From Ischnura elegans (Eukaryota > Arthropoda > Insecta > Odonata > Coenagrionidae): DNA of 64,000 nucleotides. The notes below the pieces were generated by a model. The model saw nothing but the letters and a program-made list of their open reading frames with translations. It was not told where the DNA came from and ran no database searches. Shown here piece by piece: positions 1 to 64,000 of this stretch. The DNA lies in assembly GCF_921293095.1 (NCBI RefSeq), contig NC_060259.1, positions 3,286,001 through 3,350,000 of the forward strand, in the 5' to 3' direction. The stretch's first letter is position 1. Each line of letters begins with the position of its first letter. Position numbers and translations under genes: made by a program.

Positions 1-435
1 CTAGAAATGGCTCGCAGAACTTCCCAGAATTGAGAATGCCATTGTTCAGCGTGGAGCGAGAGGCCTTTCCTACCCCACCCCCAAGTTGCTGGATGCAGCG
101 TTGCCAAGTCAGAAGGGGACTTTTATCGCTGATTGGATAAAATTCTTAAAAATCATCGTAGAAAGACGATCAAAAAACGCCCGTATTCCTGGTGTGATCA
201 AGAAGACGATAAAGCCAATAAATTGTAGATAGCACTAAAAGAATTGTAAAATGCAAAATGTACTACACGTGGTTCAGATGGGTGGGGGCCCTCCCGGTGT
301 TTTGGGTCCATCCCTCGCGAGCTCGGGTCCCCGAAAAGGGTCGGATTAGGCTCGAAGTCGAGGTTGGACCCTCATTAGCGCGGCTGACCGTCGGTGGTCC
401 CCACGAGAGCGACATTAACCAGATTATTAAATGGA
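1..435 (+). repeat. Dispersed repeat, left copy of an inverted pair
   Basis: This stretch matches the reverse complement of 8897-9345 over most of its length. The agreement is best from about 97 to 430 (shared blocks such as TGCAGCGTTGCCAAGTCAG, and GGTGGGGGCCCTCCCGGTG). The match weakens towards base 1, so the repeat probably continues beyond the window. The part nearest the interior is GC-rich and the middle is AT-rich. No transposase or RT is recognisable, so the class is unknown. The two copies face each other about 8.5 kb apart, which could be chance insertion in opposite orientations or the ends of a large element. Confidence 0.75.
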
Positions 436-689
436 ATAATTAGAATTGCGCTTACTAATTTGCTTATTGAAAATAATTATTAAGATATTTTACAAATTTT
501 GTGCAATCAACTATAACTAAAAACAATACAGGACTCCTGTAGGATGGGAATACTAAAAAATGAGCTTGACCTATGGCAATGACGATGTCAAAGTGTGTAA
601 CTACTGTATTTGGCGAGATTTAAAGATCTAAAGGCCTTCTAAGCATCTTTTGCATTCACAATAGGGTATAACATCAACAAGTTTTCTTT
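436..689. other. AT-rich spacer
   Basis: This is an AT-rich stretch between the left inverted repeat and the mitochondrial COI insertion. I see no gene or element boundary in it. Its last bases may belong to the mitochondrial insertion, but the alignment is too poor to say. Confidence 0.5.
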
Positions 690-1175
690 TTTAGCCCACC
701 GATTAATGAGACGAATCCATTCCGAGAGATATAAAGATATTGGAGCCCTATATTTGATGTTTGGAGCATGAGCAGGAATAGTAGGGACTGCTTTAAGAAT
801 ATTAATTCGAGTTGAACTAGGACAACCTGGGTCTCTAATTGGAGATGACCAAAATTTATAATGTAGTAGCAACTGCACACGCTTTTGTCATAATTTTTTT
901 TATAGTATTACCAATCATAATTGGTGGATTTGGAAACTGATTAGTACCATTAATATTAGGAGCACCAGATATAGCTTTCCCCCGATTAAATAAAATAAGA
1001 TTTTTGACTTTTACCTCCCTCATTAACTTTACTTTTAGCAAGAAGTTTAATAGAAAGAGGAGCATGAACTGGATGAACAGTATATCCCGAAGTTAGCAGG
1101 AGTAATTGCTCATGCCGGAGCATCTGTTGGATCATTGCATTAATTGAGAACCAGAGAACACATTCAACGTGAAAC
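690..1175 (+). pseudogene. Nuclear mitochondrial insertion (NUMT) of cytochrome oxidase I
   Basis: Translated with the invertebrate mitochondrial code this reads as the 5' barcode part of COX1. Landmarks are KDIGALYLMFGAWAG near 733, [14 protein letters not shown] near 810, [13 protein letters not shown] near 866 and [20 protein letters not shown] near 922, ending with an AHAGASVGS-like stretch near 1110. The frame is broken several times by small indels. With the standard code the TGA tryptophans become stops, so it cannot be expressed from the nucleus. AGA at serine positions and ATA at methionine positions point to an arthropod-type mitochondrial genome. It is an old nuclear copy and not functional. 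Confidence 0.9.
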
Positions 1176-2010
1176 CCTAGTGAAGTAGTATGAAATGATT
1201 ATCTCTATTATATACAGCCCTTGGGGTAACTGACTCACTCATGGATACAAATTCCCGACCACTTCCAGACGTGCTGGAGAGCTGAAATTTGGCAGGCGTG
1301 CGGGGAACCCGAAATGATTCGGAGGAAAAATCCGAAAACCGGAAGTTTCTGCCACGTGTCGTCGCTAGGACGACAACATTGTCGAAATCACCCTTTTTCC
1401 GGGGACCGTCTTTCGGTTTTTATTTTCTTGCGCGCGAACCGTGCGTGCCACACGGATCGTTAATGCATTTCCTGAAAGCTGATAAACGTAGGCACGTAAT
1501 TACGTAATGTTGTTAATTTGTTTTCAAGAAAATTGCAGCCTAAATGGCGTCCAATAATTCGTTTTTCGAATAAAATTTCATAACTTCCGCTCCCTTCGAC
1601 TTAATTTAAGGTGTAGGATAACGAAAATGATTATTATATATGCTTATAACATCTTCTACGAAGCCTACGTAACAATTTTCTTTCGTCGTCCTTGGTTGCT
1701 CAGAAAAAAATTAAAATATTCAGTAAATCAGCGAAAATCACCATTTCAAAAAGATTAACACCATATTTTGTCAATTTTTACCAGACCGATTTCTTTCAAA
1801 CTTTGTAGTTACATACACTTATTTATTGTCTTTCAGAAAACATGAACGTTTAACAAATGATTCTATGTATTTAACAGCGAAAAAATAAAAATGGCGGGCA
1901 CTACTCACTTTTTTCGGGGACTGGTTTGCTTTTTATTGTATTACTCTCGAAATATGGATGTCATAGGGCACACTTCTGTTTGATATGACAGTAAATGAAT
2001 GTGACCATAT
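1176..2010. other. Intergenic, no recognised gene
   Basis: The first 250 bases contain a moderately GC-rich block (about 1285-1470) with an open frame of about 72 codons that resembles nothing I know. The remainder is AT-rich with no coding signal. Confidence 0.5.
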
Positions 2011-2014
2011 AGTA

Positions 2015-2975
2015 TCGTCATCTTTAAACCCCCCGAAATACCCTAAAAATTAAAATGTTCATATAATTAGCCTTTTCGGGTGCTTTCGTCACAATTCCAC
2101 CGCTTTTCCAATCCTTACCACTCATCGCTCCGGAATTGATGTGGACGATTGATGACCGCTGGCAGTAAAAATCTATAAACCCCCGGTAAACCCACATGAA
2201 CCCCCCCCCCCCCCCCAAAATAACATTTTGCATATAAGTCTACTTTTTGGGTACTTTTCGTGACTACTCCACCGCCCCCAACGACTCATCCCCATGGAAT
2301 TTATGTGAATGGATGGTGACCGCCAGGAGTACACGCATTTAAACCCCCGGTATCCCCCTGAAATCCCCCCAATTGTAAAGTGTGTCTTTTAGTCTCCTAT
2401 TTGGGAACTTCTCGCAAACATTACGCCGCACTACCCGTCCCCTCTGAGCTCTAGATCCGGAATATTTGGTGAGGGCGAGCCACCGTACGTAAACCATACG
2501 GGAAAAAATACCAGAAAACCCCCGATCACCTCCTGGAACATCGCCGAAAAAAAATAAATTATAAAGTCGCCTTTCCGAATAGTTTTCGTCACAATTTAAA
2601 TGGTGCCCCTGCCACTTATTAAAACCCCCGATAACTCCGTGAAACCTCCCAAAACATTTCTAATAAATCGCCTCTCCAGGTAAAAGAATCGTCAGACCAC
2701 TGTTCCGGACCCCTAGGACTTATCGGCACGGAATTTATGAGAACGATTTGTGACCACTGGTTTAATGCAAGTATAAAACCCCTGGTATCCCGTTGGAACC
2801 CCCCGCAAAAAATGAAAAACTTGCCATTAAGTCTTCTTTAATGGGTACTTGTCGCCACTATTACTCCGCATTGCACTACCCTTTACAATCATCGCTACGT
2901 GATCACTGTGGAAGATTGGTGACCGCATGTATAACACATTGAACCCCCAAATCCCCCTGGGCACCCCTCTCGGTG
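2015..2975. repeat. Degenerate tandem repeat, unit about 150-175 bp
   Basis: A phrase of the form AAACCCCC(G/T)GTATCCCC recurs at about 2026, 2176, 2341, 2516, 2622, 2776 and 2941, with spacings of 150, 165, 175, 106, 154 and 165. Between these, further shared phrases recur in the same order: a 'GGGTACTT/CTCGTC' segment, a 'CATCGCTCCGGAATTGATGTG' type segment and a 'GATTGGTGACCGC' type segment. The array is therefore a decayed tandem repeat of about six units. A run of about 17 C residues lies near 2200. No coding potential is visible. Confidence 0.75.
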
Positions 2976-2982
2976 GAGAAGA

Positions 2983-3320
2983 TTATTTATAACGACTAAG
3001 CGGAGCAGCCGCGGGGGGCTCTTCATCCGACCGCCGCCGCCCCGATGTACAAGCGCCGCAGCCGATGTAGACTCCCCCCCATCTCAACTCACAATCAACC
3101 CCTGGGCGGCGAAGCCGCCCTTCAGAGAGGAGCGGCGAAGCCGTTTCGAGGAATGAGTGGGGCGCCACCCTACCCCCTGGCCGGCGAAGCCGGCCCCTAG
3201 CTGAGGTGAGATTATTCGAACTTTAAAAGTCTTCGAGCGACCACAAACGTAGATGGCGAAGCCGGAACAGGGGTTTTAAGGGGCGTAGCCCCTTAACGAG
3301 CGCGCGGAGCGTGCGAGTTA
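2983..3320. repeat. Cluster of GC-rich hairpins with GCGAAGC cores
   Basis: Four inverted repeats share the core GCGAAGC: 3104-3120, 3133-3143, 3179-3195 and 3255-3263, with stems of 3 to 7 base pairs. They are followed by a palindrome at 3276-3296 (stem TTAAGGGGC around GTA) and an imperfect one at 3297-3317. The d(GCGAAGC) heptamer is known as an unusually stable DNA mini-hairpin. The block is sharply more GC-rich than its surroundings and directly abuts the degenerate tandem array. A 61-codon open frame across it on the minus strand has no recognisable similarity. Confidence 0.7.
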
Positions 3321-6300
3321 ATGGTATACAACTCAACTAAAACATCATATGGTAACGCACAAAAATGTATATTACCCCATATCGACGATTAAAAAATGCA
3401 CACACTCCACAAACGAGCAAATAAGTTTTCAAATCTGACAGGACAACAGAGAAAACCAATCAATCAACAGAGATCAATTTGCAAGTAACATCACCCTTTG
3501 ATTTGATATACATCACCCACAAACGAAATATTTTCGGTGAGTAACCAAGCATAATAAAAAGAGTAAGGGAAACTGAAATTCCTCGAGAAGCAGAAGTGGC
3601 GCCACAAACTTTGTCCTAAAACTTTTGAAATACACTGTACAATAAAATAAGGTACCACAAATAAAACGGACATTTAAACGAGTATAGAGCGATCCACTTT
3701 ATTTCAATATTTTTCAGTTTAGTACTTGAAATGTCGAGGGATAGCATGAAAAGTTATGAACTCAATATTCAGGATCAGGAATATCAATTTTTGTTCGCAG
3801 CCCTAATGGGGAACATGCACAATTTTTTTAAAGTGCTTTGATAAGAAGGTCCCTACCTCAAATGTACTCGCCGAAAATTTGGCGGATGGATAATGTTTTT
3901 TAGCTGAGTTATGATTCTTTAAAAATGAATCTTCGTCGGCTGCTTGAAAACACGACGTCATCGGAGCGTGACGTCACGGCACGGTATCCACTGATGACAG
4001 ACTGAGGGAGGGCCTTCACAGTTGGGTGTTGCGTTGACGCCGCGGCTAGCGAGCTAATCAGACCCCGTCTTTGAGAATTGATGACGTCACGTCTCCAGCT
4101 CGCTGCGTCGTCGCAGAAAAACTGAACCTGTCGGATTTTCTCTGCGTGAAGGCGGCAGTAAGCCGACGATTTCGAATTGGTGTTAGTTTCTGAGTATACA
4201 AATATGCAATATTAGCTCTAATGGGAGTCGCAAATGCTATTTATTTCATTGTTTAATATTATTTGGAAGTGTTCACCTTAGATATTTTGTATATTTCCTA
4301 AACATAAGACAAATGCTAGCCCTAAATTAAATTACAATCACTGAGGAGCATAAATTAGCCAACGCTGTTCTACGTCAAAATGCAGATAATGTATATTGGG
4401 TTGCCAAGGCTTTGTTGAAATAAATAAAGGGGATTGTTTGGTGAGAATTGGAAAGATTAAACGAAAATAAGTTGACTGCACATTGTGATCTACGCTGCAC
4501 ACCTACATCATTTGCTTAGTGGAATAAGTGTATTGCAGCATGGATATGCAATAGAAAAACGTGTGAAATCGTGGATAGAGCCCCGGCGCTCAAGTACCTC
4601 TTCTTTCTCGCCGGAGAAGGTTTGTGCTTGTGTCCAAATGGACAAAAATAATAGAAGAAAGTGGTTGACGACCTACAGAATGGAGTTATACTCGTATACT
4701 TTATCCACATTGTCAATGGATTATTTCTCAACGCAAGTACACTTTTCAATCAGGGTTACAGTAGGGTTTTATCGAATTGCCAGTTTTTCTCGGATAGCCA
4801 CAAAATTTAGGATGTATCACTCATTTCACTTTTTAAACAACCCTAGAAATGTACCTAATAGTCTATCCATTGTAGGAGTAAATATAAAGGAAGGTGGCTA
4901 TTCACCAGAATAAATACTGATTACGATTAAACCATGGAGAAAAATAAGGAATATACGAGAAATATGAGGCTTATGGCAAGGTTAACTCAATATTTACCAC
5001 CCATGCCAAAAATGTTCGCTGCATGTCAACGCAAAACCTAAAATTTCGGCTCGTTTCTGCAATGGATTTCGGTTCAAAAAACAGTAACTTGAGTAAATAC
5101 AGCGTAAATAGTACTTGAAACTTATTTCTGTGTCTATCAAATACTTTTTTATTACCATTTAACGATCATTTGGATCTTAATTCCGGCCAATTGGGGAAAA
5201 CTATCTAAGTTCCTCATGGTTACCAAGTAAATACAAAAGATAGATTTTAAGCTAGCAATGGATTTATTTAATCTTAATAGACAAAAATAAATATTTAAAA
5301 ACGTTCGTAATGTAATTGTGATTAACCACATAATTATTTTCTACTCCACGCATCGCGCTAGTGACGAAGCAATCACAGTTTTTCAGAAAATCAGCCGCCA
5401 TACAAAGGAGTCGACCCAAAGTAAACTGTCGTATTGTGCCTTCTTAAATCCCTCTTAAGTCAATTTGTCCTTTGAAGAACTACTACTAAGCTCAAAGATG
5501 AGTTTTACTTCGATATCTTGCATTAAGGCTCTACCGCTCTACTCCCTTAGCGAAGTGAATGGTGTACCGTGCGATGACATCAGAAGGCGTTTCCGGTCAC
5601 GTGATTTCAAGCGATATTAGAGCACTTTTAATAAGCAAATATTGACGTTTGTGGAGTACTAGGAAATTTTTGGCTTATATATTTGGAATCGTGAGAAAAT
5701 TGTCTATTCAATGAGACTTGATAGCATGATGAAATAATTTCATGCATGTTCCCCATTATAGCTAATTTTTCCGGGAAATTCGGATCGTTTCCCCGCCACT
5801 GACGACTTTGGTAAACCCATGCAAATGAGGGGAGGGTGACAACCCAACAAGAGGCCGGCTTGACGATGCCCCTTTGAAATATTCGCGGGCGCGTGGCTGG
5901 AGCTGCGCCGGGTGTGACGCATCGGCAACAGCCTCCCGGCGCGGGGAGATCTAGAAGCCCTTTTAGGAGACCACCCCACCAACTTAAACTATACATATCA
6001 TTTCCTCAAAGAAATAGATATTTTTAATAAAATCTAATTATGCTTACTCTTTGTACGAAGACACCGTATGCAGGGGCTCTCTTTCTGCATAAGTTTTGGA
6101 AATAAATGACACAGTAGTGATGCGAAATGACCTAGCCGTCGATGCACCCCAAATGTAAATACTACTACCACTACCAGCCTTCCGGGCGCGGCCTCTCGTC
6201 AAACGTGCGTGCCGCGATGGAGAATCTAGGAGAAAGAAGCGAGGGACGGGAACAATTGAGCGGTGGTGGGTACAACGTGAGAGGGACGGACCACTACAAA

Positions 6301-8896
6301 TAGAGGGGCATGTCTGGCTAAAATATTGCCGTATTACTTTCTCCGAAAGAGACGTAATATACGCGCCATACAGGTCATTCATGATAAGGACTAAAGAGTT
6401 AAGTAAACGCAGAACATAGAAGCGATGGACCGGGGGTCCTCGACTCAGATGAGATCCGAAGAAGAGCGGCAAAGGTTGCATTGACACTTCGCATCCGTGT
6501 GATTCAAACGAGAATGTTTAGTCGTACCTTTCGGCGATATTGGACGTTCCAATTCCATTAAACGCCCTAAAAAAAGAGGCGCTGGCATTAAATAGAGACT
6601 GGACATAAGGATTTCCACAAATCTGTTAGAAAGTATGCTAATTTTTTTCCATTTCCAAACATAATACGGAATTGGGGTTCTCGATGCTAGTTTCGAGTTT
6701 TGTCGCTGGCGCAGGAAAGTTATAGCTGCTAGAAGTCCAGTTAAAATTCCTCGATAGCCTGAGGAAGCAAAGGCGCGCACTTCCTTCATTAACAAGAAAA
6801 CATGTCCTCTAAATGCAATAAAGAAAACCACTAGTTTATATCACCTCTGGTTGCTCCATAATCAAATGAAATGACATTCCGGCAATGAGTGACGTCATCG
6901 GCCGTGGCTCCTATCGGTCACTTCCATAACGCCTCAAGTGCTGATTCGGGAGAAAATATAAGGAGGAATATATTTAACAAAGAGAGAAAAACCTACAAAG
7001 CGACCAGCTAGCGAGACGACTGGCATATCCTCCAGAATAGATGAGTTGCATCCACCAGGCAGTTTCCGTGCTGCACACTTGTAGTATGTGTCATAAAAAC
7101 ATCTCTTTACTGCGCCAGAAGCACGCAACGCATAACACGCTGCATGAACAAATCCCCGTCAGAGACCAAGATCATCGGTGGAAGTAGGCACTTCAAGAAA
7201 GTTCATACCAATAGCTGGACAGAAAGGCTTTGCTCTCCACGCGACATAATTTAACTACGACAAGTTTCAGATGAGGGCAGAGAAACCAGTTTCCATTAAT
7301 CAGATCGATCGTTGACGAGTTCACTTTGTAGAAATTCATCGCTAGTAATAAATGCAAACAGCTGTAATAATTTTACACCCTATTTTATTCGATCAATCGG
7401 TTTCAACGCCATTATCAAGAGCGGTTTCCACTACATTAAACTAACAATAAGTGGAAGGTAAAATCGTTTTTAATTCCAGATTTCCAATAAGGAGAAGGCC
7501 TCATTTCCAGATGTAGCCAACAGGGTAGAAATTTATTTCTTCAGCCCGCGACTCAACCTTCATTGCCACAATCGTAACTGAAAAACTTACATGGAAATGT
7601 TCTGGTGTCACATCGAGATGAATAATGACAGGTAAAGTATTTTCCAAATGGACAAAGAAAATAACAAAAGTGTATAAAAAGCTGTCGGTGTAATCACGAA
7701 ATGAGATAAATAATATAAGCGGGAGTGAAAGCTTAAGGGTTTCATGTTTACAAATAATACAACATTTTAATCGATTGAATCGAGCAGTAGGTCAGACTTT
7801 CAGTATCTTGCTCATATCGCTGTATTCCGATCGGCGTCAATGAATGAGTGCTCGGGAAATGACACTGAACCCCAGCCGCGTCGCAACCGGAATATCACTC
7901 ATAGGCACACACGCAACCAAAGCAAGATCCTTTGATCCAAACTAAGGGAGATGGGAGAACTTCCATTCTATACTGCACCTTGGAGGCTGTATATCTCCAT
8001 TCTCCCGTTTTCCGTTCAATAAAAGAAATAATTGCTAAAGAAGACACTTTCTCGTAGGTGAAAAGAAGGCAGGAGCGTTGCGGACAAGACAATGGTGACA
8101 AGTGGTGAGGAGATGAGTTCATCTCTGTCAACGTAAGACAACGTGAGGATAAGGAATGCAATGGTGTCCATACATTTTTCCACGGGAGGGGACTATAATT
8201 CCAAATACCTACTCTTCGCCACGACAATGTGTAAATGATTAGCCAGCCATCAACGTTGTGCCGCCTGCATACATACAAAACGTGTAGCTAATGATAAAAG
8301 ATATTCTACATCATTCTCCCATTATGACTGTAATTGGAAAATTACCCAGGTGATCACCGTTTGGACATGAAGTGGATATTTCACCAAATGAACGCTATTC
8401 CAAGACCAAAATTGAGCCTCCCTAGCTCAGCTGATAGATTAGCACTACATTTCCCTTCAAATGCAACCATGAGCACTCGCTTCAGATGTTATTCCTTCGG
8501 AGGCACAACCGCCGTCTACATCGTCCTCCTTGAAACGCTCAACGCTTGGGTCTTGGATCAAAAGACTCCTTCCTCATCCACTTCACGGTTCACACGAGCA
8601 TGAAGCATCACATAAATGCTCCCATACCTATTAATCCTTGGATCGCGCCTTCCTTCTTAACCTCACCCGGTTCATACCCTCAATTTTTTTCTCTCCAACC
8701 CGAACGTTTGAGACGTCGCATGGCATGGTCAATCTGACAGCGAGCATGCGACTAAAGAGAAGACAGCGCCGCCCGCCACCCCTCGCGCCCCCACACACAA
8801 GCATCGGGCTAGCCGACTGCGCTGACGCTACAAACACTGAAAACACGGCAAAAACGATGAGGTGGATATAATTCCATCCACACAATTTCTTTAATC
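3321..8896. other. Long intergenic region, no recognised gene
   Basis: This stretch of about 5.6 kb is mostly AT-rich. A CpG-rich block at 3940-4180 contains three CRE-type TGACGTCA or CGACGTCA sites. Open frames of 142 codons (4485-4913, plus), 147 codons (6044-6487, minus) and 128 codons (6445-6831, minus) show no domain or family I recognise and no splice context, so they are not called as genes. GC-rich patches at 5880-5960 and 6170-6330 may be remnants of repeats. Confidence 0.5.
3953..4089. promoter_or_regulatory. Cluster of CRE-like sites
   Basis: Three ATF/CREB-type palindromes occur within 137 bp: CGACGTCA at 3953-3960, TGACGTCA inside 3968-3977 and TGACGTCA at 4082-4089. They lie in a locally CpG-rich block. 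No TATA box or gene start is evident nearby, so a promoter role is only a possibility. The block could also be a fragment of a repeat. Confidence 0.3.
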
Positions 8897-9345
8897 AACC
8901 CGTTTATGTCGCTCTCGTGGGGACGACCGATGGTCAGTCCCGCTAATGAGGGTTCAACCTCGACTCCGAGCCTAATCCGACCCTTTTCCGAGGGTCCGAG
9001 CTCGCGAGGGACGGACCCAAAACACCGGGAGGGCCCCCACCCATCTGGGCCACGTGTAGTACATTTTACATTTTACAATTCTTTTAGTGCTATCAACAAT
9101 TTATTGGCTTTATCGTCTTCTTGGTAACCCTAGAAATATGGGCGTTTTTTGATCGACTTTCTACGATGATTTTTAAGAATTTTGTCCAATTTGCGATAAA
9201 AGTCCCCTTCTGACTTGGCAACGCTGCAGCCATCAACTGTGGGCTGGGTAGTGAAGGTCCTCTCGGACCCAAAGCGCTTGACGCCCGAGAATGACAAACC
9301 CCGTTCTGACCTGGGAATTGGAAATACCATGCGAGCCACCTCTAG
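8897..9345 (-). repeat. Dispersed repeat, right copy of the inverted pair
   Basis: This is the reverse-complement partner of the repeat at 1-435. The first ~340 bases align well. The outer part (about 9240-9345) aligns with scattered mismatches and gaps. A 92-codon frame runs across it on the minus strand (9130-9408). It ends in a lysine/arginine-rich stretch that is also hinted at in the left copy, so the repeat could derive from the 3' end of a coding transposon. No family was recognised. Confidence 0.7.
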
Positions 9346-10129
9346 GGTGTTTGGCAGGGGGTGACCAATCTTCAACATGCAGCATGCAAGATGACCGCAG
9401 CATTTCACGTCGCAATTTCATAGAAATATTCTACACATTCATGTAAAGACATAACTTGCGAATGGTTAGTAATTCCTATGGCGAATCCATGCAAGTTTTC
9501 ACTAAAAAGAAAAAAGGACATGCAGTGAGTCGTCCTAGCGAGCGACGCCAATAATTCTGTTGATTGAAACACCGTTGCTATCCTTAATAGTACGAAGGAA
9601 GAATGGCGTTCTAAATCTCTCTGCTTTGCAGTCTATTTCTTTTACTTTCTTCTCGTGATCACGTCATAGTACGTCGGTAAACGTAAGATTTTTTACACGT
9701 CGTCTGAGAAAACATTTTCTCCGAATTTACTAATAAAATTTTGCATACACTTCTACGCTCCCGTAGAGAATGGGGTTAGTTTCACAAGACCTCCCAATTC
9801 CAAATACGTGATTTTCTTTTAATAACAGATATTTGGTGTTTAGATGACCCATTATCGAATGGAAAATAATGTGTTCCAATATTTTGAAAGGATTGGAAGT
9901 ATAGTAAGTCGAGGTAAAGGTGTTGATATATTTGCCGTGAAATTAGTGAGGACACTATGAAAAAAGTAATTTAAGAAATTAGGTTAATCTCGATTGTTCG
10001 TCACTCTATCGCCTCCTTCGTTTATAAGAAACAGACTGTGGAGCTATTTTTCTGTAGCTCTCTTACGAATGACCAGAAAGCCTTAGAAATGTCGTCTAAA
10101 TATTCGACCAATTAGTTTATTTTGAATTC
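9346..10129. other. Intergenic, no recognised gene
   Basis: AT-rich sequence with no open frame of note and no recognisable element. Confidence 0.5.
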
Positions 10130-10870
10130 ACTCAGTGCCTCCCAAAGTATATCTTTGTCTCTTTTTCGATTTTTTAAATTTCACCTATTTCTTGTATTTT
10201 ATCACCAGTAAGACCGGTATTTAGCTTTTTCATTTTAGCGATTGGTGTTTGTTTTTATGGAGAGTCTTTGTCTTTATCGAGGCCTTCATGGACATAAACA
10301 TTGTACCATTTCGGTTCAGCTTTCAAGCATTTTAACTTACTCGGTATTGTATTATCCACGGCCTCTTGTATAATATTAATAAAGTTGTTCCATGCTTCGT
10401 CCACCCCAAGGTTGAGAGTGGCGTTTTTGAAAACAGCGAATGAGTTCGAAAAGTGCTGCTTTAACCCTTCAAAATCCGCCTTATGAAATAAATAGACCCT
10501 TCTTCTCGACGCAGTTTTTATATCGGATATGTTTGATGCATGATAAGTTTCTCATAGGTCCTCGTCTTTACCTACATTTTCAAGGCAATGTTTTTCCCAA
10601 TCGATAGATGGAATATTGAAATAGCCGCTAATTATGACAATGTTAAATGTATCTGCGAATTTAAACGCCTTATCTAACTATTTAACTCTAAAACTGAATT
10701 AAGGATTGAATATGACGGTATATAATATCCGCATAAATAGAATCCCTTACTATTAGCTGAGCACTCGATTGAGCTCCAAACACCTTCCAATGCACTATCT
10801 GCAAGATTTTTGGCACTACTTGTTATTCATACAAGTTGGCCCTCGCCTCCTCCTATTTGAGCTACTCCTC
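10130..10870 (-). pseudogene. Decayed LINE ORF2 fragment (end of endonuclease and linker)
   Basis: Reading the minus strand, a segment near 10570-10625 resembles the 'GDFNxPxIDW' motif of apurinic-like endonucleases of non-LTR retrotransposons. It is followed near 10300-10500 by a linker of the type 'KADFEGL...W..F...I...A.D..IPSK...' that normally lies between endonuclease and reverse transcriptase in CR1/Jockey-type ORF2. Several stops and frame changes interrupt it. It is a dead fragment and the clade is uncertain. Confidence 0.6.
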
Positions 10871-11240
10871 CTCCTGTTCTCGTTTTACTGCCCTTCATGT
10901 ACATTGTGCATGATTTCGAGAAGAGTTATTGACAAGTAGAAATATATTCCGACCGGTTAACCGCCTTACCTGTATGAGTAATTTGTAAGAAAAATTTAAG
11001 TACACAACATACCCACCCGAAAACATACCATTGATCTCCATATCCCACAACATCGCACGCTTCATATGAATAAATCGTTCTCAGTAATCGACTCTCGAAT
11101 ATGGAACTGTCTCTTAGTTCGACTTAGAAGCTGTACCAACATCAAGACATTATAACAAAATGCATATGGGTGACTGAAAAATGCCTCGATGACGCCGTGT
11201 ATAATTCCTTTAGTTTGTACTCCATTCTGCTGATATCCAA

Positions 11241-11760
11241 GTGTGGTGCGATGCATGGCAGTTAGAATTAAATTTGAAAATATGCGTAGTAATGAGTTTC
11301 TGGAAGAAGAATAACTCCCGACAACATAGCTATATCATTCGGGGCACCCAATTAAAGGCAGTTGAATCCGTGAAATATCTAGGAGTTAGACGCAATAATG
11401 ATCTATCGTGGAATAAACATATTCGGGAAATAACCGGTCAAGCTAATCGTAAAATGGGTTTTGTTAAAAAAAATTTTAGGAAATTGCGACGACAAAGTGA
11501 GAGTAATTAGCTACTTTTCCCTCGTTAGACCCCATTTAGAATACGCTGCTAGTGTTTGTGACCCTCATGAAAAAGGCTTAATAACAGAATTAGAACGCGT
11601 GCAAAGAAGAGCAGCCAGGTATGTGAAAGGTAGTTACGATAGTCATGTTAGTGTTACTGACCTCTTAGTTTAACTCGGATGGGAATCTCTGTTAGGCCGT
11701 AGGTTGAAAAATAGACTAAACCTTTTAGATAAATTCAAGAGCAGTGTCTTTTCTAACGGC
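11241..11760 (+). pseudogene. Decayed LINE reverse transcriptase C-terminal fragment
   Basis: Two overlapping frames (11241-11510 and 11461-11673, then past a stop to about 11760) together read as the end of a non-LTR reverse transcriptase. Landmarks are VKYLGVRRNNDLSWNKHI near 11370, LVRPHLEYAASV near 11525, LERVQRRAARYV near 11595 and LGWESLLGRR near 11680. A frameshift in an A-run near 11468 and a TAG near 11670 break the frame. The pattern matches the thumb region of CR1/Jockey-group elements. It is 5' truncated and dead. Confidence 0.75.
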
Positions 11761-12504
11761 AATTTCCAGTCGTTAGGTACTTCGGTTTGCTTGTTGGATT
11801 GAATGAATATTGAATGTAAATAGAGGGCAATTTCTGTGGCTACTTCTTTATACACGCGAGAAGGGGTTGCATGTGCATAGAGGTTTTTATGAGGGACATT
11901 TTTTCAAGCTCCGATGGGCCATGAACAGAAGACGAAATGATTGATTAAAAATTACTCCATTTCTAAATCTTGAGTACAGTTGTGGTGTAATTTCGACATA
12001 ATCGCCTCGGCGATTGAGGAATTTGTCGAGCCTGAGGACAAGCTCTACAATACTTTTTCATAGGATGTTGCCGCCAATGACTTACTACGAATTTTGTCTT
12101 AGCCTTAAAGCTCATCGCCCGTTTGAAAACGCTTTCCTCCTAGCAACTTCTTCGTGTCAGCGTAAAAATGGGAGACGGCTGGTGACCAAAAATGTCCCAT
12201 TGAAATTGCTCAAGCAGCTGTTGGGCTGCACTGCATCAGCACTGACATGAGATGACGGGTGTTATCATGGATCAGAACACTTCCAGAAGTCAGTATGTCT
12301 CTTCTTTTGTTTTGAATAGGAATGGACGTAATATTTCACAGGGTTTCACAATCAAGTCATTAAAATAAATTTCTTTCATTGGCAGTAAAGTCAAGACATG
12401 TCAATTCTTAAGCCATTGGGTGAGTTTTCTGACTGTATCTCCGTAGTGCAATCTTGTCTGGAGAATCGATTGAGCCAGTATAGTAAGTGCAATTGCTACT
12501 AGCC
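11761..12504. other. Intergenic, no recognised gene
   Basis: Nothing recognisable apart from short open frames. A 78-codon plus-strand frame at 12014-12250 has no known similarity. Confidence 0.45.
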
Positions 12505-13141
12505 TTAAACTGACAACTTACGGTCAGCTTGTGGCTCGTGACTTGAGCGTGTGGTACGGAGGGCACGCGATTGCCCTAGATGCGCAGTGCCCACCTTGAG
12601 GTTGAAAAAGACGCCCTCGTATTTGGATTTCAATAACTTTACCATTCCGTGCGCACGAATGTCGAGAGGAGGTATCTTTCGAGACGCAGAGATTGTCAAG
12701 TGTCTTGGATGAGTTCTCATAAGGGTCGGTGAACATGCTCTTGAAGCAGTAACTTAATAAATTCGCTGTATCCGAACTATTTTTCAACACATCTCCATTA
12801 TCGTTTCAAGCGAACAAACGGTAGATCTTTTACCGTGAACTTACTTAACATAAGACCAAAATGCTTTTGGGTTATCCCGTAACTGCTCTACAAGTGCTAT
12901 TCCTTTAAAATTCGTGGATGCATTCCTGAACCCTTTATTCGTGGCGGCTTTAGACAACTTAAATTTTTTTAATTATAAACTCACGTTCATTAGCGGATAA
13001 ATCCGTGGTCCCTTTCTTCATTTTATCTCGACGATTTATATTACTACTCTTGACCCTACCAAAATCAGCTCCTTCAAAAATGAACACTTTCCGTTCTGTT
13101 TTTGAATTTTTAGCGATATTTATAGAAAACTTAGCTGCCAT
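12505..13141 (-). pseudogene. Decayed LINE ORF2 fragment (linker and start of RT)
   Basis: On the minus strand 13141-12960 gives a lysine-rich linker. Next come a 'NPKAFWSYVK'-type motif near 12870 and a 'IPPLDIRAHGMVKLL' stretch near 12650, which correspond to the segment just before the RT palm in CR1/Jockey-type ORF2. Stops and frameshifts separate the pieces. It could be part of the same old insertion as the fragment at 10130-10870, but the intervening sequence does not show this. Confidence 0.55.
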
Positions 13142-14400
13142 TAATCTATGGACGCTGTTTCCCTAGATGGTGTTCACGTTCATGTGGTATATTTGTCGCT
13201 AATAAATCAAGAATATCTTCTCCTCTGTTAGGTACGGAAGCTATATAGCAATAGGATATGTGATACAATGCACTTGATGAAAAAGCGTGCAGTAACGCTT
13301 CGCAAATCACTTTATACACCTTTATTTCTCACTAGGAAGGAAGCTAAAGGTCTAACTATCTATGGAAGGTACGTTAAATCTCCACCTACAGTAAAATTTC
13401 TTTCAGGATAATGGATACTATTTTATATCGTTTTCAAAATCCAAAATCAATGTCTTATTTTAGTTGAGTAGTCTATGGTCCCTTATTGTACGCGGAAAAG
13501 AACGACATTTTAAATGTTTCGCTTTTGCAGTTCACTCCCCAATCTTATCCTTGTGATCGCTTATACCATAATAATTAGGCTCTCTCAAAGTATCTTGAAC
13601 CTATAATCAAGACAGCAGGATGAGGCTTCTTCTTGGTTAGAAGGAATGCGAGGACAAAGCTCTTTTTAGAGCAGGTACCGACATTGATTTGCTTTGCTTT
13701 CAACCAGTGGCCAACCATATCAATGTATCAATGATAGCAGACTGAAAAGTACTCAACGGTTCTAATATGAAGGTTAGCTAACGCCGTCGAAAACAACCCT
13801 TTGCTCACGGTCGTTTAAGGAATGTATGATCCAACCTATTATTATAAGATCACACTAACTATGAAATAATTAACTCAGGTGAATTAAGGCTTCATGAGAT
13901 GAGCATTTTCCTCCACGCAGAAGGTGGCCGAGCAGAACAAATACAGCCATCCCACGTTTAAGGTAGCTGATATAAAGCCAAGTATTCCTTTTTAATTGCT
14001 TTTTTGTAAATTTTAGTTACATATACAATGGCAACAAACGTTTATCGAAGGAAGAGCGGAAAATAATGCTCCCGGTTATGTAAGTATAATCTGACTCAAG
14101 TATAAGTAGTAATAGAATGGTGACGTCTACAAAAAAAAATTTCGATACACTCCACAAATTACTTTTTATTTTTTTAATTACTAACTTAATGTCGGATGCA
14201 ATACGTGGAAATATTCTACCGATCGGGGAGAAGTTTTATGCAACGAAATAATTTGGGAAAACATACCAGTGTAATGATGTTTCCGCCACATTCTTCGCAA
14301 GTTTACCCAAAGGCCACATGAAAAGGCATATGAAAAGGTCAAAATGATAAAAAATATAACGGATAAAAAATTAGCATCCCAGATACATTTACTTAATTGA
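13142..14400. other. Intergenic, no recognised gene
   Basis: AT-rich sequence up to the Gypsy target site. I see no gene, repeat boundary or RNA gene. The longest frame (14181-14447, minus, 88 codons) overlaps the LTR and is not supported. Confidence 0.5.
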
Positions 14401-14404
14401 GTTG
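14401..14404. repeat. Target-site duplication GTTG, left
   Basis: These four bases match GTTG at 20642-20645 on the other side of the Gypsy element. Four to six bp is the usual duplication size for Gypsy integrases. Confidence 0.9.
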
Positions 14405-14712
14405 TGTAAATCGATTGATTATTAGTAGTTCGTCGGAGACGCATCAAGGGAACGGGATGATGAATTAAGTAGGCAACAGTACATTCTACGACATGCTTTA
14501 TTCACTATACCAAACCGACTGACGCCTCCTCCACGCGCGTCCCACCCGCGCAACCGTCGTCCGCCTCGTGTATGCTGACCCATCATCAGCACCTTTCCAC
14601 CCCCCACCCCTTGAGGTGAGCATTCACTCCTACCGTGGGATTGCGAGTCAGCAACAGCGAGCGACGAACGGAAGTCGACGGGAGGCGGGGAAAATGCAGA
14701 GCAGTCATTACA
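14405..14712 (-). repeat. Gypsy 3' LTR
   Basis: 308 bp, starting TG and ending CA as expected for LTRs read on either strand. It appears identical to 20334-20641. Because the element is on the minus strand this copy is the downstream (3') LTR and should carry the RNA 3' end. The 61-codon frame inside both LTRs is not considered a gene. Confidence 0.95.
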
Positions 14713-14726
14713 TTACTCCCCCCACA
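14713..14726 (-). promoter_or_regulatory. Candidate polypurine tract
   Basis: Read on the minus strand, the 14 bases before the 3' LTR are TGTGGGGGGAGTAA. A purine-rich run at this place primes plus-strand DNA synthesis in LTR retrotransposons. The call rests on position and composition. Confidence 0.65.
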
Positions 14727-14930
14727 AAGAGAAAAATTGACACACTGGAAATTTTTCTACAAATCATAAATTGCATTGAAAAGTCCAGCCAGCAAAATAA
14801 TAAAATTTCTAAATGGTAAAAAGAGATACAGTGAGTACAATCTCCACTGGCAGATAACGGAACTAAGGTTTGACACAAAATTAAAATATTGATGATACTA
14901 ATCACTTTCTTCAGGCGTATGTTTAATCAA

Positions 14931-15225
14931 CCCACGAAATCCACAGACAAAATATTAAGAGAGAAATCCCATAAACACCCATATCCAAAATTCACAAAAT
15001 TACTCCCTCATCCTTCACCACAATTTCTCCTGCAATTAAAAACAAAGGAATACCCACAAAAGACATTTATGTTACTCAACCTACGAAATCCACAGACAAA
15101 ATATTAAGAAAGAAATCCCAGAAACACCCATATCCAAAATTCACAATATTACTCTCTCATCCTTCACCACAACTTCTTCTGCAACTAAAAACAAAGGAAT
15201 ACACACAAAAGACATTTCAAATTAA
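14931..15225 (-). repeat. Tandem duplication, period 149 bp, in the Gypsy 3' untranslated region
   Basis: The sequence from about 14931 is repeated from about 15080 with a period of 149 bp and roughly 92% identity. The copies share the blocks GAAATCCACAGACAAAATAT and AACAAAGGAATAC. It lies between the pol stop (15419) and the 3' LTR. It is non-coding. Confidence 0.85.
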
Positions 15226-15418
15226 CACATTAGTTCAATGTTCTTCATGAGCTGAAATAACCGTGACAATCAATTACTTAACACCACTACCCCAACTCGA
15301 TACCCCCGTCACATGCCCACCTTAAACCATAACGCCACAGGTATGCCGTGATGGCCCCCAGCCCGCAGGCCAATAGCACAAGTAACAGCGTAAAGCACAC
15401 CATCTTCTTCTTCTCACA

Positions 15419-18400
15419 CTACTTGCGGGGGCGCAAATTATAACCCTCTTCTATGGGGAAATCGCTCCTCTCTCCCTCCTCCTCCCCCTGGTCCTCGGTC
15501 GATTCGGAGGGAGAATTCGGCGGTCCTCGGGATCTCAATGCATATGGGGATCTGGGCGGGAGGGGCGGTGGCAAGGGGAAGGGTGTGCGCTCGACGAGAG
15601 CGTCTTGTTCTTCAGGGGCGGTCACCACAAGGGGGTTTGGGAGGGCAGTGGGGCTAACTCTTCTCTCTTCTTCGCTATCAGCTGTACCGGCAGGCGACGT
15701 GCTGTCTGCGAAGCCCGGTGATGAGGGGGGGTCAGAGCGGGAGCGGGAACGGAAAGGGACGGCTGGGGTGGAGTCTCCGCCTTCGTCCGCTAAGAGTGAA
15801 GCGTTGGTGCGTCGGGGGCAAACTTCACTGTCGAAATCACTCCATTCCCCCGAGCTTTCCTCTTTATTTTCCGGCGCAATTTTCCGTGGTCTTCCCCTTT
15901 TTCTCTCCCCAGTGGGAGGGGGCGGAAGTGACAAGTGGGTGGGATGGGGCTTAACGCGATCACGGTGAACAACCACTGTGCGATGCTGCAGTTGCAATTT
16001 TAAATTAGCGGGTGGCAGAATTTCAATTACCTTATAAGGTCCTTTCCAAGGTTTGTGAAATTTCTTTACCCCCCCTCTCCTCACCGTCGGGTCACTTAGG
16101 TACACGAGGTCATTCACCTGATAATGTTTTTGCTTGGTGACCTTCGCAGACCTCGCTTGTTTCCGATGAGCCTCCCCACTATTTTTATGACACTTTTCCC
16201 ACATTGTAAGCAACCTTTCGTTTAAAGTGGCAACGTAAGTGTTGTCCAAAACAGGGTGATCCCGCACTGCACACTCAAACGGACCCCTCATTTTCCTCCC
16301 GAAAATTACCTCATATGGAGAGAACTTAATGCTAGAGTGCCAGCTACTATTATATGAACAGACAGCATAATCGACCCAGGAATCCCAATTGCTTGACTTA
16401 CAGTTCACGTAATGGGAAAGGATTTGGGCGATTGTTCGATGCACTCGTTCCACTCTCCCGTTGCATTGAGGGTGAAAAGGGGAAGTTCTCAACTTGGAAA
16501 TTTTTAAAAGTTCGGCAACCCTTTTGAATAAGTCGGAAGTAAAATTACTTCCCTGATCAGTGAGGAGTCTACCTGGCACACCAAATTTAAGAATCCAATC
16601 CCTCACTAGAGCCACTGCCACCGTTTCAGCCATCTGATCCCGCAAGGGTATCATTACAAGGTATCGCGAAAAATGGTCGATTATCGATAAAACATACTTA
16701 TTTCCTAAATCAGTCCGCGGCAAGGGCCCAACGATATCCAGCGCAATAAATTCAAATGGCCCATCAGCCATGGGCAGAGGGTGTAAAGGGGCTTTGCCTC
16801 TACCATACGGGCTCCTTTGCTGACACATCACGCAACCCTTAACGTACCCCTCGCAAGCCTTTTTCCAACCGGGCCACCAGTACTGATCTCCTACGCGTGC
16901 GCTCGTTGCCTTAAATCCCAAATGACCTGACATCGGATGGTCATGATTCTGTTTAAGAATTTGTACCCGCACCTCTCTCGGAACAACTATTTTGCACTCT
17001 CCTCGAACAATTTTACAAAGTAGGCCCTCACGTATCTCAAACCCTGGTTCACTCATCAGCCTAGAACACTCTTCATCCTTTGCCTGCGCGGCTCTCAAGT
17101 CAGGTTCTTCTAAAATCTCTACCCTTCTTACCTTCCTACTCAGAGCGTCTGCGTTCGAGTGCAACTTCCCTGGCTTGTATTCCACTGTATAGTCATACTC
17201 GGATAGCTTCAAGGTCCACCGCATAAGGCGTCCATTGGGGTCCTTTAGCCCAAACAACCATTTTAAGGCCGCGTGGTCCGTAATAATTTTGAATTTTCGA
17301 CCAAATATATAACACCGGAAGTGGGTCACAGCCCAGACCACAGATAGCAACTCCTTTTCGGTAGTGGAATAATTAATTTCGGCTGCGTGTAGCTGCCGGG
17401 ATGCGTACGCGACAGGCCTCTCAACGCCTCCAATTGCCTGCGATAACACCGCCCCGATTACAAAGTTGGAGGCGTCTGTCGAAATGATAAAAGGTTCATC
17501 AAAATTTGGATAAGCCAACACAGGGCTCGTGGTCAGGGCCTTCGTTAGCGCTCTCATCGCCTCATCGCATTCCGGCGTCCACACGAAAGCAACCCCCTTT
17601 TTCATCATACGCGTCAGCGGGCGCGCGATGACTGCATAATCGTTGACAAACCGCCGATAATAATTGGCCAAGCCAAGGAAGGATTGCATTTCCTTAACGC
17701 AAGTGGGAGTCGGGAAATTAATTACGGTTTCGATCTTGCTTGGATCAGGCTTCACACCCTCCTTACCAATAACGTGCCCCAGGTATTTGACTTCCTCTAA
17801 AGCGAAATTGCACTTTTCTAATTTCAAGGATAGTTTGGCCTTCCTCAATCTCGAAAATACCTCTCTTAACCGAGAAACGAGTTCCTCCATGTTCGTCCCA
17901 AAGATGATGACGTCATCTAAATACACAAGGCAAAGCGATGGCTTCAATCCACGCAACACACAGTCCATCAATCTTTGGAACGAACTAGGGGCATTCCTAA
18001 GCCCGAATGGCATCCTAGTGTATTCATAATGGCCGTTGTGTGTGTTAAATGCTGTCTTTTCTTGTGACTCCGGATGGATTGGAATCTGATAGTAGCCCGA
18101 AGTAAGATCTAATGTCGAAAAATATCTGCAATTGCCTAAATAGTCTAAGGTTTCGGTAATGTTGGGGAGCGGGTAAACATCGGGCGTTGTTACCGCATTA
18201 AGGGCCCTGAAATCTACACAGAACCGAAATTTAGGGGCCCCGTCGGCAGATTTTTTTGGGACAATTACCACAGGAGAGGCCCATGGGCTTTCACTTGGTA
18301 CTATCACCCCCGCCTTCAATTGATCCTCAATGAATTTCTCAACTAAAGGCTTTTGATGATGTGGCAAACGATAGGGGCGCCGATAAATTGGGGCAGCGTT

Positions 18401-18775
18401 TCCCGTCGGTATTTGGTGGGAAATAATATCCGTCGCCGGCGGTAGGTCAGTTTCGCAAAAAATTCCCTCGAACTCTCGCAATAAAGCAAGTAATTCCTCC
18501 CTCTCCCGACCCTTCAAATGGCTCAGCTTATTCTCGAAGTCTACCCTTTTGACGCCTTCAACGGTTCTCACTAGAACGGCCTCGTCATCGGCAACTTCCT
18601 GTATTTCTACTCTATCCACCCTATATAGTGTAGCCACCTTGGTCCCCTTTGTCAAAGTAAGCGCCCCTTCGCCGAAATTTGCCACTTGCAAAAATGTTTC
18701 CCCCTCCGCAGAAATCTTTCCAAGACTACGGGCGGTGGCACAATTTTCTATCTCTAGGTCCCCGGTTTCTGTCAT
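15419..18775 (-). CDS. Gypsy pol: reverse transcriptase, RNase H, integrase
   Basis: This 1118-residue frame encodes the replication enzymes. The reverse transcriptase spans about residues 150-330 with its catalytic aspartates in TLDLTSGYYQ (D223) and VYLDDV (D287, D288). RNase H spans about 430-545 (STDAS, TEKEL, ITDHAAL). Integrase starts with a zinc-binding HHCC module (H613/H618, C648/C651). It has the D,D(35)E triad at D680, D740 and E776, and is followed by a GPY-type chromatin or DNA-binding module near 910. A long acidic, proline-rich tail carries an AT-hook-like KRGRPRK near 959-965. The start codon overlaps the protease stop as ATGA (18775-18772), so pol is probably made by reinitiation or frameshifting. 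No inactivating change is visible. Confidence 0.95.
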   Translation of the reverse strand: MTETGDLEIENCATARSLGKISAEGETFLQVANFGEGALTLTKGTKVATLYRVDRVEIQEVADDEAVLVRTVEGVKRVDFENKLSHLKGREREELLALLREFEGIFCETDLPPATDIISHQIPTGNAAPIYRRPYRLPHHQKPLVEKFIEDQLKAGVIVPSESPWASPVVIVPKKSADGAPKFRFCVDFRALNAVTTPDVYPLPNITETLDYLGNCRYFSTLDLTSGYYQIPIHPESQEKTAFNTHNGHYEYTRMPFGLRNAPSSFQRLMDCVLRGLKPSLCLVYLDDVIIFGTNMEELVSRLREVFSRLRKAKLSLKLEKCNFALEEVKYLGHVIGKEGVKPDPSKIETVINFPTPTCVKEMQSFLGLANYYRRFVNDYAVIARPLTRMMKKGVAFVWTPECDEAMRALTKALTTSPVLAYPNFDEPFIISTDASNFVIGAVLSQAIGGVERPVAYASRQLHAAEINYSTTEKELLSVVWAVTHFRCYIFGRKFKIITDHAALKWLFGLKDPNGRLMRWTLKLSEYDYTVEYKPGKLHSNADALSRKVRRVEILEEPDLRAAQAKDEECSRLMSEPGFEIREGLLCKIVRGECKIVVPREVRVQILKQNHDHPMSGHLGFKATSARVGDQYWWPGWKKACEGYVKGCVMCQQRSPYGRGKAPLHPLPMADGPFEFIALDIVGPLPRTDLGNKYVLSIIDHFSRYLVMIPLRDQMAETVAVALVRDWILKFGVPGRLLTDQGSNFTSDLFKRVAELLKISKLRTSPFHPQCNGRVERVHRTIAQILSHYVNCKSSNWDSWVDYAVCSYNSSWHSSIKFSPYEVIFGRKMRGPFECAVRDHPVLDNTYVATLNERLLTMWEKCHKNSGEAHRKQARSAKVTKQKHYQVNDLVYLSDPTVRRGGVKKFHKPWKGPYKVIEILPPANLKLQLQHRTVVVHRDRVKPHPTHLSLPPPPTGERKRGRPRKIAPENKEESSGEWSDFDSEVCPRRTNASLLADEGGDSTPAVPFRSRSRSDPPSSPGFADSTSPAGTADSEEERRVSPTALPNPLVVTAPEEQDALVERTPFPLPPPLPPRSPYALRSRGPPNSPSESTEDQGEEEGERSDFPIEEGYNLRPRK

Positions 18776-19521
18776 AAAGACATTCCGCCCTCCTTGACCC
18801 CTTCATCCTTCACCCTTATCCTCAACAACCTTTCGCACTTCGCGGGTATTACCTCGGATTGAGCTAACATCACTGGGATCTCTTCTACTGTGTCACGTGG
18901 CCTCTCTCTCGCTCGTGGAACTCTCTCCCAAGACCTTTTTTGTCGCACATCACAACCCATCAAAGGAATTTGACGCTCACCCAAACTCAACGTCTTTCTT
19001 ACAACATCTACAACACCGTGGAATTTACGTAAAAAGTCTAACCATATTATACCCTGATATCCCCCAACCGAGTCCACCACCTGCATATTAGCAACATAAC
19101 AATCACCATTAAAATTAAAATGTATCGTCTTTTCCCCATAATTCCACACCTGTCTTCCCGTGATTCCCTTTATCCTACACGAGGGTTTCCTCAAGCCACT
19201 CAATCCGCACACATCGCGAGAAATAAGGGAAATTTGGGCCCCCGTGTCTATCAATATCCTCGAGGGAACCCCACACACCGTCACTTCCGCCACTAAGTCT
19301 TCCATTCCCGCCGCCGCCGAAGCGATTCGGGGAAGGGTCTTACTCACAGGGATCCACCGGGGACGGCGCCGCCAGATCCTCGGTCGTTTAAAGGCCCTCT
19401 GCGGCGGTGGCTCTCCCTTCCGCAGTCCCTGGCTAGATGGTTGGCGCCCCCGCACGCGTAGCAGCGGCGACCGCTCTCGCACTCGCGCGCGAAATGGCCG
19501 GGCCGCCCGCAGTTGAAGCAA
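18772..19521 (-). CDS. Gypsy protease frame
   Basis: This 249-codon frame overlaps the end of gag by 178 bases in a different frame and runs to the ATGA junction with pol. Residues 90-101 contain the retropepsin active site [11 protein letters not shown] (D92). Downstream is a beta-rich stretch with a GIIWLDFL segment in the place of the second conserved protease motif. The N-terminal 60 residues are arginine-rich and probably represent sequence read only after a ribosomal frameshift from gag, so the methionine at 19521 is not necessarily used. The protease would cleave the Gag and Pol polyproteins. Confidence 0.9.
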
Positions 19522-20258
19522 GCGGCATCTCGCGGCGCCCGGAATACTCTCCTAGCCGGTGATGGCGGCCGCGGTGTCCTCTCCACCTCGCGAATCCGGA
19601 CAGCAGTCTCCACGGCAGCGTCCAAGGTCTCAGGCATGGCCAATCGACTTAGCCTCCCTAACTCCCCTGGAAGTCCCCTAAGGAACGCGTCCAGTCCTCT
19701 CTGGTCGGCCTCGTAGCGCATAGCTTCTCTCCGACTGGCGTCCCCCGTCGCATCGTACGTACGCGCATTAGCAACGCGTACCCGGTCGGCAAAGGCTTCT
19801 ATGTCTTCATTATGCCCCATGCTGATCGTGGACAAGAGCTCCCGGTAGAAACGAGCGGTACGTTTCAATTTGTACCTCCCCACCAGGTGCTCCTTCAAGG
19901 CAACAAACGTGTCTGCATCGCGGCACTCCTCCTTCGCCCGGCAGAACTCCGCTGCGTCTCCCGTCAGCCGAATCTTTGCCGCCTTGAGCGTCTCCTCCTC
20001 CGTCCACGCACTGAGATCGGCCACCTGCTCGAGGCGGTCGAAAAAGGCTTCCACGCATTCTCCAGGTCGCCCCGAGAAAGCGTCAACCGTGGAGAGGAGC
20101 GCGAAACTTCGTCTCGGAGACGACGCACCGTCATCCTCTGACAGTCTTTTCTTTAGCTTCGCGTTTTCCTCCGACAGGAGCCCCAGCCTTTCGCCAAACT
20201 CGTCGATCACCTGCTGCAGCTCTACCTCTCGGCCTCCCACACTCACGCGGCCCGCCAT
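19344..20258 (-). CDS. Gypsy gag (nucleocapsid with two zinc knuckles)
   Basis: This 304-residue protein starts at the first ATG after the primer site. Residues 30-45 look coiled-coil-like. A retrotransposon Gag capsid-type region spans about 55-225. Two CCHC knuckles follow at residues 247-260 and 266-279 with the exact C-x2-C-x4-H-x4-C spacing, which bind genomic RNA. The C-terminus is rich in arginine and glycine. Codon use is strikingly GC-rich compared with the surrounding genome. Its end overlaps the protease frame, the usual arrangement for frameshift expression. Confidence 0.93.
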
Positions 20259-20315
20259 GTCGTAACCTTTAATTCACCACCCGCGATATTGGTGCTCTCC
20301 GATCAATCGATATCA

Positions 20316-20333
20316 TCCCACTTCTGACACCAA
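20316..20333 (-). promoter_or_regulatory. Gypsy primer-binding site
   Basis: On the minus strand, one base after the 5' LTR, the sequence TGGTGTCAGAAGTGGGA is complementary to a tRNA 3' end finishing in CCA. The match looks like a leucine tRNA acceptor end from memory, but I could not compare it with a tRNA set. Confidence 0.75.
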
Positions 20334-20641
20334 TGTAAATCGATTGATTATTAGTAGTTCGTCGGAGACGCATCAAGGGAACGGGATGATGAATTAAGTA
20401 GGCAACAGTACATTCTACGACATGCTTTATTCACTATACCAAACCGACTGACGCCTCCTCCACGCGCGTCCCACCCGCGCAACCGTCGTCCGCCTCGTGT
20501 ATGCTGACCCATCATCAGCACCTTTCCACCCCCCACCCCTTGAGGTGAGCATTCACTCCTACCGTGGGATTGCGAGTCAGCAACAGCGAGCGACGAACGG
20601 AAGTCGACGGGAGGCGGGGAAAATGCAGAGCAGTCATTACA
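20334..20641 (-). repeat. Gypsy 5' LTR
   Basis: 308 bp, apparently identical to 14405-14712. On the minus strand it precedes the primer site and gag, and should contain the element's promoter. No TATA box was evident. Confidence 0.95.
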
Positions 20642-20645
20642 GTTG
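20642..20645. repeat. Target-site duplication GTTG, right
   Basis: Partner of 14401-14404, immediately outside the LTR that ends at 20641. Confidence 0.9.
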
Positions 20646-21258
20646 GGCGTAATTATAACCAATATTCGAGAGCTTTAAGGCTAGATACATCATGAACATG
20701 CACTCTATGCCGATAGGCAATGTCGCAAAAAAACGTCGTCGTGTTTAAAAGGTCATAAAGTAAGCAACATAACGCAATCAATCCCCCAACCGCAAATCAC
20801 CTTATTAATGCGAAAAATAATAATATGAAGAAGCTCGACACGAGTAATGAACTCGATTAGAGGGGAAGATAACATTTATATTGGGACACCGAAGATTAAG
20901 AAAATAAATTGTATCACAATGAACAATTTTAAACCGATTACTTTACGTCATAAGAATGTAAGTAACCTCTAAATAGCCACTAACATTGTGTTGGCTTTAA
21001 AAATTGATAACATGTGAAGTATCTTCAAATGGTGCCTCCTGGTGTCAAAAAAAACACAGGCCATCAAAACCTGTCATAATCCCACCACTATTACCAAAAC
21101 TTTTCCAGGAAACAATAAAATTTAGTGGCTATGAGTTCTAGCCACTTCACTCTCCCATTTATAAACTGAATATGCAAAAAATATAAACTGAATTGGATAC
21201 AAATTCAAAAAACTTCGATTCATAATCACGTGTTTTCTTAGAAAATTCTCAATGGTGC
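20646..21258. other. Intergenic, no recognised gene
   Basis: AT-rich sequence between the Gypsy element and the Tc1/mariner-like element. Nothing identified. Confidence 0.5.
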
Positions 21259-21260
21259 TA

Positions 21261-23819
21261 TAGAGCGTTCCACATTTAGTTGACAGTACGGGCCTTATGG
21301 ATAACAGTGTTGCCAAGCTTCCGCTCCGCCGGCAGGCATCCTAACAGCGCATGCAACCACACATAATAGAGCGCCAAAATGGTTTAGTTCAAAAAGGAGT
21401 TAAGGATCGCACGAAAGACGACGTAAATTAAGGAAGTTTTTAGCGTAAATTACAATACCTTTGCTGCAATATAAAAGGAAAAGTCTTTTGTTATTTCATG
21501 TACGTACTTATTCAATGCACAAGCTGAATAATGAATAATCTGTAATGTAAAAAATAACAATAAATTGAAGGATAATAAAAATTATAGCCGCTCCTGAATG
21601 AGACAAAATTTCTATTCCTTCCATATTATGCGATATTTTTTGGCTCTAGCTAGTATTACATGAAAGGCGATGTTGTATAAGACTTCATCAATCTTTAATT
21701 TTTCAAAATTTTCCCGTACTTGGTTTATTGTAAATTAAAGATCTCTTATAAATCTGACATCTTCAAAGCTAATTTCCTTAATGCTCCTTTTCCTCCACAT
21801 TGTAGTAGGCAAGGATTCCAATTTCCTTGAGTAATAAGAGGCATTATCAACCACTATAATTGATCCTTCGGGTAAGTTTGCAAGAAGTGAGCGCTCAAAC
21901 CATCTCTCGTAACACTCGCCACCCACTTCTTCATGCTCATCCATTGAGTTCTTTTTGTACAGAAACACATGCGATGCTCCTTTTATGAACCCATTTTCCG
22001 TTCCTGCGTGTATAATTGCAAATCGTCCTCCTCGGGAAGTGGGGGCCAAGCCCAGTATTTAGTCCAGCAAGGAAAGCTTGACGCGGATTTTCTAATTGTT
22101 TGTTTCGCAAACTAATGTTCACTATTTGTCCAACATTAATCCAACTTTCGCCTGTAAATACACTCGTCCTGTGTTCGCGACGATATTTTTTTAGCTACCT
22201 TAGATAATTAATTGTGCCACCAACGAATAATATCATCCCTTTCGATAAGGATGATTCTTTTCCCCCTGCGTTCGTACACGAAGCCTATGTCCAAAAGAAG
22301 ACGATATAGTGTTGTCCTTTTGGAATCTGGGAGAATACTATCCATATTCACCAGGTTTCAGATGGATTTTAAAGTCGGAGGAATAATTTTCACGAAGGAT
22401 TCATGTACCTTCCTTCTAATTCCCGATCTCACCAAACCGTCGAAAATCACCGCCCCCGAATTTTTGTAAGGCTGTCTAATTTATTTAGTTTTTGAAGGAG
22501 TTACCAATGGACCACGGGAGCTTTCCTTTCTCACTCTGTAAATAGTGAACTCCTAGCACCCAGTAGCCTTCGAAACTTCTCGGCAGGCCTCACTAATGCT
22601 GAGAGATTTCCTTATGTACGAGAAGACTTAGAGTCTTTCGCGGCTTATGAGCTTCTCACCTTTTCTCCTCTTCTTTGTATCGGACATATTGATTGCGCGT
22701 GTTACAGCAAAGATAAATGTAAAACACACTTCACAATTTTCAAATTCAGAAGACTATACAACACTTGTTCACTCCAAAAAAATGCAATGACAAACTGAAC
22801 GCCTTCGTAAATTCTTCCCTCGGCCCCTTCGGCCTGGGTCGCTTTTGGGGCAAGTTTTATGGTACCCTATGAAAGGAACTCAGAAAAAAACCCGAGCCCT
22901 CTTTTGTAAATGCGTGCACTGGATGGGGTAGTGTTTGGTACAGATTATGAGATATTCTTTTTCTTGGTTTCCCCGATGGGACCTAAACACCCAAGGCGAA
23001 AGAGTCTTACTTCCAAGCCGCTTGCTTACTTTCGTGTATCAATGTATTCAGATAAAAACACTGCTGTTAAGACGTATGAGTAGGTATTCCCTGTTTAGGA
23101 TATCAAACGAATAGATAAACACATTTCATAGTATGCATTGACAAAAAACTCCTTTTCCGCCCGAGAATTTTCCCTCTGCGCGCAAGAAAAAGCAAGAAGC
23201 CCGGCCCAGCGGCACCGTAATATTTTTTCTTAAGATAAAAACCTTGTAACTCGCTTCAGATTTGATGTAAGTCAATGATGTTTTCACCAAAAATAACCTT
23301 GTAGTTTTCTTCACATTTGATACGCAGCATATGGGGACCTATGATGTAAGAAACGTAAGTTAGTAAGCGACTACTTTTTACCTTGCAAAAATCAAAATTT
23401 TCTTGTCCTAAAGTGTGTTACGTCGGCATAACAATATTAAAACTCAATATTTGTACAATTGGTGAAGACCTTCAAGGAGAAAATAGTGTGAAGAATATTT
23501 TGCACAAAATTCAATTCAATACAGACAACGGTCAGGTAGAAATTGCGAGAAGAAGATAAAGTACAAAAATACACGTTTCTGACGGAAATTTACGGAAATG
23601 TTTTTTATAGCTTTTGTAATAATTTTTATCGAAAAACTATTGGCACCAATGAATGCAGCACCTTTTTATACATTAGAATGCAAATTTTAATCAGTGCATA
23701 ACGCAACATTAATTTTTGTGCTGTTGTTGACAACACTGCGCTCCTGGCCTTATGGAGTTTAACATGGGAAACGATTCTCCATAAGAGCCCATACTGTCAA
23801 CTAAATGTGGAACGCTCTA
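21261..23819 (-). mobile_element. Tc1/mariner-superfamily DNA transposon (2559 bp), defective
   Basis: The ends are inverted repeats. The outer 28 bases (from TAGAGCGTTCCACATTTAG) match perfectly, and homology continues with a mismatch and a one-base gap to about 42 bp. Both ends are flanked by TA (21259-21260 and 23820-23821), the target duplication of the IS630-Tc1-mariner superfamily. A broken DDE transposase lies on the minus strand at about 21735-22190. Roughly 1.6 kb to the right of the transposase has no recognisable coding sequence. Confidence 0.88.
21735..22190 (-). pseudogene. Broken DDE transposase (IS630/Tc1/mariner type)
   Basis: On the minus strand a segment near 22165 reads SVFTGESWINVGQ and is followed by GGRFAIIHAGTENGF near 22030 and GSIIVVDNASYYS near 21850. 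These match the order of the first and second catalytic motifs of DDE_3-type transposases. In relatives the first motif normally reads T-D-E-S. Here the aspartate is glycine, so the catalytic triad appears to be lost. The frame also shifts near a G-run at 22038-22050. The third catalytic residue was not identified. The family placement within the superfamily is uncertain. Confidence 0.65.
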
Positions 23820-23821
23820 TA

Positions 23822-24477
23822 GCAGTAAAGTAAGAGTTTTTCAAATAGAAAACCTTAATAACCTCCCGTATCTCCAAGGAGTTGACTATGATTATCCCCA
23901 CCGACAAGAGGAAATTCGCAACACGTAGTAACGGTGTGAAACAGACATAAATACAATGCTTCAGATGAGAGCCATATCGATGGGGTGCAGCGTCTCACGA
24001 GGAAAGCAGTTGAGGAATCAGCCCCTTTTCCATACAATACAGGAGCAAGGTTTCCCTCGATGCAAGCCACGCATTCAACCTTCCCAACATTCAAGAAAAC
24101 AGGCACTCGTTTTTTTTATGAGACACGCAGAATACATCAACGGTTGCTTTTTCTGCAAGAATGAAAGAAAAACTAAGCAATTCGAAGCATAAGGTTGTAA
24201 TTGTTCCCTTCACAAATTCGGAGAAGAATATGCATTCCAATATTTGAGACCACGACGAACCATGCGAGGTAGCGAATTCCAAGAAAACACTCATTTGCCT
24301 TAATGCTGACGACCAAATAAAAAGACAGGAGTCTCATGAACGAGTCCAAGACAATCGGACCACATGAATGAGACGCTTCTTCACAACGGCGGCACACACC
24401 GTGTGGCAGCCATAAACCCAAAGAAAAATTCCGCGTGGTTGATCTCAAGCGAACTAGGCGGAAATCGTACCGATGCC
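23822..24477. other. Intergenic, no recognised gene
   Basis: Several overlapping frames of 66-91 codons on both strands, none with a recognisable domain. Confidence 0.45.
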
Positions 24478-24480
24478 TTA

Positions 24481-24714
24481 AGGCCGTTTTACACGGTACA
24501 CGGAATTGCGCAGGCTAGAGCTGCATTAATTTCTAAAATGGCGTGGAATTGCGCGAATGCATGAACGAAATTAGAACAGGGGCTATTTTGCCGTCTCGCA
24601 TCCACGCATTCTCGCATGTGTTCCAGCAATTAACCGCTTTACACGACACAATTTTGATTGCGCCTTCACACGTACGTCAGACTGCGCAATTCCGTGTACC
24701 GTGTAAAACGGCCT
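24481..24714. mobile_element. MITE flanked by TTA (Harbinger-like), 234 bp
   Basis: The ends are inverted repeats of about 32 bp beginning AGGCCGTTTTACACGGTAC, flanked on both sides by TTA (24478-24480 and 24715-24717). This size, the long terminal repeats and the 3-bp TWA-type duplication fit a PIF/Harbinger-derived MITE. It has no coding capacity. Confidence 0.85.
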
Positions 24715-24717
24715 TTA

Positions 24718-27394
24718 GAATAAGAGACGCGGCAAGCCGGTCCATTCGAAAGAGACGAAAAATAGAGAAACCTTAACGAAAATGAGAAAAGCTATCTGGT
24801 TCGTCTCCGCTGCCCCACTAGGAAGTTACTCCGAAGCGAGAATAGGTCACAGGTTGAAACTCCACTTGTCCGGAAAAACTGCTGTTCATTCATTCAACGT
24901 TCATTTTATGCAGATTTATAAAAATAAGTAGGCTTTAAGGTTAAGTCACAGGAAAACTAAAAAAAGAATGGAAGCGGGAGTCGGTAGGCACGCATCCAAT
25001 TCATGTATCCAAGTCGCGTCCATTATATTTTGTTTATTTATAATTTATCTTTATTAATCTTCATCCATAGCAACTCAGGATTTGGTAGGAATAAATATTT
25101 CCATTTCTCTGGTATTATCACCTAATTCAGAGACAATAATCACACTATCGCCAACATTGATAAACATAATATATTGATCGCGGTAGTCCTTCACAACGGT
25201 AAATTTTCAAAACATTTACTTCGTGAAAGAGAATATTAGGAATTTTATTCGTCGTTTCTTCCGCTCATATTCCGTGAAACGCCATGTGCACCACATAGCA
25301 TCCACCGAGATCAAATGACATCAAGAATTCTCACACAGCTCCCCTAAACCATGGCGCGAGTTAATTAATTTGATTTCTCCAAATGAAGCCAGGAATGCGT
25401 TGGCACGCGGCCGTCGCTGTGTGCTCCTTACCTCAATTCCCAACTTATTTCATGACCTCTGCCGCAAAATTTAATTGCTAGGCAAAAGACAAATTCAAAA
25501 TAAACGACAGCAACCGCAGGCTTTGTGCACACACAGCAACTGCGCTAACGCGATTTTCCCTTTTCAGAAGAATTTCATTACTGGGGCACCGGAATTTTAA
25601 ATAAAGCTGACACATGCTGAAATTCTTCGATGCACGACTGGTTTACGGGCAATGAAATCAGAAAAATGAGAAGATAGTCTTTCCGGAAATGCTACGAGGA
25701 TATAATTACGATTGGGATTACACGTTAAACAGCTGAACAACATGATTTATCAACCAGCTCACCGCAACCACTGAAACACTATAAGAAGAGCCATATGAGT
25801 CATTAGCAAAACATTTTTGAGAATGGGAGCATTCGCCTTCGCTTTCAATGTTTAGAAATGTCACCGTGCAAAGGAAGTGTTTACAAATCAAATTAGGCCA
25901 CAAATTCGAAGGTCTAAGAAACATAAATGGATATGAATAAAATATGAGACTTTATAGCTCTAAATGATTGCGAACTCACTGGCAACATGACCCATCAATG
26001 AAGTATCAATCCAACAATTAATAGCACATGGTAACAAGGCAGAGCAATAAATTTTCCTTTTTTTTCTAGTGCATTCTGGAATACTTTTTCTAGCCATAAC
26101 ACAATGAGATACAATTACAGGTAAAATAACATTTTAACAGACCATGTGAATATCTGAATTACTAATTTAACGATTGCAAATATTTATGCCAATAACCACA
26201 ATTTAGAAGTACAGCAACGTATTTATAAGGGTTAGGTTTTAGCCCATGATGTGAAGCATGGAGTTGGCAGAAATATTTAGATATATAAGATATACGTTTC
26301 ACCCACCTGTTCTATATCGTCCAGAAGACATTAACATGAACCGCTGACCCTAGATTCGACCAACCAGTAAACCAATCTATAACACAGTAAACTAATCGGC
26401 TGATGCGTGTTGAAACTTATTTTATCAACCGTAGGTATATATAATTGACGCAAATCACACATAAGGTTAGACAACCAAACCGCTTTTTACCGCGATAGGA
26501 ATTCCTTACAGGAATATAATCACGTAAAAAACATGATAACAGCAAATATTGTGCCCGTAAGGCCCTCCACTGGCATTAGAGCGACAACTGCTCATACCCA
26601 AACTTGGGTAAATGAAGGTACGGTATTTCGCTAGGGAATAAAGTATAACCAGAGGCATGAGAGATATATACGCGGGTTCTAAATGGTTAATATTTGACAG
26701 TGGTCACCTTTCATAAGTCACTGTTCATCCTTGATAAGCTCCATGTCTATAAATTCCTCTAGATCAAACAATGACTCCACCAATAATACACAAAAACGAA
26801 GTAAAACTCACACCGGATATGCTCCAAGAATAAGGAGTGTGAGTAAATCGCCTTTTAAAACACAGATTTACTACAGGATGAGAGCAGAATGAAATCAATT
26901 CAGTCCGGATACCGCCCAAGAGCAAACGACGGCACCTGCGAACACGCTGCTGTGTTAAGCGACCCACCCGATACACGACACTGTTCCGCTGGTTACTGGG
27001 AAAAATCTCCTAAGGGTACATTTTTTAGCCATAAACTCCATTTTAAATCACTACTCGACCAAAATTACTCCAGTAAACCTGAAAGTTAAATCCTAGAAAT
27101 TAATAACTCAGTGACTTTGATTATTCGATATGCATGTGATCGTGAAATCTCACACAGTACAGGGGGATAGTTGAGACAAAGGAGAAATTATTCAAACATT
27201 TGAATAAAGAATAGACTTCCTGAAACCATATATACCCTATACGGGTCATAGGAAACGTGAAAACAACAACACACATAGGAAAAGGTTAACATTACGATAA
27301 GCAGCCTCTAAACTTCTTCGGAAAAAAGTACATCTGAATATTTCACCAGCGGCCAAAACAAAACATAAAGGAGGTAGCACTCGTGTATAGAGAC
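24718..27394. other. Intergenic, no recognised gene
   Basis: About 2.7 kb of AT-rich sequence without a recognisable element. Short frames (25718-25924 and 26764-26976 on minus, 26889-27089 on plus) have no known similarity. Confidence 0.5.
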
Positions 27395-27397
27395 TTA

Positions 27398-29272
27398 GGG
27401 TGCGATTCATAGACGGCACTTTAGGCTAAAGTATACTTTAGCCGGGCTAAAGTCTGCTTTTTCCGTTTCATAAACGCCACTTTAGAGGAAAAATGGCCGA
27501 ATCGTCACTTTACCGTAAAGTGCCCAACCGGAGCTCACTTTAGGGCTAAAGTGTCCTTTACGGATGAATAAATATGGCTGCACCGGCTGTTATTGAAGTT
27601 GAAATATGAAGATATTTGGGTTACGGAAATGAATATGAACTAATTTTTTGGTGAGAACACAGCAGCAAACTGGCGCGTTTCAAGAAATAGCCATACAAGT
27701 AATATATGTCTTTTCCCTGAATATATATCGAGTCGGTATTGATGGAGATGACCCAATTCTTATATTTTGAAGTTTAACTCTATCGGTCGTGTGATAATTA
27801 CAACACAGTAATTGGTTGAACAGGTTGGCATAATTTATGCTGATTTTATATACAAGTTAATTGTTAAGTTCTTAGGTTATTTATACGTTCACATTCTAGA
27901 ATTTTCCTTAAAGATACTTGAATATGATAGCAAAATTCTGTTTACATTGGCGTCAATAGCCTTCGTAAACAAAGACTTGATTTTCATATCGTTTGGCCAG
28001 CCAAATACTAGTTTCTACACCTTGCATTGCTTTTTAAGCGTTTTCATTCAATATTTGCTTAATGTACTCTTTCCGTATGCCTCCATATCACGCTTAACAT
28101 GTTTCTGTGATTGTGAAACTATAGAGTCGAGTTTCTGTTTCGTTTTTCGACTATACATTTGCATGTTTACAATGATGATATAAGATCTCGTCATTAAAGT
28201 CAGCAATAAAAAGTAAAATGTACTTTCCTTCATAGCCATATTATCAGCAGCAAATCAATGTTTTCTCGAGGATGTAGGATTGTTATGAAATGTTATTTAC
28301 GCAGCATCACAGACTTCACTGACATTTTTTACTGCAAAATTCGTGAATGGATACTCGGGTTAGGTATTCACATATGTCGAGGCATCTTTTAAAGTAGACA
28401 AAGAGATATTTATTGATATAAGTCCATTCTCACATTCAACATGTTTCATTGCGTGGCCATTCATTCATTGGTTTTGATGATATAGATATTCTTGACTGTA
28501 CATTCTCGTCGATTTCTCTAGAATATATAACCCCTTAGGTCAACATTCCAGGAATTAAAATATTGGTAAGCACAAAAGAATTCAAAAAACACCCATACCT
28601 CATTCAAAATATGCGTCCAACTGAGACAACCACTGATCGGTAAATCTTCAAATTAATTGGCAGTTTCAAGTTAACGCGAGAGAATTTCACTATTTCACCC
28701 ACCTTCAATGAACGTACACCATCAAACTTCGACTAACATGTAGTCCAAACAACCGTATGCAGTTAATCATAGAAAATGATCATAAAATGACGTGAAAACA
28801 TCAGCATTTGAATATTTACTTCGCTGGGAACATCGAAGGGCATTACCAATGCACGAAGCTAATTAAAAGTGATCTTTTATTCAGCCAACTCAGTCATTAA
28901 CGTACAAAAAAGCTAGTGGGGAAAAGCTTTCAATGACGCAGTATTCATTTACATTTGCACATAATATGAGAAAACGAGAAAATACAGCTTAATAAGTCTT
29001 AGCAAAATACAACACGAAAACCCAGTCGCCAGAAACATGTAAACAAGTACGCATTTAATATCGTGTGTCATCTTTTTCTTCACTTTTTCGCAGCGTTCAT
29101 TGCCAACACTCAAAATTTCAATGCACGATCGAGACTTTAGGAGCTAAAGTGCCACTTTATAAAGTGAGATCCTTGGGACGACTCTGAAACGAACTTTAGC
29201 TAAAGTCTCACTTTACCGTAAAGAGAGACTTTGTAAAGTGAGCAATTTCAGTGTCGTCTATGAATCGCACCC
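27398..29272. mobile_element. PIF/Harbinger-like DNA element (1875 bp), non-autonomous
   Basis: The ends share the 18-bp inverted repeat GGGTGCGATTCATAGACG and are flanked by TTA at 27395-27397 and 29273-29275. The first ~160 and last ~150 bases are packed with ACTTTA/TAAAGT motifs, often arranged as short palindromes such as CTTTAGGCTAAAG and ACTTTACCGTAAAGT. They look like subterminal protein-binding repeats. The interior has open frames of 123 codons (27812-28183, plus) and 63 codons (28048-28239, minus), but no DDE transposase is recognisable. The element therefore probably depends on another copy. Confidence 0.85.
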
Positions 29273-29275
29273 TTA

Positions 29276-30705
29276 GCGATTACAACTTATTTTCAACAAA
29301 TGCGGCCATGGCGGTAAATAATAAGCACTTTCATAGGAAAATTGCTGTTGAAATACCAGTTTGCTTCTTTGGCAGGGCTAACTCAGAATTGTGCTGCCAG
29401 AAAACAAACATTATTTCCACATGTACCATCATATTATTAATATTCATAAATTATACTTAATCCGGTGCTAAGCATTATCCATAGACCCAATAGAATGCAA
29501 TTCAACTGTGAACTGAGTGCAGATAAAAGTGATTCTCAAAACGTTATCCGCTGTTTGCGTTAATGTTCAATTGGCAACACTTTTCTGCATGACAAACAGT
29601 ATCATACAAAGTTTTATAGAAATATTTCAAAGAAGAGAGAAAGTAACAAAAACAGTTTTTTCCACAGTTACAAAAATTCACGTTACCTAAACGTCAATGC
29701 ATTGGTCACAGTTTAAACACGGCGCGAATATTACACATAATTGGCGGGAAATAATACGTGATGAGCCTATGATCGAGGTAATGAGTTTTTTTTAGTATCT
29801 TCGTGCGAATGAGAATATGGTCAAAAAAAAACAAAAAATAAAACCCTAATAATAAATCTACATCCTTGCAAGCGTAATAACAATCCCGAACGGCGCACGT
29901 GTAAGATGTAAACACAACAAATGGGACAATGTTGGAAGAAGATAGGGCAAAATTTCTAAATGCAAGCCGTTAATTGAATGAACAACACACATGGACTAGG
30001 TTTCTGGCAATATTAATGACACAATGAATGATGCTACAGACATCCAACAATGCTAAAGGTGGTAAAGGAGATACGTATCGGGACAGGAATAATATCTCCC
30101 ACCTTTCTGCTGCTACTTATGAAGATCCACACTATCGCTGCTGCCCCAGCACAAGCAACTTCCAGAAGATAGCTATCTAATTTACAGCTTAAACACGACC
30201 ACCGCCCAGTAGTAAATCGTCACAGCCGACACCGAATCACACTGCCCTCACCACACCGCACGCGCACTTGCGTCTGGTTTAAGATCAACCCGCAGTGCCA
30301 GGCCAAAAGCTTTTACCCCGTATATAAAGTTTGCACAGGAGATGGCGTTGAAGTTGCGTGGAAGCGCTCGACATTGGATGTGGCAGATAATCGAACTACC
30401 TGCTTAGTCAGCGATCGAAGAGGAGCCGAGGAACGATGTTTCTTATTAATATACCGCCAATGTTGTTTCTAAAATCGGCTGACGGCTTAGAAACCATTGG
30501 ATTTCAGAATACTGTGGTTCTCAATAAAATTAACATTTTTATAAGAGGGATATTTGATAGCACATTCCAGATCGCATGTATTTTTATTAAATTGGTGATC
30601 TTCGGAATAGTAGGACAACAATTTCCGAATTATTATTTTTAAACTCGAGGCTTTCATATTGGAGCAACTTTTTTCAGTTAAAGGATTTTCTAAATGTCAT
30701 CAACG
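29276..30705. other. Intergenic, possible promoter near 30320
   Basis: Mostly AT-rich. From about 30180 to 30430 the sequence becomes more balanced in composition and contains a good TATA box. The only downstream frame (30436-30642, 68 codons) has no recognised similarity. Nothing else identified. Confidence 0.45.
30319..30327 (+). promoter_or_regulatory. Candidate TATA box
   Basis: TATATAAAG stands between a C-rich upstream stretch and a downstream ATG at 30436. No convincing initiator or coding exon was found, so this is tentative. Confidence 0.3.
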
Positions 30706-30713
30706 ACTCAATC

Positions 30714-30949
30714 CAGCGGCGGATACAGCAGGGGGCGCTAACCCCCCCTTGCGGAGCTGCCCGTATTGCCAAACATTGTAGAACCACAATTATAACTTTT
30801 TATATCATAAGATGACATTGTCGTCTTTATGTTTGTAATGAATTTTATTAAAATTTTCTTAAACTTTGCATGTGACTTGATTATTTTTGTTTGGACAAAA
30901 GTAAAGGTAACTCAAGATATCTTTCGAGTTTTTTCTGTATCCGCTACTG
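30714..30949. mobile_element. hAT-like MITE (236 bp)
   Basis: The termini are the inverted repeat CAGCGGCGGATACAG on the left and CAGTAGCGGATACAG (reverse complement) on the right. The flanking 8-mers ACTCAATC (30706-30713) and ACTCAAAA (30950-30957) agree at 6 of 8 positions, consistent with an aged 8-bp hAT duplication. There is no coding capacity. Confidence 0.75.
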
Positions 30950-30957
30950 ACTCAAAA

Positions 30958-33012
30958 CTTACGAGGTTTGCATAAATTCCCTCATTACGGATGATCAGCA
31001 GCAGCGCTGGATCTAGGATAGAGACAAGGGAGCAAAGGCGTACCCGGGATCAAAACTAGAGGGGACACGCCGCTCCATTCAAACTGTCACACAGAAAAAG
31101 TTAAGCAAGCGAAATTTTCAAGAAAATTACAAAAACGCCTTATTAGTTAATAAAATTATTTGCTCGAAAATGAATTGTTAATTATAATTACATGTTTTAT
31201 ACTAATATTACTTTTCTTGAATTTAATGAAAGTTTGTACAAAACTTTCGTTTTGAACTAAATTTACTTGTACTTCTAGGGGGGCAGCTGGATACGCCCAT
31301 GCAAGGGAGGACTATAGGTGGGGGGCCTAGGGACTAACCTCCCAGCAATGGAAGAGGTCCGATCAAAATTACCATTACCTAGTATAAATTGGATACCCAA
31401 GGGGCAGCTATAACCCCTCTCAGGATTCGCCACTGAGAATTTGTGCATCAAAACTTTCTGCATTGCCTTCAATTTATTACAACGGTGCTGCTTCCCTAAA
31501 CGTAAATTTTTGAAATGTGCGGTTGGTGAGTGATGATATTTTGAAATTAATCTTAATTATTCATTTCATGCCAAAAATCCCTGACACGAGCTAGCATTAA
31601 TAATAGTTTTTAATTACTTGAGGATATAGGTACATACATGTCCCATGATATGTGGCATACCAAGGCTCAACTATACAACAAATACTATCCATACAAAGCA
31701 TGGTGACACAGTCAATAATTCATCAATAGAATAAAATTAATGTACCATGAAAAATTCCTTCGCCTTAAATTTTAAAATGGAATTTTTTTCTGCACTCTTA
31801 ATGCCTTAAGGAAATTTGTTACACAGCATAAGTCCCATGTTCTAAGGGAAAAACTGGACTTACTAGTTTTAATGAAGTTCATAATTAAATTACAACATGT
31901 CCTAGAATAAATAGCATTAGTTGTATATATAGTATTATATTGGCTATGAATGCTATCACTTGTGAAATACAATAACAAGCATACAAGCTTTTCACTGTAG
32001 CTACAACATCTGGATGGTTATCTCTCTCCATTGCCTGTTTTCTGGATTAGCCATCCAAATAAGCTAAGTTTTTTTCACATTTTTCATAGCGCCCAAGTTT
32101 CTGATCCATACAATAGTATAGAAAGGATAATTTAGTGATATATTTTAACTTTAATGGTTTTTTGACAGTAGCTTTGACTTGAGCACATTAGCTTAGGGCA
32201 AGTAGGTTGCTGAACTTTTATGTTAACTATTTTAATTTGATTTCCTTATCCTCTTTGTTGTCATTATGGTTATACAAATGTATTTTAATTCATCAACATG
32301 TTGAAATTCAAACTTGTCTACATTAAGATTCACTGCCTGTTCTCATGATTGACACTAACTAATTATTATTGATTCCTACATTTTGAAAAGGATTTCAAGA
32401 TTCCACACCCCTCCAATTCCACTACCTTCCATCTTTTTCCTGTTTGCAGGTGCACTGATGAAATGACCACAAATCGAAACAGAGCTAATGAAGTTACCAA
32501 GCTCCATTTAGTCTAATGTTATTGAGATTAATTGTTGCTAAGAGATCACTTTTCCACTGCAAAAATTTTGTTAAGTCTGAAAACGATTAAACATAATTTA
32601 TATATTATTTTGAATCCATTTTTTAGCAATTTTTCCAATATATATATGAATAAATAACTTATTAAGCTATAGGCTTTACCTCAAGCCATATGTAGAGACA
32701 AATTACATATTTTCACCAATCCAATCCTACATAATAATAACTTCCAGTCTTCATAATCAAATGGTGTCTTTAAATGATTTGAAAAATATTAAAACAAAGC
32801 AAAGAAAATTGGAAACCACAGACATCACCATATATCACTTATTACACTATATGTTACCAATGCATAACAAACTTGCATGATAGATGACTTGTCTCAACGG
32901 TAATTACATATATGTATACCTAATGCTGGATTCTAGTAAGATGTAAGATAGTCGGAAGAATATGAAGAAAACGCCTAAGGCCAATATTAAATATAAGCAA
33001 GAAGAACAAGGG
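30958..33012. other. Intergenic, no recognised gene
   Basis: AT-rich, with a GC-rich patch at 31260-31430 that may be a further MITE remnant. The end near 31433 resembles CAGTGGCGAATCC in reverse complement, but no partner with a matching duplication was found. Otherwise nothing identified. Confidence 0.45.
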
Positions 33013-33020
33013 AGCATCAT

Positions 33021-33865
33021 CAGGGTCGGATTTACCCAAGGTTATGCTACAGGCACCTCTCCACCTCCTCACTTGAGCCCCCCCCCCTCCTCCCAGATTT
33101 TTTTTGATATAGCATAGCCACTCGCATGAGGTAAGGTTCAGAAAAAAGGAATAGACAGATAGTATATGGCTGACAACATAAGTTTATGCTTGAATTTTTA
33201 TGTAGGGAAAATATTGACAATTCAATTTAAAAAACGGCTTGGAGTAAAACTATATGAAACAGTTTAACTTCTATGCAACTAAAACACTTTATGAATACCC
33301 TTTCCAAAAATAATGTCTAGCCTTAATTCGTACAACACAAAAGAAGAGTAACTGCAAGAATAAAAACATAATGTACTGCTGTAACTGAATGAACTCCGGT
33401 AGCACGAAATATAGTATAAATTAACTAATTTTAAAACGCATGAAGAGCAGTGGTACGAACGACATTTTCAATTGAACCAAGCCTCTAAAGTACAAATACG
33501 GCCAATTGCATATCTTCCAGAGAAATTAAAGTGCAGATTAAAAACATGAATGAAGACATAACAGGACCTGGCTCAAGCACAATGAGAACTACTTCAAAAG
33601 TTTCCTTCTTGCCATCTTTTTGACAAATTCATTAATTATGGCATCGCAGTTCAAGTTCTGCTACAATCCTAACCTAGCACATTTAAAGCCCTAGCAAAGA
33701 GGGCACCTGCAGGCAGAAGGAACCCTAATAATAAGCCTGCTGACGGTGGTGCACTTCTAGGCGCCTCCACTACAGATCACTGCTGACAGCCTAACAGTAG
33801 ACGCCCCTTGAACTGTGACGCCCCTAGGTATGCACCCATTTTGCCTTATGGTAAATCCGGCCCTG
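33021..33865. mobile_element. hAT-like non-autonomous element (845 bp)
   Basis: The 16-bp ends CAGGGTCGGATTTACC and CAGGGCCGGATTTACC (right end, reverse complement) differ at one base. The flanks AGCATCAT (33013-33020) and AGCATAAC (33866-33873) share AGCAT and look like a decayed 8-bp duplication. No transposase is present. A poly-C run lies near 33080. Confidence 0.75.
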
Positions 33866-34039
33866 AGCATAACTGTTATCATCAAGTTGTCCAACAATAG
33901 TACATTGCAGGACTTCCAACCTCACGCCATGTGGTTCTGTATTCTGTAGTAGGCTGCCTAGTATCACTCATTCCCTATTTTTCACAGGAAAATAGGATGT
34001 TAAAACTTTAAATTGAGCACTACACTAAACTTAATATAA

Positions 34040-34670
34040 AAAGACATACAGTGAAGTACCTGGCAGTTACGATAACTTTGAACCTCTCATGGGGAACACT
34101 TATTAGGAATATTTGTGGCATAGCCCTAAATAAATTAGGATTACTAGATTCAAGCGTATAGTGGGAAAATTTTCAGATGAGAAAGTAAAAGAAAGGTGCT
34201 ATCCCACACTCCTCCGACCACAGCTTGAATGTGCAGCGAGCATATGGGATCCAGTGCAGAAAGACGTAATAAAATTCAAAGGAAAGCTGCACAATTTGTC
34301 AAAAACTGTGACAGGCAAATAGACAGCATTACCCAGATGTTAAGCACATTAGGTTGGGAGCCACTGGAGACTCTGAGGCTCCGTGCGAGGCTTAGATCGC
34401 TTAAGCAATTGAAAATAGATATACATACTTAGGAGCGACACACAGAACATCATCTTAAGAGTGCCACTATATTTCCGACAGAAGTGATAAATTAAGAGAG
34501 ATATTTTGCCGAACAGATAGATACAGGAATGCATTTTTCCCACCAACCATTAAGGACTTTAACAAATGCTAGACGTAATTTTGTTTGAGCATTTGCGGAC
34601 AGTTGGTGTCCTAACACCCCCTGCCACACACCTTTTTTGGCATTTGTGGGGTATTACGTAGATGTAAATG
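34040..34670 (+). pseudogene. Decayed LINE reverse transcriptase C-terminal fragment
   Basis: The sequence reads VKYLAVTITLNLSW near 34055, then TLLRPQLECAASIWDP near 34205, QRKAAQFVKNC near 34275 and LGWEPLETLRLRARL near 34355. This is the same thumb motif series as at 11241-11760, but from a diverged relative. It ends near 34650 in GTAGATGTAAATG, similar to the short tandem 3' ends of CR1-group elements. It is 5' truncated with several frame breaks. Confidence 0.7.
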
Positions 34671-36218
34671 CAGTCACAGAACTTCATGAAAAGGTTCACA
34701 CATCTAAAAATAGCTTTGTGAGGTAATGGCAAAAGCCTTCATGCATACATTTTTCATCTTTCAGACAATGCTTCATTGGCAATATTCAGTCATAAAGGTA
34801 TTTAATTAGGGATTTTCCGTTGCAAAAGAATATAAACCAGTTACAGAATACAACTCTGATTGAGGCAAAGGATGTGTGGGGTGCAGCATATTTTTCACTG
34901 GAGCAGTCTCTCCAAACAGAACTATTCAGAACAGCGATAAACGGGGAGTGAGAGAATATAATGCCAAAGCGGAAGTTAGTAACATGTCTACCTCAGCAAG
35001 AGTTCATTTGGACAGTTGTGACATTAAAGCGACCTCAATTATTCACAAATCTGCAGTGCATGAATTAATCAAATTAGGTTCAATAGTTACCATCACCTAC
35101 CAAAATTGATACCCAAGAAGGATGACTGTTACCAAGAAAACTGCACACACACAATTAGGACAAGCACAGAATAGTTGAAATCTGACATGACATCCATCAA
35201 TTGATTCGCTTCATTCCATTGATTAGTGAACATTTCTCAGTGATTACATACAGCTGAGTTACCCACATGCAATTTAAGTTTTTCACATAGCATTATTCCA
35301 TGATTCCTATGGCTCACATCCTCTGATCTTGGGAGTAACTCACCACAGTTCAGCTCAAGGGGTTACTAGAAATCACAATCCTATCTGCCATGACAAAGCT
35401 GAACCCAAGGGAAAGGGGACACATATATTTGTACATACACTGTGTACTGCAACACCCAAGGACCACAGAAAATACTTGGCAAGATGCTGGCTCTGGAAAA
35501 AATTCACATAAGGGAGATTTGTAGCAGGTAGGTTTTAGAATAAAATAAAATTATGATCACAAGTACAGGAAAACTCAACTAGATACTGAAATTTAAAATA
35601 AGATTCCTCATAATAGATGATTTGAAAAGCATTTCAGAAATCTAGAGCGTCATCAAAGTGAAGACAAACCAAGTTCACCCTAACTATTAAATGCATGGAG
35701 AGCAAGGACTTTGCACAAGAATGAATAACAATTAGAAGCAGCCTAGGATGCCTCAGTTTCGAAAAGATGGTCCCACCTTTGAATTAACCACAATGAAGAC
35801 TAGCAATGTATCACTCGATAATTTTGAAATAAGTCTGTACCTGGGGAATAAAATATGTAGTTACAAATTGAGCAAACTAATAGCAAGAAAAATCACAAAG
35901 GTTGCTATCTATCAATGATATGCAGACTATTCAATACTAATATGGCATTAGTGAGCTTTCCTAGTCCGTATTAAATCAACTTTAATGATAAAGACAAGAA
36001 AACAAATGAAAAATTCACAGCATGAATGATTTAATGGTCAACTCATGGAGTACATAAAATTTTATATACTTCCAATATGAATAAAATGTTTAAACACAAC
36101 TTGTGTCAGCACAGTAAAAGACCATAAGTCACACAAAAAAGAAAGCACTTAAAATTTCCCATCTTGCATATTAGATTTGGTCCTCAGACATAATGACGAG
36201 ATTCTCCTTAGGGAAATG
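34671..36218. other. Intergenic sequence downstream of PPAN
   Basis: AT-rich. Because PPAN is on the minus strand, its 3' untranslated region and polyadenylation site should lie in the right part of this stretch. ATTAAA hexamers occur on the minus strand near 36034 and 35981. No other gene was identified. Confidence 0.45.
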
Positions 36219-36409
36219 TCACCTTCGAACTTTGCTATCAGTCACAGTCCACTTTGGTCGAGAGAACTCTTTTCCTCTCTTACTTCCAAATTTTTTCAAA
36301 TTTCCTCTGCTAATGCTATCAATTTCCTGCTTGGGTTTCTTCCTCTTTATCCAAGAAGGAACATTCTTCTTCCTCTTAACACCTACAGAGGGTTTTGTTG
36401 AGAAGAGAT
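36219..36409 (-). CDS. PPAN last coding exon (C-terminus and stop)
   Basis: On the minus strand an acceptor TTTCTTTTCAG precedes ATCTCTTC. Joined to the G left over from the exon ending at 45832 it completes an Asp codon and continues DLFSTKPSVG, the position where PPAN proteins carry a 'DLF' motif after 'VGEEPS'. The exon encodes a lysine/arginine-rich tail (KRKKNVPSWIKRKKPK) and ends at TGA 36219-36221. Such basic nucleolar tails are normal for PPAN. The open frames on the plus strand across this exon are antisense shadows. Confidence 0.85.
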
Positions 36410-36547
36410 CTGAAAAGAAAAATATGAATTATACACTACCATGTCGACTTGTATTTCATTTTTATTATTTTTACTTTTTTTTATCACATAAGATAAAAAT
36501 TTCTTCACTAGCCTGATACTGTAGTAAATTTGAACCCGATTTGAACA

Positions 36548-36624
36548 GGATTTGAACCCGAGCCCGCCGGGTGGGATCATTATGACATGGGAGCAGGCAC
36601 AAGGATGCATTACTCAGTTGAGCA
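36548..36624 (-). repeat. tRNA-derived SINE remnant
   Basis: On the minus strand an A-box-like TGCTCAACTGAG (36624-36613) is followed 66 nt downstream by a perfect B box GGTTCAAATCC (36558-36548). These are internal RNA polymerase III promoter elements as found in tRNA-derived SINEs. No cloverleaf can be drawn with confidence, so it is not called a tRNA gene. It sits in the last intron of PPAN close to the final exon. Confidence 0.5.
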
Positions 36625-36639
36625 AAATGAGTGTGGATA

Positions 36640-38203
36640 TTCCTTTCATCCATTCCTGGTCAATGGGAATTTTCTCATGGCAATTTATGTCAAATGGGTG
36701 GAAGGCTGATATAATTTTGAGACCATTTATAGGTAAGGTGTTTCCCTACATAAAACAATTCAGTTATTTCAACACATTTCTAATACACAAACCTTTCCAT
36801 GGGACTGATGTTGAGAGGAATTCGAACCTGAGAAAACAGTGGTGATGAGGATTTCATGGGCATATTCAGAGACTATTGTGCACAGGTATTTGTCCAAATA
36901 GAGTGGAACTTGGTCAGTACTCTCCTCTTTAGCATGTTTCTCTCCCTAACACGACAATTTCTCTTGGTCCCACTACCATCCTAACAAAATACGGGTAAAA
37001 CTATTTGGTTAGTACGTACGCACATGTGAGAGAAACGTGCCTCTCTAAGATGACGGCCACAGAAATACCACTTCTGTAAAGTTAAATGTATACCTAAGAA
37101 TTTCTCTTGAAACATTTTAAACTGACACACATAACAGTCAGCAAATAATACCTGATTTCTATGAAAATGTGTGGCAAAAGCATTGCAGAATACAGGAAAT
37201 GTCTTCAACTCCTCGAAAATATATACAAATGGAGCTAATTGATGCATGCTAGCTTCAAATATCTGCTCCAGAAAACAGAGCAATGTGCTAGTTCACACAT
37301 GAGAGTGATCACAATATCAATTAATATATAGCACTTACCAACATAATGGTAAGTTGAAACAATAATCTAAACTATTAAAAAGGAACAGTTCCTTGGAATG
37401 TCCAATCTGTAACATGCAAAATAGAAACTGACAGGAACTCTGGGAGTCAGCAGGTAACTAATGCACACAAACAAGTCATTTTAGCCTCAATAAATCAATA
37501 GAACAAAGACAAATATGCGATAATGTGGTAATAAAAACATCTCCAGTCTTACCTTTGAGAGCAATTTATATTTACAAACAAATGAAATTTTTGGGATGCG
37601 TAACAAAGGGCAACAGCGGCAGTGAGGAAGATTAAATTTTGGTGAGAAGCAGAACTCAATTTGGCCCTAAGACTTTTGAAAATTGCTCTTCCCTGAAGTT
37701 GCTAACAGAAACTGTCTTTCAATGTGAGGTGATGTTTACCTATAGACAGCATAACTAGTTAAGTGTTAATTTCTGTCGCTTTGTAATTCATATTCCCATC
37801 CATTTGTTAAATTTGAATGTGTGAACTTTTCCCAACTGGCCACATTCCTATCAGGACTCAAGCAACCAGGTGGTACCAAAATAAATTTTTATTTTGGTGT
37901 TAAACTGATAGAGGTACTCTGGAGACCTTTATCAGCTTAACTCTCTCAGACTAGGTGGACACTCTCACAGACGACTGTACATATTGAACCAATGCACCCA
38001 TGTTTTTAAAAGTATTCCAAAGTTATATCAATATACACAAATGCCCTGAATGTATGCATAAATGAAAAACTCTGAGCATGAAAGGCTGTTTAACAAAACA
38101 CTCAGACTGACAATGAGTCGTGTTGAACCACTTTCACTCTTCATCTTAGCTGAGGTTCGGAGAAGGGAAGGGGTAGTCGATAGATGTTGGCTCTTTCAAA
38201 CAT
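36640..38203. other. PPAN last intron, no further feature seen
   Basis: AT-rich intronic sequence between the SINE remnant and the Penelope-like insertion. No recognised element. The 100-codon minus frame at 36981-37283 has no known similarity. Confidence 0.45.
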
Positions 38204-38213
38204 ATTCTGTGCA
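38204..38213. repeat. Target duplication of the Penelope composite, left
   Basis: ATTCTGTGCA here is repeated at 41391-41400 on the far side of the inverted pair. With the preceding CAT the match is 13 bases, although those three bases are ambiguous with the element end. Confidence 0.8.
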
Positions 38214-38283
38214 GCTTTCGCGGCTCATGATGATTAAAAATAAGTCACATACGGGTGTATGCCGCGTGTCATGATGGAGATAG

Positions 38284-38325
38284 CCCCGACGTCTCGCGAC
38301 CGACTGCTGGTCACTTTTTCAAGGG
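38284..38325 (-). ncRNA. Degenerate hammerhead-like motif, left Penelope end
   Basis: On the minus strand a CCC arm, an 8-nt box TTGAAAAA, a GTGACC/GGTCGC stem-loop, then GAGACGTC and GGGG stand in hammerhead order. Compared with the right copy, the core GAAAC has become GAGAC and the stem has one changed pair, so this copy is unlikely to cleave. Penelope-like elements are known to carry hammerhead ribozymes in their terminal repeats. Confidence 0.4.
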
Positions 38326-38357
38326 AATAGTGTTAGGATTGGGTTTTTGCTGCCTTT

Positions 38358-39924
38358 TTATATTTCAGGTGGGAGGGGTGGGCGGAGGGTGTGGGGAGTT
38401 AGGACTGGAGGGGGAAGATAACGAAATGTGTGGATGACTGGGTTCCAAGTATTGCTGATTCTTAATCCGGTATCTCTATTGTAGTTGTTCTTGTTTTTCT
38501 TTATTTCTATGGTCTCGCGGATGAGTCTGGTTTTAAAATGTTTTATCCTCGCGATGACTCTTGATTTTTCGAAGTCGATCGCATGTCTGGTGCCTTCGTG
38601 CTCCGCTACGGCTGACTTTGAAGGGTAACCCAGTCGAATGGCCCGCTTGTGTTCTTCTATCCGAGTTTTGACTGTTCGTCCGGTTTCCCCGATGTATTTC
38701 TTCTCACACGATCGGCAGGGGATTTCGTATACCCCTTCAATTTGAAGTGGCGTCCTATCCTTGGCATTTCCGAGGAGGTGTCTTACTTGGGCGTGTGGTT
38801 TAAAAATGGCTTTAATGTCAAATTTCCGGAGGATGTTACCGATCTTATCCGTCGTTCCTTTCACGTAGGGGAGGAAGGCTTTCTTTTGGCTAATGATGTC
38901 TTCTGCGTCTTGGGAATTGTTCCTGTTGTCCTTGTTGATAATCTTTCTAAAATTTCGGGATATAGCTCCGTTGTCGTAACCATTAAGACGTAGTATGGAT
39001 TTCAGCTTAATAATTTCTGAAGATAGATTCTTTGGGTCACTCAGCCGGATCGAGCGTTCAATTAGAGAGGTCATCACAGCGTTTAATTGAGCAGGGTGGT
39101 GATGAGAACTGGCATGGAGATACCGATTTGTTGATGTCGGTTTTCCATACACGGCGTGGCCTAGGCTTCCGTTGTCATTCTTCTTCACCAAGACGTCGAG
39201 AAATGGCAGTTTTCCGGATTTTCTATCTCCATAGTGAATTTAATGTTGCTGTTAAGGGTATTTAAATATTCAAAAAATTGTTCTAACTTCTGTCGACCAT
39301 GCGTCCAAATGATGGAAGTGTCGTCTATATACCGTAACCAAATTTTGGGTTTATGCGTTGCATTTTCGATTGCCACTGTTTCTAAGTGTTCCATGTAAAT
39401 ATTCGCCACTGCTGGAGAGATGGGAGATCCCATCGCCGCCCCTGAAACTTGTTCGTAGAAATTATTTTGCCATCGGAAGAAAGTGCTGTGCAGGCAAATA
39501 GATGTCAGAGAAGCGATGTCCTTGTCGAACCTTTCTTCTATTAGTTGGACCGCCTCTTCCCCCGGTATATTTCTAATTTCTGCTTCCTCTACTTTAGGTT
39601 GCGTAATTTTTTCTCAAAATATTTGGCCAGCTTGTACGGTGGGGCGTCTATGGCGCTAACGATGGGTCTAAGTGGTATATCTTCCTTATGTATTTTGGGT
39701 AATCCATAAATACAAGGAGTTTTTGGGTCTTGTGGTATCAGCTTCTTTCTGACTTCTGTATCCCCTATATGTTTCTTAATGGCTTCAGTGGTTATCCTCT
39801 TGAAGCGAGACGTTGGGTTGCGTTCTAATTTTTGGTATGGGCCATCTCTTATGACCTCTTCCATCTTCTTAATGTAGTCCTCTTTCTTTAATAATACCAT
39901 CGCATTCCCCTTATCCTTCTGCAA
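38358..39924 (-). pseudogene. Penelope-like reverse transcriptase and GIY-YIG endonuclease, left copy
   Basis: Read on the minus strand it starts with the RT N-terminal motif QKDKGNAMVLL (near 39922). It continues through YGLPKIHKEDIPLRPIVS, GSPISPAVANIYME and the catalytic WLRYIDDTSI (near 39340), and ends with a GIY-YIG nuclease (39191-38358). In the nuclease GVYEIPC and YIGETGR lie at residues 153-172 of the last frame. A deletion of roughly 115 bp near 39575-39590 removes the segment with the first RT aspartate, which is still visible in part in the right copy. A frameshift near 39195 separates RT from nuclease. It is not functional as it stands. Confidence 0.88.
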
Positions 39925-39935
39925 CCTAGAGTAGA

Positions 39936-41262
39936 GGAAGCCAAATCGTACGTAAAGAACTCACTGCATTTCCTGCAAATAATAAAGGACGTACGAGTGA
40001 ACCCGGAGGACATTCTCGTCAGTTTTAGACGTGACGTCACTTTTCACGAATATACCGGGGGAAGAGGCGGTCCAACTAATAGAAGAAAGGTTCGACAAGG
40101 ACATCGCTTCTCTGACATCTATTTGCCTGCACAGCACTTTCTTCCGATGGCAAAATAATTTCTACGAACAAGTTTCAGGGGCGGCGATGGGATCTCCCAT
40201 CTCTCCAGCAGTGGCGAATATTTACATGGAACACTTAGAAACAGTGGCAATCGAAAATGCAACGCATAAACCCAAAATTTGGTTACGGTATATAGACGAC
40301 ACTTCCATCATTTGGACGCATGGTCGACAGAAGTTAGAACAATTTTTTGAATATTTAAATACCCTTAACAGCAACATTAAATTCACTATGGAGATAGAAA
40401 ATCCGGAAAACTGCCATTTCTCGACGTCTTGGTGAAGAAGAATGACAACGGAAGCCTAGGCCACGCCGTGTATGGAAAACCGACATCAACAAATCGGTAT
40501 CTCCATGCCAGTTCTCATCACCACCCTGCTCAATTAAACGCTGTGATGACCTCTCTAATTGAACGCTCGATCCGGCTGAGTGACCCAAAGAATCTATCTT
40601 CAGAAATTATTAAGCTGAAATCCATACTACGTCTTAATGGTTACGACAACGGAGCTATATCCCGAAATTTTAGAAAGATTATCAACAAGGACAACAGGAA
40701 CAATTCCCAAGACGCAGAAGACATCATTAGCCAAAAGAAAGCCTTCCTCCCCTACGTGAAAGGAACGACGGATAAGATCGGTAACATCCTCCGGAAATTT
40801 GACATTAAAGCCATTTTTAAACCACACGCCCAAGTAAGACACCTCCTCGGAAATGCCAAGGATAGGACGCCACTTCAAATTGAAGGGGTATACGAAATCC
40901 CCTGCCGATCGTGTGAGAAGAAATACATCGGGGAAACCGGACGAACAGTCAAAACTCGGATAGAAGAACACAAGCGGGCCATTCGACTGGGTTACCCTTC
41001 AAAGTCAGCCGTAGCGGAGCACGAAGGCACCAGACATGCGATCGACTTCGAAAAATCAAGAGTCATCGCGAGGATAAAACATTTTAAAACCAGACTCATC
41101 CGCGAGACCATAGAAATAAAGAAAAACAAGAACAACTACAATAGAGATACCGGATTAAGAATCAGCAATACTTGGAACCCAGTCATCCACACATTTCGTT
41201 ATCTTTCCCCTCCAGTCCTAACTCCCCACACCCTCCGCCCACCCCTCCCACCTGAAATATAA
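39936..41262 (+). pseudogene. Penelope-like reverse transcriptase and GIY-YIG endonuclease, right copy
   Basis: The frame begins inside RT (KNSLHFLQIIKDVRVNPED near 39960). A 2-base insertion near 40027 disrupts the usual 'SFDVTSLFTNIP' motif, and the frame then continues through GSPISPAVANIYME and RYIDD (near 40290). The shared frameshift near 40420-40430 leads into the 277-codon frame with the Penelope-type GIY-YIG endonuclease (40429-41262). The N-terminal part of RT is missing because the copy is truncated at the junction with the left copy. It is inactive through these breaks. Confidence 0.88.
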
Positions 41263-41294
41263 AAAGGCAGCAAAAACCCAATCCTAACACTATT

Positions 41295-41336
41295 CCCTTG
41301 AAAAAGTGACCAGCAGTCGGTCACGAAACGTCGGGG
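41295..41336 (+). ncRNA. Hammerhead-like motif, right Penelope end
   Basis: The order is CCC, TTGAAAAA, a perfect 6-bp stem GTGACC/GGTCAC with a 6-nt loop, then GAAACGTC and GGGG, where the outer CCC and GGG can pair. This is the layout of the minimal type I hammerheads reported from Penelope-like elements. The first box should read CTGANGA and is clearly diverged, so activity is doubtful. A covariance-model search would settle it. Confidence 0.45.
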
Positions 41337-41390
41337 CTATCTCCATCACGACACGCGGCATACACCCGTTTGTGACTTATTTTTAATCAT

Positions 41391-41400
41391 ATTCTGTGCA
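41391..41400. repeat. Target duplication of the Penelope composite, right
   Basis: Partner of 38204-38213. It lies directly after the plus-strand copy's terminal ATTTTTAATCAT. Confidence 0.8.
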
Positions 41401-42749
41401 AATTACAAAGGTAAATCATTCATCCATGAATATCCATAATTTCCACCAAGTTAAATCTGAAGCAATTTATTCTACTCAGCAGACTGGATGGTTGTATGGA
41501 TCTTGAAACATTCAGGCAGCACTAGATGCAAGAAAGGCATTTATTTTTAGCCACCAGATTCTTAGTTACCTCTGAAAAAAATCAAAAATTAAATGATCTT
41601 ATCCTTCACTTAACAACGAAAATATTCGGCAGTAGGTTTCTTGACCCGGGAGGCAAAAGCCGAAAATTTTCATTGCAGATTTTCCCACTCAGACAAATGA
41701 ATGCAGAAAATATTTGTCTCCTTTCTCTCTCCCTTATATGATGGTCGCGGGTAAGTGAAGTCTTAGTTTCAGGACCCAATGCAGTGAGGCTTAGGCCTTA
41801 TGTTAGTACATTTCAGAATAGTTAAGGCTGCTTCACCATTGTATAGTTTGCTCTGAATTATATTTACCTATTTTTCCTATTCATTTTTTTACATTTTCTT
41901 AGTGAAATGTCAGTATTGCATTTTTATTTTGTCCGTGAATAACCTCCCTTTCTGATTTTTAGTGGTAGACATTTATATTCTAAGATTGAGGGCCTTTACA
42001 GTAGAACTTGATTAGTATGTTTCTGAAGGGACCATGAAAAATGAAGGTGCTATCCAGGAAAACGTGCCAACCAGGCAAGTAGATAATAGCAACTGGGGTG
42101 ATTGCACTCCATGGAAAAATCATCATAAATACAATTACTTTTGGAAGTTCTCATAGGATCGCCTTCCTGAACTCGTTTTGCATTGAAAATTAAGACAATG
42201 AGCACTACTTTGCAAGAACAGTACTAAGTAAATGATAATCACGATGTTTAATACATTTCCCTGAGACAATTGTGTAAAAATGACATCATTCTCCTGTGAT
42301 TTGCCATGCATATGTTATAAGAGGACAGATTAAGTTACATAATTTCTTCTTTCTGGCAGCATATCTTTGAAAAATCAAATTTGAATTTAACGACAGCTTT
42401 ACCATTGATTTATGCTAGAATATAATATGTTCCTGAAGTTAAATATTTTTTATATCCACCAGCTCATTAAAATGAAGAGCATTATTGCACACCCCAACAC
42501 CACACAACTCCTTCGTTAAATTTGAGTGTCCCATACCTCACTAACATACCTCTCAGCTCTTGAGAAACCAGGGTGACTACATACATTTCTACTTTGATGT
42601 TTGGCCAACAGAAAGACTGCCGACAGAATATTATAAATGACTATGCATTGATCGAATTACTGTATACTATGGTTAAATCCCCATAACTCCCTTCCCCCCA
42701 CTCCTCACCAACCTCACATTAGTAGCTGCACCCTCAATTTTGCAGAGAT
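41401..42749. other. PPAN last intron, no further feature seen
   Basis: AT-rich sequence without a recognisable element or exon. Confidence 0.45.
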
Positions 42750-43847
42750 ATACCGTATAAGCGCGTGTAAGAGGCGCACCTTTTTTCCCAGATATTGCAG
42801 CCGAAAATGGGGGTGCGCCTCTTACACAAACTTCTTATCTTCCCCCCCTCCCCTTCACCGGTTGCAAGTTCAAGGGGAACTGAGTGGCCTTGGTTTTCAG
42901 CGTGAGTCAGTCATCTGAAACCCTGGGTCAAAATCAAGCGGCAGGCAGGGGAGTTTCTACCTTAGAGACGTATTTTTAAAATGCTCCTGTTTGAATTTCT
43001 TGCAAGCATCGCACCGTCACGTTGGTACCCCAGAGGTGAACATTGAAAAGATCGCGCGGGGTGATTCGCTCCGGAGCGCGCGCTAAATTTATTGCCACGA
43101 GTGGGCATCCCGCGGCATTTATACTGCATATAGTAATATTGGTGTCAAAACCTGCGGTTGAAAAAATTCGAACGAGTGTGCTCATTGTTGGACTTAATGG
43201 TGGATAGAAGAAATCGGAAATGCTTATAAGTGAAGAGCGCTGAAGGAGAGGTCGAGGGGAAGAGGGCTCCCTCCCCTCCGTATTTAAAGCTACGAGCGAA
43301 GGAGCAAGGGAAGAACACGTCCGATCTTGCATGTGACGTCGTTGCCTTTAAAGCAAAGGGGCGAAGGCGCAGCAATGTGATATACGCAGTTTGCGTTGCC
43401 TGAGTTTCCAGTCCGTCTCGTCTTGTTTGAATGCGCTTATGCTACGCTTGTTTCTTCCGAAATTGTGCTGTTTGGACTATGTTGAATATTAGTAGCCTTA
43501 TTTTAGCTATAAATCTTTGTGTCAATCAATTAGAGCTCAGAAAACTTAAATGCTGTAAGATATACGTCGCGTTAGGTCTAATTCTTTTTAGAACCTCATG
43601 CGTGTCATACAATTGCTGAAAGATATCGAGATATCTTCGAGCTCAGAAGGTGACTCACGTAGCATTTGACCTCCAGAAACTCGGGGAATTGAACCTGGTA
43701 GACCGAAAAAGGTTAGTTGGTGGAATGGGGTAGGGATGAAACACGTTTCCATTGTTCCCCTGTAACTTGATATTTTCCTGTGGAGTCTCGGAAAGGAAAA
43801 AAACGGTAGAGGCATTAGCTGATGGAGAGCCGAGTGTAGTTCCGTTA

Positions 43848-44144
43848 GGCCCCTTGCACACACACCGATTTTGGACGGCCGGTAAAATATTGGCCGATAT
43901 TTTACCGGCGAAGCGATGCTTGCACACACGCCGGATTTTTACCTGTCAAACGATACGTTGCTAAGTTTTTGAGCCGGCGTCAGCGATCCACAGTGACAAT
44001 AGCCGGCAGCTAACCGGCATTTTGCCGGTGCAGGCGTGTGGTCGGTACGTGTGCAAGCTCCAATGCTCTCCCATTGTTCACTATTGGAATGTGGACGGCC
44101 AATATTTTACCGGCCGTCCAAAATCGGTGCGTGTGCAAGGGGCC
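43848..44144. mobile_element. Harbinger-like MITE (297 bp)
   Basis: The 48-bp terminal inverted repeats (starting GGCCCCTTGCACAC) differ at a single base, and TTA flanks both ends (43845-43847 and 44145-44147). Further short palindromes built on CCGGTAAAA and GCCGGC lie inside, so most of the element can fold on itself. Non-coding. It is nested within the element at 42750-45655. Confidence 0.9.
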
Positions 44145-44259
44145 TTAAATCTACGACGTGGTTATTATCCTACGGCGCTGAGATTGCCCCGATTGTTGTT
44201 CAATCTCTTGGGAAAGCTCATGCCTGTCGTGTTTTGCCTTAAAATTTTCCACGGCTGCA

Positions 44260-45349
44260 ATTCACCCCCATCCTTTCAGGCGTTCCCCAAGGCAGTGTTC
44301 TCGGACCTCTTCTCTTTTCCCTCTTCATTGATGATATTACGAGCTGTGCACTTTCTAACGCATGTGGAATTCTCCTCTTTGCAGATGACTGTAAAATATT
44401 CAAAAGAGTTGAGAATACTTCTGACTCTCAGTCTTTGCAGTCTTCCCTTCATTCCCTCGAGGCCTGGTGCCTTCAGTGGCAGCTCAAAATTAATACAAGC
44501 AAATCAAAATACATACCCTTTTCTTTAAAACGCACCCTCAATCCTCATAAATATACTATTTTTAATGAAATTGTTCCGATAGAGTCCACCATCAATGACC
44601 TGGGTGTTACTTTCGACCCCAAACTAACTTTTCTTCCGCACCTAAATAAAATGAAAACCAAGGCCATGTCAGTCATGGGTGTTCTTTATCGACTCACTTC
44701 TGTTACCGATCCAATCGCCATGAGAGCTATTTTCACCGGTTGCGTTCTCCCAATCCTCGAGTACTGCTCCGTTATTTACTCCACTGCCAGCCCCTCCAAC
44801 CTTAAAATTCTTGAACGCCCAGTTAATTTCTTTATTTCAATAGTCCGACACCGTGTACCTCACCTCCGTAATTCTTCTCGCTCTGAAGTAAAGTCTGCCC
44901 TATCATTGGTCCCACTATCCTCCCGAAGGAATTTCCACGATATTTCCTTCATTTACAATGCCTTAAATGGCAAGTTCCGATCCTCAGATATGCTGCCTTT
45001 CTTTTCACTCCACATTCCCACCCGCTCCGTCCGTAATAACCACCTACTACACCAACCTAAATTCCGTCTTTCTCTCTCTCAGAGATCACTTTTTTACAGA
45101 CTCCCTACCTCCTTCAATTCCATTTCGAGTACTCACCCTTCCCTGGATCTTTCAATGCCCATAAGATTATTCAAGAGGCAACTTCGAAAAGCCATCTACT
45201 GAATCCCTTTTTTTTCCTTTTTTATATCCTTTTTATAGTTTTTTTTATAGTTTATATTTGTTAAAGCTGCAGATTTTATGTTTTGTATTCAATGTAAAGG
45301 CCATTATGGCTGTGTTTGAATAATTTAATAAATAAATAAATAAATAAAT
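44260..45349 (+). pseudogene. 5'-truncated LINE: reverse transcriptase C-terminal half
   Basis: An uninterrupted frame from 44279 to 45202 opens with the RT motif GVPQGSVLGPLLFSLFIDDI. It contains the catalytic FADD at 44378-44389, then LEAWCLQWQLKINTSKSK and GVTFDPKLTFLPHL, and the thumb with ILEYCSVIYSTASPSNL. It ends about 150 bp before an (AATA)n tail at 45327-45349, the 3' end of the element. The 5' ORF and endonuclease are absent, as expected for an abortive reverse transcription product. The motifs point to the Jockey/CR1 group. The frame is still open, so the insertion is not very old. Confidence 0.88.
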
Positions 45350-45655
45350 TCTATTGCAATACTCCTGCGAGAGCTTTTAAACAAAATTGTTCGTGAGTAG
45401 GACAAGCAACGTAGAGGGATGGCGTATGCAAAGAGAGGATCGGAACTCTTTCTACTCCCTCTTATGCCGCCGCAGTTATCAAAATTTCCTCTTTCAAATA
45501 GTACTGAAAGAGGACATTTCGATAACTGTCGAAATTCCAGGCATACGTCTGCAACACCGCACGATAGGATAAAAAAAATGTCGCAAAATTTTTTTTTCTT
45601 CATAGCTTCGATGCTCAAAATAGGGGTGCGCCTCTTACACAAGCTTATACGGTAT

Positions 45656-45831
45656 CTTTTTCCCGCCCACCCCATCAATCTCATCCATATACGCCCTGAA
45701 CTGCACTGGGGTAGCACTAACTATTATTATTCCACAGTGTATTGTGCAAGTTTCACATAAATTCCGTGGAAATTACAAGGTACACTTATACAATCATGGC
45801 CAATCTCCAAAGGGTTAAAAGGAGCCAATAC
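45656..45831. other. PPAN last intron, 5' end
   Basis: Intronic sequence beginning with the donor GTATTG (minus strand, 45831). Reading through the donor would meet a stop at 45815-45817, so an unspliced form would end four or five residues later. Confidence 0.6.
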
Positions 45832-46055
45832 CTTGGCTAGGCTCTTCCCCAACCTCCTGTCGATACCAGTTAGCATCATCATCTTCGTCATCAGTCCCTC
45901 TAGCTGCATTCGTTTCCTCAGATGCTTTCTTCATCAGAATATCAGTCTCTAATTTCTTCATTCCCTTCAGAGACCTTTGCTTGTGCTCTTCTTTCAGACG
46001 CTCCTTCTTCAATTTGTTCTCCTCCTGAATTTTCTTCCTCTTTGCTTTCATCAAC
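45832..46055 (-). CDS. PPAN exon (acidic/coiled-coil C-terminal region)
   Basis: The acceptor (minus strand TTGTAG) is followed by G TTG ATG AAA and the exon ends before GTATTG. It encodes a lysine/glutamate-rich helix (LMKAKRKKIQEENKLKKERL), then SLKGMKKLE, an acidic DDEDDDANWYRQEVGEEPSQ segment, and runs into the next exon at 36409. The 'DDD..YxxxVGEEP' signature is characteristic of PPAN/Ssf1 proteins. The intron before it is only 89 bp. Confidence 0.92.
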
Positions 46056-46144
46056 CTACAATTGCATGCAGACATAAAATCATTGTAAAAATTTGCCTTA
46101 TGCCTTTGTAAAAGTGATGAATGAATTGGTGCCATGTGACTTAC

Positions 46145-46254
46145 ATTCTTTCCATTCGTCTTTTCTTTATCAATTTTTTCTCCTCCTCAGATTTCACTAT
46201 CAACTCATGGAATAAAACCTCGCCAGACAACAAACCTTCCTCCACTTTGAGAAG
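46145..46254 (-). CDS. PPAN exon (end of Brix domain)
   Basis: The acceptor TTTCAG precedes CTT CTC AAA and the donor is GTAAGT after AT. It encodes LLKVEEGLLSGEVLFHELIV and a lysine-rich helix. In PPAN this follows 'GPRM.LQL' at the end of the Brix domain. It joins in phase with the exon ending at 47591 and with the exon starting at 46055. Confidence 0.92.
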
Positions 46255-46255
46255 C

Positions 46256-47590
46256 TGAAAATAAATATAATTTAAAATTTTCTTCAGTGAATATTATCTT
46301 ACATTCTTTAAAATAACAATTAACTCAATGTTTCTTTTATTAATGAGAATAACAATTTCCCTCATGTCACAAGAACTTGAATCTCTCCAGTAAAGAAATT
46401 TCAAAAATATGTATTTGCCAGTAGTTAAAATCTGAAAAGTATTCCTTCCAAAAACATTCAATTGTTGTGAGAGCCACAGAATACATATGAATCACTCCAC
46501 CCAAATTCAACCACGTCCTTACCCCTTGGCTCCCCGTTCCAGCCAAATGCTACTCACTAGGATTAGTTTTGAGTTTATTATCATAAGTGGATACGTCATG
46601 CCCACCAAAGCGTGCCAAATCACCCTTGTGCCATCTTCTTCTTTCCTCCTGGTGCCACTCTGACACTAAGCCCCACCCACAAGGGCCAGCCCTATCGAGA
46701 GATGAACACAGTCTGGGATCCATCCCTCACGCTTTCATGTTGCCACTTTCAGGTTCAGAGAGAGTTAGGATGGGCCGCAGCAGGCAGGAGGGAATGTGTT
46801 TCGCTCTTTCAATCCAACTCTCTCTCCCCCTCCTCCACCACACCCTCCCCCACCTCCCACACTTTCTCATCCCCCTCAGCCTCCCCTCAGTCCACAAACA
46901 TCTCCTACCCAGTGAAGACCGCCAAAATATGCAATGCCAAAACATTTCATTTGAGTGTTTGTTTTGTTTACGACTTTTTTTGCTTTTTTCATTGCATATA
47001 TTGGAATTTATTTATATTTATTACATGTGGTGCCCTCGCAAAGTTATAGAAATAAATAGTCTCAAAGAGAGACCTCAACTCATACTACAAGAAAATGGAA
47101 TCAGGCAGGCGTGATTCACTTAAACTTCTCTGAGAGGAATATTTACCTTGAATTATTTCGGAATTAGTTAAAGTCATGGCCATTCTCACAATCCTTACCA
47201 AACAAAAGCCACTAATTGGCAACCAACTTTAAACTAAGGATAATTCACTAATCATCCTTCAGAATTCCTTCTGTTGTACATCTTCCAATAAAAATAAATG
47301 AGCAAGCACGCATGCACTTGCTACCCATTTACCAAATTGAAATATAGTACGCAATACTTGAACATTCCCACAAAAGCAATAGCTTTTTGTCTTTTGTGGA
47401 CTCGAACTATCCCACAAGCTAATCTATCAGCATGCCAGTAACATAATTTAAATAAAATTTCCATGTGGCATCCAAAATAAGGCAAAACGTTTATCAGACC
47501 ATTGTATGTTCATTCTTTAATGATTGTGATTGCCTAGACCTCAGTGGTAATGTGACTGAAATGGCAAGACAAAGCATGCTGCTGCTTTAC
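46256..47590. other. PPAN intron
   Basis: This 1.3-kb intron separates the two exons. The overlapping plus-strand frames of 145-175 codons near 46590-47110 lie in a C-rich tract and have no recognised similarity. Confidence 0.6.
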
Positions 47591-47735
47591 CTGTATTGAC
47601 ATCCTTGGTCCTAATTCCATTACCCTTATGGCAGATTGATTAGATGCCACATTCCCTCTAGTAGGCACATTCTGGGGCAAAATTACATGACTATTTGGCT
47701 CATCCTCAGCCTCACTTTCAGACAGCATTGCACAC
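47591..47735 (-). CDS. PPAN exon (central Brix domain)
   Basis: Acceptor TTAAAG before GTGTGCAATG, donor GTAAAG after CAG. With the two bases carried over from the previous exon it reads KCAMLSESEAEDEP, then RGNVASNQSAIRVMELGPRM. This corresponds to PPAN's 'LSDSEAE... RGN...QSA(I/V)R..E(I/L)GPRM.LQ' stretch, which is diagnostic of the family. Length 145 nt, exiting in phase 0. Confidence 0.94.
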
Positions 47736-49937
47736 CTTTAAGGAAAAACAAGTTCAAAAATTATTGAGGTGCAAATTACCTGGAAGATTCTACTTACTCA
47801 AGTACAATAATTAAAGCTGTGAATTCCAATGCAGTGCATAGGCACTCAACTAAGTTTTGAGAAAAATAATGTTTTGCACAATTGTTACAATTAGTCTAGT
47901 CCTCTACTCCCGAAAATTCGGCATACGATTTTTCAGAGATCTGAACATTCAAAAAATTAAAGTGGGCCTGAACTTTAAAATTTGGGGCCTTTGAGGCTGG
48001 GCGATGCAATGCAGCGTGGTGGAGAGAAACATCTTTCCTGGGAACAGTCTAAAGTAAGTATCAATTAAACAGTTGCGAAGTGAGGAACTGTTCAGCATTT
48101 TGCACATTTTTCCTTCCCTTGATCAGTGAAATTTTTTTGGCTGCTCCAGCTGCTTAGCCTGCGCAGGAAGATAAGATTGTCACCATAGTGTGGTAACGCA
48201 AAATTGTAATACAGTGTTGCATTGTGTAGGATAACTACACTTTATGGGGCCTTGCTTCGGTTTTTCAACTCTTGTCTCAGAACACATCTTGATCAATGTC
48301 AGGACTATATTCTTGATGAAGAGTCAGGGTAAATTATGCATTACATATTTTCCATATTATGTCCTCTTACATTCCAGCTCTGCATATAAGAACAATGGAC
48401 TACTCCAATATTTTCCTAAGGCCACCAGTATATTAATCTACATCCTTAAAGTTTTTCTCCATTCAGTACAGGCAATTCTAGTTTAGTTCCTAAAGCTTTT
48501 ACTAGCGTGTGCATTTTGAATCCATGGCTCCCACATATCCTATGTTTTCCTGCCTAAAATAAAAATTCCATGGACAATGGTAATTCTGCCTTCCAACTTG
48601 TATTATTATCTATCGCTTTTTAACAGCAATGTGAGGTTTGGTCAATACATTTTACATAAGTCAATAAATCGCTTTAAAATACCACAATACAGTAAAATAG
48701 CACATACAGATGTCATATTAGATCATTATCTACCAGAACATTATTTTGGCCTCACTTTACTCTCTGCAAGAAATAAAACGAACCACAGCACACTCCTGAT
48801 TATCCAGCTGTGCGCTTCTTTATGCACGTCGCGCATTCTTCGTGCATGATTTTCACTCGCTCAATTTTTTCCGTGATCTTTTTAAAAGAATAAAATCAGA
48901 TGCACAATCATCGCAATTACTGCATTAATGCCAGGATACACCAGGCACATTATTTCCATTATAATCGCCTTCGTAAAACGGAAGCGATGACGCGCTAGCT
49001 GCATTCACAGGAGCACCGTGTTCCGTTTTCCAAGCCTCACAGTGCTCCTTCATCACGGATACACGTCGCACAGCAGTTGCAACCCGGGCAACTTGTGCGA
49101 GACACGACTATGTGGCATGGTGCCGGACAGTGTAGTTTCCGACATCGAGCAGGGTTTTGAAGCATTCATGCAAACCACTTTTCTGTATCCGTCATCACAC
49201 AGCTACAGATGTGTGGTTTTTGAAACCATGTCGTACATGGATCAGTAGCAATACGAGTACAACCAGTTATCTCCACTAAAAAGATTGCGAACTGGCAATC
49301 TCCAAAGCCATTAGCCCAAACAATCGGGAGTGTACTGTATAAATCTCAAATATTGATACTGAGAACTTACCCCAGATCAGCATTCTCTGTGATCAATTAT
49401 TAGTTTTCATACCCCTCCTGACTATCCATTTACTTTTATTAATATGTACATGCTTCTTAAATAAATATTATAAATCTTTTCTCTATCCTCACATCGACCC
49501 AAACAATACCTAGTATGACAAAACATAAAACATGAGAAACAGAAGAAAGTTTACAATTTGAGATTATTTATGAGCAATTCAGTAAAGTGGTCTCAAGTGG
49601 AATGAGAATGTTGCGAAAAAACATTAATCATTAAATAAAACCCAAGTGGATGACAAAGTTTTTTCATTACACCAAAAATGATGAATACATGCTTCTCTAG
49701 ACTTTCTCTGGCAAAGTGAGAAGTTCTTTCCTTCCAGTGTCAAATTGCAATTCAATAATATAGAGATCAGTGTGACAGGTAAATTGTGGAAAATTACAGC
49801 CAAATGTTTTCCCACAAGTTCAGCATAGTTTAGGTAACGCATAGAAAAAAATACATTAACCCAGTTAATATTTCTTATCAACCCATCTCTACCTAATATA
49901 CTGAACATACTACTAAGGGTAATCAAAGAATGCTTAC
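47736..49937. other. PPAN intron
   Basis: This 2.2-kb intron is AT-rich. The 76-90 codon plus-strand frames at 48577-48849 and 49018-49248 have no recognised similarity. A more GC-balanced block at 48780-49230 with short palindromes may be a MITE, but I could not delimit it. Confidence 0.6.
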
Positions 49938-50122
49938 TTAGAAAAAAATTCTGACATGTCTTCAAATCTTGATAGATTGGGAACCTTGTTCTGGACCATT
50001 TTCTTCACACTCTTTGATATTCCTTTGGGGACAACTTTAATCGCATAATGACGAAAATCAATGATCTTTGAAGCAGGATTATAGTTCAGCAGCACACATC
50101 GCCGGATGTCACTCAGATTGAC
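49938..50122 (-). CDS. PPAN exon (Brix domain), ribosome biogenesis factor
   Basis: PPAN (yeast Ssf1/Ssf2, Drosophila peter pan) is a nucleolar Brix-domain protein needed for maturation of the large ribosomal subunit. The acceptor TTTTTACAG precedes GTC AAT CTG and the donor is GTAAGC at 49937. The exon encodes VNLSDIRRCVLLNYNPASK, then DFRHYAIKVVPKGISKSVKK and VPNLSRFEDMSEFF. These are among the most conserved parts of the family. This and the four downstream exons give 855 nt (284 residues plus stop), about 60% of a typical PPAN. The upstream exons must lie to the right, beyond the LINE and Transib insertions or outside the window. Confidence 0.95.
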
Positions 50123-50819
50123 CTGTAAAAAGAAGACGAACAATTCACTAAGTTGGAAGAGCAGCAGAGATATAGGTTTGAACTATTCCTCGTTCAATAT
50201 ATTTTAGCAGCTCAGCGGATTTGGCTCGAGAAAGTGGAGGTGTGCCTTGTGAGTGAAAGTTTCTCACAACTTTCTCCAATCAGAGGACAGCATTTGCTTC
50301 AGAAATTCATTTGCTCTCAGACCTTCAGGAGTGATCTGGGAATGGAAGATTTCTATTTCCAAAACATGCATAAATATGTTGTTGTGCGATGTCTCAGAAT
50401 AGCCAGCAATAGTCAACATATGCCTCGGTATTTGTAACTTTCACTTTCAAAAATGGCTAAACCTTCCTCTTTGTCGAAAACATCCTTGTTTCACCCATCC
50501 TATAAAATGGCACAGTGGACACACTACCGTCACTCACTAGGTTACCAGTAGACTCATTCAACCAATAATTTGTCTCTCATCAGTGGTTAGTCACATTGTA
50601 GTCATCAGAGGGAGTCAAAGTGCAGGCAATACAGCCCATGCTACCACCTTGCCATCACCAGCAGCTCCTCTCCTTCCCGAGACACTGCTAATATCCTAAA
50701 TTTTGGCTATTCTAGATGCACAAATTCACTATTACTTGATGCTTATTCACTCAATTGATTATTTGGGAATTTAAATGGAAATAAAATTTGGTAAAAAATG
50801 CAAATATTTGTGTGTGATT
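50123..50819. other. PPAN intron, upstream side
   Basis: AT-rich, no recognised exon. A 94-codon plus-strand frame at 50153-50437 has no known similarity and lies antisense to the gene. Confidence 0.5.
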
Positions 50820-50831
50820 ATTCGCTTCCTG
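50820..50831. repeat. Target duplication of the RTE-type LINE, left
   Basis: ATTCGCTTCCTG recurs at 56361-56372, immediately after the (TAA)n-like tail of the LINE. Confidence 0.85.
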
Positions 50832-51427
50832 CCTTTCCCTTGGGCTACAACCTTGTCGCGGTGGAAAGGCTTGCGCGTTCCTATGACCCCTAGAGCTGCA
50901 CTGGCGGGATTAATTCTAAATTATTCCCGGTAGGGCCACCCATGCCAGATAGGTCGAAGGGTAGGAGCCAGACGAAACGTAGTCCACGTGATGGTGTCAC
51001 GTAAAAAACACTGTTGGAATGGAAGTGGGAAACCCTACCAACTATCTCTTCCCTGAACACATGGAGTACAACCAAATGAGCCTCGGAATCTCATCGCCTG
51101 GGACCCGTCTGCAAAGGGCGGGTGTCGGGCACGGCAGCGAGGTCGGCAAGGTCCTCGGGGTCGCCAACATGCGAAATCCTTGCAGAGACATATCATCATC
51201 ACCATCAGCGGCAGCAGCAATGAAGAAAGAAGAATGGAAGGCCAAGAAGATGGAGAAGAAGAAGTCGGCTATAAATGTGGGGACGAGGAATGTGAGGACT
51301 ATGATGAGGGCGGGAAAGTTAGAAAATATCAAAAGGGAAATGGATAAAGGGAGGATAGATATCTTAGGATTATGCGAGGTGAGGTGGAGGGATGGGGGGG
51401 ACTATTGGAGTGATGGGTATAGGGTTA

Positions 51428-51435
51428 TATATAGT
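51428..51435. repeat. hAT target duplication, left
   Basis: TATATAGT precedes the CATAGGCGCCGAC end of the hAT element and is repeated at 53625-53632. Confidence 0.9.
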
Positions 51436-52044
51436 CATAGGCGCCGACTCCATGGGGCCTGAGGGGGCTCGAGCCCCCTCAATAATTCGTTTGGGGGGGC
51501 TCCGCCCCCCCAATAATTCTAGAAAATAACCAAAAGCATGTTATGTGCACTGCACTGCTCACAGTTTAAACTTGGCAGTTGTCGACAGTCTCCGCGCTCT
51601 TACGTTTATGAGGGATATTATGGCTTTTGTCAAGGACTTAATAAACACCGTAAGGGAATCCACCAAAAGGATGTGACTTTTCAGAAGCATACGTTGTGAA
51701 AGCGCCAACAATCAACCTGGTCTACAACCTCTTTGCCCGACTCGATGGACAATGCGAGCTTCCAGTGTTTTGACAATAGTGAAAAACTTTGAAGAACTTC
51801 TAGATTTTTTTAAAACATTTAGTGGAGAGGACAAAACAGAGGCTGGTTACAGATGTGCAGGCTACCTTGAGTCAATGTTACAATTTAGGACTCATTTATT
51901 TTTACGTCTTTATTGCCATGTAATGAACCCAGTAGAGGATGTAATGAAAAAATTCAATGCCCTCATCTAAGTGCTGCTGATCTTGGAAAAATATATGAGG
52001 GCTTGATTTTTATACTGAATGGAAGGCGTGATAGTTTTGAACAC

Positions 52045-52237
52045 GTATGATCTCAGGTTTTCCCGGCGTATCAGTTGCAGAAAAGTTTCTCGGGTTTTCC
52101 ACCGGTTGATACCGTCCATGTCTCCCGACGTTTCGATCCGCGACTTGCTGATCATCCTCAGGGGATCTTCCGAATATCGATAATACCGATGGAAAAAACG
52201 ATATCAACCGGTGGAAAACCCGAGAAACTTTTCTGCA
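52045..52237 (-). mobile_element. 193-bp insert with 36-bp inverted repeats and hammerhead-like core
   Basis: The insert lies inside the hAT transposase and is flanked by the 11-bp duplication GTTTTGAACAC (52034-52044 and 52238-52248). A perfect 36-bp inverted repeat occupies 52076-52111 and 52202-52237 (starting TGCAGAAAAGTTTCTCGGG). On the minus strand the loop contains CCC, CTGAGGAT, a GATC/GATC stem, GAAACGTC and GGGAG. This is the same order as in the Penelope termini at 41295-41336. It is probably a short non-autonomous element related to Penelope terminal repeats. Confidence 0.75.
52123..52165 (-). ncRNA. Candidate hammerhead ribozyme core in the 193-bp insert
   Basis: Minus strand: the conserved boxes CTGAGGA (fits CUGANGA) and GAAAC are both present. 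They are followed by GTC as the expected cleavage triplet, and a CCC/GGG outer stem can form. The inner stem is a short GATC/GATC pairing with one extra base after CTGAGGA, which weakens the call. Confidence 0.45.
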
Positions 52238-52988
52238 GTTTTGAACACTTTTGGGATTTGGGTTTCAAAGAGAAACCTTCACAAGTTAATGATCCTTCAC
52301 TTCCTCGGAATCGACTTATGCCATAGAAATATGAAAACGACAAAGCCAGCTCACCGCACACTTTCAAAACTCCAAACGAATACTACAAAGCTATCTACAT
52401 TGAAGTTTGTGAAACGGTGCAATCTTGCATTACTGAGCGATTTTCATCCACTGGACTTACGCAGGTCATTGCAGTTGAACAAGAGTGTTTGCTTTTAGTG
52501 AACAGAGGGGAAACAAATTTTGTAAACTCAACTGAATTTTTCAAAAACGACCTCGACATTGAGAGATTGCGCTTACACTTACATATGTTAGCCGATATCG
52601 CTAATAAAAAACAGCTGGTCTTAAAAACATATGCGTGTTGTAAGAAGGTACATTACACAAGAGCCTGCAGTTGGAGAAATGTTATGCGAAGTAGTGAAGT
52701 GCATTAAGTTTCTCCAAGTAGTTCCAATAACGACAGCGACAGCAGAACGGTCATTTAGCGCCCTTAGACGTCTGAAATCATACCTTCGATCAACAATGGG
52801 ACAGAAGCGATTGAACAACTTGGCTGTTGTCCATGCCCACCGTGATGTTCTGGATGAATTTGATATCCCACCAGTCATCAACGACTTCATATACAGTAAT
52901 CCAGTCAGACGGTCGCTATTTGCACCTTTCTAAAGACACTTGCACTAATAATGGTATTTATAGAAATATTAAAAATCTTTATAAAACA

Positions 52989-53043
52989 GATATATATATA
53001 TATATATTTGTTTCATATATATGTTTATATATATGTATTTTTA
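52989..53043. repeat. TA-rich microsatellite
   Basis: An interrupted (TA)n tract within the hAT element, downstream of the transposase remnant. Confidence 0.8.
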
Positions 53044-53624
53044 GAGTGTAAGACCCAATTAAAACCCGCTATTTACATATTTGTTGACTGAAAGTATTAT
53101 GCGTACTTTATAAACGTTGCTAACTGTGTAAAGGATTATCGTTGAGATATTGCTTTAATTAAATGAACCGCGGAGTCTTCTTCAAAGTAAACTCAAATTG
53201 CCTACATCACTTATTAATCAAAGTGCTATTGCTGAGCAACAGCAATATTTTATGTTTCATTCTTTTTATGATAGTTTAGGATTTATTTAAATATAATTTT
53301 AGTTGGTTCAGAGCTATATATTCACTGCTCTGTAATAGACTACGAGCGTAATTTAACTGTAAATGAAATTAGCGTTTTACCAAAATACCGTGCTGTTGTT
53401 GTTTTGTTTCTTTTTTCAAAGCCAAAAAATGTGTCAGGCTTGCAGAGTTTCCCGAAGTGTCGAGTGATAGAGATTCAAGTTTTCGGGGTTCTAATGTTGA
53501 TCATATGACCCCTCTAAAAGGCTTTTAAAAAATTCACTATTTTTCATCTAAAATTTAGAAAATTTCCCGATGCAAGACCCGCGGTATGGGCCCCCCCAAT
53601 ATTTTTTATAAGTCGGCGCCCCTG

Positions 53625-53632
53625 TATATAGT
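53625..53632. repeat. hAT target duplication, right
   Basis: TATATAGT, partner of 51428-51435. Removing the element plus one copy restores the LINE frame. Confidence 0.9.
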
Positions 53633-56360
53633 GGAGGGGAAGAAAGCCAGCAAGGGGTAGCATTAGTATTAAACGGGAAGATGGGTAAGCGTGTGGTAGG
53701 TATAGACCAGGTAAACGATAGGATTCTGGTGGTAGAAATTGAGGCGCAGCCCGCCAACCTTGTGGTGGTCCAAGTTTACATGCCCACTAGCAATCATAGG
53801 GAGGAAGAAGTAGATGAGGTGTATGAACAGCTCGAGGAAATAATTAGAGACACACCGGGTAAGAAAAATCTGGTAGTGATGGGGGACTGGAACGCTTCAG
53901 TCGGGGAAGGTAGGGATGGAAACGAAATAGGAGAATTTGGATTAGGAATTCGAAACGACAGGGGCGAGAAAGTAGCAGAATTTTGCAAGAGAAACAAGTT
54001 ATTCATCACAAACACGTGGTTCAAACATCATAAAGGGCGAAGGTACACGTGGAAAAGTCCAGGGGATGAAGGCAGATATCAAATAGACTACATTATGGTA
54101 AACCAGAGGTTTAGGAATAGTGTGAAAAACTCGCGCAGCTTCCCAGCAGCAGATGCGGATTCAGACCACAATTTAGTACTTATGAAATGCAATGTAAGAT
54201 TCAAAAGGCTCATGAAAGGCAGGAGGGTGAGGAAATGGAATGTAGAAGCACTGAAGGGGAGTATGAGGAGAGAATATCGGGAACTAGTGGACATCAATGT
54301 ATGGGAGATTGAAGGTACGAAGTCTGTTGAGGAAAGATGGGATAATATTAAAACTGGAATAGCTAATGCGGCGGAGAAATAAATTGGCTACGTTGACAGC
54401 AGAAGGATAGAGAAGCCTTGGGTTACGGAGGCGATGGTAAAAGAGATGGAGGAGAGAAGGAAGTGGAAGAGCGTGGACACAGAGGAGGGAAAAAGAATGT
54501 ATAGAGAGCTAAATAATCGATTACGTCGTGAAACTAAGAGGGCAAGGGAGGCTTGGTGAAAAGTAGTGTGAGGAAATGGAAAAGTTCCAGAAGGTTGGAG
54601 AAGTAGGCACGTTGTACGCCAAAGTTAAGTCGCTATCATGCGGCAAAAGAGGACAAGCCATGTTTAAAATTAAGGCTAAAGATGGGAGAGTGCTAACCGA
54701 GCGAGAAGAGGTACTGAGTAGATGGAAGGAATACGTGGAGGATCTGTATGATGGAAGAAACAGGCCGGAGAGATTGAGTTTAGAGGATGAAAGTGCAGTG
54801 GAGGAGGACATTCTTGGGCCGGGGATATTAGATTCGGAAATAGAGAGAGCACTTCGTGATATGAAGGCTAGGAAAGCAGTAGGAGTTGACAATATCCCGT
54901 GTGAGCTTCTGAAGAATCTAGGGAAGGATAGTAAGAAAAGGTTTTTCGAACTAGTTCGCAGCATCTATGAGGGGGGGTGTTGGCCGGATTATTTCGTGAA
55001 GACGGTTTTAATTCCGCTTCCGAAAAAGAAGAAAGCTGTGGAATGCGGAGATTATAGAACTATCAGCCTAATATCGCATGCGGCGAAGGTGGTACTGAGA
55101 ATATTGAACAGGCTAATGGAGGCAAGGGCAAACGAGTATTTGGGCGAAGATCAATTTGGTTTCAGAAAAGGGATATCAACTCGTGATGCAATAGCAGTAA
55201 TGAGGTCCCTCGTCGAGAGGAACCTAGAATATGACCAGGACGTATATGCCTGTTTCGTGGACTTTGAGAAAGCATTTGATAGGGTGAACTGGGTTTAGCT
55301 GATGGATATTCTCAAGAGAATAGGTGTAGATTGGAGGGATAGATGACTGATTCGTAATCTTTATATGGCCCAGACTGCGCAAGTGAGGGTAGCGGGCGAG
55401 AGATCTGGGTGGGCAGGCATTGGCCGAGGTGTAAGGCAAGGCTGTCCTCTATCGCCGCTGCTTTTTAACGTATACGCTGAGGAGATGGTTAGAGAAGCGT
55501 GGGACGAGTTGGAAGCTGGAGTGAAAGTGGGAGGAATGATGTTGAAATCGGTAAGGTTCGCGGATGATCAGGCGCTGATTAGGCAGTCAGTGAGGGGATT
55601 ACAGGCTCTAGTGGATGCGTTATACGAGCGTTGCGAGGAGTATGGGATGAGGATTAATCACAAGAAGACTAAGGTAATGCGGTTTTGTAAAGTATCGCGA
55701 GCGAGGAATGTGAGACTCAAGATCAAAGTAGGTGGGGAAAAACTTGAACAGGTAGAGCAGTTTAACTATTTGGGCAGCACATTAGAGGAAAACGGACACA
55801 GTAGCAAAGACATCAGGAAGCGAATTGCACTAGCAAAGGAGGCGTTCATGAACAGGAAGGAGCTTCTTAGAGGATCGTTATGTAAGAGTTTAAAGAAAAG
55901 GTTAGTGAAGAGTTTGATTTGGAGTGTAGCTCTCTATGGTGCCGAAACATGGACACTGAGGAAAGAAGATGAGAGAAGATTGGAGGCATTCAGGCATTCA
56001 AGATGTGGGTATGGAGAAGAATGGAGAGGGTAAAATGGACTGAGAGGAAAAGGAACGACGAAGTGCTGGATATGGTGGGTGAGGAGAGGCAGCTTTTGGA
56101 TGAGATACGGAGGAGACAGAAGGTATGGATGGAGGGAGTACTCAGCGGGGAGGGGATGTTGAAAAAGTTGTTAGAGGGTAGAATGTTAGGGAAACGAGGG
56201 AGGGGAAGGAAAAGAGTAGGATTTTTGGATAGATTGAAGGGGAGTAGGCCTTATAGTGAATTGAAGAAGGCGGTAATGGAAGGAAAGGAAGGCTCCCAGA
56301 TCACTTCTTTAGTACTCCATGCAAACCTACCTTAATCGGTAGAATACTTTAATAATAATA

Positions 56361-56372
56361 ATTCGCTTCCTG
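56361..56372. repeat. Target duplication of the RTE-type LINE, right
   Basis: Partner of 50820-50831. It marks the 3' boundary of the LINE. Confidence 0.85.
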
Positions 56373-58106
56373 AAACCAAGGGCAATAACCCACACTTAGG
56401 ACTCGCGACACAACATTGGTTAGGCACAGGCCGCAACATTACATTCCGTTGTGCTGACATGATCAATCTGCTAGTGGTTCATCAAATAAGTAGATATCTT
56501 TGTCTTTTCCACACACTATATGGTAAACCTCTCTCTCATTATATTGTTATATTTGCTAACAGTGTTACCAAACCTGTTAGCTGACCATTTCCTGAGCTTC
56601 TGTGCAGGGATTACTAGATTGCAGGGATTAGGGATGGCTAAACCCAGATGGCACTCACTCGTGGAATCCATGATAAAGAAAGAGAAGAAACCTTTGCAAA
56701 ATTTAAGAATGGAATAGACATGCATAATTAATTATTGATTCCATTTGAGAATTTCTTCATGATTAATGCTGCCAATCTAATTTGAACTCCTTTATTATTC
56801 AATTTTACCGAAGTCAAACAAAGATATAATGCACATTTTCACAAAGGAATGTTCCTTTAAAATAAACATTTTTTAATTCTGATTTTATATGCACAGGCAA
56901 GGCTTAAAATATGCATAGTTTTTGTTTCATAAAAGATTATATCAACTCCTTGACTTTAGCAGATTCACTCTTATGACTGAACTTCAAGCAAGAAGGTGAC
57001 TGTCACTGTTGCATAGTTTTAATGACAGAGATAATATCTTCGCAATCAAGTGGACTCTATTGTGGAGGCCTTTGAAAATGTGAAAAAAAGCGATAAGCTA
57101 ATTTTCTGCTTTTCATTTGGAGCATACTTCATTTGCTCATCAAATTGGCCAATAGCAGCTCTGACTTATATTAACTGTGGCATTTTGATGTGTGGCTTTG
57201 CCATGGTTTCGTGTTCACCTTTGTAAATCCCCAAAAAGAGGTTCTTTTAGTGAAAGTCACAGAGTTACTTTTCGTACGCAGTAAAAATGTGACCTAAAGT
57301 GTTATTGTTGTGTCTAAAGGCTTGTTATGAGCTATTCAAGTGCCAGAGCATCCTTCCTCACAATGCATTCACCTATTACAAATCATGAAGCATATAGATA
57401 TTGTTTAGGTGATTTCCTTAAGCTTTGAAAATCTTGACAGTACGTGTTCATATATTTAGAAAATATGAATGCTTAAGTGTTCTATTTTAGGCTATTTCTG
57501 GAAAAAAATCTGGAAGTTCAATTTGAATACTATGTGCACCCGGGAGGAATACGATTGAAATGCAGTGTATTCAACAAAGTGTATTATAAATACTAGTGAT
57601 GGGTCGGTTCGATTCCTCGATTCTTCGATTCTCAGCCAAGAACCGGAATCGAAAATGAGTACTTGCCAAGGGGAAAAATCGATTCCGATTCCAGTAGTAC
57701 GAGTACTTCAAACCACAAATTTATATACGACCGCGTTTCCAACAGTCATTGGAATTTTCGTGCCGCGTAATCGTAATAACAAAGCACATTATCTTCTAGG
57801 GATGTGCGAGTACTTGAAAGTTCGAGTCGAGTCGGTGGTACTCGACTCGAGTGTTTCGAGTAGCATTACAAATGTCTAGTCGAGTAAGTTACGGTTACGG
57901 AGCTTTCGAGGCTAGTGGGTCCAGCAATCTGCCGACAGGAAGCGCTATCATGAAACTCATGTAGTAATACAGTTTTTAAAGCTGATAAGCCATTCTAATG
58001 CCTTGGCCTGGTAGTTTCAGCTTGCTGTTTGCTCTATAGTTGTCGAAGTGGGCGCCGAATACCTTTACGCCAGCCGCGGCGGCCGATCGTCTTCCGACCC
58101 GGCGCA
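56373..58106. other. Spacer, with hAT-like end motifs near 57.6-57.9 kb
   Basis: Mostly AT-rich with no recognised exon. Around 57595-57900 there are two phrases typical of hAT-type non-autonomous ends, AGTGATGGGTCGGTTCGATTC-like at 57596 and AGGGATGTGCGAGTACT-like at 57799. They come with many short TCGAGT and TCGATTC repeats. I could not pair them into delimited elements. Confidence 0.45.
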
Positions 58107-58111
58107 CACCG
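58107..58111. repeat. Transib target duplication CACCG, left
   Basis: CACCG directly precedes the terminal CACAGTG and is repeated at 61194-61198. Transib elements make 5-bp GC-rich duplications. Confidence 0.92.
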
Positions 58112-58150
58112 CACAGTGGTCTGAAAGGCCGGCCTGGCTGGACAAAAGTC
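58112..58150 (+). repeat. Transib left terminal inverted repeat, 23-RSS-like
   Basis: CACAGTG equals the consensus RSS heptamer. The 23-bp spacer is GC-rich. ACAAAAGTC matches the RSS nonamer consensus ACAAAAACC at seven of nine positions, including the run of four A. Confidence 0.93.
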
Positions 58151-58620
58151 TGTCGGGCGCATATATTGCACGCATAAGTGGCAAATGTTTTTGAAATACC
58201 TTCAATATCGATAACTTTACCTTATTAAATGGTTAAAATAATTTTCTCTTGACCTGAGGCAAAAATAGGGGGTTTGGGAATCCCCCGGTTTTCACTATAT
58301 TGCCTGAAAATTAATTATTAGCTGAAATTATTATCACTCTGTGCGAATTAATGTTTAAGCTGTCAAACATTTTATCATCTTTCATTTGCAATAGCTTAAA
58401 ATTTTCTGCGTCCTTGAATAAGAGATAACGGCAATGGCTATTAGCCCCATCATATTTAATGAGAGGTTCTTACCAGGTTTAATTTAGTGGGGCAGTTTCT
58501 AAATGACCTGTGACTTTAAAATTACTCTAGTATCTCCTTTTTGAATGACAAATTTTGATTTCAAAATTTACAATGGAAATAGCAATGTAACAATGTGTTT
58601 CACAATACTTAAATGTTTAT

Positions 58621-58835
58621 ACAATTTACAGAAAATAATCACTTTTAGACATTTTAATAAGGCGAAATTTACTCTTGTTAATCCTACCAGAACATTGCAC
58701 CTAATACAAGAAATTAATGGGCATAAACCAATCACTTTGCAACATTTAAATAATTTAAATTTTACAATTTACAGAAAATAATCACTTTTAGACATTTCAA
58801 TTAGGCGAAATTCACTCCTGTTAATCCTACTTAGT
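58621..58835. repeat. Tandem duplication, period 143 bp, inside Transib
   Basis: The block ACAATTTACAGAAAATAATC at 58621 recurs at 58764 and the similarity continues through TAATCCTAC for about 70 bp. The right copy runs into the transposase stop region. It is probably a local duplication after insertion. Confidence 0.75.
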
Positions 58836-60002
58836 CAGAAACAAAACCATCCGAGTCACTTAAGCCATAATTTTCATCTATTGATGGCAATAGAACATTC
58901 ATAACTTCGGGTGGGTAAGGGGAATTCTTCACTTTTTTCAATTTTCTTTTGGAAGATATTAAAGGGTCTGATGATACCAGAAGAATGTTGAAGAGGTCTT
59001 CATTTACCGTAGCAGTAGAGATTTTCCTCGTGTTGCTTTCCCTGTAGCGCCTTATATCCTTATTTCGGGACTCCTTTGGCTCTTCGGACAAAACACCAAT
59101 TGGTAAGGGAGCCGTACGAATGATATCACTTCCATTAATTAGCATTTTATGCACATATGCTGGCATATAATACCATCCGTATAGCTCCACGCACAACCTT
59201 GTCGTCTCCAAAGCATATTGCTTAAAAACTTCCACATCAATTGCGCGTTTTGACGCCACTGTTTTCAACACGATAGGTACCTAATCTTTGTATTCGTTCC
59301 TTGCTGATTCCAGTGACTTCTGAAGACAAATCTGGTTGGGCGAAAAATCTCCTCGCTGCATTGCCATCATTCGTGGAGCCAGTTCCCTGCTTCGTAATGT
59401 CCACAATCAACCCCGTTTCCACTCTAAATCTGTCCTGGACACACTTTTTTCATGCTGAAAGAATGGATTCATTTTCGGCGATTTTAATTTGCCATTTTTT
59501 AATGTCAACTCTATGCGAAATGTGAAGCATATACTCAAAAATCCTTAACCAGGCGTGAAGAGGTGAATGGCCAAACTCGAATACATCTGAGTTTACGGGT
59601 CGTAATAATAATTGTTTTATATCATTCATTTGGCAAGGAGTAGCTTTGCAGACATTGCAAGTCTGGGAAGAAATACCAGTCATAGAACTGACGGCTTTAC
59701 CGTCGACCATCGACAAAACCAAATGATGATCAACTGCAACATCAAACCAAATGGACGGCCTCAATTTATTTATCTCTTCGTCCATGTATGCCTTTTCCTC
59801 AACGATAAAATTACAAGTTTCCTTTTTAAAAGACAACTTGATCGGTCGGCAATATCTTGGCGAAGATGGCCGTGGATTCTTCCATACGGTCAAGTCACTC
59901 GATGGTATATACAGACGCAATGGCACAATTGCGATACAAAATAAATCACTAGCCATGAATTCTTTGTGGGCTGAGTCGGTTAAGGAGTGGGTGAAGAAAT
60001 AA
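58831..60002 (-). pseudogene. Transib (RAG1-like) transposase, broken
   Basis: On the minus strand the reading order is VPLRLYIPSSDLTVWKNPRP (near 59910), VDGKAVSSMTG, the zinc-type CNVCKATPCQMN (near 59640), SPLHAWLRIFE and GSTNDGNAARRFF (near 59350). It ends with WYYMPAYVHK and LSEEPKESRNKDIRRYRE (near 59060). These line up in order with RAG1: the CxxC zinc motif, the 'NGNFARK' segment and the last catalytic-glutamate region ('SEGNESGNK' in RAG1). The candidate catalytic Glu is thus retained. A TGA near 59447 and a frameshift near 59272 break the gene, and the part carrying the first catalytic Asp was not found in frame upstream of 60002. Confidence 0.85.
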
Positions 60003-61154
60003 TTTGACCATTTGCTTTGGGGAAGGGGAACTTAAGGAGAGGAGAGTGAGTGAGTGACAAATAGTAGTTCATTCATAAGCATATTTGTATCACTTTGCAC
60101 AGCTTCAAATTGCTGTAAAAATATCTAGCCTTTTGCCCTTATTTTCAAGGTGTAGAATTTCAGGTTGGGAATATTGTAGGGAATCAATTTTTTCTGAATT
60201 TATGATATCTTTTACTGGCATACTTGATTTCTCCTTTGTCAATCCTGCTTTACTTTGACGAAGGATCGTTTTCCTGCCCCCATTGCACTGAGGTCGGATT
60301 TTCAGTTGCACGGGTGTCAAGGTTACGGTTCCCAGTCACGTCTAGTAAGAACAAACCATTCTCACAATTTGGCTATTTCCGTTTTCCTATGGTGTTACGG
60401 GTAGTGTCCACAACACCCAATACCTCATTCCAGCTAGGAAAACAACTAATGTAATCAATCAAAAATAAATTAACAATTATTTATAATTTTATTACACAAT
60501 GCAATTTTTTATAATAAAGTAAATATAAAAATAAGTTTAGATAAACAAATTACACATGAAGTCGTTCCCAAGAATATTTTAGTGCTGATGATTTTTCCAA
60601 TTTCGCGCGTATCTCACTAGCGCCACTCTGCGGTAAGCTGAAAAGCACCGCTCGAAGATTCGTATGTCACTGTAGAAAATACATTATAATTCTAAAAGGC
60701 GCAACTAGGCGCAGCCAATTTTTGCTCAGCATGTTTTATAAGACTATTGCCTACAATAATCCGTTAAAATTATACCGGGGCCTTCAGGGCTTCTTTTAAA
60801 TTCTAACACAAAGTACGTTTATAACAATTTTGGTCAGATTGTTTTCAACAGATTGATTCTTCAGAATAACAATAAGTTTTGTCCAAACTATGAATTCAAT
60901 ATAAAGATAAGTCTATTTACTTCCACTTTACATTAAAATATTCCATCATTATGGTTTTAGAACCACTGATACTGATGCCTAAAAGTCAGTGACCGGTACA
61001 GTAAAATCATGACAAGTCCCGAATCGAAGTTTCTAGCCATTACAGTGGATTGCATTTGAAAGAAATCCGCAAAAACAGCATACTATCTTAAACTACAACT
61101 CATTACCTATTCAATAAGCACATTTCCACGTTATTTATCCAAACTCAAATATTT
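60003..61154. other. Transib interior, N-terminal or untranslated part
   Basis: This should hold the 5' part of the transposase. A 71-codon basic frame at 60105-60320 on the minus strand may be a remnant, but it has no recognised motif. An acceptor-like CCCTTCCCCAAAG (minus strand, near 60010) could mark an intron ahead of the recognisable transposase. Confidence 0.45.
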
Positions 61155-61193
61155 GACTTTTGTCCAGCCAGATCGGCCGTTCCGACCACTGTG
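61155..61193 (-). repeat. Transib right terminal inverted repeat, 23-RSS-like
   Basis: Same heptamer, same 23-bp spacer length and same nonamer as the left end, in inverted orientation. Both ends are therefore of the 23 type and not a 12/23 pair. Confidence 0.93.
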
Positions 61194-61198
61194 CACCG
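61194..61198. repeat. Transib target duplication CACCG, right
   Basis: Partner of 58107-58111. Confidence 0.92.
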
Positions 61199-62487
61199 GT
61201 CCGAAATCGGAAAAAGCTGGAATGAAGTCCAAAATCACCTTTTTGGGGATAGAGACTTGAAACTTAGCGTAAATACTCATAAATCATTACCAGATATAGA
61301 TTTATATGCCATTTTACATAAATACGACCCTTTAGTGATGATACAGTGGCCCAAACATGACCAACTTTTCAAAACCACGCGCGATCTCGTAAATCCTCGA
61401 AATTTTTTAAATTTATCCAGGTGGTGTTGCGTTGGTATGATTTTAATGGAAAAAAAATGCAATATTATTTTCACCTGGTGCTTTGCCTATACTTCAAATG
61501 ACTTATGAAGATTTTGGCTTTCATCTGTCTGGTTTTACAATGCAAAATGGTCGACCCGTTTTTCACTTGAAATTTGACATAAAGTAGACATTATCTTTCG
61601 TTTAAGAAAAATATAACTCGGAAAATTTGAACCACAATATAAAGTAGAGATTTCTAAAGAGTACTAAGTAGAAATCTTGGGAAAAAAAACGTTCGCGACG
61701 AAGGAAATAAGAGCGATTTTTCAATCGCGCGTCAAGACTGGGCTTCTCATCGCGGAACTCTGGGGCTCGGTAACTGAGGCCGATTTTTCAAGTTTTTTAA
61801 AACTTTAGTCTTGAAAATCGTCATTTAAATCACGGGTAATCGTCTTCTTCGACTTAAAACAGAGGGTGTTAGAAAGTGTTATGTATAGATAGACTTGACC
61901 ATTTAACGCATTACTCGAGTGAAAATATACTAAGGATTGGATATTTTTCGGAACCATCCCACGCATAAGAAATATGGCTCGGGTATTGAAGTAAAGTGAA
62001 GAGATTAAGTCGGCATACTTAAGAGAGAGGAAAATAAACTGTTTCCTCGAAAGTCAACAACCGATACCCTTTTTCCCTTTCCACCTTCGCCGAGGTGAGT
62101 CGCGCGGAAAGGGGAGTTTTCACACCACAAGGCATCTTTTAGTCTTTTGTATTACTACGTCCGTCCGATGTGATATTCATTTGTAGCGTTTAGTTTCTTT
62201 CTTGAACTTAAAAAACAAGAGTTTTTAAGGTTGATTAAACGACGTGAGAAATATAGATTTTTTTGGCTCTACAAAACTAAAGCTAAGTTCTTTAGTCCAT
62301 TAGCTTAGTCATTTGAGTTCCATGAGGACTCAAGATCCATAAAGATCGATGATATAGTTTTCAATAAAAATTCCAGTTTCCTAAATCTTGCAATTTTGGT
62401 AGGAAAGTACTTGCCCAGTCACACAAGTGTGTAGCAAAAGGCAATTTTCTGCAGACAGTAATACTGTAACATGGAGACATCAAAACC
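61199..62487. other. Spacer and possible LINE 5' region
   Basis: AT-rich. A 105-codon plus frame starting inside the Transib end (61191-61508) has no recognised similarity. The 5' boundary of the LINE that follows could lie anywhere in the right part of this stretch. The more balanced composition at 62040-62110 is one candidate. Confidence 0.45.
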
Positions 62488-62560
62488 GGCGTAATAGCCT
62501 AGTAGGCAGAGAGCTTGACTCACATGGCCAACGTCTCCGGTTCGAGACCGCGTCAGCTAC
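62488..62560 (+). ncRNA. tRNA-like sequence with Pol III A and B boxes upstream of a LINE ORF1
   Basis: TAGCCTAGTAGG (62495-62506) fits the A box and GGTTCGAGACC (62539-62549) is a perfect B box, with the 44-nt start-to-start spacing found in real tRNAs. The T arm has four of five pairs. The acceptor strands do not pair, so a functional tRNA is unlikely. It ends about 20 bases before the ATG of the LINE ORF1. It may be a SINE head or an internal Pol III promoter of the LINE. Confidence 0.6.
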
Positions 62561-62579
62561 ATTTTGATTCAGATTCAAC

Positions 62580-63488
62580 ATGGCGGCCGGTCAAGTAAAC
62601 ATTGAATGTCACGCTTGTAAAAACCATTTAAAGGATTGTGAAAAAGCCCTTCCTTGTGAAAATTGCAAGCAATTTTATCATTATAAGTGTACGGGCCTGA
62701 AAGAAATTGCTTTGAGAGCTCTGGAGGAAATTTCCGGATTATTCTGGAAATGTCTTTCATGTCGCGTTATAGAAGGAAACCGACTTAGCAAGATGGCGTG
62801 CGACATCGAATTATTAAAAGAAGAGATTAACAATCTAAAGGATAACCCTAAGTTTCACGCGGGGAATGAAAATCGTGTGAAAAAGTTAAGTTTTGCTAAA
62901 GTGGCAAATCACGTAACAGAGGCCTCACATGACGTAGCTAAGCCGGCAAAACATCGTCAAAGAGATGGAAAAGAGGCTGAGTTTGGAGCAAACACTGTTT
63001 CTGACTCAAAACCTTCGGCAAAAAAGGAAAAAACGACCCATGTTGATCAAACCAGCTGCGGAATAGTGCGCCTAAACCATGAACAATCACGAAGAGAATC
63101 AGACGACGACGGCTATACCCGAGTGCAACACAGAAGAAAGAAACGAAACTTCTTTGGTATTGGAAAAGGTGCGACTGAAAACAACGGTGCAGGTCTCCGA
63201 GCTGCGAAAATGATAACGTACGTATATGTGGGCCGCTTGGCCAGCGATTCCACTGAAGATGAAGTGGTAAAATATGTAAAAAATAAGTTTGACGTCACGT
63301 GTGATTCTTGTGAAAAAATAGAAGGTAAAAGTGTACATGGTGCATTCAAACTCGGCGTTGAATACAGTGATTTTAAACAGGTGATTAATCCGCTTCACTG
63401 GCCTTCTGGCGTGATTATCAACAAATTTACAAGACCAAGACAACAGTCGACTGACATGAGAGTCGAACCTAAGGGTAAGTCTTCCTGA
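62580..63488 (+). CDS. LINE ORF1 protein with PHD-type zinc finger and RRM-like domain
   Basis: 302 residues, starting at ATG 62580, which lies just after the tRNA-like sequence. Residues about 10-65 form a PHD/RING-like cysteine-histidine cluster (CHAC, CENC, HYKC, KCLSC). Residues about 65-90 are predicted helical. The middle is charged and low in complexity. Residues about 210-295 (YVYVGRLASDSTEDEVVKYV, then HGAFKLGVEYSDFKQVINPL and HWPSGVIINKF) match the RRM-like nucleic-acid-binding fold seen in ORF1 of CR1-group LINEs. The protein probably coats the element's RNA. No frame damage is visible. Confidence 0.82.
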   Translation: MAAGQVNIECHACKNHLKDCEKALPCENCKQFYHYKCTGLKEIALRALEEISGLFWKCLSCRVIEGNRLSKMACDIELLKEEINNLKDNPKFHAGNENRVKKLSFAKVANHVTEASHDVAKPAKHRQRDGKEAEFGANTVSDSKPSAKKEKTTHVDQTSCGIVRLNHEQSRRESDDDGYTRVQHRRKKRNFFGIGKGATENNGAGLRAAKMITYVYVGRLASDSTEDEVVKYVKNKFDVTCDSCEKIEGKSVHGAFKLGVEYSDFKQVINPLHWPSGVIINKFTRPRQQSTDMRVEPKGKSS

Positions 63489-64000
63489 CTAGCTTTCTGT
63501 GACTCAAATCAGCAAAAGACGCACTCAGGGTTTAAATTACTGGTTTTAAACATTCAGTGCCTGAGTAACAAAATAGCAGAGCTTGAAGCACTAGCAGAGG
63601 CAGAGAAACCAGAATTTATATGTTTAAGTGAACATTGGATGAGAGATATAATTATATCAATACCAGGCTATGTGATTGGTGACTTTTATTGTCGGAAAGA
63701 TCATCGTAATGGAGGTGTGGTTATTTTTGTAAAAAGTACATTAGTTTTTTCTAATATGTCGCATTTGGTGCATAATCTAAATGCTGAACTTATATTTGAA
63801 TGTGCAGCAGTGAGGTACACTGTAGCAAGTAATGATTTTATTGTATTATCTGTATATAGATCCCCTGTTAGTAGCTTTAATAGTTTCCTAGAAATTTTAG
63901 ATAATCTGTTGTACACCTTGACAAGTCAATTGTCAAGACCAAATGTTATATTGGCAGGAGACTTCAACTGTAACCTTTTTAAGGACGGACAAGATAAAAG
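63489..64000 (+). CDS. LINE ORF2, endonuclease domain (partial)
   Basis: After the ORF1 stop an open frame reads LLVLNIQCLSNKIAELEAL (near 63538), then FICLSEHWM, NGGVVIFVK, VLSVYRSP and VILAGDFNCN near 63952. It stops only at the window edge. This is the exonuclease-endonuclease-phosphatase-type nuclease that nicks target DNA for reverse transcription. The start codon is not evident in the first 140 bases, so translation may depend on reinitiation, or the start is non-standard. The reverse transcriptase lies beyond the window. Confidence 0.85.

Follow-up and report, generated by a model that had tools for sequence, protein, structure and literature searches.

Transib families with symmetric RSS-like ends, along with a terminal consensus, were reportedly described by Kapitonov and Jurka in 2005. 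In the excerpts of the literature cited here, Transib ends are termed RSS-like, the heptamer especially (PMC11217092), and Transib termini are compared with RSS in a figure (PMC2686171). The legend to Fig. 2 of PMC8355894 describes symmetric 20-22 bp spacers with heptamer- and nonamer-like motifs at Transib ends, as well as a few families that are 12/23 asymmetric, some of them with motifs equal to the canonical RSS. Similarly, excerpts of PMC6941560 state that in some Transibs the heptamer and nonamer are the same as the ones RAG recognizes, with various spacer lengths, and describe hairpin-forming, RAG-like cleavage for Hztransib; excerpts of PMC8289069 attribute to most families, for example Hztransib, symmetric ends with a clear heptamer but little or no nonamer similarity. 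Transib comprises two subgroups; Subgroup II, to which most of the earlier sequences belong, includes symmetric as well as asymmetric ends, and members of either subgroup are reported to possess an equivalent nonamer-binding domain (PMC9435367, excerpt). The usual duplication length for Transib, RAG and RAGL elements is 5 bp (PMC7204232, excerpt). No report of Transib in ticks was found in the open-licence literature.

Within the window (the whole 64-kb stretch of DNA analyzed here), a 3,082-bp element at 58112-61193 is bounded by inverted terminal repeats, and it is almost certainly a dead copy of a Transib-superfamily cut-and-paste DNA transposon residing in a eukaryotic, repeat-rich genome. 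Transib transposons are found in animals and are related to the enzyme by which antibody genes are put together; the Transib and the retroelements around it suggest an animal host, probably an arthropod. Three traits by which the superfamily is recognized were found together, namely transposase homology to the Transib/RAG1 core, CAC-starting RSS-like terminal repeats and a 5-bp duplication. The first-pass annotation had already named a Transib transposon at these coordinates; the coordinates and the end letters agree with the sequence, and the identification is upheld by three colinear transposase pieces, inverted repeats matching at 35/39 positions, the CACAGTG heptamer and the duplication. 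The ends and their target site are as follows:

58107-58111, plus strand, left target-site duplication CACCG, read directly from the sequence
58112-58150, plus strand, left terminal inverted repeat: heptamer CACAGTG (58112-58118), 23-bp spacer (58119-58141), nonamer-like ACAAAAGTC (58142-58150)
61155-61193, minus strand, right terminal inverted repeat: heptamer CACAGTG, 23-bp spacer, nonamer-like ACAAAAGTC
61194-61198, plus strand, right target-site duplication CACCG, read directly from the sequence

The two CACCG copies outside the ends are perfect, as originally noted, and an exact 5-bp match at fixed places is expected 1 time in 1024 (arithmetic, equal bases). No second copy of the element was found in the 64-kb window by blastn (E up to 1) or by tblastn of 12 relatives (E up to 0.01). 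Searches of viral_contigs with the middle ORF, the exact end pattern, alignment A2 or P0005 returned no relative, the collection being viral and absence from it little informative; the same holds for the prokaryotic collection genome_contigs, searched with A2 and the exact end pattern.

The coding capacity of the element is confined to fragments of a transposase on the minus strand:

59450-59956, minus strand, transposase piece aligned to residues 128-284 of 6pqn_A (E 9.5e-36), ending at the in-frame TGA 59450-59452
59237-59422, minus strand, transposase middle piece aligned to residues 306-350 of 6pqn_A (E 1.2e-10)
58831-59271, minus strand, transposase C-terminal piece aligned to residues 353-480 of 6pqn_A (E 6.8e-32)

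These three pieces occupy two frames and are colinear with the solved Transib transposase chain 6pqn_A from residue 128 to 480. We take 6pqn, listed in the PDB as a (putative) DNA-mediated transposase, to be HzTransib; D225 and E436 fall at chain positions 208 and 419, a constant offset of 17 by hand count, in agreement with that identity. These are the catalytic residues quoted for Hztransib (PMC6941560, excerpt). By hand count on the alignment, the equivalent of the second catalytic Asp lies at codon 59702-59704, in piece 59450-59956, and that of the catalytic Glu at codon 59071-59073, in the C-terminal piece. The Pfam RAG1 family matches the C-terminal piece at E 0.0026, under its cut-off, and for the remaining two pieces Pfam gives nothing at E up to 1. 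Relatives matching the same transposase number 12 proteins for the middle ORF, the closest being P0005 (74% identical over 35% of the query), and four for the C-terminal ORF, the closest being P0013 (79% identical over 99% of the query). P0005 and P0013 each come from a contig of 1,369 bases, which may be one and the same contig.

This copy is inactivated and cannot make a working transposase, because it combines the in-frame TGA at 59450-59452 with a change of frame and the lack of a detectable first-Asp block. The middle piece shares the frame of 59450-59956, past the in-frame stop of the latter, and the coding frame shifts between the middle and C-terminal pieces. The first catalytic Asp block, which reads KWGCDGSS in relatives, was undetected in six frames by a profile built from the N-terminal blocks of nine related proteins (best E 0.16). 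Any present-day movement would need transposase from another copy.

Relaxed tblastn settings also returned two stray matches to the first-Asp region and a weak one in place. The match of P0007 (DGANSHCRY, E 0.016, element positions 254-340, minus strand) lies beyond the C-terminus and reached only E 0.16 (sequence) and 0.5 (best domain) with the profile, and that of P0009 (E 0.008, element positions 443-661, plus strand) is out of place and was not listed by the profile; both are attributed to chance. A third match, from P0002, is in place at element positions 2178-2237, with a weak E of 0.27 and no support from the profile.

Compared with each other, the two ends are identical at 35/39 positions, and all of the mismatches (positions 11, 15, 21 and 22) fall in the spacer, where 19/23 bases agree. 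The heptamer, the spacer length and the nonamer-like ACAAAAGTC are the same at both ends in inverted orientation, and, as the first-pass annotation had observed, identity halts just after the nonamer: position 39 is the last shared one, position 40 differs, and the eight 10-base blocks beyond (41 to 120) are each identical at 1-4/10 positions. Confinement of all four mismatches to the 23-bp spacer is not significant (P = 0.11), and therefore a modular heptamer and nonamer is not established. The identical blocks (1-10, 12-14, 16-20 and 23-39) extend past the modules themselves, taking in three spacer bases beside the heptamer and eight beside the nonamer.

At each end we reproduced the counts previously given for the resemblance to the jawed-vertebrate 23-RSS: the heptamer matches at 7/7 positions, the spacer is 23 bp, and ACAAAAGTC matches the vertebrate RSS nonamer ACAAAAACC at 7/9, departing at two of the last three positions. 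Among the 60 spacer lengths tried (0-59), 23 gives the best nonamer match at both ends. A nonamer match of 7/9 or better has a probability of about 0.002 at the fixed 23-bp spacer and of about 0.008-0.009 when spacers of 12, 22, 23 and 24 are all permitted, and the nonamer resemblance thus exceeds chance at the fixed spacer. Because both ends belong to a single transposon, they are not independent and amount to one observation, and the feature was chosen after the fact, which inflates the significance. When the heptamer and ACAAAAGTC are both required exactly, 21-25 bp apart, the window yields two sites and 100 shuffles yield none (mean 0.00). With three mismatches allowed at the fixed 23-bp spacer only the same two sites are found; shuffles average 0.66 sites and 16/100 reach two, and the loose pattern alone is not distinctive. 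When at least 6/7 heptamer positions (CAC fixed) and at least 6/9 nonamer positions are required with a spacer of 12 or 23, four sites are found in 64 kb, with the element ends as the top two and one of the others inside the element at 60495 (spacer 23, 6/7 and 6/9).

On the pattern of sequence identity, the inner block at positions 23-39, which contains or equals the nonamer-like motif, is most likely a second transposase-binding site, a reading drawn from the two ends of one copy. Counting against this role, Transib need not use a nonamer, since most families, Hztransib included, have little or no nonamer similarity according to excerpts of PMC8289069. Instead, the likeness to the nonamer may be due to an A-rich run that arose by chance within the inner binding block and has no relation to the RSS nonamer, and we regard this as a distinct possibility that falls somewhat short of being probable. 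The departures from ACAAAAACC at two of the last three motif positions, the post hoc selection of the feature and the 20-22 bp spacers of symmetric Transib ends in print (PMC8355894, Fig. 2 legend) are all consistent with a chance run, whereas the probabilities obtained at the fixed spacer (about 0.002) and with four spacers permitted (0.008-0.009) argue against one.

A further explanation, possible but unlikely, is that the family keeps a functional symmetric 23-RSS, with selection acting on heptamer and nonamer as two modules held exactly 23 bp apart, in the manner of V(D)J signals. Such selection would fit the 7/7 heptamer, the 7/9 nonamer whose match peaks, at either end, at 23 bp among the 60 spacers (P about 0.002) and the location of 4/4 end-to-end mismatches inside the spacer; however, that location by itself carries P = 0.11, the spacer bases adjoining both motifs (eight beside the nonamer, three beside the heptamer) are identical too, and the observations come from a single copy whose ends are not independent. 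The first-pass annotation proposed that the family preserves a symmetric 23/23 version of the RSS; the symmetric 23/23 layout does stand in this element, but the claim about the family rests on two ends of one dead copy and a spacer concentration of P = 0.11. In a stronger form of this idea, a living Transib lineage would keep heptamer-23-nonamer at both ends, near enough to the vertebrate 23-RSS to be perhaps cleavable by RAG1/RAG2, and the ancestral signal would have been symmetric 23/23 with the 12-bp form arising later, a scenario we consider quite improbable. The suggestion that the family is useful for understanding the origin of the 12/23 rule is unproven: symmetric ends are usual in Transib families (most of them, in the excerpts of PMC8289069) and already in print, and so say little on the matter; the element is not evidence on how the rule arose. 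If copies of the family kept the nonamer-like block at an unvarying distance of 23 bp, the family would offer a convenient natural substrate for asking whether RAG and Transib transposases read a symmetric 23/23 arrangement. That the element is a RAG-like transposon with RAG1L and RAG2L instead of a Transib is scarcely credible: the terminal CAC, the 5-bp duplication and the RAG1-like C-terminal piece would suit it, but the top match of that piece is a Transib chain (E 6.8e-32) against E 0.2 or worse for RAG1 chains, and a Pfam scan (E up to 1) of the nine ORFs of at least 60 aa within the element turned up no linked RAG2-like gene.

Returning to the inner block as a probable second binding site, a RAG1-like DDE transposase, acting in trans or made by this copy before its decay, would have recognized both symmetric 39-bp ends, with the heptamer at positions 1-7 serving as the cleavage signal. 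By extrapolation from Hztransib and RAG, the transposase would have made a precise cut at the CAC of both heptamers and joined the ends in a staggered fashion to a CACCG target, leaving these 5 bp duplicated on either side.

Inside the element, downstream of the transposase, lies a direct repeat:

58617-58687, plus strand, first copy of a 71-bp direct repeat
58760-58830, plus strand, second copy, 93% identical to the first

None of the five tandem-repeat rows of the window falls in the element. The flanks at 58063-58099 (minus strand) and 61198-61229 (plus strand), read outward, bear a weak likeness to the element ends (GGTCsGAA ... GCTGG ... AAG), which was first spotted by eye and then scored. 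The best flank-versus-end scores are 25 and 17, values equalled by 0.3% and 15% of 100-bp stretches of the window. Against the two ends, the left flank gives shuffle P values of 0.0145 and 0.048 and the right flank 0.11 and 0.14, the latter unremarkable alone, and, with flank lengths of 50, 60 and 100 bp, the joint flank score is attained at 0.08%, 0.2% and 0.6% of positions in the window. The joined insertion site shows no excess of palindromic structure over background, of which 25% attains the best score of the site. The flank likeness could reflect insertion into decayed, end-to-end Transib ends or could be chance in GC-rich DNA.

The remainder of the window contains additional repeats, and no Rfam match at gathering scores was found in it. 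An element at 14405-20641, assigned to the Gypsy type by eye, has Pfam matches to reverse transcriptase, RNase H and integrase in 15419-18775 (minus strand) and a zinc-knuckle ORF at 19344-20258 (minus strand); it is probably recent, since its 308-bp direct repeats (14405-14712 and 20334-20641) are 100% identical. A 1,342-bp inverted duplication with 99.6% identity (38230-39571 and 40049-41390) has a reverse-transcriptase match in ORF 40031-40435 of one arm and may have arisen recently as a head-to-head pair or be an artefact of assembly; its ORFs are presumably Penelope-like. LINE-type fragments occupy 53681-56033, where Pfam places endonuclease and reverse transcriptase in three ORFs, and 62580-64000, where 62580-63488 was called a LINE ORF1 by eye from its own sequence and what follows it, with no Pfam match at E 0.001. 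Additionally, 57-431 and 8890-9265 form an inverted repeat of about 377 bp with 90% identity.

Taken together, these data describe a single dead Transib copy whose limits are well defined and whose RSS resemblance is unusually good. It shares the CAC terminus and the 5-bp duplications with ProtoRAG and the rest of the RAGL transposons (PMC7204232, excerpt), but RAGL elements carry RAG2L, and in ProtoRAG the ends are asymmetric (27/31 bp) and their inner motif is another one (PMC8289069, excerpt). The jawed-vertebrate 23-RSS has in common with the element the heptamer (7/7), the 23-bp spacer and most of the nonamer (7/9); unlike the vertebrate signals, the element has ends of equal spacer that flank a transposon and form no 12/23 pair, and 19/23 of their spacer bases agree. 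Hztransib, from Helicoverpa zea, resembles the element in its colinear transposase homology (6pqn residues 128 to 480), a 5-bp duplication and a similar size (3518 bp in the excerpted PMC1852546, against 3,082 bp), although the element is broken, has no detectable first-Asp block, and matches the nonamer at 7/9 where Hztransib ends have little or no similarity (PMC8289069, excerpt). Much like the symmetric RSS-like Transib families, the element carries heptamer-like and nonamer-like motifs at symmetric ends, its 23-bp spacer standing against 20-22 bp in the Fig. 2 legend of PMC8355894, a count that may depend on where the motifs are placed. Symmetric RSS-like Transib ends were thus already known, and the element adds to them one copy whose nonamer is unusually good and perhaps functional; on the published statements excerpted here, an exact heptamer with a 7/9 nonamer at 23 bp lies at the good end of the known Transib range.
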